A stretch of 41,881 nt of DNA from an uncultured Aquimonas sp. (GTDB lineage: Bacteria > Pseudomonadota > Gammaproteobacteria > Xanthomonadales > Xanthomonadaceae): contig CAMLOR010000004.1 in the NCBI GenBank assembly GCA_946481615.1, forward strand, positions 1 through 41,881, written 5' to 3'. Both the position numbers and the translations under genes were made by a program. Shown here one piece after another: positions 1 through 41,881 of the stretch. The notes beneath the pieces are model-generated. The model worked only from the letters and a program-made list of their open reading frames with translations. It did not search any database and was not told the origin of the DNA. The first letter of the stretch is position 1, and each line of letters starts with the position of its first letter.

Positions 1-479
<479 letters not shown>

Positions 480-480
<1 letters not shown>

Positions 481-1772
481 TGCCGGCCGCGATGCTTCCG
501 ACGCTGGACCGGGCGCGCATCGGAATCGTCGGACTGGGCTATGTCGGCCTGCCGCTCGCGGCCGAGTTCGGCAAACGCTACGAGACGCTGGGCTTCGACA
601 TCGATGCCGAACGCGTCGCCGAGCTGCAGGCCGGCCGCGATCGCACCCTCGAAGTGGATGCGGCCCAGCTCTCCGCGGCGCAGCGGCTGCGATTCACGCA
701 CGCGCTCGAGGACCTGCGCGGCTGCAACGTCTACATCGTGACGGTGCCCACGCCGATCGACGAGGCCAAGCGCCCCGACCTGGGCCCGTTGCGCGCCGCC
801 AGCCGCGCGCTGGCGCAGGTGCTTGCGCGCGGCGACGTGGTGATCTACGAGTCGACGGTGTATCCCGGCTGCACCGAGGAAGTCTGCGTGCCGTTGCTGG
901 AGCAGGGATCGGGGTTGGAGTTCGGCCGCGATTTCGCCGTCGGCTACAGCCCCGAGCGCATCAACCCCGGCGACAACGAACACAAGGTCACGGGCATCCT
1001 CAAGGTGACCTCCGGCTCCACGCCCGAGGCCGCCGCGTTCATCGATGCGCTCTACGGCAGCATCATTCCGGCCGGTACGCACAAGGCCAGCAGCATCCGC
1101 GTGGCGGAGGCCGCCAAGGTCATCGAGAACACGCAGCGCGATCTCAACATCGCGCTGATCAACGAACTGGCGGTGATCTTCAACAAGCTCGGCATCGACA
1201 CGCTGGAGGTGCTGCAGGCCGCCGGCACCAAATGGAACTTCCTGCCGTTCCGCCCGGGCCTCGTCGGAGGTCACTGCATCGGCGTCGATCCCTGGTATCT
1301 CACCCACAAGGCACAGCAGATCGGCCACCATCCGGAAGTGATTCTGGCCGGGCGCCGCATCAACGACGCGATGGGCGGCTACGTGGCCGAACAGGTGCTG
1401 CGCCTGATGGCGAGCAAGGGGCTCAACCCGGTGGGCGCGCGCGCCCTCATCCTGGGGCTGGCCTTCAAGGAGAATTGTCCCGACCTGCGCAACACGCGCG
1501 TGGTCGACATCATCGCGGGCCTGCGGCGGTTCCATATGGAGGTGGATGTGTACGATCCCTGGGTCGGCGCCGAAGAGGCGAAACACGAATACGGCATCGA
1601 TCTGCTGCAGCAGCCCGAGGCCGGCCGCTACGACGCCGTGATCCTCGCGGTGGCGCACCGGCAGTTCGCGTCCCTGGGCGGCGAGGGGGTGCGCGCCTTC
1701 GCGCGACCGGGCGGTGTCGTTTACGACGTGAAGTACGTGCTTCCGCGTGAAGCCGTCGACGGGCGGCTTTGA
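480..1772 (+). CDS. UDP-sugar 6-dehydrogenase of the TviB/WbpO type
   Basis: A 430-residue nucleotide-sugar dehydrogenase that oxidises C6 of a UDP-sugar to the uronic acid with NAD+. The N-terminal Rossmann motif is GLGYVGLPLA at about residues 19-28. The central domain holds ESTVYPG, and the active-site cysteine is Cys266 in GGHCIGVDPWY. The overall pattern (SPERINPGD, AGTKWNF, LAFKENCPDLRN) resembles TviB/VipA enzymes, which act on UDP-GlcNAc, more than Ugd, which acts on UDP-glucose. That points to UDP-GlcNAcA as product, but substrate cannot be settled from the sequence. It starts at ATG 480 in a TAATG junction with the upstream gene and ends in TGATG with the downstream epimerase, so the pair is probably translated in a coupled way. 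Confidence 0.88.
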
Positions 1773-2794
1773 TGAAGACCCTCGTCACCGGCACCGCGGG
1801 ATTCATCGGCTCGCACGTGGCGCAGCGCCTGCTGGCGCGCGGCGAGGAAGTCGTCGGGCTCGACAACCTCAACGACTATTACGACGTGAACCTCAAGCAC
1901 GCGCGCCTGGCGCGCCTGCAGGGAAAGCCGGGCTACACGCACCTGGCCATCGATCTGGCCGATCGTGCCGCGATGGAAGAGGCCTTCCGCGCGCATCGCC
2001 CGCAGCGCGTCGTGCACCTGGCCGCGCAGGCCGGGGTGCGCTACGCCGCGACCAATCCGCACGTGTACGTCAGTTCGAACGTGACGGGTTTCCTGCACGT
2101 GCTCGAAGGCTGCCGCGCGCATCCGGTGGAGCATCTGGTCTACGCCTCCACCAGTTCGGTGTACGGCGCCAACCTGCACATGCCTTTCAGCGAACACGAC
2201 AGCGCCGAGCATCCGCTCACGCTCTACGCCGCCACCAAGAAGGCCAACGAGCAGATGGCGCATGCCTACGCGCATCTGTACGGCATTCCCTGCACGGGCC
2301 TGCGCTTCTTCACGGTCTACGGCCCCTGGGGCCGGCCCGACATGGCGCTGTTCCTGTTCACGCGCGCCATCCTCGCGGGCGAGCCGATCAAGCTGTTCAA
2401 CCACGGCCGCCACCGCCGCAGCTTCACCTATGTCGACGACATCGTCGAAGGCGTGCTGCGCATCCTCGAGCGTCCTCCCGCGCGCGACGAGCGCTGGAAC
2501 GGCAGCACGCCGGACCCCGCCGCCAGCGGCGTGGCCCCGTACCGGCTCTACAACATCGGCAACGAAACCTCCTGCGAACTGGCCGACTACGTGTCGGCAC
2601 TGGAACGCAGCCTCGGCCGCAAGGCGCTCGTCGAGATGCTGCCGCTGCAGGCCGGCGACGTGCCCGATACCGCCGCCGATGTTTCCGAGCTGGTGGCGGC
2701 CACCGGCTATCGCCCGCAGGTTTCGGTGGAAGAGGGCGTGCAGCGCTTCGTCGAGTGGTATCGGCAGTATCATGCCGGCACTCCGGCGGCCTGA
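1772..2794 (+). CDS. NAD-dependent epimerase, UDP-glucuronate 4-epimerase type
   Basis: A 340-residue extended SDR. The N-terminus has the nucleotide-binding motif TGTAGFIGSHVA, followed by LDNLNDYYDVNLK, a signature of the LpsL/Cap1J UDP-glucuronate 4-epimerases. The catalytic pair is Tyr152 and Lys156 (YAATK), with the serine/threonine cluster STSSVYG before it. The family inverts C4 of UDP-uronic acids, giving the galacto form. Since the gene follows a TviB-type dehydrogenase in a TGATG overlap, the real substrate could be UDP-GlcNAcA (a TviC/WbpP-like role) rather than UDP-GlcA. A TTG at 1769 is in frame, but ATG 1772 overlaps the upstream stop codon and gives the usual M-K-x-L-V-T-G start. 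Confidence 0.85.
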   Translation: MKTLVTGTAGFIGSHVAQRLLARGEEVVGLDNLNDYYDVNLKHARLARLQGKPGYTHLAIDLADRAAMEEAFRAHRPQRVVHLAAQAGVRYAATNPHVYVSSNVTGFLHVLEGCRAHPVEHLVYASTSSVYGANLHMPFSEHDSAEHPLTLYAATKKANEQMAHAYAHLYGIPCTGLRFFTVYGPWGRPDMALFLFTRAILAGEPIKLFNHGRHRRSFTYVDDIVEGVLRILERPPARDERWNGSTPDPAASGVAPYRLYNIGNETSCELADYVSALERSLGRKALVEMLPLQAGDVPDTAADVSELVAATGYRPQVSVEEGVQRFVEWYRQYHAGTPAA

Positions 2795-2834
2795 TCGCAG
2801 GCTGTCTTCCGAACTTCGCACACGACGGCAATCC

Positions 2835-3998
2835 ATGGACTCCACGACTTCGCACGGGCTGGGCACGCGCGCCATCCACGCCGGCCAGAGCCCCGACCCC
2901 AGCACCGGCGCCGTGATGACGCCGATCTACGCCACCTCGACCTACGCGCAGAAAAGCCCGGGCGTGCACCAGGGCTTCGAATACTCGCGCAGCCACAACC
3001 CCACGCGCTTTGCCTACGAGCGCTGCGTGGCGGCGCTCGAAGGCGGCACGCAGGGCTACGCCTTCGCTTCGGGCCTGGCGGCCACCTCGACGGTGCTCGA
3101 CGTGCTCGACAGCGGCAGCCACGTCGTGTGCATGGACGATGTCTACGGCGGCACCTTCCGGTTGTTCGAACGCGTGCGCCGCCGCAGCGCCGGCCTCGAT
3201 TTCAGCTTCGTCGATCTCAACGACATGGCGGCCCTCGAGGCCGCGGTGAAGCCGAACACGCGCCTCATCTGGTGCGAGACGCCGACCAACCCGATGCTCA
3301 AGGTGGTCGACATCGCGCGCCTTGCGGAATTCGCGCGCAAGCGCGGCATCCGCCTGGCGGTGGACAACACCTTCTGCTCGCCGATCCTGCAACGCCCGCT
3401 GGAACTGGGCGCGCACCTCGTCATGCACTCGGCGACGAAATACCTCAACGGCCACAGCGACATCGTCGGCGGCATGATCGTCGTGGGCGACGATGCGGAA
3501 CTCGCCGAGAAGATGACCTTCCTGCAGAACGCCGTGGGCGGCGTGCAGGGCCCGTTCGACAGCTTCCTGGCGCTGCGCGGCCTCAAGACCCTGCACCTGC
3601 GGATGAAGGCGCACTGCGAGAACGCCGGCGAACTGGCGCGCTGGCTTCAAACCCACCCGGCGATCGAGAAAGTGATCTACCCGGGCCTGCCTTCGCATCC
3701 GCAGCACGAACTGGCGAAGCGCCAGATGCAAGGCTTCGGCGGCATGATCAGCGTGCTGGTGAAAGGCGGCTTCGACGGCGCGCGCCGCATGATGGAACGC
3801 TGCCACCTGTTCGCCGTGGCCGAATCGCTGGGCGGCGTCGAAAGCCTGATCAACCACCCGGCGATCATGACGCACGCCTCGGTGCCGTCGGAAAATCGTG
3901 CGCGCCTGGGCATCGCCGACAACCTCGTGCGGCTGAGCGTGGGCGTGGAAGACGTCGCGGATCTGCGCGCCGAACTCGATGCCGCTCTGAGATCCTGA
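2835..3998 (+). CDS. metB: Cystathionine gamma-synthase/gamma-lyase family PLP enzyme
   Basis: A 387-residue Cys/Met metabolism PLP enzyme, full length for the family. The PLP-binding lysine is Lys202 in HSATKYLNGHSD; the N-terminus has TRAIHAGQ and YSRSHNPTR, the C-terminus GGVESLINHPAIMTH. The family either makes cystathionine from an activated homoserine (MetB) or cleaves cystathionine to cysteine (gamma-lyase). Linkage to cystathionine beta-synthase favours a lyase role, while the xanthomonad homologue at this position is usually called metB. ATG 2835 starts the protein directly before the conserved TRAIHAG segment; the longer open frame upstream is only absence of stops. This gene is the left landmark of the metB-etfA polysaccharide locus. 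Confidence 0.85.
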   Translation: MDSTTSHGLGTRAIHAGQSPDPSTGAVMTPIYATSTYAQKSPGVHQGFEYSRSHNPTRFAYERCVAALEGGTQGYAFASGLAATSTVLDVLDSGSHVVCMDDVYGGTFRLFERVRRRSAGLDFSFVDLNDMAALEAAVKPNTRLIWCETPTNPMLKVVDIARLAEFARKRGIRLAVDNTFCSPILQRPLELGAHLVMHSATKYLNGHSDIVGGMIVVGDDAELAEKMTFLQNAVGGVQGPFDSFLALRGLKTLHLRMKAHCENAGELARWLQTHPAIEKVIYPGLPSHPQHELAKRQMQGFGGMISVLVKGGFDGARRMMERCHLFAVAESLGGVESLINHPAIMTHASVPSENRARLGIADNLVRLSVGVEDVADLRAELDAALRS

Positions 3999-4005
3999 GG
4001 CTCAG
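3995..4005. repeat. Short palindrome carrying both stop codons of a convergent gene pair
   Basis: CTGAG-G-CTCAG is a perfect 5-base inverted repeat. It contains the TGA of metB (3996-3998) and, on the other strand, the TGA of the glycosyltransferase (4004-4002). No T-tract follows on either strand, so it is not a classic intrinsic terminator. Confidence 0.6.
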
Positions 4006-5144
4006 CGATGCGGCGCGCGTTGCGCGCGCCGCACCGCCAGCGCCTCGTCGAACGCGGCCAGGGTTTCGCGAGCCGCGCGCGCCCACGAAAATCCGGCCGC
4101 CTGCGCAACGGCACGCGCCGCCAGACGCAGGCGCAGGCCGTCATCGGTCAGCATCCGGCGCAGTCCCGCCGCGATGGCATCCACGTCCAGCGGATCGACC
4201 AACAGTCCGGCATCGCCCGTCACTTCCGGCAGCGACGAGGTGTTCGATGCCAGCACCGGCGTGCCCTGCGCCAGCGCTTCGAGGATGGGCAGGCCGAAGC
4301 CTTCGTACAGCGACGGCATCGCCAGACAGAGCGCGTGGCTGTACAGCGTCGCCAGTGCGACATCGTCGACCCGGCCCAGCACGCGCACGCGATCGGCGAT
4401 GCCGAGGCGAAGCGCTTCGCGTCCGACCTGCATATCGCCCCAGCCGGGCGGACCGGCGATCGCGAGCATGAGGCGGTCGGGTGTCGTCTGCACGATGCGC
4501 GCGAAGGCCTGCATCAGGCGCGGCAGGTTCTTGCGCGGTTCCAGCGTGCCGACGAAGAGCACGTAGCGGCCGCCCAGGCCGAACTGCGCCAGCGTTTCGA
4601 CCGGCTGCGGCGACATCGGCGCCGCCGCCTCGTGCACGACGACGACGCGGTCGCGCACGGCGGGAAACGCCTCGCACAGATCGTCGCGCGTCGCCGTGGA
4701 CACCGCGATCACGCGATCGGCCTGAGCCAGCGCACGCGGCATCAGCCGGGCATCGAGCCAGCGCGTCGCGGTGCGCATTGTCTCCGGCGCCTCGAGCCAG
4801 CACAGATCGTGGATCGTCACCACGCGCGCGGTGCCGCGCGGCAACCAGAGCGGCAGACGGTGTGCGGGGCCCCAGAACAGGTCGGGACGATCGCGTGCGA
4901 GCCACAGCGGTTGCGACGTCCCGAGGGAAAGGATGCGGCCCGCTGCGATCGGCAGATGATCCGCGCGAAGACGAACGCGGGCCGGATCGGCATGCAGCGA
5001 CAGGGAGCGGCGCTCCCGGCCATACCAGCACCAATCATGCGTTGCGTCGGCTTCGCGCAGCAGCGCGGGCAACAGCTCGCGCAGATAGCGTCCGATGCCG
5101 TTGCCGGGCGTCGCCAGCGCACTGGCGTCGAGCGCGATCCTCAT
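4002..5144 (-). CDS. GT4-family (GT-B) glycosyltransferase
   Basis: A 380-residue glycosyltransferase of the family-1/GT4 type, which moves a sugar from a nucleotide donor to a lipid-linked glycan at the inner face of the membrane. Visible motifs are the N-terminal glycine-rich GNGIGRYLREL, VTIHDLCWLEAPE, FVGTLEPRKNLPRLM at the start of the second Rossmann domain, and the retaining E-x7-E motif in EGFGLPILEALAQG. The start is ATG at 5144-5142, which overlaps the stop of the upstream flippase-like gene by ATGA; the open frame runs further upstream but only within that gene. Together the two minus-strand genes form a small operon running against metB. Donor and acceptor are unknown. Confidence 0.85.
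   Translation of the reverse strand: MRIALDASALATPGNGIGRYLRELLPALLREADATHDWCWYGRERRSLSLHADPARVRLRADHLPIAAGRILSLGTSQPLWLARDRPDLFWGPAHRLPLWLPRGTARVVTIHDLCWLEAPETMRTATRWLDARLMPRALAQADRVIAVSTATRDDLCEAFPAVRDRVVVVHEAAAPMSPQPVETLAQFGLGGRYVLFVGTLEPRKNLPRLMQAFARIVQTTPDRLMLAIAGPPGWGDMQVGREALRLGIADRVRVLGRVDDVALATLYSHALCLAMPSLYEGFGLPILEALAQGTPVLASNTSSLPEVTGDAGLLVDPLDVDAIAAGLRRMLTDDGLRLRLAARAVAQAAGFSWARAARETLAAFDEALAVRRAQRAPHR
4009..4033. repeat. Strong GC hairpin at the metB/glycosyltransferase convergent junction
   Basis: TGCGGCGCGCG (4009-4019) and CGCGCGCCGCA (4023-4033) are perfectly complementary over 11 bases around a 3-base loop. The hairpin lies 11 bases past the metB stop and inside the last codons of the opposing glycosyltransferase. 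There is no T-tract, so an intrinsic terminator is not supported; it may stop transcript decay or slow polymerase at the convergent junction. The repeat is seen; the role is inferred. Confidence 0.6.
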
Positions 5145-6376
5145 GCGCGCGCCCGCATCGGCCAGGCCGGCCGCAGGCAGGCCAGGAACAACAACCATTG
5201 GGTGAGCGCCAGACCCAGCGCTGCACCCGTCGCGCCGTCCCGGTACGCGCCGATCGGCAAGGCGAGCAGCAACAGCAAGCCTGCCGCCATCAGGCGCGGC
5301 ACCAGGGCGCGCTCGCGGCCCATTGCCAACCACGCCGGGAACAGCACCAGGTTCCCGAGCATCGCCGGCAGTGCGAGGAACAGCCAGGGCAGCAGGGATC
5401 CCGCGTTCGCGAATTCCTGCCCGAACAGCAACGGCATCAGGCGCGGCCCCACCGTGAGTCCGAGTGCCACGGCGATCGCGCCGGTTCCCAGGGCGGCACC
5501 GAGGGCACGATGCAGCAGGCGCAGGAAGGCATCGGGATCGGCGGCGAGCTGCCGCAGACGGCCGAGCAGCACGTTCGCAACCGGTGCGAACAACAACAGG
5601 CCGGCCTCGTTCAGTCGGCTGCACGCGGCGTAGTCGGCCAGTGCCGTGGGCGCAAGCGGGCTTGCGCCCAACACGGCCATGTCGCCCTTGATCAACAACG
5701 CCAGCAAGCCTTCGTAGGCCACGAAAGGCAGGGCGAGGGGATACGCCGAGGCCGGCCAACGCGGTCGTGCCAGATAAAGCCGACCCCAAAAGGCGAGACA
5801 CAGCAGCAGCGCCAGCGTCCATGCCGCGAACACGCCGGCCGGCGTCGCGCCCCACGTGACCGCCACGGCGACGATCGATCCCGCGGACAGCAGGCGTCCC
5901 GCGCTTTGCCAGATCGCATCGCGCCCGAATCGGGCCCGGGCGCGCAGACGTGCCGAGACGAGGTTCATCATCGCGACCGCGCCCATGCAGACCACGGCCA
6001 CCGGCAGCGCGGGCCCCCACCGCGTCAGCCCTGCCGCCCAGATCAAAGCACCGATGCCCGCCAGCGCCAGCGTCGCCAGCACGATGTGCATGGTTCCCTG
6101 TGCGGTCAGCCGCTCGACGGAACCGATGTCGGCGTCGGCGGAAGCGCCTTCGCGATAGACCAGCGTGGGCCAGCCGCCTTCGATCAGGATGAGCCCCAGC
6201 AGCGCCGTGCTCAGGACCGCGACATAGGCGCCGAACGCCACCGCTCCCAGGGCGCGGGCGAGAAACAACAACAGCAGGAGGGACACCACGGCGCTGAAAG
6301 CGGCGCCCAATCCCTGTGCCCCCATCGCCCGGATCAACACCTCGCACGACCTCCTCAGATCAGTCCCCATGCCCAT
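5141..6376 (-). CDS. Polysaccharide flippase-like multi-pass membrane protein (Wzx/MATE type)
   Basis: A 411-residue protein with about twelve hydrophobic segments and the layout of polysaccharide export proteins (Wzx/RfbX, MVF superfamily). The N-terminus reads MGAQGLGAAFSAVVSLLLLL and then FLARALGAVAFGAYV, the usual early LARxLGxxxFGxY pattern of Wzx proteins. Such proteins flip undecaprenyl-linked repeat units across the inner membrane. ATG at 6376 and ATG at 6370 are both possible, giving a difference of two residues. It overlaps the downstream glycosyltransferase by ATGA. A second flippase-like gene sits at 21054-22298, so this one may serve a different glycan. Confidence 0.75.
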   Translation of the reverse strand: MGMGTDLRRSCEVLIRAMGAQGLGAAFSAVVSLLLLLFLARALGAVAFGAYVAVLSTALLGLILIEGGWPTLVYREGASADADIGSVERLTAQGTMHIVLATLALAGIGALIWAAGLTRWGPALPVAVVCMGAVAMMNLVSARLRARARFGRDAIWQSAGRLLSAGSIVAVAVTWGATPAGVFAAWTLALLLCLAFWGRLYLARPRWPASAYPLALPFVAYEGLLALLIKGDMAVLGASPLAPTALADYAACSRLNEAGLLLFAPVANVLLGRLRQLAADPDAFLRLLHRALGAALGTGAIAVALGLTVGPRLMPLLFGQEFANAGSLLPWLFLALPAMLGNLVLFPAWLAMGRERALVPRLMAAGLLLLLALPIGAYRDGATGAALGLALTQWLLFLACLRPAWPMRARA

Positions 6377-6453
6377 GGCTGGGTGCCCAGCGACCGCGGC
6401 CCGTCTATTAGGGTATGCGACAATTCACGCTTCGATCGCCGCCGTCCCCGCCG
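6377..6453. promoter_or_regulatory. Short divergent control region between flippase-like gene and Wzz-like gene
   Basis: Only 77 bases separate the two divergent starts used here. The one AT-rich element is TATTAG at 6406-6411, a 4-of-6 match to a -10 box reading right, about 42 bases before ATG 6454. No good -35 box is visible in either direction, so this is a weak promoter candidate. If transcription starts near 6418, ATG 6415 would not be usable and ATG 6454 would be the real start. Confidence 0.3.
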
Positions 6454-7617
6454 ATGACCCCTGTTTCTCCCGAATACCGCGCCGACGAGGTCGACCTGCG
6501 CCAACTGGCGCACGTGCTCTGGCGTTACCGCGTCTCGATCGTGGCGATCGCGCTGCTCGGCGCAGCCCTGGGCGTGGTCGCCAGCCTTTACCAGACCCGC
6601 TACCGCTGGGAGGGGCTGTTCCTGACGCCCGGGCTGACGGTCGACAACTACAAGTCTTTCGAAGCAGCCCTGGCAAACAAGCCGCGGATGCAGGAATTCC
6701 TGCGCATCAGCGGCGAGACCGAGTCGGAAGCGGGCAGGTCGATGCTCGACATGGTCGACCGCACCGGCGAATTCCAGAAGGCGATCCGGCCCGATTTCAC
6801 CTTCACCGAGCAGGATGCCAAGGCGTTCGGCGTCAAGCCGGACGCCACGGCGGTGGTCGGCATGCGCCTGGCGCTCGAAGCGTCCCGGCCGTCGGAGCGC
6901 GCCCCGATCCGCCTGCTGAGCGAATACGTCCGCGACACCAAGATCAAGGCCGACCTCGAGGCGCTCCTGCGCGGCCAGTGTCACCAGCATACGACCTTCG
7001 CGCAGCAGCTGCGCAACGACCAGATCGCGGACGAGTACGCGATCAGCCAGCTGGAAAAACGGGCCGACATCCTGCGCGATGCGATCAAGCGCCATCCGCA
7101 GGCGGCGCAGATCGAAAACCGCCAGATCGTGCTGCTGGAGCAGGGCGGCGAACGTTATCTTTCGCTCGATGCGCAGCTCGTCGCCCTGGAGATCGCGATC
7201 GCGGACAAGCGCCTGGTCGAAAACGACCGGGCCCGCAGCCGGATCGCCACCGGCCTGCGCAAGGCCTACTACTGCGGTGCGCTCGAAACGGTGAGGAAGC
7301 CCGTGCTCGGGCGCGATTTCCTGCGTCAACTCGAGGACATCCAGGCCTCCGTCTTCGCCGATCAGGACGCGGCGAACGATGCCGCCGAGGCCACGGGCAA
7401 CGAGTTCTCGATGCAGCGCGCCGGTTGGATCGACGCTTATCTCGAGGGCATGCGCTTCGTGGCGTCGCCCGAGGGCGCCGAGATGCGCGTGCGCAAGCCC
7501 GGACTGGTGCTGGGCCTGGTGCTGGGCGCGATGCTGGGCGGCCTGTTCGGCGTCCTGCTGGCGTTGTTGCGCGGCTGGTGGCGGGACAACGCGGCCCAGA
7601 TCGTGGCCGACGACTGA
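6454..7617 (+). CDS. Wzz-type chain-length determinant/polysaccharide co-polymerase
   Basis: A 387-residue protein with the Wzz arrangement. A short cytoplasmic N-terminus containing DEVDLRQLAHVLWRY is followed by a first membrane helix (about residues 27-48), then a long periplasmic, helix-rich domain. A second membrane helix lies near the C-terminus (about 348-372, glycine- and leucine-rich, ending RGWWRDN). There is no C-terminal tyrosine kinase domain. Wzz proteins set the modal length of O-antigen or related chains, working with Wzy. The periplasmic part (CHQHTTFAQQLRNDQ, later RAGWIDAYLEGM) is divergent, so this is a family-level call. ATG 6415 would add 13 residues rich in proline and serine; ATG 6454 leaves a normal leader and is preferred. 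Confidence 0.72.
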   Translation: MTPVSPEYRADEVDLRQLAHVLWRYRVSIVAIALLGAALGVVASLYQTRYRWEGLFLTPGLTVDNYKSFEAALANKPRMQEFLRISGETESEAGRSMLDMVDRTGEFQKAIRPDFTFTEQDAKAFGVKPDATAVVGMRLALEASRPSERAPIRLLSEYVRDTKIKADLEALLRGQCHQHTTFAQQLRNDQIADEYAISQLEKRADILRDAIKRHPQAAQIENRQIVLLEQGGERYLSLDAQLVALEIAIADKRLVENDRARSRIATGLRKAYYCGALETVRKPVLGRDFLRQLEDIQASVFADQDAANDAAEATGNEFSMQRAGWIDAYLEGMRFVASPEGAEMRVRKPGLVLGLVLGAMLGGLFGVLLALLRGWWRDNAAQIVADD

Positions 7618-7654
7618 TCGGGCCCTTGTCCCGAGCGGCCGGTGCAGAGCCCGG

Positions 7655-7675
7655 TCCCGTGATATATTTCGTTCA
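7655..7675 (+). promoter_or_regulatory. Candidate -10 box giving a near-leaderless transcript
   Basis: TATATT at 7663-7668 is the only AT-rich hexamer in this 58-base gap and matches the -10 consensus at 5 of 6 positions. A start site 6-7 bases downstream would fall on or next to ATG 7676, so the regulator mRNA would be leaderless. No Shine-Dalgarno sequence precedes the ATG, which fits. A -35 box at the usual distance is not recognisable. Confidence 0.4.
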
Positions 7676-8050
7676 ATGTTTGAACAGACCAGTTTCCCGA
7701 ACCCGGGTCCGTCGCAGGACGAAACGCATCTGCGCGTGCTGCGCCTGCTGCAAGCCAACCCCGAACTCAGCCAGCGCGAACTGGCCGACGCCCTCGGAGT
7801 GAGCCTGGGCAAGGCGAACTACTGCCTGCGTGCCCTGTTGGAAAAAGGCCTCGTCAAGGTGCGCAACTTCAAGAACCACCGCCACAAACGCGCCTACGCC
7901 TACCTGCTCACGCCGGAAGGCGTCGCCGCCAAGGGCGCGCTCACCGCGCGCTTCCTCAAGCGGAAGATGGCCGAATACGACTCGCTGCGCCTCGAGATCG
8001 AGGCCCTGGCGCGTGAAGTCGCGCAGTCGACCGGCAGCGCGGAAGGATGA
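7676..8050 (+). CDS. MarR-type, EPS-associated winged-helix regulator
   Basis: A 124-residue transcription regulator. Residues about 16-80 form a winged helix: [18 protein letters not shown], then the recognition helix [18 protein letters not shown], then the basic wing [16 protein letters not shown]. Residues about 84-118 form a charged helix ([21 protein letters not shown]) that probably dimerises. This matches the small MarR family EPS-associated regulators found inside polysaccharide clusters of proteobacteria. It sits between the Wzz-like gene and wecB and is the only recognisable regulator in the window, so it is the natural candidate for control of this locus. Start ATG 7676 has no Shine-Dalgarno but a TATATT box 8 bases before it. 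Confidence 0.85.
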
Positions 8051-8081
8051 TCGCCATGCCCGTGCCGCAGGCCTTCGGTCC

Positions 8082-9245
8082 ATGAAGACGTTGTGCGTTT
8101 TCGGTACGCGTCCGGAGGCCATCAAGATGGCGCCGCTGGCGTTGGCGCTGGCGGCGGACGCGCGTTTCGAGGCCAGGGTCTGCGTCACGGGACAGCATCG
8201 CCAGATGCTGGACCAGGTGCTGGACTTGTTCGGCCTGGTACCGGATTTCGATCTGAGCGTGATGCAACCGGGGCAGGACCTGACCGACGTCACCTGCGCC
8301 GTGTTGCAGGGCATGCGCGCCGTACTGGACGAGTTCCGGCCGGACTGGGTCCTGGTGCACGGCGACACCGCGACCACCTTCGCCGCGAGCCTGGCGGCGT
8401 ATTACCGGCAGATTCCCGTGGCGCACGTCGAAGCGGGGCTGCGCACGGGCAACATGTATTCGCCCTGGCCCGAAGAGGCGAACCGCAAGCTCACCGGGGC
8501 GCTGGCGCAATTGCATTTCGCACCCACCGGCACCGCGCGCCGGAACCTGCTGCGCGAAGGGCTGGATCCGGCGGCCATCCACGTGACCGGCAATACGGTC
8601 ATCGATGCGCTGCTGCAGGTCGCGCACAAGCTCGAGGCCTCGCCGGCACTGCGCGAGCGCCATGAGCGGCAATTCCCCTTCCTCGCGCCGGATTCGCGCC
8701 TGCTCCTGGTCACGGGCCACCGGCGCGAAAGTTTCGGCGGCGGTTTCGAGCGCATCTGCCAGGCGCTCGCCGAGATCGCGCGCCGCTTCCCGGACCTGGC
8801 GATCGTCTATCCGGTGCATCTGAATCCGAACGTGCGCGAGCCCGTCAATCGTCTGCTCGCCGGCATCGACAACGTCCACTTGCTGGAACCGCTCGACTAC
8901 CTGCCCTTCGTCTACCTGATGAGCCGCGCCACGGTGATCCTCACCGACTCGGGCGGCATCCAGGAAGAGGCGCCGGCGCTGGGCAAGCCCGTGCTGGTGA
9001 TGCGCGACACCACCGAACGGCCCGAAGCCGTCGAGGCCGGCACCGTGCGCCTGGTCGGCACCGGGGTCGAAAGCATCGTCGGTGCAGTGCTGGAACTGCT
9101 CACCGACACCGGCGCCTACGAACGCATGAGCCGCGCGCACAACCCCTACGGCGACGGCCGCGCCTGCGAGCGCATCGTCCGCATCCTGGGCGACCTGTCG
9201 ACGCGTGCGTCGGACGGCGCAGCCCTGCGTGTGGCCGCGAGCTGA
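8082..9245 (+). CDS. wecB: UDP-N-acetylglucosamine 2-epimerase (non-hydrolysing)
   Basis: A 387-residue enzyme converting UDP-GlcNAc to UDP-ManNAc. The N-terminus has [13 protein letters not shown]. The catalytic residues known from E. coli WecB are all present at the same numbers: Asp95 (HGDTATT), Glu117 (HVEAGLRTG), Glu131 (PEEANRKLT) and His213 (TGHRRES). The C-terminal half has [17 protein letters not shown] and MRDTTERPE, standard for the family. Length is normal. The start ATG 8082 gives [12 protein letters not shown]; an upstream ATG at 8056 is in another frame and stops at once. wecC follows 39 bases later, so the two supply UDP-ManNAcA for the surface glycan. Confidence 0.95.
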
Positions 9246-9284
9246 CGCGCCCTTCTTCCCTTCCATCGATCTCGCCTGGTGTCC

Positions 9285-10547
9285 ATGTCAGCAACCACCA
9301 TCTCGGTAGTCGGCCTCGGCTACATCGGCCTGCCCACGGCGGCCGTGTTCGCTTCGCGCAAGCATCGCGTGATCGGCGTCGACGTGAACCCGCGCGCGGT
9401 GGAGACCGTCAACCGCGGCGAAATCCACATCGTGGAGCCCGATCTCGACATCGTGGTGCGCGCCGCGGTGACCGAAGGCTACCTGCGCGCCACCACGAAG
9501 GCCGAACCTGCGGATGCTTTCCTGATCGCGGTGCCCACGCCCTTCAAGGACGGGCACGAACCGGATCTGTCGCACATCGAATCGGCCTGCGCGTCGATCG
9601 CGCCGGTATTGAAACGGGGCGATCTCGTCGTGCTCGAATCGACCTCGCCGGTCGGCGCCACCGAGCAGATGGCGCAGTGGCTGGCGCAGGCGCGCCCCGA
9701 TCTGAGCTTCCCGCAGACGCATGGCGAAGCCTCCGACATCCGCGTGGCGCATTGCCCCGAGCGCGTGTTGCCGGGCCACGTGTTGCGCGAGCTGGTGCGC
9801 AACGACCGCGTGATCGGCGGCATGACGCCGAAGTGCTCGGCGGCGGCGGCGGCGCTCTACGGGATCTTCGTGGAAGGCGAGTGCGTGATCACCGACGTGC
9901 GCACCGCGGAAATGTGCAAGCTGACCGAGAACAGCTTCCGCGACGTCAACATCGCCTTCGCCAATGAACTTTCCATCATCTGCGACAAGCTCGGCATCGA
10001 CGTCTGGGAACTGATCCGGCTCGCCAACCGCCATCCGCGCGTCAACATCCTGCAGCCCGGCCCCGGCGTCGGCGGCCACTGCATCGCGGTGGACCCCTGG
10101 TTCATCGTGAGCAAGACGCCGGAGCAGGCGCACCTGATCCGCGCCGCGCGCGAAGTCAACGATGCCAAGCCCGAATGGGTGCTGGAGCAGGTGCGCGCAG
10201 CGGTTTCCGGACTGACCGGCGGCGACGTTCGCAAGGCGCAGGATCTCGTCATCGCCTGCTTCGGCCTCGCCTTCAAGGCCGACATCGACGACCTGCGCGA
10301 AAGCCCGGCGCTCGCGATCACGGCGCGCATCGCCGCGCAGCACCCGGGCAAGGTCCTCGCGATCGAACCCCATATCGAACATCGCCCGCCACGGCTGGAA
10401 GGCGTCGACCTGGTGGATGCGGACACCGCCCTGGCGCGCGCCGATGTGCTGGTGCTGCTGGTGGACCACAAGGAATTCCGGGCGATTCCTCGCGAACGCC
10501 TGCAGGGACGGCGGGTGATCGATACCCGCGGCGCCTGGACCGGCTGA
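9285..10547 (+). CDS. wecC: UDP-N-acetyl-D-mannosamine dehydrogenase
   Basis: A 420-residue nucleotide-sugar dehydrogenase that oxidises UDP-ManNAc to UDP-ManNAcA with NAD+. Motifs are GLGYIGLPTAAVFA (Rossmann), STSPVGATEQM, AHCPERVLPGH (a WecC-type signature), GPGVGGHCIAVDPWF with catalytic Cys266, and FGLAFKADIDDLRESPA. These set it apart from the TviB-type enzyme at 480-1772. ATG 9285 is chosen; a GTG at 9279 would add two residues. It acts after wecB in the same operon direction and precedes the pse genes by 34 bases. Confidence 0.93.
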   Translation: MSATTISVVGLGYIGLPTAAVFASRKHRVIGVDVNPRAVETVNRGEIHIVEPDLDIVVRAAVTEGYLRATTKAEPADAFLIAVPTPFKDGHEPDLSHIESACASIAPVLKRGDLVVLESTSPVGATEQMAQWLAQARPDLSFPQTHGEASDIRVAHCPERVLPGHVLRELVRNDRVIGGMTPKCSAAAAALYGIFVEGECVITDVRTAEMCKLTENSFRDVNIAFANELSIICDKLGIDVWELIRLANRHPRVNILQPGPGVGGHCIAVDPWFIVSKTPEQAHLIRAAREVNDAKPEWVLEQVRAAVSGLTGGDVRKAQDLVIACFGLAFKADIDDLRESPALAITARIAAQHPGKVLAIEPHIEHRPPRLEGVDLVDADTALARADVLVLLVDHKEFRAIPRERLQGRRVIDTRGAWTG

Positions 10548-10581
10548 ATCGCCACGCATTGAAGATCGGAGACTGAACATC

Positions 10582-11598
10582 GTGTTGAACGGAAAATCCA
10601 TCCTCGTCACCGGCGGCACCGGCTCTTTCGGCAAGGCGTTCGCCAGGACGATCCTGGCGCGGCATCCCGAGATCACCCGCCTGGTGATCTACAGCCGCGA
10701 CGAACTCAAGCAGTTCGAGATGGCGCAGCAGTTCGATCCGGCCACGCATCCCGGACTGCGCTACTTCATCGGCGACGTGCGCGACGCCGACCGCATCCGC
10801 CGGGCGATGGAAGGGATCGACATCGTCATCCACGCGGCCGCGCTCAAGCAGGTGCCGGCGGCCGAGTACAACCCGTTCGAATGCATCAAGACCAACATCC
10901 TCGGCGCGCAGAACGTGATCGAAGCGTGCTTCGACACCGGGGTGCGCAACGTGGTGGCGCTTTCCACCGACAAGGCCGCGGCGCCGATCAATCTGTACGG
11001 CGCCACGAAGCTTTGTTCCGACAAGCTCTTCACCGCCGCCAACAACATCAAGGGCCATCGCGACATCCGCTTCAGCGTGGTGCGTTACGGCAACGTGATG
11101 GGCAGCCGCGGCTCGGTGATCCCGTTCTTCCTGGACCGGCGCGCCAGCGGCGTGCTGCCGATCACCGATCCTGAAATGACGCGCTTCAACATCAGCCTGC
11201 AGGAAGGCGTGGACATGGTGTTGTGGGCGCTGGAGCACGCCGCGGGCGGCGAGATCTTCGTACCCAAGATCCCGAGCTATCGCATCACCGACGTGGCCCG
11301 CGCCATCGGCCCGGAATGCCAGCATCCCGTCGTCGGCATCCGTCCGGGCGAGAAGATCCACGAGGAAATGATCACCGCCAGCGACAGCTTCAACACCGTC
11401 GATCTCGGCCGCTACTTCGCCATCCTGCCTTCGGCCGGCCGCCACACGGTGGAGTCCTACTGCGTCGCGCACGGCGGCAAGCCGGTCGCGCCCGGCTATG
11501 CCTACGACAGCGGCAGCAACGGCGATTTCCTGAGCGTGGACCAGCTGCGCGAACTGATCCGCCAGCACGTCGACACCGGATTCGAGGTGGGCGGATGA
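10582..11598 (+). CDS. pseB: UDP-GlcNAc 4,6-dehydratase (C5-inverting), first step to pseudaminic acid
   Basis: A 338-residue extended SDR that makes UDP-2-acetamido-2,6-dideoxy-beta-L-arabino-hex-4-ulose from UDP-GlcNAc. It has the short single-domain form without membrane helices, as PseB/FlaA1 do. The Rossmann motif is TGGTGSFGKAF. Catalytic residues are Asp130, Lys131 and Tyr139 in STDKAAAPINLYGATK. IRPGEKIHEEM and SDSFNTVDLG in the C-terminal half are typical for PseB. The GTG start at 10582 is preceded by GGAGA at 10568-10572; the next codon, TTG, could also serve. Its stop codon overlaps the ATG of pseC. Confidence 0.93.
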   Translation: MLNGKSILVTGGTGSFGKAFARTILARHPEITRLVIYSRDELKQFEMAQQFDPATHPGLRYFIGDVRDADRIRRAMEGIDIVIHAAALKQVPAAEYNPFECIKTNILGAQNVIEACFDTGVRNVVALSTDKAAAPINLYGATKLCSDKLFTAANNIKGHRDIRFSVVRYGNVMGSRGSVIPFFLDRRASGVLPITDPEMTRFNISLQEGVDMVLWALEHAAGGEIFVPKIPSYRITDVARAIGPECQHPVVGIRPGEKIHEEMITASDSFNTVDLGRYFAILPSAGRHTVESYCVAHGGKPVAPGYAYDSGSNGDFLSVDQLRELIRQHVDTGFEVGG

Positions 11599-12752
11599 TT
11601 CCCTACGGCCGCCAGGACATCACCCAGGCCGACATCGATGCGGTGGCGGCGGTGCTGCGGTCGGACTTCCTCACGCAGGGGCCGATGGTGCCGCGCTTCG
11701 AAGCGGCGGTGGCCGCGCATTGCGGCGTCGCGCATGCGCTGGCGGTCAACAGCGCGACCTCGGCGCTGCACATCGCGTGCATGGCGCTGGACCTGGGGCC
11801 GGGCGACTGGCTCTGGACCAGCCCGATCACCTTCGTCGCTTCGGCCAACTGCGCGCTCTACTGCGGCGCGCGGGTGGATTTCGTCGACATCGACCCGCGC
11901 ACCTGGAACCTGTGCCCGCAAGCCCTGGAGCGCAAGCTGGTCCAGGCCGAGCGCGAAGGACGCCTGCCGAAGATCGTGGTGCCGGTGCATCTGGCGGGGC
12001 AGCCCTGCGACCTGGCAGCGATCCACGCGCTGGCGCAGAAGTATGGCTTCCGCGTGATCGAGGACGCCTCGCACGCGATCGGTGGCCGCTACCGCGACGA
12101 GCCGATCGGCAACTGCCGTTACAGCGACATCACCGTCTTCAGCTTCCATCCCGTGAAGATCATCACGTCGGCCGAAGGCGGCATGGCGCTCACCCGCAGC
12201 GACGAGCTGGCGCGGAAGATGGCCCTGTTCCGCAGCCACGGCATCACGCGCGACCCCGCGCAGATGACGCATGCGTCCGATGGCGGCTGGTATTACCAGC
12301 AGATCGCGCTCGGCTACAACTACCGCATGACCGAGCTGCAGGCCGCGCTCGGGTTGAGCCAGATGGAACGCCTGGCACCGTACGTGGCGCGCCGGCACGA
12401 ACTGGCGCACCGGTACGACGCGTTGCTGTCCCACCTGCCCGTGACCACGCCGTGGCAGCATCCGGATGGTTACTCGGGCCTGCACCTGTACGTGATCCGC
12501 CTGCAGCTCGATCGCATCGGCAAGACCCACCGCCAGGTGTTCGATGCGCTGCGCGAGCAGGGCATCGGCGTGAACCTGCACTACATCCCGGTCTACACCC
12601 AGCCGTACTTCCGTGCGCTCGGTTGCGCCCAGGACGCCTGTCCGCAGGCCGACGCCTACTATTCCGAGGCCATCAGCCTGCCGATGTACGCGACGCTGAG
12701 CGATGCGCAGCAGGACGAGGTCGTGGCCGCGCTGGAGCGCGCGCTGGCGTGA
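11595..12752 (+). CDS. pseC: UDP-4-amino-4,6-dideoxy-N-acetyl-beta-L-altrosamine transaminase
   Basis: A 385-residue DegT/DnrJ/EryC1-family aminotransferase, second step of the pseudaminic pathway, adding an amino group at C4 with glutamate as donor. PLP-binding Lys188 sits in FHPVKIITSAEGG, and FRSHGITRD follows it, both as in PseC. Other family marks are NSATSALHIACMALDLGPGD and VGVNLHYIPVYTQPYF (here GIGVNLHYIPVY). The start ATG 11595 overlaps the pseB stop by four bases (ATGA), and its own stop overlaps the next gene by GTGA. A second DegT-type aminotransferase at 25354-26538 belongs to a different subgroup. Confidence 0.93.
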   Translation: MIPYGRQDITQADIDAVAAVLRSDFLTQGPMVPRFEAAVAAHCGVAHALAVNSATSALHIACMALDLGPGDWLWTSPITFVASANCALYCGARVDFVDIDPRTWNLCPQALERKLVQAEREGRLPKIVVPVHLAGQPCDLAAIHALAQKYGFRVIEDASHAIGGRYRDEPIGNCRYSDITVFSFHPVKIITSAEGGMALTRSDELARKMALFRSHGITRDPAQMTHASDGGWYYQQIALGYNYRMTELQAALGLSQMERLAPYVARRHELAHRYDALLSHLPVTTPWQHPDGYSGLHLYVIRLQLDRIGKTHRQVFDALREQGIGVNLHYIPVYTQPYFRALGCAQDACPQADAYYSEAISLPMYATLSDAQQDEVVAALERALA

Positions 12753-14380
12753 ACCGGATCGCCGTCCTGCAGGCTCGCACCAGCTCCTCGCGCCTGCCCG
12801 CGAAGGTGCTGCTGCCCCTGGGCGGATTGCCTCTGGCGGTGCTGGCCGCGCGCCGCGCGATGAACACCGGGATTCCGCTGGTGGTGGCGACGTCCACCGA
12901 GCAGGATGACGATGGCCTGGCGGCGATGTTGCGAAACCACGGATTGCCGGTCCATCGCGGCAGCCTCACGGACACGCTCGAACGCGTGGTGGACGCGCTG
13001 GCCGGCCACGACGACGACACGACGGTGATCCGCCTGACCGCCGACAACGTGTTTCCCGACGGTCGCCTGCTCGATGAATTGCTGGAGGATTTCCAGTCGC
13101 GCGGGCTCGACTACCTTTGCTGCAACGGTGAACCCTCGGGCCTGCCCTACGGCATGAGTGCCGAGGTCACGCGCCTGCGCCATCTGCGCGAAGCAGCGGC
13201 GTCGGCCTCCGATCCGTTCGATCGCGAGCACGTGACGCCGTACATCATCCGCAAGTTCGGTGCGACCTGGTTCGGCCGGTACAGGACACTGCGCAAGGGT
13301 CACTACCGCTGCACGGTCGATACCTACGACGATTACGCCGGCATGCAGCGTGTCTTCCGCGACGAGCCCGAACCGGCGGCGGTCGCGGCGCTCGACCTGG
13401 TGGCGCGCCTCGATGTCGCGCCCTACCAGCCTTGCGCGCGTAGTCCGGTGCCGCAGCTGGTGGTCGGCGGTGCGCAGCTCGGCATGGATTACGGAATCGC
13501 GAACGTGCAGGGCCGGCCCGCACAGGCTTCCGCAACGGGACTGCTGAAGACGGCCATCGCCAACGGCGTGGCTTTCGTCGACACGGCGCACGCCTACGGT
13601 GCGAGCGAAGCCACGATCGGAGCCGCGCTGGGTGGTGGCTGGTCCGAGCGGATCCGCGTCGTCACCAAACTCGCACCGCTGGACGACTGCAAGCCGGAGG
13701 CGGCCGCGGCGGAACTTCGCGCACGCGTCGACGCCAGCGTCTACGAATCCTGCGTCCGGCTCGCGCGCCCGGCACTCGACGTGCTGTTGCTGCATCGTGC
13801 CGCGCATCTGGACGCGTGGGATGGCGCGGCGTGGAAGCGATTGATCGAACTGCGCGACATGGGTCGCATCAAGGCCCTCGGCGTTTCGGTGCAGACGCCG
13901 GCGGAGCTGGAAAACGCATTGCAGTTCGAGGACGTCCGTTTCGTGCAGATGCCGTTCAATCTGCTGGACTGGCGCTGGCGCGACGCAGTGGAGAAGCTCC
14001 AGGACGTCCGGCGCCGGCGCGACATCACGGTGCATGCGCGCAGCGCACTGCTGCAAGGATTGTTGCGCAGCCGGGACCGCTCGCATTGGCGGCGCGCTCA
14101 CGTGCCGGAGCCGGAACCGGTCTGGGCCTGGCTCGACGGCTGTGTCCGCGACTTCGGCCGGGACGGCGTGGTCGATCTGTGCCTGGGTTACGCGCGCGCC
14201 CAGGCCTGGATCGACGGCATCGTGATCGGGATGGACTCGCTCGACCAGTTGATCGAGAACGTCCGGAACTTCAACACGGCGGCGCTCGACGCGGAGCAGG
14301 TAGCGCAGATCGATTCGAGCCGGCCGCACTTGGGCGTGGATGCGCTGGACCCGGCGCGCTGGCAGAGGGCCGAAGCGTGA
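12749..14380 (+). CDS. Fusion: SpsF-type CMP-sugar cytidylyltransferase + aldo/keto reductase
   Basis: A single 543-residue frame with two domains. Residues 1 to about 230 are an SpsF/PseF-type nucleotidyltransferase: LQARTSSSRLPAKVLLPLGG at the N-terminus, IRLTADNVFPD, and the late CTVDTYDDYAGM. It stands where pseF would be and should activate the nonulosonate as its CMP form. Residues about 236-543 are an aldo/keto reductase with the whole catalytic tetrad: Asp278 and Tyr283 (VDTAHAYG), Lys307 (VVTKLAP) and His349 (LLLHRAAH). No stop or frameshift separates the parts. Canonical PseF has about 230 residues and no reductase. The substrate of the reductase is unknown; a UDP-sugar or nonulosonate intermediate is the likely target. 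Start GTG 12749 overlaps the pseC stop by four bases. Confidence 0.85.
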   Translation: MNRIAVLQARTSSSRLPAKVLLPLGGLPLAVLAARRAMNTGIPLVVATSTEQDDDGLAAMLRNHGLPVHRGSLTDTLERVVDALAGHDDDTTVIRLTADNVFPDGRLLDELLEDFQSRGLDYLCCNGEPSGLPYGMSAEVTRLRHLREAAASASDPFDREHVTPYIIRKFGATWFGRYRTLRKGHYRCTVDTYDDYAGMQRVFRDEPEPAAVAALDLVARLDVAPYQPCARSPVPQLVVGGAQLGMDYGIANVQGRPAQASATGLLKTAIANGVAFVDTAHAYGASEATIGAALGGGWSERIRVVTKLAPLDDCKPEAAAAELRARVDASVYESCVRLARPALDVLLLHRAAHLDAWDGAAWKRLIELRDMGRIKALGVSVQTPAELENALQFEDVRFVQMPFNLLDWRWRDAVEKLQDVRRRRDITVHARSALLQGLLRSRDRSHWRRAHVPEPEPVWAWLDGCVRDFGRDGVVDLCLGYARAQAWIDGIVIGMDSLDQLIENVRNFNTAALDAEQVAQIDSSRPHLGVDALDPARWQRAEA

Positions 14381-15174
14381 ACCGGACGATGGCGCGTTTT
14401 TCGTTGCAGGGACGGACGGCGCTGGTCACCGGCGCCGCAGGCCACCTCGGGCAGGCCATGGCCCTGGCGTTGGCGGAGGCGGGGGCACGCGTTCTGATCA
14501 ACGGCCGCTCGGCGTCCCGCGCCGAGTCATTGGTCGACGAGATTCGCGCCGCCGGCGGATTGGCGGACGCCCTGGTGTTCGACGTGACCGACGCCGCGCA
14601 GATCCGCGACGCAATCGCGCGACTCGACGCACCGCTGCACGTGATCGTCAACAACGCCTATTTCGGCGGCGCCGGCAATCTGGAAGGCGCGGCGCCGCAG
14701 TCGTATCGCGACAGCTACGAGGTTGGACTCGTCGCCGCGCACGCGCTCGTGCAGGCGGCGTTGCCGGCATTGCGCGAAGCGGTGCGCCGGGATGGCGATG
14801 CCTCGGTCGTCAACATCGCCTCGATGTACGGCATGGTGAGCCCGGATCCGCGCATCTATGCCTCGGCCGCGTCCGCCAACCCGCCCTTCTACGGCGCGGC
14901 CAAGGCGGCGCTGCTGCAATGGACGCGCTACGCCGCCTGCGAGCTGGGCCCGCAGGGCATCCGCGTCAACAGTGTTTCGCCCGGCCCATTCCCCGCGCCC
15001 GGCGTGCAACGCGAGAACCCGGATTTCGTGGCGCGCCTGACCGACAAGGTTCCCCTCGGACGCATCGGTGCCGCGGTGGAGATCGCCGGGCCGGTGGTGT
15101 TCCTGGCCGCGCCGGCGTCGAGCTTCGTGAACGGCGCCAACCTCGTCGTCGACGGGGGATGGACCGCGTGGTGA
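14377..15174 (+). CDS. Short-chain dehydrogenase/reductase inside the pse cassette
   Basis: A 265-residue classical SDR. The cofactor motif TGAAGHLGQAMA lies at about residues 17-28, and the NNAYFGGAG segment stands in place of the usual NNAG. Catalytic residues are Ser149 (NIASMYG), Tyr172 and Lys176 (YGAAK). The end ANLVVDGGWTAW is standard. It is tied to both neighbours by GTGA overlaps, so it is made along with the pseudaminic enzymes. SDRs are not among the six core Pse enzymes. Together with the adjacent AKR domain it could perform an oxidation/reduction pair that inverts a stereocentre of the sugar, but this is inference. GTG 14377 is the coupled start; ATG 14389 (MARFSLQG) is an alternative. 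Confidence 0.85.
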   Translation: MNRTMARFSLQGRTALVTGAAGHLGQAMALALAEAGARVLINGRSASRAESLVDEIRAAGGLADALVFDVTDAAQIRDAIARLDAPLHVIVNNAYFGGAGNLEGAAPQSYRDSYEVGLVAAHALVQAALPALREAVRRDGDASVVNIASMYGMVSPDPRIYASAASANPPFYGAAKAALLQWTRYAACELGPQGIRVNSVSPGPFPAPGVQRENPDFVARLTDKVPLGRIGAAVEIAGPVVFLAAPASSFVNGANLVVDGGWTAW

Positions 15175-16292
15175 ATGCGACGCCAGCGGCGGCGCGGATG
15201 CGCGTCGCCTTTCGGGTCGATGCCTCGATCGAGATCGGCACCGGCCATGTCATGCGCTGCCTGACGTTGGCCAATGCGCTGCGCGAACACGAAGCGCAAT
15301 GCGAGTTCGTCTGCCGCGCGCATCCCGGGCACCTCGCCGCGCGAATCGAAGCCGCCGGCCATGCGGTGCATCTGCTGCCGCTGCGATCGGGCGAGGAGGA
15401 CGGCGAAGAGCCGGCGGTCACCGCGCATGCGCACTGGCTGGGTTCCGGCTGGCGCCGGGATGCCGCGGAGACCGTCGCGGCGCTCGGCGCCTCGCGACGC
15501 GACTGGCTGGTCGTGGATCACTATGCGCTGGACGCGCGCTGGGAATCGGAAGCCGGTCGCGTTGCGGTGCGTACGATGGCCATCGACGATCTCGCCGATC
15601 GCGTGCATCGGGTCGACCTGCTGCTCGACCAGAATCTCGGGCGCGCCGCGTCCGATTACGACTCGCTTCTACCGGCGTCGGCACGCTGCCTGGCAGGGCC
15701 GGATTACGCGCTGCTGCGGCCCGATTTCGCCCGTCTGCGCGACGACAGTCTGGCGCGGCGCGAGGCTGCCGCGCTCGGACATGTCCTGGTGTCGCTCGGC
15801 GGCGTGGATCGCGACAATCTCACGGGCCGCGTGCTGGATGCGCTTGCGACCGTGGAGCTGCCGCGCGATGCCCGGGTGACGGTCGTCATGGGAAAGCAGT
15901 CGCCCGGACTCGAAGCGGTTCGCGCGCAGGCTTCGCGGATGCCGTTCGCCTGCGCCGTGCGCGTGGACATCGACGACATGGCGCAGGTAGTGGCGGATGC
16001 CGACCTGGCCATCGGTGCGGCTGGAAGTTCGTCCTGGGAACGATGCGTGCTGGGCCTGCCGACCATCATGCTGGTGCTGGCCGAAAACCAGCGCGGCATC
16101 GCTGCCGAACTGGAGAAGGCCGGTGCCTGCCTGGTCGTCGCCAGCGACGGGCGGCTGTCGCGGGAGCTGGCGGACGCCATGCGGCGCCTCGACGATGCCG
16201 CGGAGCGGGCGAAGTTTTCGCGCGCGGCGGCCGAAGTGCTGGATGGCGGCGGCACCGCGCGCGTGGCTGCGGCGATGGGAGTGTGCCGGTGA
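15171..16292 (+). CDS. pseG: UDP-2,4-diacetamido-2,4,6-trideoxy-beta-L-altropyranose hydrolase
   Basis: A 373-residue GT-B-like hydrolase that removes UDP from the diacetamido altrose intermediate. The N-terminus has FRVDASIEIGTGHVMRCL, in which His26 corresponds to the essential histidine of PseG. Further family marks are VVDHYALD, DLADR, LLDQNL, VSLGGVDRDN, and the late GAAGSSSWERCVLGLPT with NQ nearby. Its presence fixes the pathway as pseudaminic-like, since legionaminic synthesis uses a hydrolysing 2-epimerase instead. GTG 15171 overlaps the SDR stop by four bases; the codon at 15198 (ATG, M10) would start directly before the conserved core. Confidence 0.92.
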   Translation: MNATPAAARMRVAFRVDASIEIGTGHVMRCLTLANALREHEAQCEFVCRAHPGHLAARIEAAGHAVHLLPLRSGEEDGEEPAVTAHAHWLGSGWRRDAAETVAALGASRRDWLVVDHYALDARWESEAGRVAVRTMAIDDLADRVHRVDLLLDQNLGRAASDYDSLLPASARCLAGPDYALLRPDFARLRDDSLARREAAALGHVLVSLGGVDRDNLTGRVLDALATVELPRDARVTVVMGKQSPGLEAVRAQASRMPFACAVRVDIDDMAQVVADADLAIGAAGSSSWERCVLGLPTIMLVLAENQRGIAAELEKAGACLVVASDGRLSRELADAMRRLDDAAERAKFSRAAAEVLDGGGTARVAAAMGVCR

Positions 16293-16825
16293 ACGCCCGC
16301 GCGCAACTGAGGCCGCTCGCCGAAGCCGATCTCGACATGCTCCTGGATTGGCGCAATTCGGAGGAGGTGCGTCGCTTCATGTACTCGTCGCATCCGATCG
16401 CCCACGACGAGCATCGCCGCTGGTTCGAGGCGATACGCAAGGACCAGCGGCGCCACCCGCTGATCTTCGAAAGGGAAGGCGTGCCGTCCGGGTTCGTGAA
16501 CCTGGGCCCGGTGCAGGCGGGCGGGATCGCCGACTGGGGCTTCTATGCGGCGCCCGGTGCGCCGCGCGGCACGGGGCGCATGCTCGGAACTGCCGCGCTG
16601 ACTCATGCGTTCGACGATCTCGCCCTGCACAAGGTCTGCGGCGAGGCGCTGGGATTCAACGAAGCCTCGCGCCGCTTCCATCTCTCCCTCGGGTTTCGCC
16701 AGGAAGGCGTGCTCGTGGAACAGCACTTCGATGGCAAGGCCTATCACGATGTCGTCCGGTTCGGGATGACGGTGGTGCAGTGGCAGGCCTTCACTCACGA
16801 GAAGAATCATGAACCGAGTTCCTGA
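16289..16825 (+). CDS. pseH: UDP-4-amino-4,6-dideoxy-N-acetyl-beta-L-altrosamine N-acetyltransferase
   Basis: A 178-residue GNAT acetyltransferase that acetylates the C4 amino group made by PseC, using acetyl-CoA. It has LRPLAEADLDMLLDWRNSEEV at the N-terminus, typical for PseH, the acetyl-CoA loop GAPRGTGRMLG and the C-terminal FNEASRRFHLSLGF followed by EGVLVEQHFDG. The start GTG 16289 overlaps the pseG stop by GTGA. The 3' end overlaps pseI by 17 bases. A second GNAT gene at 28438-29043 is not closely similar. Confidence 0.9.
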   Translation: MNARAQLRPLAEADLDMLLDWRNSEEVRRFMYSSHPIAHDEHRRWFEAIRKDQRRHPLIFEREGVPSGFVNLGPVQAGGIADWGFYAAPGAPRGTGRMLGTAALTHAFDDLALHKVCGEALGFNEASRRFHLSLGFRQEGVLVEQHFDGKAYHDVVRFGMTVVQWQAFTHEKNHEPSS

Positions 16826-17867
16826 AATCCACATCGACGGACGCCGCGTGGCCTCGGATGCGCCACCCTTCGTCATCGCCGAAATGTCGGCCAATCACAA
16901 CGGCAGCATCGACACCGCACTGCGCATCATCGAGGCCGCGAAGCAGGCGGGCGCGGACGCGGTCAAGATGCAGACTTATCGGCCCGACACCATCACGCTG
17001 GATTGCGACAGCGAGGAATTCCGCATCCGCGGCGGGCTCTGGGACGGCAGGTCGCTTTACGAGCTGTACCAGGAGGCGCACACGCCCTGGGAATGGCACG
17101 CGCCGCTGTTCGAACACGCGCGCAAACTGGGCATCACGATCTTCAGTTCGCCGTTCGATACGACGGCCGTCGACCTGCTGGAAGACCTCGGTGCGCCGGC
17201 CTACAAGATCGCTTCGTTCGAAGCCGTCGACCTGCCCCTGATCAAGTACGTCGCGGCCACCGGCAAACCGATGATCATCTCCACGGGCATGGCCGACGCC
17301 GAGGAGATACAGGAAGCGATCGACGCCGCACGTGCCGGCGGCTGCAAACAGCTCGCCATCCTCCACTGCGTGAGCGGCTATCCGGCGCCGGCTTCCGATT
17401 ACAACCTGCGCACCGTCACCGACATGGCGGAGCGTTTCGGGCTGGTGACCGGGCTGTCCGACCACACCCTCGACAACACCACCGCCATCGCGAGCGTCGC
17501 GCTCGGTGCGGCCATCGTCGAGAAGCACTTCACGCTCGATCGCAGCGGCGGCGGCCCCGACGACAGCTTCTCGCTCGAGCCGGGAGAACTTGCCGCCCTC
17601 TGCCAGGGCGCGCGGACCGCCTGGGAGGCGATCGGGCGCGTCGACTACGGGCGCAAGTCCAGCGAACAGGGCAACGTCCAGTTCCGGCGTTCGCTCTACT
17701 TCGTGAAAGATCTGAGCGCCGGAGACGTGGTGACGGCGGACGCGATCCGCAGCGTGCGTCCGGGCTTCGGCCTGGCGCCCAAGCACCTGGAATCGCTGCT
17801 GGGCCGCAAGCTCCTGCGCGCGGTGCGCCGCAATACTCCGGTGGGGGCCGACGATATTTCGTCGTAG
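16809..17867 (+). CDS. pseI: Pseudaminic acid synthase
   Basis: A 352-residue NeuB-family synthase that condenses the 6-deoxy-diacetamido altrose with phosphoenolpyruvate to the nine-carbon nonulosonate. The TIM barrel begins with FVIAEMSANHNGSID and carries ADAVKMQTY, IFSSPFDTTAVDLLE, KIASFEAVD and LSDHTLDN. VEKHFTLDRSGGGPDDSFSLEP, which binds metal and substrate, is characteristic of PseI. The C-terminal 60 residues are a SAF (antifreeze-like) domain (RRSLYFVKDLSAGD). Length is normal. ATG 16809 lies within the end of pseH. With this gene the steps from UDP-GlcNAc to free pseudaminic acid are all present. Confidence 0.94.
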   Translation: MNRVPEIHIDGRRVASDAPPFVIAEMSANHNGSIDTALRIIEAAKQAGADAVKMQTYRPDTITLDCDSEEFRIRGGLWDGRSLYELYQEAHTPWEWHAPLFEHARKLGITIFSSPFDTTAVDLLEDLGAPAYKIASFEAVDLPLIKYVAATGKPMIISTGMADAEEIQEAIDAARAGGCKQLAILHCVSGYPAPASDYNLRTVTDMAERFGLVTGLSDHTLDNTTAIASVALGAAIVEKHFTLDRSGGGPDDSFSLEPGELAALCQGARTAWEAIGRVDYGRKSSEQGNVQFRRSLYFVKDLSAGDVVTADAIRSVRPGFGLAPKHLESLLGRKLLRAVRRNTPVGADDISS

Positions 17868-17928
17868 GCGCATGGCACCGGACTCGACGAATGCGGTTGC
17901 AGGCGCGCGCGACGAAGGTCGCCCACCG

Positions 17929-19077
17929 ATGAGGATCGTGCTCGCGCGAGGCCCTGCGGCGCATTTCACCGCCGTCGTGCTGGTCCTGGCGTGGATCTAC
18001 GCCGCGGCCATGCTGCTGCTCGCGACGCCGGCCGAACAGCAGTACTACGTGACCGACAAGACGCTGTTCGGTGCCGCGCAGTACTTCGTGCTGATCACCG
18101 CCATGGCTGCACTCATGTACCCCGTCCTGGCGTTGACGCCCAAGCTGGCGCTCTACCGCTTCGACGAATGGCGCTGGATGCGCGCCATGGGTTTGCTGGC
18201 GATCGCGGTCAATGTCATCTACGCGGTGAACGTCGACCGCAGCGTGCGGTACTCGGCCGGAGCGGTGTACGAAAACCTGCCGTTGTACCTGCTGAAGGCG
18301 TTGGCGAATTATGTGTTCATGCTGCTGGCGATCAGGCACCGCGCGGCCAGCCCGGAAGCTTCCATGCCACCGCGCGCCGCCAGGCAGGAAAAGATCCGGG
18401 TGGCGCTCTGGACCCTGAGCTCCCTGCTGGTCGTCGACGGCTTGGCGTCTGCGCTCACCTTGTTCTGCTTCTGGGTGTGTTGGGCGAGGAGCGGGCGATA
18501 TCGCCTGCCCCTGCTGCTGGGCGCGTTCGCGGTCGGCCTGCTCGCGCTGGGCTTGCAGGCGAAGTTCGGTGGCGAACAGGAGATCGACGCCGACGCGATG
18601 GCACGATGGTCGGTGCATCGTGCCGTCATCAATGAGGAACAGCTCTACACCGCGATCAACGACGACCGCTTCGGAGGCGTGCTCGATCACTGGCAGGTCG
18701 TGCTCGACCAGGGCAGGTATGCCATCGGGAAGATTGCGGGCGCATCCGTGGCTGGGCCCGAATTCAAGTCGTTCTCCGAATACCTCTACCACCAGTTGTA
18801 CGGCGAGCGGGGTTCCGGTTCGAGCACGGGCGCATTCCTGGCGGCATATCTGCTGGGCGGTGCGCCTTTCGGCTGGCTCGTGCTCTGGCTGGCTTTCCTG
18901 CCGTCGTACCTGTACGTCGTTTCGCTCGGCCGGCGATTCGGCATCGTGCGGATGGCCTGCCTGCTGTTCGTACTCAAGCCGGCCTACTCCGACATTCCCG
19001 GCGTTCTGGCGGTGGTCTCGCTTCCCTGCATCTTCTATCTCGTCACGCTGGCGATCGGCCTGGGGCGAGCGAAATGA
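17929..19077 (+). CDS. Multi-pass membrane protein, Wzy-like candidate polymerase
   Basis: A 382-residue membrane protein with roughly eight to ten hydrophobic segments and one large polar loop (about residues 212-300) before the last helices. The large late loop is the usual Wzy layout, and the place right after the nonulosonate genes and beside a flippase-like gene fits an O-unit polymerase. No firm sequence signature was recognised, so this rests on topology and context. The loop holds YLYHQLYGERGSGSSTGAF, with arginine and glycine residues of the kind often needed in Wzy. ATG 17929 has GAAGG ten bases upstream (17914-17918) and is preferred; ATG 17872 would add 19 hydrophilic residues. 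It overlaps the next gene by ATGA. Confidence 0.6.
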   Translation: MRIVLARGPAAHFTAVVLVLAWIYAAAMLLLATPAEQQYYVTDKTLFGAAQYFVLITAMAALMYPVLALTPKLALYRFDEWRWMRAMGLLAIAVNVIYAVNVDRSVRYSAGAVYENLPLYLLKALANYVFMLLAIRHRAASPEASMPPRAARQEKIRVALWTLSSLLVVDGLASALTLFCFWVCWARSGRYRLPLLLGAFAVGLLALGLQAKFGGEQEIDADAMARWSVHRAVINEEQLYTAINDDRFGGVLDHWQVVLDQGRYAIGKIAGASVAGPEFKSFSEYLYHQLYGERGSGSSTGAFLAAYLLGGAPFGWLVLWLAFLPSYLYVVSLGRRFGIVRMACLLFVLKPAYSDIPGVLAVVSLPCIFYLVTLAIGLGRAK

Positions 19078-20315
19078 AGCTCCGCTCCGAGTATCGCAAC
19101 TTCAGGAAGTACGCGAAGAACTACAACTTCCATTTTTACCGGAGAAATCTGGATACCAGGCTCCCGCTGCCGGTCTGCGTGGCGATCGGACTCGCCCGGC
19201 TGGCCTATTTCACGCTGTTCGAGTCGCTGGCGATGGCGAGCGCGCGGGCACCAGGCAATCACCCTCTGCTGGTGATGGTGGGCTCCGAAAACAATCGCAA
19301 GGCTTACGGCCTGATCCAGAAGCATCTTCCGCCGCACGACGTCGCGACGTTCCATACCTACGCCGGAGCGGGAAGACGCATCAACCTCCTGCATGCTTAC
19401 TTGAGCGGCCTGGCCAGTCTGCGGCTGGTGCCGGCGCTGGTGTGGCGACAGGCGAGGTATGCACGATTGGTGTGCAAGAACCTCGACGTCTTCGTCCTCA
19501 CCAACGGAACCCTGTCCGGACGCGAGCGCCGGTTCGTCGCCGGTTACGCCGGTGTCGTGTCGTTCTCCGAATATTCGGCGTACGCCAATCTGATCCTGGC
19601 GAACCGGGACCGGGACGCCAGACTCGTGTATTTCCCGCATGCCCGGCTGCCGCGGAAGCATCATCGCTTCCTCGCCTCCGATGTGGTCATCGACGCATCG
19701 AGCACGGATGGCTTCGACTCGGAGGGGATCAGGTTGCATCCGGTCGACGGCCTGTACGAGGCGATCAGCCGCGGAGACGCGTCGTCCGAGCCGGTTTCCG
19801 CCGATGCATCCGGTGGAAAACGCGTCCTGCTCTGCACCAACACGCTCGATTCGCCCTGGGCCATCGTGCGCCTTGTCCGGAAGCTCCGCCGGAGGCTCGC
19901 AGGCGAAGGAAAGGTGCTGGTGCGCATGCATCCTGCGGAAAAGTTCCGATCCGCCAAGACGGCGATCTATACGCGATTGGGCGGCGCGCAGATCGATCGC
20001 TCCGCCACCTTCGCCGAGGCGATGTGCGGAACCGGTTTCGTCTATGGCGGCTTCACCGGCGCGCTGATCGAAGCGCTGCGCGGCGGTGCGCGTGTTTACT
20101 CCAGCATTCCCTCGCGCCGGCTCGTGGAGTACTTCGACGTCGGCGAACTTTCCGCCGTCGGCGACGAGCAGGCGTTGCTCGACGATATCGTCCGATTGCC
20201 GATGCCGGTCGTGAAAGCGCCGGATCCCACGTGCGGACCCCGGGCGGATCCGTCATCCATGCATGACGAGTTGCAACGTATCTTCGACGGAATTTTCCGT
20301 ACCAGCGAGGCTTGA
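19074..20315 (+). CDS. Candidate GT-B glycosyltransferase, possibly a nonulosonate transferase
   Basis: A 413-residue protein not assigned with certainty. The second half looks like the donor domain of a GT-B fold: KRVLLCTNTL opens it, VLVRMHPAEKF carries an HP motif (His286, Pro287), and FVYGGFTGALIEALRGG (Thr328) is a possible S/T-type motif. HP and S/T motifs are shared by several inverting bacterial sialyltransferase families and by capsule polysialyl transferases. The N-terminus is basic with a hydrophobic segment at about residues 32-52 that may touch the membrane. Being placed two genes after pseI, it is the best candidate for adding the pseudaminic-like sugar. The start ATG 19074 overlaps the previous stop. 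Arginine and glycine codon choice (AGG, AGA, GGA) is less GC-biased than in flanking genes. Confidence 0.5.
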   Translation: MKLRSEYRNFRKYAKNYNFHFYRRNLDTRLPLPVCVAIGLARLAYFTLFESLAMASARAPGNHPLLVMVGSENNRKAYGLIQKHLPPHDVATFHTYAGAGRRINLLHAYLSGLASLRLVPALVWRQARYARLVCKNLDVFVLTNGTLSGRERRFVAGYAGVVSFSEYSAYANLILANRDRDARLVYFPHARLPRKHHRFLASDVVIDASSTDGFDSEGIRLHPVDGLYEAISRGDASSEPVSADASGGKRVLLCTNTLDSPWAIVRLVRKLRRRLAGEGKVLVRMHPAEKFRSAKTAIYTRLGGAQIDRSATFAEAMCGTGFVYGGFTGALIEALRGGARVYSSIPSRRLVEYFDVGELSAVGDEQALLDDIVRLPMPVVKAPDPTCGPRADPSSMHDELQRIFDGIFRTSEA

Positions 20316-20320
20316 CGCAG

Positions 20321-21040
20321 GTGAATGCACGACTGAAGGACTGGCTTGCGGACACGCATCATCGCGTGTTCGGTTGCCGCGGCGCTTACGCCGATCTGGC
20401 CCGGACGACCGCTCGGGTGGAGACCGCATCGTTGAGCTCAGCGACTTGCCATCGCCTGATCCAGGCGCTGGATGCTGCGTTGGCCGATCCGGACGCTGTC
20501 GGCACCGTGCATTGGAGCGATCCCCAGGGCGCCGATCGCCGCGTCTTCGGTTTCGAGCATTTCTTCCCCGCGGCCGTGACCGATCTGGGCATCGGGGACG
20601 AGCTCGCGCGCATCTCCGGCTACCTGGGTTCCGCCGTCCGCAGCTGGACCCTGCTCGCATCGCGCATCGCGGCGGTGCCGGGGAACCTCGGATCCGGCGG
20701 CGGCTGGCATCGCGACTCCGCGTTCCGCCATCAGGTCAAGGTGATCTGGTATCTGAACGATGTGTCCCTGGAGAACGGACCCTTCAGCTATGTGGCGGGC
20801 ACGCATTACCGGCGCCGGACGTCGGCGCCGGGCGACTCCGCCTATGAGACCCGTCTGGAGGTCAACCCCGAAGAAGCGACCAGCGTCACCGCTCCGGCGG
20901 GGACCAAGCTGGTCTGCGATACCAAGTGTGTCCACGGGGGCCGGGTGGTCGAAAGCGGTGTGAGATATGCCATCACCCTCTATACCTTCGAATCGCAGGC
21001 TCAGATGGATCTTCTGCTGCGCAAGTTGAAGAAGGGCTAG
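20321..21040 (+). CDS. Phytanoyl-CoA dioxygenase (PhyH)-type Fe(II)/2-oxoglutarate oxygenase
   Basis: A 239-residue protein with the facial triad of Fe(II)/2-oxoglutarate dioxygenases: His130 and Asp132 in GGWHRDSAF, His205 in CVHGGR, and Arg215 suited to bind 2-oxoglutarate. VIWYLNDVSLENGPFSYVAGTHY is the typical PhyH core (the family keeps the products of NGPL/F...PGSH). Such enzymes hydroxylate small or lipid-linked substrates; here the substrate may be a sugar or an acyl group on the glycan. GTG 20321 is chosen because GAGG (20307-20310) lies ten bases before it; a TTG at 20312 overlaps the previous stop but has no room for a ribosome site. Confidence 0.8.
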   Translation: MNARLKDWLADTHHRVFGCRGAYADLARTTARVETASLSSATCHRLIQALDAALADPDAVGTVHWSDPQGADRRVFGFEHFFPAAVTDLGIGDELARISGYLGSAVRSWTLLASRIAAVPGNLGSGGGWHRDSAFRHQVKVIWYLNDVSLENGPFSYVAGTHYRRRTSAPGDSAYETRLEVNPEEATSVTAPAGTKLVCDTKCVHGGRVVESGVRYAITLYTFESQAQMDLLLRKLKKG

Positions 21041-21055
21041 ACCGGCGACGCCGGT
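21041..21055 (+). repeat. Intercistronic hairpin next to the start of the second flippase-like gene
   Basis: ACCGGC (21041-21046) and GCCGGT (21050-21055) pair perfectly around GAC. The hairpin begins right after the dioxygenase stop, and its 3' arm covers the first two bases of the GTG at 21054. A GAAGGG ribosome site lies at 21031-21036. Folding would bring that site closer to the start or hide the start; GTG 21060 remains free. The repeat is seen; any control function is inferred. Confidence 0.55.
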
Positions 21056-22298
21056 GCCCGTGGCGCGATTGCCGATACCCAGACTCAGGCACCTCTACCT
21101 GCTTGGCGGGAGAGTGCTGTTCGCCGTGGCGCGGCCGGCGGCGCTGGTTTTCGCAGCGGCTCTGGCGGGCAGCGAACACATCTCCGCATTCACCGAGTTG
21201 GTGGCCCTGCTACCGGTGCTGGTTGCGATGCTGTCGCTGCCGGTGCATCGGGACTTCTATCTCGCGTACCGGGCCGGCGATCCCGGCAACGCGGATCGTG
21301 CCGAAATCTATCTGGGCAAGATCGCCGCCGTCGTGCTGCTCGGGTCGGCGCTGGTCTTTGTCTGGCTGTGCATCGTCGCCGGTTCCGTACTCCATGCGGC
21401 GACGGTCGCGGTCGTGCTGATGGTGGACAAGGTCTACGACGAGGTGATGCGCTGGTGCGAGTTCGTGCGCAAGTACCCGCTGTGGTTTCGCGCTTCGCTG
21501 CTGCGCAACGCCTGGTGCTTCGCCTACTGCGCGGCGTTGTTGTGCGGGATGGCGAGCGGACGGGCATTGGCCGTGGCGGCGCTTTGTTCGGTGCTGGGCA
21601 TCGGAGTCATCGCGCTCGGAGCCGGCACGCTGAAGCCTTTCGGCGTCGATCTCCGGCACGTGGCCGGCAACGCGTTGCGATTCCCCGGCCTGGGGCTGGA
21701 GTTGCTGCTGCTGGCCAGTTCGACCTACCGCTCCGGCGTCCGCGCCTTCGATCGGGTGCTGGTTTCGCAGCTTTTCCCGAAGTATTCGGCCTGGCTGGTG
21801 GCGCTCTCGATGCTGGCCAGCGGCATCTACATCTGGATCGACGCCTTCGTTTTCGCGCCGAGGAAACGCATGATCGCGCGCCACCCGAAGCGGTTCTTCC
21901 GTGCGTTCCACCCGCGAATGATGCGGGCGGTGGGAGCGGCGACCGCGATGGCGGTGCTGGCGGCAGCGTTCGCGGCTGCCGCGGCCCTGCGCGGCTACGA
22001 GACCGAACTCATCGCGGTGTCGGCTCTGATAATCTACAACATCATCCTCGGAGTGGCGGTCCAGCCCAGTCTCGAGGTTTTCCTGTGGGTGTCGCGCGGG
22101 GATTCCTTGTGGCGGACCCTCGCGGGGAATCTCGCCTTTGCCGCCTGTGTTGCGGCCCTCATCTGGCTGGGCCGCGAGCATTTCGCGTCGTCCATCGTAT
22201 TGACCTACATGCTGCCCATCGCGCTTTCCGCCCAGTACCTGTATTCCATGTCCGCGTACTCGAAGCGGCAACTCTTCGGCCACGAGCGTTCCCGATGA
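21054..22298 (+). CDS. Second Wzx-like multi-pass membrane protein
   Basis: A 414-residue protein with about twelve hydrophobic segments spread over its whole length, in keeping with a polysaccharide flippase of the MVF superfamily. The N-terminal part HLYLLGGRVLFAVARPAAL and the pattern of pairs of helices separated by short basic loops (PRKRMIARHPKRFFRAFHP in the middle) fit Wzx, but sequence identity to known Wzx is not obvious. It lies among glycan genes between a dioxygenase and a methyltransferase. It would flip the nonulosonate-containing unit if that unit is undecaprenyl-linked. Start GTG 21054 or GTG 21060; the stop overlaps the methyltransferase by ATGA. Confidence 0.6.
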   Translation: MPVARLPIPRLRHLYLLGGRVLFAVARPAALVFAAALAGSEHISAFTELVALLPVLVAMLSLPVHRDFYLAYRAGDPGNADRAEIYLGKIAAVVLLGSALVFVWLCIVAGSVLHAATVAVVLMVDKVYDEVMRWCEFVRKYPLWFRASLLRNAWCFAYCAALLCGMASGRALAVAALCSVLGIGVIALGAGTLKPFGVDLRHVAGNALRFPGLGLELLLLASSTYRSGVRAFDRVLVSQLFPKYSAWLVALSMLASGIYIWIDAFVFAPRKRMIARHPKRFFRAFHPRMMRAVGAATAMAVLAAAFAAAAALRGYETELIAVSALIIYNIILGVAVQPSLEVFLWVSRGDSLWRTLAGNLAFAACVAALIWLGREHFASSIVLTYMLPIALSAQYLYSMSAYSKRQLFGHERSR

Positions 22299-22903
22299 AC
22301 TTCACCGACTACAACGCCCGGGTGTGGGCGCTTCGCCTCGCGGAATGGTTCGGCGAACAGAACGCCCGATTCCGCCATGTCGTGGACATCGGCGCGGGCA
22401 GCGGACGATTCCTGGGCGAACTGCTCGAGCGTATGCCGGGCGCGGAAGGCACGGCGGTCGACATCAGGACGACCCCGGCACACCCCCGGTATCGCGCCCA
22501 TGTGGCGGACCTGCATGAATCCGGATCGCTTTCCGGACTGGCCGGGGCCGACCTGCTGTGTTGCATGAATACGCTCTACGTATTGCGCAGCGTGGAAGAG
22601 ATCCTGGCCTACGTCGCGGCCTCCGGCGTCGCGGATATCGTGCTCAGCGTTCCGCTGCAGCGCGCCATCGACCGCTACAACAAGCGGCATCCGGGCAAGA
22701 ACAATTACGCGACCAGCGCCGGACAGTTCCTCGCGATGGCAGGCTTCGTCGAACACCGCGCCATGGATACGATCGGAGCGTACTACCTCGACAATCCCCT
22801 GGCGGTCGCGCTGGGCGGAACGAGCAATGCCGCCGCCAGGCTCGTCGAATCGTCCACCCGAAAGCGGTACTACCGGCTGATCTGGGCCAAGCGTGGTCGA
22901 TAG
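22295..22903 (+). CDS. Class I SAM-dependent methyltransferase
   Basis: A 202-residue protein with the S-adenosylmethionine site VVDIGAGSGRFLGEL at about residues 29-43, the acidic end of strand 2 in GTAVDIRTT, and a motif-II-like LLCCMNTLYVLRSVEEIL. It is a small single-domain enzyme without membrane segments. The substrate is unknown; in O-antigen clusters such genes O-methylate sugars or cap chain ends. Start ATG 22295 overlaps the upstream stop, and the 3' end overlaps the next gene by 11 bases, so it is part of the same transcript. Confidence 0.8.
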   Translation: MNFTDYNARVWALRLAEWFGEQNARFRHVVDIGAGSGRFLGELLERMPGAEGTAVDIRTTPAHPRYRAHVADLHESGSLSGLAGADLLCCMNTLYVLRSVEEILAYVAASGVADIVLSVPLQRAIDRYNKRHPGKNNYATSAGQFLAMAGFVEHRAMDTIGAYYLDNPLAVALGGTSNAAARLVESSTRKRYYRLIWAKRGR

Positions 22904-24047
22904 CGTGAAAGGACTCGAAGGCTTGCGGCTCATCCGCGGCTTGCGGCCGCTGTGGATGGAAGGCGCGCGGGTGCACGCGCAATGCCGGAATCGCATCGTC
23001 ACGCTGGATCTCGAGTCCGGCGCGCGTACGCACGTATGCGACTTGCCAGGTTCGTTGTTCGCCCGCTGGTTGCGGACGCGGCCGCTGCTGTCGCGGTTGT
23101 TGCGGCTCAATTGCCTCTGGGCGGAACGCCTGGATTCGGGCGCGTTGCTCTTCGCTACGCGCGAGGGCGTTTTCAGGGTCGGCGCGGAGCGTGGCCCGAC
23201 GCCGGACCTGAAGCTCCCCGAAGGCGTTTATTTCTTGAGCGTCGCGCAAACGGACGGTTTCGGACTTTTCGAAGCCGGCCTCTACGCGGGCGAGTATCTG
23301 GCGAACGCAGCGATGAAGGCCGTGTCGGTCTGGCATCGTGACCAGGACGGTCGCTGGCGCGTCGTGCACACCTTTCCCGATGGGACGATCAACCACGTCC
23401 ATGCCGTGGTTCCCGATCCGGAGAATCGAACGATCTGGCTCCTCACGGGCGATTTCGACCACGGCCCGTGCATCTGGAAAAGCACACCCGGATTCGAGCG
23501 GGTCGAGCGTGTGTTCGGTCCCGACCAGCGTTCCCGCGCGTGCTGGCTGCTTGCGCAGCGGGGAAGGTTGGCGTGGGCGTCCGATACGCAGCTGGAAGCC
23601 AACGCGGTGTACGCCGCCGATCTTGAGCCGCCCGGCGAGCCGCGCAGCATCGGGGCCATCGCGGGCAGCAGCATCTATGCGACGGCGGTCGGGGATGGAA
23701 TGCTTTTCTCCACCGTCGTCGAACCGGCGAGGGCCAGCCGGCGCAATCCGCTGGCATGGTTCGCCGCGCGCCCGGCCAAGGCGATCGCCGGCGTGGTCGA
23801 GGTTGCGTGGCTGGACGCGGATCATCGCGTCAGGCCGCTCTTCCGCTTCCGTCCGCGCCGCTTGCCGTTCCGCCTGTTCGAGTACCCGACGGTCCTGTTC
23901 CCCAAGATCCAGGGGCCAGGCGCGCATTTCTGCATGTATGGCCGCACCCTGCGGCGATGCGACGACATGCTGATGATCGGCAGCCTGGATCTGCTGCGCG
24001 ACAACGCAACGGCCGGTGCGGATGTCCCGCGCACCGTTTCTGCGTGA
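22893..24047 (+). CDS. Uncharacterised propeller-like protein (degenerate BNR type)
   Basis: A 384-residue protein not recognised with certainty. It is made of repeated short beta segments with recurring tryptophans and turns: RIVTLDLESG, LFATREGVFRVG, KAVSVWHRDQDGRWRVVHTF, then INHVHAVVPDPENRTIWLLTGD and GPCIWKSTPGFERVERVF. The last parts resemble BNR/Asp-box propellers (the consensus is S-x-D-x-G-x-x-W), in degenerate form. No signal peptide is seen, so it is probably cytoplasmic. Genes of this sort are sometimes seen in exopolysaccharide clusters, with unknown function. GTG 22893 gives the longest form; GTG 22905 is an alternative just past the methyltransferase stop. It ends the block of poorly known genes; 80 bases without recognisable signals follow. 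Confidence 0.55.
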   Translation: MVDSVKGLEGLRLIRGLRPLWMEGARVHAQCRNRIVTLDLESGARTHVCDLPGSLFARWLRTRPLLSRLLRLNCLWAERLDSGALLFATREGVFRVGAERGPTPDLKLPEGVYFLSVAQTDGFGLFEAGLYAGEYLANAAMKAVSVWHRDQDGRWRVVHTFPDGTINHVHAVVPDPENRTIWLLTGDFDHGPCIWKSTPGFERVERVFGPDQRSRACWLLAQRGRLAWASDTQLEANAVYAADLEPPGEPRSIGAIAGSSIYATAVGDGMLFSTVVEPARASRRNPLAWFAARPAKAIAGVVEVAWLDADHRVRPLFRFRPRRLPFRLFEYPTVLFPKIQGPGAHFCMYGRTLRRCDDMLMIGSLDLLRDNATAGADVPRTVSA

Positions 24048-24127
24048 TCGGGGCGCGCATGCCTTGCGCGGCCGCGATCGAAAGTCCGAGTGTTTCCGCC
24101 TAGGCCGACGTTGATTCCGATTTTCCC

Positions 24128-25357
24128 GTGCGAGTTCTTTACTTCCACCAGCATTTCTCCACCCCCAGGGGTTCCACCGGCATCCGCTCCTACGAGATGG
24201 CGCGGCGCCTGGTCGCGCGCGGCCATCGCGTGACGATGGTCTGCGGCAGTTACGGCGGCGGCGAAACCGGGCTCGCGAACGAGTTCCGCAGAGGACTGCG
24301 GCGCGGCCAGGTGGACGGCATCGACGTCGTCGAACTGGATCTGGCCTATGCCAATCGCGACGGCCTGCTCAAGCGCGCCTGGTTGTTCTTCAGCTTCGCC
24401 TGGCGCAGCGTGAAGCTGGCGCTGACCGAACCCTGCGATCTGATCTTCGCCACCACCACGCCGTTGACCGCGGGCATTCCCGGCATCTTCGCGCGCTGGC
24501 TGCGCCGCAAACCCTTCGTGTTCGAGGTGCGCGACCTGTGGCCCGAGCTGCCGCGCGCCATGGGCGTGGTCACCAATCCGGTGGTGCTGGGGTTGCTGTC
24601 GCTGCTGGAGTGGGCCAGCTACCGCTCGGCGCAGCGCCTGGTGGGACTGTCGCCCGGCATCGTGGAAGGCATCGCGCGCCGGGGCGTCACGCATGAACGC
24701 ATCGCGCTGATTCCCAACGGCTGCGATCTGGAGATCTTCGCGGCTTCGCCGCAGCCGTGGCGGCCGGAGGGAGTGGGTGCAGGCGATCTGCTGGCGGCCT
24801 TCACGGGTACGCACGGCGTCGCCAACGGACTCGACACGGTATTGAACGCAGCCGCCGAACTGAAACGGCGCGGCCGGGACGACATCAAGCTGCTGCTGAT
24901 CGGCGACGGCAAGCTCAAGCCGGCGCTGCAGGCGCGCGCGCAGCGCGAAGGACTGGACAACGTCGTCTTCCACGCGCCCGTCGGCAAGGCGCGCCTGGCC
25001 GGACTGATGGCAGGCACCGACGTCGGGATGCAGATCCTGGCGAACGTGCCGGCGTTCTATTTCGGCACTTCGCCGAACAAGTTCTTCGACTATATTGCCG
25101 CCGGGCTGCCGGTCCTGAACAACTATCCGGGATGGCTGGCGGACATGATCCGGCAGCACGGCTGCGGTTTCGCCGTGGCGCCGGACGATGCGGCGGCCTT
25201 CGCCGATGCGCTGGAGCGCGCCGCGGGCGATCGCGCCGCGCTCGGGGAAATGGGCCGGCGCGCGCAGGACCTGGCCAGGCGTCAGTTCGATCGCCTGACG
25301 CTGGCGGACCGATTCGTGGATTGGCTGGAGACGGCAGTGGAAGGAAAGTCGGCATGA
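24128..25357 (+). CDS. GT4 glycosyltransferase of the WbuB/WcaI type
   Basis: A 409-residue GT-B glycosyltransferase. It begins VLYFHQHFSTPRGSTGIRSY, which matches WbuB-like enzymes, and continues with TPLTAGIPG, FEVRDLWPELP, LSPGIVEGIARRG, IPNGCDLEIF, FTGTHGVANGLDTVLNA and FGTSPNKFFDYIAAGLPV. The last replaces the usual E-x7-E region, as in WbuB. WbuB transfers N-acetyl-L-fucosamine in E. coli O26, but donor use varies in this subgroup. Start GTG 24128 is immediately before the conserved strand. It is linked by an ATGA overlap to the following aminotransferase, so it may act on the amino-sugar that the next genes make. Confidence 0.85.
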   Translation: MRVLYFHQHFSTPRGSTGIRSYEMARRLVARGHRVTMVCGSYGGGETGLANEFRRGLRRGQVDGIDVVELDLAYANRDGLLKRAWLFFSFAWRSVKLALTEPCDLIFATTTPLTAGIPGIFARWLRRKPFVFEVRDLWPELPRAMGVVTNPVVLGLLSLLEWASYRSAQRLVGLSPGIVEGIARRGVTHERIALIPNGCDLEIFAASPQPWRPEGVGAGDLLAAFTGTHGVANGLDTVLNAAAELKRRGRDDIKLLLIGDGKLKPALQARAQREGLDNVVFHAPVGKARLAGLMAGTDVGMQILANVPAFYFGTSPNKFFDYIAAGLPVLNNYPGWLADMIRQHGCGFAVAPDDAAAFADALERAAGDRAALGEMGRRAQDLARRQFDRLTLADRFVDWLETAVEGKSA

Positions 25358-26538
25358 CCGGGCCCATGGCGTGGGCCGACGAACTGATCGGCCTCGTGCG
25401 CTCGATCTACGGGGAAGGGTTCATTCCCTTGCACCGCCCCGTGTTCGAAGGCAATGAAAAGGCCTACCTGATCGACTGCATCGATTCCAACTTCGTGTCT
25501 TCGGTAGGCGCGAAGGTGACGGAGTTCGAGCAGCGCATGGCCGCATTCACCGGCTCGAAATACGCGGTGGCCACCGTCAACGGCACCGCCGCCCTGCACG
25601 TCGCGCTGCAGCTGGCCGGCGTGCAGCGCGGCGACGAGGTGATCAGCCAGGCCCTGACCTTCATCGCCACCTGCAACGCTTTGAGCTATGCGGGCGCGCA
25701 TCCGGTGTTCGTGGACGTGGATCTCGACACCCTGGGCATGAGCCCGGATGCGCTGCGCCGCTGGCTCGAAGCCAATGCGGAAATGCGCGACGGAAAGCCG
25801 TACAACCGCGGCACCGGCCGCCGCATCGCGGCCTGCGTGCCGATGCACAGTTTCGGGTTTCCCGTGCGGATCGCGGAAATCGTCGCGGTGTGCGACGAGT
25901 TCGGCATCCCGGTGGTGGAGGATGCGGCCGAATCGCTGGGAAGTTACGTCGGCGGCCGGCACACCGGCACCTTCGGCAAGCTGGCCACGCTCAGCTTCAA
26001 CGGCAACAAGACCATCACCACCGGCGGCGGCGGCATGATCGTCACCGATGACGAAGCCGTCGCCAAACGCGCCAAGCATCTGACGACCACGGCCAAGATC
26101 CCGCATCCGTACGAGTTCGTCCACGACGAGGTGGGTTACAACTACCGGCTGCCCAATCTCAATGCCGCGCTCGGCTGCGCGCAGATGGAGCGCCTGCCGG
26201 AAATGCTGGCGGTCAAGGCCGGCGTCGCGAAGCGCTACGCGGAGTTCTTCGCCGGCGCGGGCGTCCGCTGCATGCGACCGCTGGAAGGCGCCGTGGCCAA
26301 CTACTGGCTCAACGCCATCGTGCTCGAATCCGAAACCCGACGCGACGAATTCCTGGAGTACACCAACAGCCGCGGCGTGATGACGCGTCCGATATGGCGC
26401 CTGATGTCGCGGCTGGAGATGTACAGGCAGTGCCAGCACGATGGGCTGGAGAATTCGCACTGGCTGGAAGCCAGGGTGGTCAACCTGCCGTCCAGCGTGC
26501 CGGACGGAGCGATGCCGCCAGCCGCGCCTGCCGACTGA
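25354..26538 (+). CDS. LegC-type DegT/DnrJ aminotransferase for a UDP-4-keto-6-deoxy sugar
   Basis: A 394-residue PLP aminotransferase. The N-terminus (IPLHRPVFEGNEKAYL, DSNFVSSVGAKV) is that of LegC-family enzymes. The PLP lysine is Lys219 in FNGNKTITTGGGGM, with VEDAAESLGS carrying the cofactor-binding aspartate. The family makes UDP-4-amino-4,6-dideoxy-GlcNAc from the 4-keto sugar, in legionaminic or bacillosamine-type pathways. The next gene codes for a matching 4,6-dehydratase. No legionaminic synthase or hydrolysing 2-epimerase is present in the window, so the product is more likely used as a QuiNAc4N/bacillosamine-type sugar. Starts at ATG 25354 within ATGA. Confidence 0.87.
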   Translation: MTGPMAWADELIGLVRSIYGEGFIPLHRPVFEGNEKAYLIDCIDSNFVSSVGAKVTEFEQRMAAFTGSKYAVATVNGTAALHVALQLAGVQRGDEVISQALTFIATCNALSYAGAHPVFVDVDLDTLGMSPDALRRWLEANAEMRDGKPYNRGTGRRIAACVPMHSFGFPVRIAEIVAVCDEFGIPVVEDAAESLGSYVGGRHTGTFGKLATLSFNGNKTITTGGGGMIVTDDEAVAKRAKHLTTTAKIPHPYEFVHDEVGYNYRLPNLNAALGCAQMERLPEMLAVKAGVAKRYAEFFAGAGVRCMRPLEGAVANYWLNAIVLESETRRDEFLEYTNSRGVMTRPIWRLMSRLEMYRQCQHDGLENSHWLEARVVNLPSSVPDGAMPPAAPAD

Positions 26539-26575
26539 CGACCGCCCGTCCGCCGGGCAGAATCGAGGAAACGAA

Positions 26576-27763
26576 GTGAACATACTGGAGCTGATCGGCC
26601 GCAGCCGCCCCCTGTTCGAGGCGGACATCGGGCGCCATGAGGCAGAGCTGTCCCAACGCGTGCAAGCCGGCCGCTTCCTGGTGATCGGCGGTGCCGGCTC
26701 CATCGGACAGGCGGTGACGCGCGAGATCTTCAAGCGCCGGCCACGCGCGCTGCACGTGGTCGACATCAGCGAGAACAACATGGTCGAGTTGGTGCGCGAC
26801 ATCCGCAGCACGCTCGGCTACATCGACGGCGATTTCCGCACCTTCGCGATCGACTGCGGCGGGCGCGAGTTCGCCGCGCTGATGCACGCCGAACGCGGCT
26901 ACGACTACGTCCTGAACCTGTCCGCGCTCAAGCATGTGCGCAGCGAGAAGGATCCGTTCACCCTGATGCGGCTGATCGAGGTGAACGTGCTCAACACCAT
27001 CTCCACCATCGCGCAGGCGAAGCAGGGCGGGGCGCGCAAGTATTTCTGCGTCTCGACCGACAAGGCCGCCAATCCGGTCAACATGATGGGGGCCAGCAAG
27101 CGCATCATGGAGATGTTCCTGATGCGCGCCAGCCTGGAGCTGCCGATCTCGACCGCGCGCTTCGCCAACGTGGCCTTTTCCGACGGCTCGCTGCTGCACG
27201 GCTTCAACCAGCGCTTCGCCAAGCGCCAGCCGATCTCGGCACCGAACGACGTGCGGCGCTACTTCGTCACGCCGCAGGAGTCGGGCGAACTGTGCCTGAG
27301 CTCGTGCCTGCTCGGCGGGAATCGCGACATCTTCTTCCCGAAGCTGAGCGAAGCGCTGGACCTGACCCGCTTTTCCGACATCGCGGTGCGCTATCTGCGC
27401 ATGCTGGGGTTCGAGCCGCACGAATGCGCCAGCGAGGATGAAGCGCGCGACCGCGCCGACGAGCTGATCGCGCGCAAGCGCTGGCCCGTGTATTTCTTCG
27501 CCAGCGACACCACCGGCGAGAAGGACTTCGAGGAGTTCTACACCGACGCCGAGACGCTCGACATGGAGCGGTTCGAGGCGATCGGCGTGATCCGCAACGA
27601 ACCGCGGTTCGACGAAGCACGGTTGCAGCATTTCGTCGCGACCATCGAAGCGATCCGGTCGCGTCCCGGCTGGGACAAGCCGGAGCTGGTGGCGCTGTTC
27701 AACCACATGATCCCGGATTTCCAGCACAAGGAAACCGGCAAATACCTCGACAGCCGGATGTGA
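26576..27763 (+). CDS. UDP-GlcNAc 4,6-dehydratase, CapD/PglF-like soluble form
   Basis: A 395-residue SDR-type dehydratase. It has the Rossmann motif IGGAGSIGQAVTREIF at about residues 38-53 and LSALKHVRSEKDPFTLMRLIEVN. The active site reads STDKAANPVNMMGASKR, in which Asp162 and Lys163 are kept and Met171 stands at the place of tyrosine, as in CapD/PglF/WbpM-type enzymes. It lacks the N-terminal membrane helices of PglF. It should form UDP-4-keto-6-deoxy-GlcNAc for the LegC-type aminotransferase upstream. It differs from pseB, which keeps tyrosine. GTG 26576 is preceded by GAGGAA at 26565-26570, a good ribosome site. Confidence 0.87.
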   Translation: MNILELIGRSRPLFEADIGRHEAELSQRVQAGRFLVIGGAGSIGQAVTREIFKRRPRALHVVDISENNMVELVRDIRSTLGYIDGDFRTFAIDCGGREFAALMHAERGYDYVLNLSALKHVRSEKDPFTLMRLIEVNVLNTISTIAQAKQGGARKYFCVSTDKAANPVNMMGASKRIMEMFLMRASLELPISTARFANVAFSDGSLLHGFNQRFAKRQPISAPNDVRRYFVTPQESGELCLSSCLLGGNRDIFFPKLSEALDLTRFSDIAVRYLRMLGFEPHECASEDEARDRADELIARKRWPVYFFASDTTGEKDFEEFYTDAETLDMERFEAIGVIRNEPRFDEARLQHFVATIEAIRSRPGWDKPELVALFNHMIPDFQHKETGKYLDSRM

Positions 27764-27765
27764 GC

Positions 27766-28431
27766 ATGCAGCGCTTGTTGGACATCGTGTTTTCGGGCCT
27801 GGCCCTGCTGTTGCTGTCGCCGCTGCTCGTGCCCATCGCCATCGCGCTGCGCCTGAGCGGCGAAGGCGAAGTGTTCTACGTGCAGCAGCGCGTGGGGCGC
27901 GGCGGCAAGCCTTTCGGCCTGTACAAGTTCGCCACCATGCTCAAGAACAGCCCGAACCTCGGCACCGGCACGGTGACCGTGAAGGACGATCCGCGCGTGC
28001 TGCCGCTGGGGCGCTGGCTGCGCAAGACCAAGATCAACGAACTGCCGCAACTGCTCAACATCCTCAAGGGCGACATGAGCATCGTGGGCCCGCGGCCGCA
28101 GACGCAGCGCTGCTTCGATGCGTTCCCGGCGCGCTCGCAGGCGCAGATCGTGAAGGTGCGCCCCGGCCTGTCGGGCATCGGCTCCATCGTGTTCCGCGAC
28201 GAGGAGGAACTGATGCACGCCAGCGCCGAGCCCGAGAAGTTCTACGACTCGGTGATCATGCCGTACAAGGGCCTGCTGGAAGAATGGTACGTGGCGCATC
28301 AGGGGCTGCGCACCTATCTCGTCAGCATCGTGGCGACGGCCTGGGCCGTGCTGTTCCCCTCATCCCCGTTCGTGTGGAAGGCCTTCACCGATCTGCCGTC
28401 GCCACCGCCCGAACTAGCAGCGTTGCGCTGA
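27766..28431 (+). CDS. PglC-type phosphoglycosyl transferase (initiating sugar transferase)
   Basis: A 221-residue monotopic phosphoglycosyl transferase of the minimal PglC size. A hydrophobic N-terminal helix (about residues 6-26, with SPLLVPIAIAL) is followed by QQRVGRGGKPFGLYKFATM and LKGDMSIVGPRPQTQR. It moves a sugar-1-phosphate from UDP to undecaprenyl phosphate at the inner membrane. The catalytic Asp-Glu pair of PglC (Asp93-Glu94 in Campylobacter) reads Asn91-Glu92 here (KINELPQ). ATG 27766 gives the usual MQRLLDI start; GTG 27760 overlaps the previous stop and would add two residues. With the dehydratase, aminotransferase and GNAT around it, the module resembles pglF-E-C-D. Confidence 0.88.
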   Translation: MQRLLDIVFSGLALLLLSPLLVPIAIALRLSGEGEVFYVQQRVGRGGKPFGLYKFATMLKNSPNLGTGTVTVKDDPRVLPLGRWLRKTKINELPQLLNILKGDMSIVGPRPQTQRCFDAFPARSQAQIVKVRPGLSGIGSIVFRDEEELMHASAEPEKFYDSVIMPYKGLLEEWYVAHQGLRTYLVSIVATAWAVLFPSSPFVWKAFTDLPSPPPELAALR

Positions 28432-28437
28432 TCGGCC

Positions 28438-29043
28438 GTGAACAAGCCGGAGCTCCATCGCCAGGTCGCGCAACTGCACGCTGCCAATCTCGACCGGGGC
28501 TTCCTGTCGCTGCTGGGCACGGACTTCCTTGCGTCGATGTACCGGGCGATAGACGAAGCCGGCGAGAGCGTGCTGCTGGTCGAAGAGCGCGATGGCCGCA
28601 TCGTCGGCTTCATTGCCGGCAGCCTGGGCATGGGGCCGATCTACCGGCGCATGCTGCGCCGGCCGTTCTCGCTGGCCTGGTCGTTGCTGCCGTCGTTGGT
28701 GCGTCCCCGACGGCTGCGCAAGATATTCGACATCCTGCGCTACGGCGGCGGCGAGAAATTCGATCCCGGCCTGCCCGCGGCCGAACTGCTGAGCATCGCG
28801 GTCGACCGGCAGTTTCGCGGCAAGGGCATCGCCGAAACCTTGTATCGGCGTCTGGTCGAGCATTTCGACCAGGCCGGCCTGGCTGCCTTCAGGATCGTCG
28901 TCGGTGCGGCACTGAGCCCTGCGCACCGGTTCTATGCACGGATGGGCGCGGTCCCGGTTTCGGAAATCGAACTGCACGCCGATCAGCGTTCGGTGGTCTA
29001 CATCCACGCGATCGGAGTGCGCGACGGTGGCCGAACCGCTTAG
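28438..29043 (+). CDS. GNAT family N-acetyltransferase
   Basis: A 201-residue GNAT protein. ESVLLVEERDGRIVGFIAGS forms the early strands, and LLSIAVDRQFRGKGIAETLYRRL is the acetyl-CoA binding strand and loop (R-G-K-G-I-A). The AHRFYARMGAVP segment is the typical C-terminal part. Between about residues 60 and 105 there is a basic, partly hydrophobic insertion (RRPFSLAWSLLPSLVRPRRLR) that may touch the membrane. It could acetylate the 4-amino group made by the neighbouring aminotransferase, in the role that PglD fills elsewhere, but PglD has another fold. GTG start at 28438, six bases after the sugar transferase. It overlaps the next gene by 17 bases. Confidence 0.82.
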   Translation: MNKPELHRQVAQLHAANLDRGFLSLLGTDFLASMYRAIDEAGESVLLVEERDGRIVGFIAGSLGMGPIYRRMLRRPFSLAWSLLPSLVRPRRLRKIFDILRYGGGEKFDPGLPAAELLSIAVDRQFRGKGIAETLYRRLVEHFDQAGLAAFRIVVGAALSPAHRFYARMGAVPVSEIELHADQRSVVYIHAIGVRDGGRTA

Positions 29044-31036
29044 CCCCGTGACCGCGGAACCGACCCGCTGGCGCGACGATATCGAAGGATTCCGTGCCTG
29101 GGCCATCGTTCCGGTGCTGCTGTATCACTTCGATCCGGCCTGGCTGCCCGGCGGGTTCCTCGGCGTCGACGTCTTCTTCGTCATCTCGGGCTATCTGATG
29201 GCCGCGATGACGCTGGGACGCAGGAGCGGATCGGCCGTCGCCGCGTTGCGCGTCTTCCTGCTGAGGCGGACCTTGCGCATCCTGCCGGCGTTGGCCGTCG
29301 TGCTGGGAGTGAGCGCGGTGGCATTCGCTTTCGTCCTGTTGCCGCGCATGCATGCCCCCTACTTCGTCACGGCAGCGAGCGCATTGGTCGGCGCGAGCAA
29401 CCTGCAGCTCGCCGGGCAGAAGGCGGACTACTTCGCCGCCGCTGCCAACGACAATCCGTTCCTGCACACCTGGTCGATTTCCGTCGAGCTGCAGTTCTAC
29501 CTGGTCTTCGGCCTGGCCCTGTTCGCACTGATGGCGGCGTTGCGCAGCGACCGCGCAAGACGCCTCGGGCTCGCCTGCGTCGCGACAGCGATCCTGCTGA
29601 TCGGCTTTTACTACCATCCGGCAACCTCGCCGTCGGCCTACTTCGATCTTTTCGCGCGACTGTGGGAATTCATGCTGGGCACGCTGGCGTTCCTGGCGGA
29701 ACCGTTGCTCGTCACCATGGGAAAGCGCTGGCGCGGCGTGGCGCTGTGGGGCAGCCTCGCAGTGTTGTGGGCGAGCATGGCCGGCCCCGGCATCTTTCCA
29801 GGTGCGGCGGCGGCGAACGTCGCCGCGGTGCTCGCTGCGGCGGTCGTACTGCTGGTCGGTGCGGCGGCACCGGCATGGGCTGCTTCGGCGTTGACCGTGC
29901 GTCCGGTTCGCTGGCTCGGCCGTGTTTCCTATTCGGCCTATCTGGTGCATTTCCCGGTGTTGAAGTGGGTCGAGCTGAATTTCGACACGGGTCCCGCGAA
30001 TCTGCCCGCACTGGGCCTGTATCTCGCGACCACGCTGCTTCTTGCCTGGGCCTGCTTCCGCTGGGTGGAAGAGGCCTACCGGATTCGCGGCGATCGAAGC
30101 ACCCAGAGCTACCGCTGGAAATCGATGCTTGCGTTGTGGGCGGGAAGCCTGGTCTCGATCGTCGCCGTGGCGCAGCTTTCACCTCGCATCAGCGTGCTTT
30201 CCGCGTGGGACGACCGGCTCGACTACGCCCGGGTCGAGCCCGTGCTCGAGGGCGAACAGGGCGAAGTCATGGTGGTGGGCGACTCGCACGCGCAGCAGCT
30301 GTTTCCTGCCTTCCGCGCGGTATCGGCCGAACATGGCGTGCGTTTCGTCAACAAAACCGGCTCGGCCTGTTTGTTCACGGACGAGTATTCCTATGTCCGC
30401 AACGGCCTGCTCGAAGCGCGTTGTCTGGATCCCATGCGGTCCTATATCGATGCGTTGAAGCGGGAGGGCGGAGGTCGCCGGGTGCTCTTCGTGGGCATGC
30501 GGTCTCTCGCCTATCTTTCGCCACGCATGCTCTCGACCTACGACAGCCCCGTCGACGGGCTGATCGGAAAAGACGGATTCATTCCGGTGGCCGATCACCG
30601 GGCAATGGACGCCTACGGGCGCTCGCTCGAACGGATCGCCACCGAACTGCAGGCGCACCGCGTGCGGATGCTGTTTCTGGCGCCGTTACCCGAACTCCGC
30701 GTTCCGACCTACGCCTGCCTGATGAGGCCGGACAAGCGCGAATGCGGCGTGGCGAAGACCGATGCGCTGGCGCATCGGGCGCGTTTCATGGAGATCCTCG
30801 CGCGGATCGAACGGCAGGTCCCCGCATTCGAAGTCTGGGATCCGTTCGACCTCGTCTGTCCGGAAGCGACCTGCAGCAATCTGCGCGCGAACCGGGCGGT
30901 GTTCCGCGACGATGACCATCTGTCAAAGGAGATGGCGGCCGCGCTGTCCGACGATCTGTGGCACGCGTTGCACCGGACGCTGGAGGCGGCGAGGGAGGCC
31001 GCCGCCCCGGCTCCGAAGGCGGGTTCCCCGGAATGA
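29027..31036 (+). CDS. OafA-type acyltransferase with SGNH domain (first of a tandem pair)
   Basis: A 669-residue membrane protein that probably moves acetyl groups to the outer-surface glycan. Residues about 15-360 form the ten-helix acyltransferase-3 domain with His34 in LLYHFDPAWLPGGFLGVDVFFVISG and SISVELQFYLVF. The C-terminal part is a periplasmic SGNH domain with Ser420 in VVGDSHAQQL and Asp628/His631 in DDDHLS. GTG 29027 has GGAG at 29014-29017 and is preferred over GTG 29048. The stop overlaps the second acyltransferase by ATGA. Target sugar and acyl group cannot be told. Confidence 0.88.
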   Translation: MAEPLSPVTAEPTRWRDDIEGFRAWAIVPVLLYHFDPAWLPGGFLGVDVFFVISGYLMAAMTLGRRSGSAVAALRVFLLRRTLRILPALAVVLGVSAVAFAFVLLPRMHAPYFVTAASALVGASNLQLAGQKADYFAAAANDNPFLHTWSISVELQFYLVFGLALFALMAALRSDRARRLGLACVATAILLIGFYYHPATSPSAYFDLFARLWEFMLGTLAFLAEPLLVTMGKRWRGVALWGSLAVLWASMAGPGIFPGAAAANVAAVLAAAVVLLVGAAAPAWAASALTVRPVRWLGRVSYSAYLVHFPVLKWVELNFDTGPANLPALGLYLATTLLLAWACFRWVEEAYRIRGDRSTQSYRWKSMLALWAGSLVSIVAVAQLSPRISVLSAWDDRLDYARVEPVLEGEQGEVMVVGDSHAQQLFPAFRAVSAEHGVRFVNKTGSACLFTDEYSYVRNGLLEARCLDPMRSYIDALKREGGGRRVLFVGMRSLAYLSPRMLSTYDSPVDGLIGKDGFIPVADHRAMDAYGRSLERIATELQAHRVRMLFLAPLPELRVPTYACLMRPDKRECGVAKTDALAHRARFMEILARIERQVPAFEVWDPFDLVCPEATCSNLRANRAVFRDDDHLSKEMAAALSDDLWHALHRTLEAAREAAAPAPKAGSPE

Positions 31037-32991
31037 GCATCGACGCACGAAGATTGGACGTCGACGCGCTGCGGGCGATCGCCGTGCTGTGCGTGATCAC
31101 TTTCCACCTGCACGAAAGCTGGCTTCCCGGCGGATTCGTGGGTGTCGACGTGTTCTTCGTGATCTCCGGCTTCCTCATCACGGGCGGAATCCTGGAACGC
31201 TCGGCGCAGGGGCGATTCTCCCTGCCGGATTTCTATCTGAGACGCTTCCGACGACTTTTCCCGGCGGCGCTGGCCACGGTCGCATGCACCCTTGCTGCCG
31301 GGGCAGCGTGGTTTTCGCCCGAGCACCTGCAAAGTCTCGCCGCCAGCTCGCTGAGCGCGGTGTTCAGCGTGTCGAACCTCTATTTCTGGCGTCATCAGGG
31401 CTACTTCGATACCAGCGTCGAGCACAGTCCGCTGTTGCACACGTGGTCGCTCGGTGTGGAGGAACAGTTCTACCTGGTCTGGCCGTGGCTGGTGATGGCC
31501 TGCCTGGGTGCAGGAGGCGGTTCCCGCGCATTGGGACGCAGCCTGCTCGTCGTGCTGGCAGCTTCGGTACTGGCCGCGGAATGGCTGCTCGAGTCGGACG
31601 CCGCCGCTGCCTACTACCTCATGCCTTTCCGGGCCGGCGAATTCGCTCTGGGCGCATTGTGTTGCGCGGCGCTGCGTCCGGCGGCACTGGACCGCTTCAC
31701 GCGTGGTCCACAGGCGCGATTGCTTCATGTCTCGGGGTTCGCGGCCATCGTGTGCAGTGCGTCATGGCTCGACCGCGACAGCCGCTTCCCCGGCCTCCAT
31801 TCCCTGCTGCCCGCAGCGGGTGCCGCCGCGATGCTGCTGGGCGGGCAGAGCGGCGGCCTGAGAGCGATCGGCGCCAATGCGGTCCTGGCGTGGATCGGGC
31901 GACTTTCCTATTCCCTGTATCTGGTGCATTGGCCGTTGCTGGTGTTCTGGCGCTACCACGCCGCAGAACCCGCGAATGGACTCACGCTCGCGCTCCTGGG
32001 CGCCGCGATGATGCTGGCTGCGGTCGCGCTGCACTACGGCATCGAAAAGCCCTTCCGTCAGTCGACGATCGAACGGGACCGCATGACGCCTCGGGTGGCA
32101 TTGACGATCTCGCTGGCGGGGGCGCTGGCGGTCTGCCTGACCGCTGCGCATGCCTATCGATCGCATGGGTGGCCAGGTCGCGTGCCTTCCGCGATCGCAC
32201 GGGCGATCGAGAACGCGCGCGAAGCCCGCGCCCTGGCGGTGGCGGCGACCGCCACCACCTGCTCGCTCGATGCGCAGGCGCAGGCGCCTCGCTGGTGGCG
32301 GGAATGCCTGGCCGAGCGTTTCGGCAAGCGTCCGGGATACCTGCTGATCGGCGACAGTCATGGCCGCGATACGCGCGAGACGCTTCGCCTGGCGTATCCG
32401 CAGGCCAGCATCCAGATGTTGTATCAGTCGTTCTGCCTGCCCTTCGAATACGAGCGGGCCGGGCGTTCGGCCTGCTTCGTCGGCATGCAGGATTTCCTGC
32501 GCGAGGAACTGCCCCGGCTGCCCTTGCGGGGCGTCCTGCTTTCGAGTCACTTCGGCACGCAGCAGGATTCACGCATCGCAGACACGGTCGCCGCGATCCG
32601 TGCCCACGATCTGCCGGTGGTGGTGTTCGGGCCCACGATGACCTTCACGCAACCCGTGCCCGATCTGGCGCTGCAACTGGGGCGCGTCGCGGGTCTGGAC
32701 CGGCGCGTGAACGATCTGCAAAGCACGCAGTTGTATGAGCGGGACGCCATGCTGGCGCAGCTCGCCCGTGCGTCCGGGGTCGGCTACGTGGGCAAACTCG
32801 ATGTCATCTGCCCCGGACACCGCTGCCTGGTCGTGCACGAGGGTGCGCAGGCCCTGCTCAGTTTCGACGCGGCGCACTGGACGCCTGCGACGCACGCTTA
32901 CGTGGCGACGCGCTGGCGCAGGCGTTGGCCGGAACTGGGCGACATGTTCGAATCGTCCGCGGGGGTTGCCGGATCGGGTGCGGCCCGCTGA
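31033..32991 (+). CDS. OafA-type acyltransferase with SGNH domain (second of a tandem pair)
   Basis: A 652-residue protein with the same two-domain plan as its neighbour. The acyltransferase-3 part begins LDVDALRAIAVL and has His25 in ITFHLHESWLPGGFVG, then SLGVEEQFYLVWPW. The SGNH part has Ser442 in LIGDSHGRDT and the late pair Asp612/His615 in FDAAHWTPA. It is closer to classic OafA/YrhL proteins than the first copy. Two such enzymes in tandem could acylate different positions. The start ATG 31033 overlaps the upstream stop. The last 94 bases overlap the opposing membrane-protein gene, beginning just after the codon for the catalytic histidine. Confidence 0.9.
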   Translation: MSIDARRLDVDALRAIAVLCVITFHLHESWLPGGFVGVDVFFVISGFLITGGILERSAQGRFSLPDFYLRRFRRLFPAALATVACTLAAGAAWFSPEHLQSLAASSLSAVFSVSNLYFWRHQGYFDTSVEHSPLLHTWSLGVEEQFYLVWPWLVMACLGAGGGSRALGRSLLVVLAASVLAAEWLLESDAAAAYYLMPFRAGEFALGALCCAALRPAALDRFTRGPQARLLHVSGFAAIVCSASWLDRDSRFPGLHSLLPAAGAAAMLLGGQSGGLRAIGANAVLAWIGRLSYSLYLVHWPLLVFWRYHAAEPANGLTLALLGAAMMLAAVALHYGIEKPFRQSTIERDRMTPRVALTISLAGALAVCLTAAHAYRSHGWPGRVPSAIARAIENAREARALAVAATATTCSLDAQAQAPRWWRECLAERFGKRPGYLLIGDSHGRDTRETLRLAYPQASIQMLYQSFCLPFEYERAGRSACFVGMQDFLREELPRLPLRGVLLSSHFGTQQDSRIADTVAAIRAHDLPVVVFGPTMTFTQPVPDLALQLGRVAGLDRRVNDLQSTQLYERDAMLAQLARASGVGYVGKLDVICPGHRCLVVHEGAQALLSFDAAHWTPATHAYVATRWRRRWPELGDMFESSAGVAGSGAAR

Positions 32992-34397
32992 GGTTCCAGT
33001 GCGGCGATCACCGCTGCACCCGCCAGCAACCATATCCACCATGCCGGCCAGTGCAGGTCCGGTATCGCGACCAGCAGGCCCGGCAACATGCCCAGCTGCC
33101 CGCACAGTACGAAGAGAGCGACGGTGTGCTCGCTTGCACGACCGGCAAGCAGGCGTACCTGGGCGATCATCAAGGCGAAGAAGAAGATCGCGGCGGGCAG
33201 GCCCAGATTGCTGGCCATGTTGAGCGCATAGCTCGGCGCGCGGTTGCTTCCCAGGCCGGCGCCCAGGCCATGGGTCCGGGCCACGACCTCGACGGCGAAA
33301 CGGTTGGCGGCCGAACGCGTGGCCCCGGGCCGCGAACCGTCGTTGAGGCGCGGCTCGATCACCCACGTGACGAAGTTCTGCGGCGTGAGATTGCTCAGCG
33401 CGTCGATCCTGTGCAGCTGCGAACCGACGACGCACAACCCCAGGGCGATCGCGCACAGCAATGCCAGGCGGCGTGCCAGCCATGCGCGCTGCGACGGATC
33501 GCGGCGCGTTGCCAACGCGACCGACGCCAGGCCTCCGAGCACGAGCGAGGCGACGGCGGCGCCGAACAGGCCGCTGCCGCCCAGACTATTGCCCAATCCG
33601 AACAGTGCGACGGCCATCAGTCCCAGCGACAGCGAAAGCCGTGTGCGGGAATCGAACAACGCCAGTCCGATGCCGGCCGCGAAGAACGCGGCAAACCACG
33701 CGCTCGCGTACGAAGGTTCGGAAAACGGCCAGCTGGCGCGCGTCAGCAAGCCGAGACGATGTCCGTTGGCGTGCGCGTAGCTCGGGTTCAGGCTGTCGGT
33801 CAGGAAGTCGAAAGCGGGAAGCGCGCCGGAAAGCTGCAGCCGATCCAGCAGGGCGACCGAAGCGGAAATCGCCAGCGCCACGAGGAACCCGCAGGCCAGC
33901 CGTCGCAGGAAGCCCGCCTCCGAAGCGACCTGCGTGAGGTACATCAGCAGCATCCAGAGCACCGCGACGTTGATGGCGCCCACGGCGTTCACCGGCCGCC
34001 ATTGCAGCGGCTCGGGCGACATCTTGATGCTCTGCAGATGCTCGGGGTTGAACGTCGGAACGCCTTCGAAAACCAGCGGCAGAGCGAAGGCCGACAGGAT
34101 CGCCCACGCCGAATACACCGACCAGCCGTACACGATGAGGCGGGTGGGCCCGCGCGGCGGCCAGAGAAATTCCTTGCGATGTGCCAGCAGCGCGATGAAG
34201 TGCAGGAAGATCGCGAAGGCGACCGCGATCCAGGGCGTCACGCCGAGCCGGTTGCCTTGCTCCGATGCGAACGTCATCACCGCAGGCGCTTGCAGGCAGG
34301 CCGATACGATCAGCAGCGGCACCAGCCAGCGGCGCCGGAACGCGAGGATCGCGACGACGACGGGCAAGAACACGCAGCCGAACGGGGTGATGGCCAA
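32898..34397 (-). CDS. O-antigen polymerase/ligase-like membrane protein (paralogue A)
   Basis: A 499-residue protein with ten or more hydrophobic segments. The motif GLGAGLGSNRAPSYALN and the ending IPDLHWPAWWIWLL recur in the divergent neighbour (GLGVGMGSNRGSSYLAT, IPDQNWPVFWILVL), so the two are paralogues. A conserved GxGxGSNR segment in a large periplasmic loop suggests the Wzy_C/O-antigen ligase or exopolysaccharide polymerase superfamily. The start is TTG at 34397-34395: MAITPFGCVFLPV lines up with MTVTIFGGLFLPL of the paralogue, a TGA lies two codons upstream, and a perfect TATAAT sits 33-38 bases before it. The 3' end overlaps the second acyltransferase by 94 bases in antisense. Confidence 0.72.
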   Translation of the reverse strand: MAITPFGCVFLPVVVAILAFRRRWLVPLLIVSACLQAPAVMTFASEQGNRLGVTPWIAVAFAIFLHFIALLAHRKEFLWPPRGPTRLIVYGWSVYSAWAILSAFALPLVFEGVPTFNPEHLQSIKMSPEPLQWRPVNAVGAINVAVLWMLLMYLTQVASEAGFLRRLACGFLVALAISASVALLDRLQLSGALPAFDFLTDSLNPSYAHANGHRLGLLTRASWPFSEPSYASAWFAAFFAAGIGLALFDSRTRLSLSLGLMAVALFGLGNSLGGSGLFGAAVASLVLGGLASVALATRRDPSQRAWLARRLALLCAIALGLCVVGSQLHRIDALSNLTPQNFVTWVIEPRLNDGSRPGATRSAANRFAVEVVARTHGLGAGLGSNRAPSYALNMASNLGLPAAIFFFALMIAQVRLLAGRASEHTVALFVLCGQLGMLPGLLVAIPDLHWPAWWIWLLAGAAVIAALEPQRAAPDPATPADDSNMSPSSGQRLRQRVAT

Positions 34398-34514
34398 GAC
34401 TCAGATCGGATCGACGAGCGGAAACATCGATTATAGGAGACGCACCGGAAGGGCTTCCGCGTCAGCGAGGTGAACGTCCGTTACACTCGTGGCTCCGATG
34501 TCGCGTTCGCACGC
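34398..34514. promoter_or_regulatory. Divergent promoter region between the two polymerase paralogues
   Basis: This 117-base gap holds a perfect TATAAT -10 box on the minus strand (34435-34430), placing a start site near 34423 and a short leader before TTG 34397. On the plus strand TACACT at 34482-34487 is a 4-of-6 -10 candidate with a leader of about 20 bases before ATG 34515. Neither has a clear -35 box, so an activator may be needed. Confidence 0.5.
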
Positions 34515-35963
34515 ATGACCGTCACCATCTTCGGCGGCCTGTTCCTGCCGCTCTCCCTCTTCGTGTTCCTGTTCCGCCGCGGCTGGCTGCTGCCGCTGCT
34601 GTGCGTGGCTGCGGTGTTGCAGAGCCCGAGCGTGGTGAACTTCCAGTGGCGCGGGGAGGCGTATGGCGTGACGCCGTTCATGGCGGTGCTGGCGCTGGTC
34701 GTCGCGGACCTCGGCTTGCGGGTGCGCCGTCGGGGGGAATTGAGTTTCGGCGTGGACGAGCAGGGGCGCCTGTTGCGCCTGTGGCTCGCCTTCGTCGCGG
34801 TGTGTCTGGTCGGCGCCCTGCTCCTGCCCTGGCTGTTCGCGGGGGCGCAGGTCTATGTGCCGCTGGAGAAGGACGGCGTCGAGGCCATGCCCGCCGCCTT
34901 GTCGTTGTCGATCAGCAATCTGGCGCAGATGCTGAACCTCGCGCTGATCGCGGTCGCGATGCTGTGGGTGGTGCAACAGCGGCACGATGCCTGTCTCGGG
35001 CGCCGGGTCTGGATGGGAATGGCGGCCGCGCTCGCGGTATCGACGCTGATCGGCCTGCAGCAGCGGCTGGGCTGGAACGGGCTGATCCCGCTGGGCGAGT
35101 CGTTCTGGGCCAGCAATCCCACCTACGCGCAGAACTACCGCAGCTGGGCCGGGCCGGTGCCGCGGGTGAGCTGGCCGCTGGTGGAGGCGTCGTACGGGAG
35201 TGTCTGGTACGCCGCCGCATTCGGCGGTTTCGCGACGATGTTCCTGGCGGACATGCAACGCAATCGCGCCTTGCTGGGCGCGCTGGTGGCCTTGTTCGCG
35301 CTGGGCAACAGCCTGGGCGCGACCGGTGCCCTGACCGTGCTGTTCTTCGCCGGACTCGCCCTGGCGGCCGCCGCGGCGGCGGCGTGGCGTCATCCGGGAT
35401 GGCGCGGTGGCCTGGTCTATCGTCTGGCCCTGGCCGTACTGGTCGGAGCCTGCCTGTGGCTGGGGCTGCATCTCGTGCTGCGCAATTACGGGTTGGCCGA
35501 CGAGGCCATGCGGGCCTGGAACAGCATTCTCTCGCGCTGGAGCGGAACCCTGTTCGGCAGCGAGCGTGCCGCCGCCGACGTGCACGCGCTGAACCTGGTG
35601 GGCGAGACCTGGGGCCTGGGCGTGGGCATGGGCAGCAATCGCGGCTCGAGCTACCTCGCCACCCTCATCGGCAACACCGGACTGCCGGGACTGTTGCTTT
35701 TCCTCGTCGCGCTGTCCTACCAGTTCCATCTGCTCATCGCCGCGTGGCGGCGGCGGAACAGCGCGGCGGCCTTCTTCCTGGGCAGCGGCATCGCGGGGCT
35801 GATCGCGGTGACGATCGCCATTCCCGACCAGAACTGGCCGGTGTTCTGGATCCTAGTCCTGGGCGGACTGGCCTGTGTGGGCGAGCCGCGCCCAGGAGGC
35901 GGCACGGCGCCCCATGCGGCGCAGATCGCGCGCGACGCTGAAGAGCACGATCGAACGGTATAG
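34515..35963 (+). CDS. O-antigen polymerase/ligase-like membrane protein (paralogue B)
   Basis: A 482-residue membrane protein with ten or more hydrophobic segments, paralogous to the minus-strand gene 117 bases away. Shared segments are FRRGWLLPLL near the start, ASYGSVWYAA in the middle, ALGNSLGATGAL, GLGVGMGSNRGSSY and IPDQNWPVFW. The large polar stretch at about residues 100-240 is probably periplasmic. The role is polymerisation or ligation of a lipid-linked glycan, which cannot be told apart here. The open frame starts earlier (GTG 34470), but ATG 34515 matches the start of the paralogue. The last 111 bases overlap the opposing WecA-type gene. Confidence 0.72.
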   Translation: MTVTIFGGLFLPLSLFVFLFRRGWLLPLLCVAAVLQSPSVVNFQWRGEAYGVTPFMAVLALVVADLGLRVRRRGELSFGVDEQGRLLRLWLAFVAVCLVGALLLPWLFAGAQVYVPLEKDGVEAMPAALSLSISNLAQMLNLALIAVAMLWVVQQRHDACLGRRVWMGMAAALAVSTLIGLQQRLGWNGLIPLGESFWASNPTYAQNYRSWAGPVPRVSWPLVEASYGSVWYAAAFGGFATMFLADMQRNRALLGALVALFALGNSLGATGALTVLFFAGLALAAAAAAAWRHPGWRGGLVYRLALAVLVGACLWLGLHLVLRNYGLADEAMRAWNSILSRWSGTLFGSERAAADVHALNLVGETWGLGVGMGSNRGSSYLATLIGNTGLPGLLLFLVALSYQFHLLIAAWRRRNSAAAFFLGSGIAGLIAVTIAIPDQNWPVFWILVLGGLACVGEPRPGGGTAPHAAQIARDAEEHDRTV

Positions 35964-37001
35964 CCAGACGTAGACCAGGACGAATCCGATGACCACGGCG
36001 ATCAGGGCGCCGGTGTCGCGATAGAACAAGGTCGCCGGGACGATGGCCAAGGCCGCGAGCGTCCAGAGGAAAGGCGAGGTGGCGGCGTTGCGCCGGGTCG
36101 GGTCAAGTTCGCCCGTGACGGTCTGCGGCGACAGCAGGCGCCGGTAGATCAGCTGGTGCAAGTGCTTGGCATCCGGCAGCCCGGCCGCGGCGGAATGATG
36201 CAACTTGCGCCGATAGATCGAAAACAGCGTCTCGAACACCGGATAGATCAGCACCGCCAGCGGGAACCACGGCGAAACCTCGGGGTGGCGGTGGATCAGC
36301 AGGATCGAGATCAGGCCGGCGCACACGCCCCAAAGATAGGCGCCGCCGTCGCCGGCGAAGATGCGCCCGTGCGGGAAATTCCAGAGGAAGAATCCCAGCG
36401 TGCCGCCCGCCAGCGCGGCGCAGACCACCATCAGCTCGCCATCGCCGACCTGCCAGGAGACGAAACCCAGCGCGCCGAGCATCATCAAGGCCACGCCGCT
36501 CGCCAGGCCGTTGTAGCCGTCGATGATGTTGACTGCGTGCGCGACGCCGCCCACACCCACGACGGTGAAGGCCAGCCCCAGCGGATACCAGCGCAGGACG
36601 TCGTCGACGGCGGGCAGGCCGGAGCGCGCCACCACCGCATCGAAGAACCAGATCGCCGTGAGGGCGGAGAGGAAGGCGGCCCAGAGCCGGATGTCGGGGC
36701 CGATCTTCTTGGTGAGGTCTTCGGTCAGGCCGGAGGCGAAGGCCGGCAGGATGGAGATCGCAAAGGCCATGGCGAACTGGGACTGCACCGCGCCGGTGGA
36801 CAGCGCGACGGCGAATCCGGCCGCAAGGCCCGCCGCTACGGGCACCCCGCCGATGCGCGGCGTGGGCCGGGTATGGAATTTCTGCGGCCCGCTCGCGGCC
36901 TCGTCGTGCGAGAAGTGGGCGTGCAGGCCCTCGAAGCGAACCAGCAACCAGCCCAGCACGAACGCTGCCGCGAAGGCGCAAACCAGGATCAACAACAGCA
37001 C
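35853..37001 (-). CDS. WecA/WbpL-type polyprenyl-phosphate sugar-1-phosphate transferase
   Basis: A 382-residue polytopic enzyme of the MraY/WecA family, which starts lipid-linked glycans by moving HexNAc-1-phosphate to undecaprenyl phosphate. Visible marks are HTRPTPRIGGVPVA after the first helix, LTEDLTKKIGPDIRL (a cytoplasmic DD-like loop reading TEDL), the NIIDGYNGLASG motif, GRIFAGDGGAYLWG and the histidine-rich DAKHLHQLIYRR loop near the C-terminus. It has about ten membrane helices. GTG 37001 is the only start before the first helix; an ATG at 37018 is in another frame. A PglC-type initiator is also present at 27766-28431. It overlaps paralogue B by 111 bases at the 3' end. Confidence 0.88.
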   Translation of the reverse strand: MLLLILVCAFAAAFVLGWLLVRFEGLHAHFSHDEAASGPQKFHTRPTPRIGGVPVAAGLAAGFAVALSTGAVQSQFAMAFAISILPAFASGLTEDLTKKIGPDIRLWAAFLSALTAIWFFDAVVARSGLPAVDDVLRWYPLGLAFTVVGVGGVAHAVNIIDGYNGLASGVALMMLGALGFVSWQVGDGELMVVCAALAGGTLGFFLWNFPHGRIFAGDGGAYLWGVCAGLISILLIHRHPEVSPWFPLAVLIYPVFETLFSIYRRKLHHSAAAGLPDAKHLHQLIYRRLLSPQTVTGELDPTRRNAATSPFLWTLAALAIVPATLFYRDTGALIAVVIGFVLVYVWLYRSIVLFSVARDLRRMGRRAASWARLAHTGQSAQD

Positions 37002-37166
37002 GTGAGGCGCTCGGACATGCGGGGGAAGTCACTGAAAGACGGGAAGTATAGTGGCAGGAGGCCGCCCGGCCCGGGCTGCGCACGTGCCGTCTTGCCCGAA
37101 AGGGCAGCATGCGCGCGCCACCGCAACCGCTAGAATTGGCCGCGTCCGATCCCGGAGTCCTGCCCG
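37002..37166. promoter_or_regulatory. Divergent region between WecA-type gene and scoA
   Basis: The longest gap in the window (165 bases). On the minus strand TATACT (37050-37045) is a 5-of-6 -10 box about 44 bases before GTG 37001. On the plus strand TAGAAT (37131-37136) is a 5-of-6 -10 box with a leader of about 24 bases before ATG 37167. A perfect palindrome, GCCCGG-C-CCGGGC, lies at 37064-37076 between the two boxes and could be an operator. TGCCC-GAAA-GGGCA at 37093-37106 is a small stem with a GAAA loop. No clear -35 boxes and no T-tract terminators are visible. Confidence 0.5.
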
Positions 37167-37901
37167 ATGAGTGTCGCTTCCCCCGCTGCCGCAGCGTCGT
37201 CCGGCAGATCCAAGGTATTTCCCGCAGCCGCGGCGGCCCTGCATGGCCTCGTGGCCGACGGCCAGACCCTCGCCGTCGGCGGTTTCGGCCTGTGCGGCAT
37301 CCCGGAAGCGCTGATCGCGGCGCTGCGCGATTCGGGCGCCAAGGGGCTGACGGTGATTTCCAACAATGCCGGCGTCGATGGCTTCGGCCTGGGTCAGCTG
37401 CTCACCACGCGGCAGATCAGGAAGATGATTTCGTCCTACGTGGGCGAGAACAAGGAATTCGAGCGCCAGTATCTTTCCGGCGAGCTCGAACTCGAATTCA
37501 ACCCGCAGGGCACGCTGGCCGAGCGCCTGCGCGCCGGCGGCGCAGGCATCCCGGCGTTCTTCACGCGCACCGGCTACGGCACCATCGTGGCCGAGGGCAA
37601 GGAAACGCGCGAGTTCGACGGCCACCACTACGTGATGGAAACCGCGCTGCGCGCCGATGTCTCGCTGGTCAAGGCGTGGAAGGCCGACCGCTCGGGCAAC
37701 CTCGTGTTCCGCAAGACCGCGCGCAACTTCAATCCGGCCGTGGCGATGGCGGGCAAGGTCTGCGTCGCCGAGGTGGAGGAACTGGTGGAGGTGGGCGCGA
37801 TCGATCCCGATCACGTGCACCTGCCGGGCATCTACGTCGATCGCCTGGTGGTCAACGCCACGCCCGAGAAACGCATCGAGCAGCGGACCACGCGCGGCTG
37901 A
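37167..37901 (+). CDS. scoA: 3-oxoacid CoA-transferase subunit A
   Basis: A 244-residue class I CoA-transferase alpha subunit that, with subunit B, moves CoA between succinyl-CoA and acetoacetate in ketone-body use. [13 protein letters not shown] and [16 protein letters not shown] are family signatures, followed by [20 protein letters not shown] and [15 protein letters not shown]. The first 14 residues, rich in alanine and serine, are extra. It is a housekeeping gene outside the polysaccharide group. A 6-base-pair hairpin follows its stop codon directly, and subunit B starts 51 bases later. Confidence 0.93.
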
Positions 37902-37916
37902 CCGGCGCTGCGCCGG
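37902..37916 (+). repeat. Hairpin between scoA and scoB
   Basis: CCGGCG (37902-37907) and CGCCGG (37911-37916) pair perfectly around CTG, directly after the scoA stop. There is no T-tract. It may protect the upstream message or tune the ratio of the two subunits; that is inference. Confidence 0.5.
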
Positions 37917-37952
37917 ACGCTCCCTCAACGCAACCGAACCGGAATCGCAAAC

Positions 37953-38588
37953 GTGCCCTGGACCCGCGACGAAATGGCGCAGCGCGCCGCACAGGAACTC
38001 ACCGACGGCGCCTACGTCAACCTAGGCATCGGCCTGCCGACGCTGGTGGCGAACTTCATCCCGCCGGGGATGGACGTGTGGCTGCAGAGCGAGAACGGCC
38101 TGCTCGGCATCGGCCCGTTCCCGACCGAAAGCGAAGTCGATCCCGACCTCATCAACGCCGGCAAGCAGACGGTGACCGCGCGTCCGGGCGCCAGCTATTT
38201 CGGCAGCCACGATTCCTTCGCGATGATCCGCGGCGGCCACATCGACCTCGCCATCCTCGGCGCGATGCAGGTGACGGGCGAGGGCGATCTCGCCAACTGG
38301 ATGGTGCCGGGCAAGATGGTCAAGGGCATGGGCGGTGCGATGGATCTGGTCGCCGGCGTGAAGCGCGTGGTGGTGCTGATGGAACACACCGCCAAGAACG
38401 GCGAACACAAGATCGTGCCTGAGTGCACGCTGCCGCTCACCGGCGTGGGCGTGGTGAATCGCATCATCACCGATCTGGCCGTGATGGACGTGACGCCCGG
38501 CGGCCTGGTGCTGGTGGAAACCGCGCCCGGCGTGGGCGAGGACGAACTGCGCCAGAAGACCGGCGTCGAGTTCAAGCGCGCGGCCTGA
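37953..38588 (+). CDS. scoB: 3-oxoacid CoA-transferase subunit B
   Basis: A 211-residue beta subunit that carries the catalytic glutamate, Glu47, in [12 protein letters not shown], the glutamate that forms the CoA thioester. [17 protein letters not shown] at the N-terminus and [24 protein letters not shown] and [12 protein letters not shown] further on are standard. Length is normal for separate subunits. The start is GTG 37953; no strong ribosome site is seen. It pairs with scoA in one operon, and an acyltransferase gene begins eight bases after its stop. Confidence 0.94.
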
Positions 38589-38596
38589 ACGCGCGC

Positions 38597-39607
38597 GTGG
38601 CCGCCGGCGGCGGCGAAAAGCTCGAGGGCCTGCAGGCGCTGCGCGCGCTGGCGGCGCTGGCCGTCGTCGTGTTCCATGCCGGCCGTTACGTGGCGGGCGG
38701 CCTGCCCGAGGCGGCCTGGCGCTGGGGCGAGTTCGGCGTCGACGTGTTCTTCGTCGTCAGCGGTTTCGTGATGATGGTGGCCGTGCCGCGCGGTGCCGGC
38801 TGGCGCGAGTTCGCGCGGCGGCGCGCGATCCGCATCCTGCCCATGTACTGGCTCGCCACGCTGTCGATGGCGGTGCTGGTGCTGGCCGCGCCGCAGCTGT
38901 TCGTCGCCGCGCTCGTCACGCCGGCGCATTTCGTCCTGAGCCTGCTGCTGGTGCCGCATTACAGCCCGGCGGCGCCGGGCGAGGTGGTGCCGCTGCTGGT
39001 GCCCGGTTGGACGCTGAGTTACGAGTTGTATTTCTACCTCGTGTTCGCGCTGTTCCTGCGCGCGGGCGACGGCCTGCGCGTGGCCGGCGCGACGGCCGTG
39101 CTGCTGGCGCTGTTCCTGCTCGGGCGCGTCCTGCCGCCGTCGGCCGGCAGCGAGTTCCTCGGCCAGCCGCTGGTGTTCGAATTCGCCTTCGGACTGGCGG
39201 CCGGGGCCGCGTGGCGGCGCGGCTGGCGCTGTCCGCCGCGGCTCGCGTGGCCGCTCGCCGCGCTGGCGGCCGCGCTGCTCGTGGCGACGGCGACGCCGGC
39301 GTGGCGCGTGCCCACGGCGGGTGTGGCGGGGTTGGCAATGGTGTGGGCGTTGACCTCCGTCGGCATGCGCGGCCGCATCGGAGCCATGCTGGTCGCGCTG
39401 GGCGATGCCTCGTACTCGCTATACCTCTTGCATCCCTTCGTCGTGGGCGCGGTCTGGGTCGCATGGCAACGCATCGGCATGACGGGCACGCCGGGGGCGC
39501 TCGGGTTCACCGCCGTGTGTCTCGTGTCGGCCGCCGCGACGGGCTGGCTCGCGTGGCGCCTGGTGGAGGCTCCCGTCACGAGGTCGCTGCGCCGCATCCG
39601 CACCTGA
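38597..39607 (+). CDS. OafA-type acyltransferase without SGNH domain
   Basis: A 336-residue acyltransferase-3 membrane protein with about ten helices. The catalytic histidine is His27 in AVVVFHAGRYVAGG, followed by FGVDVFFVVSGFVMM, RRAIRILPMYWLATL and WTLSYELYFYLVFALFL, and near the end LGDASYSLYLLHPFVVG. It has no periplasmic SGNH domain, unlike the two acyltransferases at 29027-32991. It may acetylate a surface glycan or membrane-linked sugar. The GTG at 38597 is the first plausible start after scoB; the long open frame before it lies inside scoB. Confidence 0.87.
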   Translation: MAAGGGEKLEGLQALRALAALAVVVFHAGRYVAGGLPEAAWRWGEFGVDVFFVVSGFVMMVAVPRGAGWREFARRRAIRILPMYWLATLSMAVLVLAAPQLFVAALVTPAHFVLSLLLVPHYSPAAPGEVVPLLVPGWTLSYELYFYLVFALFLRAGDGLRVAGATAVLLALFLLGRVLPPSAGSEFLGQPLVFEFAFGLAAGAAWRRGWRCPPRLAWPLAALAAALLVATATPAWRVPTAGVAGLAMVWALTSVGMRGRIGAMLVALGDASYSLYLLHPFVVGAVWVAWQRIGMTGTPGALGFTAVCLVSAAATGWLAWRLVEAPVTRSLRRIRT

Positions 39608-39677
39608 GCGGAACGCACCGCTGGCACGTTCGGCTCGGGTACCGGCACACTTGGCTGGCACAACCCGCAGGTATCCC

Positions 39678-40763
39678 ATGCACGCCCTCCTGGACCGCGA
39701 CGATTTCGCGACCGTCGCCACGCTCGCCGCCATCCCGCCACGCATCGAACACCGCCTCGAATTCGATGGCCGCGCCGGCGAATACTTCCGCATCTGGATC
39801 GTCAACGTGGCGCTCAGCCTCGTCACGCTCGGCATCTATTCGGCCTGGGCCAAGGTGCGCACTGAGCGCTATTTCTACGGCAATACGCGTCTGGACGGCG
39901 TGCCGTTCGAATACTCGGCGCAGCCCCTGCCCATCCTGCGCGGGCGGCTGATCGCGGCCGCGCTGTTCGGCGCCTACCTGCTGACCGCGCAGTTCGCGCC
40001 GATCTGGAATCTGGCGGTCGTTCTGCTGATCCTCGTGCTCACGCCGCTGATCATCGTGAGCGGCCTGCGCTTCCGCGCGCGCTACTCGGCCTGGCGCGGC
40101 ATTCCGTTCCGCTTCGCGGGCGGCGTGGGCGCGGCGTACGGCAAATTCCTCGGCCTGCCGGTGCTGGCCGCCTTCACCATGTTCCTGCTGTACCCCTGGG
40201 TGAAATGGCGGCAGCAGCACTATGTCGTGACCAACCATCGCTTCGGGCGCGAGCCGTTCGCCTTCGATGCCGAACTGGGTCCGTATTACGCGATCTACGG
40301 CCTGGCCTTCCTCGCGTGGATGATGCTGGTGGTGCTCTTCGTCGTCGGTGTCGGTGCGATGGCCGTCGCCGACGTGGACATTGAAGGCTCGGCCGGCGCG
40401 ATGGCGATGGTCTACGCGGTCGTGGCGTTGATGTACCTGGGCTACTTCGCCATGTTCGTCGGCATCCGCACCGCGCTCACCAATCTGCTCTGGAACCACG
40501 CCTCGCTCGGCCCGCACCGCTTCCGCAGCACGCTCGGGCCCTGGCGCGTGATCGGCCTGTTCCTCGGCAACGCTGTCGCCATCGTGATCTCGCTCGGCCT
40601 GCTGGTGCCGTGGGCCAAGGTGCGCCTGGCGAAATACCGCGCCGAGCACTGGACGCTGATCGCGCAGGGCGACCTCGGCGCCTTCGCCGCCGATGCCCAG
40701 GCCGAACTCGGCGCCGCCGGTGCGGAAGTGGGCGAAGCCTTCGACATCGATCTTTCGATCTGA
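39678..40763 (+). CDS. DUF898 (YjgN-like) membrane protein
   Basis: A 361-residue inner-membrane protein of the DUF898/YjgN family. After a soluble start (FDGRAGEYFRIWIVN) come repeated units of helix plus conserved short motifs: LGIYSAWAKVRTERYFYGNT, RFRARYSAWRGIPFRF, YPWVKWRQQHYVVTNHRFG and finally LVPWAKVRLAKYRAEHWTL. The recurring W-A-K-V-R and G-x-Y-x-x-W units suggest internal repeats. The function of the family is not known. ATG 39678 has AGGT six bases before it; TTG 39651 would add nine residues. It is joined by TGATG to the M48 peptidase gene that follows, so the two are made together and probably work together. Confidence 0.88.
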   Translation: MHALLDRDDFATVATLAAIPPRIEHRLEFDGRAGEYFRIWIVNVALSLVTLGIYSAWAKVRTERYFYGNTRLDGVPFEYSAQPLPILRGRLIAAALFGAYLLTAQFAPIWNLAVVLLILVLTPLIIVSGLRFRARYSAWRGIPFRFAGGVGAAYGKFLGLPVLAAFTMFLLYPWVKWRQQHYVVTNHRFGREPFAFDAELGPYYAIYGLAFLAWMMLVVLFVVGVGAMAVADVDIEGSAGAMAMVYAVVALMYLGYFAMFVGIRTALTNLLWNHASLGPHRFRSTLGPWRVIGLFLGNAVAIVISLGLLVPWAKVRLAKYRAEHWTLIAQGDLGAFAADAQAELGAAGAEVGEAFDIDLSI

Positions 40764-41770
40764 TGCAGGGCCGCTATTTCGACGGCGCCAGCGCGCGGCT
40801 GCATCGCGTCGTGCTGGAGTCCGCGGACGGTGTTTTCCGCCTGCGCGGCGAGGATTTCGAACGCGCGTTCCGCGCCGACGAAGTGCGCCTCGATCCGCGC
40901 CTCGGACGCACCGCGCGCGTGCTGCGCTTCGGCGATGGCGCACAACTGCAGATCGACGCCGACGACGAGCGCCTCGACGCCTGGTTCGCAGCGCGCGACC
41001 GCGTGCAGGCGCTGGTCGACCGCGGCGAACGGCGCTGGCGTTGGGTGATCGCGGCCGCGATCGGTGTCGTGCTGGCCGTGGGCGTGATGTTCACCCACGG
41101 CATTCCCGGCCTGGCCGACCACGCCGCCTGGCTCGTGCCGCGCGGCGCGGAAACGGCGCTGGCGGGGCAAGTGGTCGCGTTGCTCGACCGCACCCACTTC
41201 GACCCGAGCAAGCTGCCGCAGGCGCGGCGCGAGGAGCTCGACACCGCCTTCACCGCCATGGTGCGCGATCTGCCGCGCGCCGCCGATTTCGACCTGCAGT
41301 TCCGCGCCGCCCCGGCGCTCGGCGCGAACGCGCTGGCGCTGCCGGGCGGCATCGTCATCGTCACCGACGAACTCGTGGAACTGGCGCAGCACGACGAGGA
41401 AATCCTCGCCGTGCTCGCGCACGAAGCCGGCCACCACGAACACCGCCACGCGCTGCGCGCGGCGATGCAGGATTCGGCGGTGGTGCTGCTGATCGGCTTC
41501 ATCGCCGGCGACGCTTCGTCGCTCGGCTCGCTCGCGATCTCGGTGCCGGCCGTGCTGCTCAGCTCCGGCTACTCGCGCGGCTTCGAAGGCGAAGCCGATG
41601 CCTTCGCGTTCGAGCTGTTGGCAAAGCGCGGCATTTCACCCGCGCGCTTCGCCGACATCATGCAACGGCTCAGCGACGAGGCGCCCGACCAGCCCGAGGC
41701 ACTGGGCTGGATCTCGACGCATCCGGCCAGCAGCGCGCGCATCGACGCGGCGCGGCGCGCGGCGCGCTGA
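40763..41770 (+). CDS. M48-family zinc metallopeptidase with membrane anchor
   Basis: A 335-residue protein. Residues 1 to about 88 form a small beta-rich domain (RYFDGASARLHRVVL), a membrane helix follows at about 92-112, and the C-terminal M48 peptidase domain has HEAGHHEHRH with zinc ligands His220 and His224, catalytic Glu221, and a third ligand Glu277 in FEGEADAFA. STHPASSARID near the end is typical for M48 enzymes of the YcaL/BepA kind. The domain appears to face the periplasm after the single helix. It overlaps the DUF898 gene by one base (TGATG), a pairing that hints at a shared role in membrane protein quality control. Confidence 0.9.
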   Translation: MQGRYFDGASARLHRVVLESADGVFRLRGEDFERAFRADEVRLDPRLGRTARVLRFGDGAQLQIDADDERLDAWFAARDRVQALVDRGERRWRWVIAAAIGVVLAVGVMFTHGIPGLADHAAWLVPRGAETALAGQVVALLDRTHFDPSKLPQARREELDTAFTAMVRDLPRAADFDLQFRAAPALGANALALPGGIVIVTDELVELAQHDEEILAVLAHEAGHHEHRHALRAAMQDSAVVLLIGFIAGDASSLGSLAISVPAVLLSSGYSRGFEGEADAFAFELLAKRGISPARFADIMQRLSDEAPDQPEALGWISTHPASSARIDAARRAAR

Positions 41771-41774
41771 AGCT

Positions 41775-41778
<4 letters not shown>
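41767..41778. repeat. Perfect 12-base palindrome carrying both stop codons of a convergent pair
   Basis: CTGAAGCTTCAG is its own reverse complement. It contains the TGA of the peptidase gene (41768-41770) and the TGA of etfA on the other strand (41777-41775). It has no T-tract and is too short for a strong terminator. Confidence 0.6.

Positions 41779-41881
<103 letters not shown>

Follow-up and report, generated by a model that had tools for sequence, protein, structure and literature searches.

Which enzyme activates the sugar in a pseudaminic acid (Pse) operon that has a fusion protein where pseF is expected, and what does the reductase half of that fusion do? Both questions are raised by the window, the whole 41,881-nucleotide stretch of DNA analysed here, whose operon reads pseB-pseC-[fusion]-[SDR]-pseG-pseH-pseI. 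The features are as follows.

8073..9245, + strand: wecB-type UDP-GlcNAc 2-epimerase, upstream neighbour (TIGR00236, 526 bits)
9279..10547, + strand: wecC-type UDP-ManNAc dehydrogenase, upstream neighbour (NF008286, 746 bits)
10582..11598, + strand: pseB, UDP-GlcNAc 4,6-dehydratase (inverting) (TIGR03589, 516 bits, cut-off 408)
11595..12752, + strand: pseC, C4 aminotransferase (TIGR03588, 563 bits, cut-off 424)
12749..14380, + strand: EpaA-type fusion of a cytidylyltransferase (CT) and an aldo/keto reductase (AKR) at the pseF place (single open frame; CTP_transf_3 and Aldo_ket_red)
12749..13423, + strand: CT part of the fusion (residues 1-225; Pfam match 4-172)
13424..14377, + strand: AKR part of the fusion (residues 226-543; Pfam match 237-524; D278, Y283, K307, H349)
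14377..15174, + strand: EpaB-type short-chain dehydrogenase (SDR), the fusion's partner (adh_short_C2, E 8e-45)
15171..16292, + strand: pseG, UDP-sugar hydrolase (TIGR03590, 306 bits)
16289..16825, + strand: pseH, N-acetyltransferase (TIGR03585, 118 bits)
16809..17867, + strand: pseI, pseudaminic acid synthase (TIGR03586, 508 bits)

The fusion protein and its operon

With pseB, pseC, pseG, pseH and pseI present, all exceeding the curated cut-offs of their TIGR profiles, the Pse pathway lies in the same operon as the fusion. The preliminary description had read the fusion as one frame with an intact reductase tetrad, and the frame check of the window bore this out: 543 codons and a stop run uninterrupted from a GTG start that overlaps the pseC stop by 4 nt. 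The Pfam domains found were CTP_transf_3 over residues 4-172 (E 6e-17) and, over residues 237-524, Aldo_ket_red (PF00248; E 3e-32). Asp278, Tyr283, Lys307 and His349, which we take to be the AKR catalytic tetrad, were unvarying in 35/35 rows of the database alignment (window included) and in 47/47 rows of the genome-locus alignment (46 loci and the window); the fusion thus shows both marks of the AKR superfamily, PF00248 and Asp-Tyr-Lys-His. In the CT part, Gln8, Arg10, Arg15, Lys19, Thr97, Asp99, Asp104 and Asp191 were likewise unvarying in all 47 rows of the latter alignment. When the two parts were compared across a border that we set at 225/226, their pairwise divergences were correlated (r 0.88, 47 rows, shared descent being uncontrolled).

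At least 1554 proteins matched the fusion at E ≤ 0.001 among the best 7993 candidates scored. Among the matches listed, 118 of 120 homologues carried both Pfam domains, which rules out an assembly or frame artefact; the other two (P0006 and P0008) had an AKR annotation only. A role as KdsB or as a general AKR was set aside, considering the operon context and NCBIfam matches far below their cut-offs (26 bits for KdsB, TIGR00466, whose curated cut-off is 155.2). The kinship of the CT domain with SpsF was taken from database-source names and PMC7371886 rather than from an alignment to Bacillus subtilis SpsF.

Distribution of PseF and the fusion

The fusion occupies the operon place of PseF (TIGR03584) and is predicted to do the same work, coupling a Pse-type sugar to CMP, but it has a reductase attached and gave no TIGR03584 match at E ≤ 1e-5 (curated cut-off 205.7 bits), scoring 18 bits against a PseF query. 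As the preliminary description had stated, no second CMP-nonulosonate synthetase accompanies it in the window: a comparison of all frames of at least 60 aa in the 41.9 kb with the CT part and two PseF queries revealed no other cytidylyltransferase at E ≤ 10.

Across genomes, the two enzymes largely avoided each other. Among PseI-positive Pseudomonas, PseF passed its curated cut-off in 73/74 genomes without the fusion versus 1/6 with it; in PseI-positive Acinetobacter the counts were 8/8 versus 0/2. A looser comparison across samples (19/35 without the fusion versus 1/38 with it) was evaluated by a Fisher test in which the samples were drawn differently; the within-genus counts are the more trustworthy, and kinship is ignored in both. 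PseF above cut-off was missing from 43/44 fusion genomes, those of the environmental species Halomonas salinarum and Pseudomonas panipatensis among them. The one exception, Pseudomonas uvaldensis (G010), had the fusion and a full PseF about 105 kb apart, and in another fusion genome (G039) part of the PseF profile (1-93) was strongly matched, at 156 bits. Because the distributions of PseF and the fusion are complementary, replacement of PseF by the fusion, as proposed in the preliminary description, is supported by comparison across genomes. In the class sample, 16/35 PseI genomes without the fusion also lacked PseF, indicating that other PseF replacements exist.

What is new here is the comparative evidence that the fusion takes PseF's role, since the kind of enzyme was largely known already. 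In the nab cluster of Vibrio sp. B9-25K2, which has no NeuA homologue, pseC precedes the genes for an SpsF-like CT/AKR protein and a dehydrogenase; this NeuA-less arrangement has been in print since 2020, and its authors suggested that the CT/AKR protein may replace NeuA (PMC7371886). That cluster differs in that its PseH is bifunctional and that it carries a methylmalonyl-CoA-epimerase-like gene. Its sugar, an unusual PseAc2, is known from LC-MS and MS/MS only, and the fragmentation points to an epimer or to shifted N-acetyl groups (PMC7371886). In B. subtilis, SpsF is a putative cytidylyltransferase assigned to the last step of a CMP-legionaminic acid pathway; in both systems an SpsF-like enzyme is placed at the CMP-nonulosonate step. 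The sugar there is legionaminic acid, not Pse, and complementation of the spsF deletion failed, according to excerpts of PMC7439481.

The SDR partner and a predicted inversion at C8

The SDR that completes the fusion unit did not figure in the preliminary description. Its length of 265 aa depends on the assumed start. Thr18, Gly19, Gly22 and Gly25 (TGxxGxxG) together with Tyr172 and Lys176 were unvarying in 44/44 rows, and we take TGxxGxxG and YxxxK here to be the classical SDR motifs. The SDR lay directly downstream of the fusion, no more than 17 nt from its end, in 44/46 loci; in the remaining two, one fusion (L004) had no SDR within its 21.6 kb and the other (L035) had it 2.9 kb away. These counts cover 46 of 57 loci, with L047-L057 set aside as contig-end fragments, CT only or, in L049, halves as separate genes in another order. 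Pairwise divergences of fusion and SDR were also correlated (r 0.90, 44 rows, shared descent again uncontrolled).

The closest described counterpart is EpaA-EpaB of Acinetobacter baumannii prophages, which converts Pse to 8-epipseudaminic acid (8ePse) as determined by NMR; when epaA-epaB was put into a Pse-making strain, about 85% 8ePse was found by NMR, with Pse as the minor form (PMC12053666, excerpts). We likened the fusion to EpaA (SBS22546.1) through its published description, that is, by architecture, lengths and gene order. EpaA has 542 aa against 543 here, with the same domain order (5-192 and 239-525 versus 4-172 and 237-524); EpaB has 262 aa against 265, both are adh_short_C2 proteins encoded adjacent to and codirectional with their partners, and the substrate pathway, Pse, is the same (PMC12053666, excerpts). 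In A. baumannii, however, the pair is encoded by prophages, and the K locus, which lies elsewhere, has its own cytidylyltransferase psaC (PMC12053666, excerpts); here the pair lies inside the pse operon. Because the published locus type has PsaC, that experiment does not prove that the CT domain of EpaA works. EpaB is reported to be 41.5% identical to AciE, a 265 aa adh_short_C2 SDR tied to 8eAci in A. baumannii; AciE and ElaA serve legionaminic-type pathways, and the excerpted accounts of these mention no CT-AKR fusion (PMC12053666, PMC5595891, PMC9676051).

We consider it probable that the EpaA-type fusion and the EpaB-type SDR epimerise Pse at C8, and that the CT domain yields CMP-8ePse, making PseF dispensable. 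PseB, PseC, PseH, PseG and PseI, judged by family membership, would build Pse5Ac7Ac. One oxidoreductase, AKR or SDR, would then form an 8-ketone from the C8 hydroxyl, and reduction of this ketone from the opposite face by the other would give 8ePse; the ketone and the division of labour are our assignment, and the net C8 conversion is proposed because A. baumannii EpaA-EpaB carries it out (PMC12053666, excerpts). The SpsF-like CT domain of the same polypeptide would finally couple 8ePse to CMP. Given that PseF and the fusion have complementary distributions, the product would be CMP-8ePse instead of CMP-Pse and PseF would not be needed; its loss could keep unepimerised Pse from being activated. 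The preliminary description had proposed a redox change beside the activation step. This is supported by the published C8 inversion, with the correction that the adjoining SDR is very probably required for the redox step as a second enzyme.

In the literature that we found, 8ePse occurs in A. baumannii capsules only, made by prophage genes. If the operons described here make it, 8ePse would be commonly produced in many environmental Pseudomonadota and here and there in other phyla, and the lack of PseF in a pse cluster could be read from the genome as the mark of an altered nonulosonate. Whether epimerisation or activation comes first would also become testable in organisms without a confusing second cytidylyltransferase. 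The phage pair may, moreover, derive from such chromosomal operons or be exchanged with them.

Alternative readings, split forms and phage relatives

The order of epimerisation and activation might be reversed, with the CT making CMP-Pse first and the SDR and AKR then epimerising C8 on the nucleotide sugar. We regard this as possible but rather doubtful. In a single polypeptide the CT site could hand CMP-Pse on to the AKR site, and the scheme of the 8eAci paper places CMP activation first, with CMP-Leg5Ac7Ac as substrate (PMC5595891, excerpts). The A. baumannii 8eLeg and 8eAci modules, however, are described as lgaABCDEF with ela or aci genes and without lgaG, and LgaG is named as a cytidylyltransferase (PMC9676051 and PMC12053666, excerpts); that epimer production goes with the absence of the ordinary activating enzyme would make more sense if the epimer is the substrate of activation.

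It is unlikely that the AKR is the ketone former of a wider branch, in which the 8-ketone is mostly re-reduced to 8ePse by the SDR and elsewhere receives an amino group from a class III aminotransferase. AKRs mostly reduce, which counts against this role. Adjoining AKR and CT matches were nevertheless present in 8/16 class-sample genomes with PseI and without PseF and fusion (G087, G155, G164, G206, G259, G265, G285 and G411), and in five of these eight the CT lay in a frame of 676-685 aa; the one checked by Pfam (L077, from G285) combined CT and Aminotran_3. In one locus (L049) three separate frames encoded AKR, CT and Aminotran_3; L004 combined the fusion with a CT-Aminotran_3 protein and had no SDR, and L035 had fusion, CT-Aminotran_3 and SDR. 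In Aeromonas islands, pseF is described with genes for an 'alpha/keto reductase' and for a class III aminotransferase around it (PMC7874193, excerpts). The separate AKRs are weak matches, however (73-160 bits with the A1 model, 102 bits for L049), and may act on another carbon. We know of no 8-amino product, which speaks against the aminotransferase branch. A still bolder version is correspondingly speculative: the EpaA AKR would open the 8-ketone of a modular 'C8-keto' branch, leading either through the SDR to the 8-epimer or, through a class III aminotransferase, to an 8-amino sugar; a CT physically joined to AKR or aminotransferase would take PseF's place and restrict activation to the altered sugar, and phage epaAB would be the mobile version.

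Action of the fusion reductase at another position, or on an earlier intermediate, leading to a different Pse isomer, appears improbable. Pse5Ac7Ac has free hydroxyls at C4 and C8 only, the anomeric centre aside. The Vibrio B9-25K2 product, solved no further than MS/MS, would be compatible with another isomer, but the same architecture and partner invert C8 in A. baumannii (PMC12053666, excerpts). Finally, a pseF elsewhere in the genome making CMP-Pse while the fused CT idles is very improbable: P. uvaldensis does have a second-site PseF, but the CT positions are unvarying and 43/44 fusion genomes have no PseF above cut-off.

The preliminary description had also looked to split versions of the two domains, and two loci (L043 and L044) encode CT and AKR as separate proteins. 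In a quick, unrooted tree both were placed among the fusions, as a pair with support 100 and within a four-row clade with L027 and L029 with support 95. As both are nested in this way, free CT and AKR as the ancestral state was set aside; going by these sequences, a secondary split is the more likely history.

A tblastn search of phages with the window fusion gave no match, and viral contigs showed no relative of the window protein, of two alignments or of an Acinetobacter homologue; the Acinetobacter homologue gave three partial matches to phages, at 24-27% identity. The SDR alignment revealed nine viral contigs with SDRs of 31-37% identity, seven of them with NeuB-like genes, and the CT-AKR fusion was not found on these nine. 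In 175 Acinetobacter genomes we observed two fusions, both beside PseI (L012 by gene order, G479 by coordinates).

The CT–AKR fusion, its operon and its dehydrogenase partner

The cytidylyltransferase (CT)–aldo/keto reductase (AKR) fusion was a single intact gene of 543 codons, starting with GTG in a 4-base overlap with the pseC stop and ending in a stop that overlapped the assumed start of the next gene, a short-chain dehydrogenase (SDR).

12749–14380 (+), CT–AKR fusion, EpaA-type; Pfam CTP_transf_3 at 4–172 and Aldo_ket_red at 237–524
14377–15174 (+), SDR, EpaB-type

The gene order was wecB, wecC, pseB, pseC, fusion, SDR, pseG, pseH, pseI, and pseB, pseC, pseG, pseH and pseI all scored above their curated NCBIfam cut-offs. 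The fusion did not match the profile of PseF, the ordinary pseudaminic acid (Pse) cytidylyltransferase (TIGR03584), at E ≤ 1e-5, and CT and PseF queries matched none of the other frames in the window. Sequence searches of the PDB related the first half to cytidylyltransferase 6oew (E 2.5e-20) and the second half to AKRs such as 1pz1 (E 7e-8).

A genome scan returned 57 loci, of which 46 (L001–L046) matched almost the whole protein at ≥35% identity; L047–L057 were set aside. The SDR began at most 17 bases from the fusion end, frequently overlapping it, in 44 of the 46 loci (counting L011, where a contig end cuts the SDR, and measuring from the AKR end in two loci with split genes); the exceptions were L004, without an SDR, and L035, with its SDR 2.9 kb further on. 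A gene like that of the Pse synthase PseI was present in 44/46 loci, some scoring weakly, and was missing from L011 and L043, both cut by contig ends. The AKR residues Asp278, Tyr283, Lys307 and His349 were invariant in 35 protein-database rows (window included) and in the 46 loci plus the window, as were the CT positions checked, including Arg10, Arg15, Lys19, Asp99, Asp104 and Asp191. The SDR kept TGxxGxxG, Tyr172 and Lys176 in 44/44 rows (window added; L004, L011 and L035 omitted). The preliminary description, which placed one continuous CT–AKR frame with an intact tetrad at the pseF place and no other CMP-nonulosonate synthetase in the window, had read the gene correctly; the fusion is real, and mostly known already.

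Published counterparts and proposed function

The epaA-epaB pair was found in A. baumannii prophages (Sharar et al. 2025, PMC12053666), where EpaA is given as 542 aa (CTP_transf_3 5–192, Aldo_ket_red 239–525) and EpaB as an adh_short_C2 SDR of 262 aa. Placing both genes in a Pse producer of locus type KL58 yielded ~85% 8-epipseudaminic acid (8ePse) by NMR (PMC12053666); EpaA and EpaB have been shown to convert Pse to 8ePse in A. baumannii. In a Vibrio cluster reported in 2020, pseC is followed by an SpsF-like CT/aldo-keto reductase and next by a dehydrogenase gene, and NeuA has no homologue there; that paper already suggested replacement of NeuA, and reports that the Vibrio PseAc2 fragments atypically and may be an epimer (PMC7371886). 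Since these two papers cover them, the anatomy and most likely function of the fusion and SDR were both previously in print. Within open-licence PMC literature, we found no paper linking EpaA-EpaB with the Vibrio arrangement or counting PseF against the fusion. New here are those genome counts, the SDR partner, which was absent from the preliminary description, and the probable identification of the pair with EpaA-EpaB.

The fusion and SDR have intact active sites and a conserved pairing, and the fusion is complementary to PseF in distribution. The mechanism we infer would include an 8-keto intermediate between Pse and 8ePse, with labour divided between AKR and SDR, CMP transfer to the sugar by the fused CT domain, and, as the likelier order, epimerisation ahead of activation. 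KL58 retains psaC, listed as a cytidylyltransferase (PMC11494974). In our interpretation, competition by the host's PsaC would account for the ~15% of Pse left in A. baumannii, and operons that lack PseF would escape it.

Genome counts of PseF and the fusion

PseI was detected in 10/175 Acinetobacter genomes, eight of which carried PseF over cut-off, and the remaining two were precisely those with the fusion (PseF in 8/8 versus 0/2); a ninth PseF genome (G462) lacked PseI. Among the 80 PseI-positive genomes of 199 Pseudomonas, PseF occurred in 73/74 without the fusion (the miss being G662) versus 1/6 with it (G010; Fisher p 1.5e-6, kinship ignored). These counts lift PseF replacement, as the preliminary description had claimed, above an impression, and clearly point to it when judged within genera.

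The genomes of the 46 loci, minus those of L028 and L041, formed a set of 44, of which 38 passed the PseI cut-off and one carried PseF over cut-off. Seven more had sub-cut-off PseF matches (112–157 bits): in G008, G015, G025 and G035 the match shared a contig with a NeuB-like gene below the PseI cut-off, in G002 it was a candidate pseF remnant (L002:7258–7938), and the other two were in G007 and G039, the latter partial but strong. Sampling across the class gave 37 PseI genomes out of 369: 19 with PseF, 2 with the fusion and 16 with neither. Because of these 16, the fusion is one among several ways of dispensing with PseF.

The candidate remnant frame, in a Crenothrix MAG, lay between the SDR and pseG; it starts like a PIG-L deacetylase and ends like the C-terminal portion of PseF (profile 78–219 of 222, 123 bits; first 77 positions unmatched). 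Such a joined frame could be a MAG assembly error; from its sequence, it looks like a leftover pseF next to its replacement, possibly a trace of the change.

Separately, Pseudomonas uvaldensis held a full PseF at G010:C1:552615-553277 (L058), ~105 kb from its fusion operon, where its neighbours include a glycosyltransferase gene and one resembling ketoacyl-ACP synthase III; the genome yielded only one PseI.

Spread, variants and polysaccharide surroundings

In a quick-method, midpoint-rooted tree, the window's neighbour was Halomonas salinarum (56% identity, support 97). The tree covered Pseudomonadota, Verrucomicrobiota, Bacillota, Chlorobiota, Lentisphaerota, Elusimicrobiota, Gemmatimonadota and one Methanospirillum, many being MAGs, whose contigs can be misassigned. 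Split versions were present: L043:4170-5787 and L044:10001-11621 encoded CT and AKR as separate overlapping genes, with the SDR still next. Because both nest among fusions, a split after fusion appears likelier than the reverse.

In other pse clusters, an SpsF-type CT was fused to a class III aminotransferase (L077:2370-3821, L004:12307-14406, L035:11639-13792) or adjoined one (L049:9968-12959), with an AKR nearby; this arrangement is possibly an amino-sugar branch. Full-length fusion relatives occurred on plasmids of Marinovum algicola (CP010865.1, 45% identity) and Maritalea myrionectae (NZ_CP021332.1, 42%), and in Pseudosulfitobacter NZ_CP022416.1 a standalone AKR match overlapped an annotated aldo/keto reductase beside pseC. 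IMG/VR viral contigs L082–L088 carried SDRs 34–37% identical to the EpaB-type SDR, together with NeuB-like genes (best PseI-query scores 99–129 bits).

Since a weak Wzz match (just below cut-off), sugar transferases and acyltransferases lie near the window's pse operon, surface polysaccharide is the likely destination of its product. Downstream in the same polysaccharide region, acyltransferase-3 is encoded three times, in two cases together with an SGNH domain, which makes heavy O-acylation possible; the region also includes a dioxygenase gene:

28934–31036, acyltransferase-3
30958–32991, acyltransferase-3
38423–39607, acyltransferase-3
20312–21040, PhyH-type dioxygenase, within the polysaccharide region
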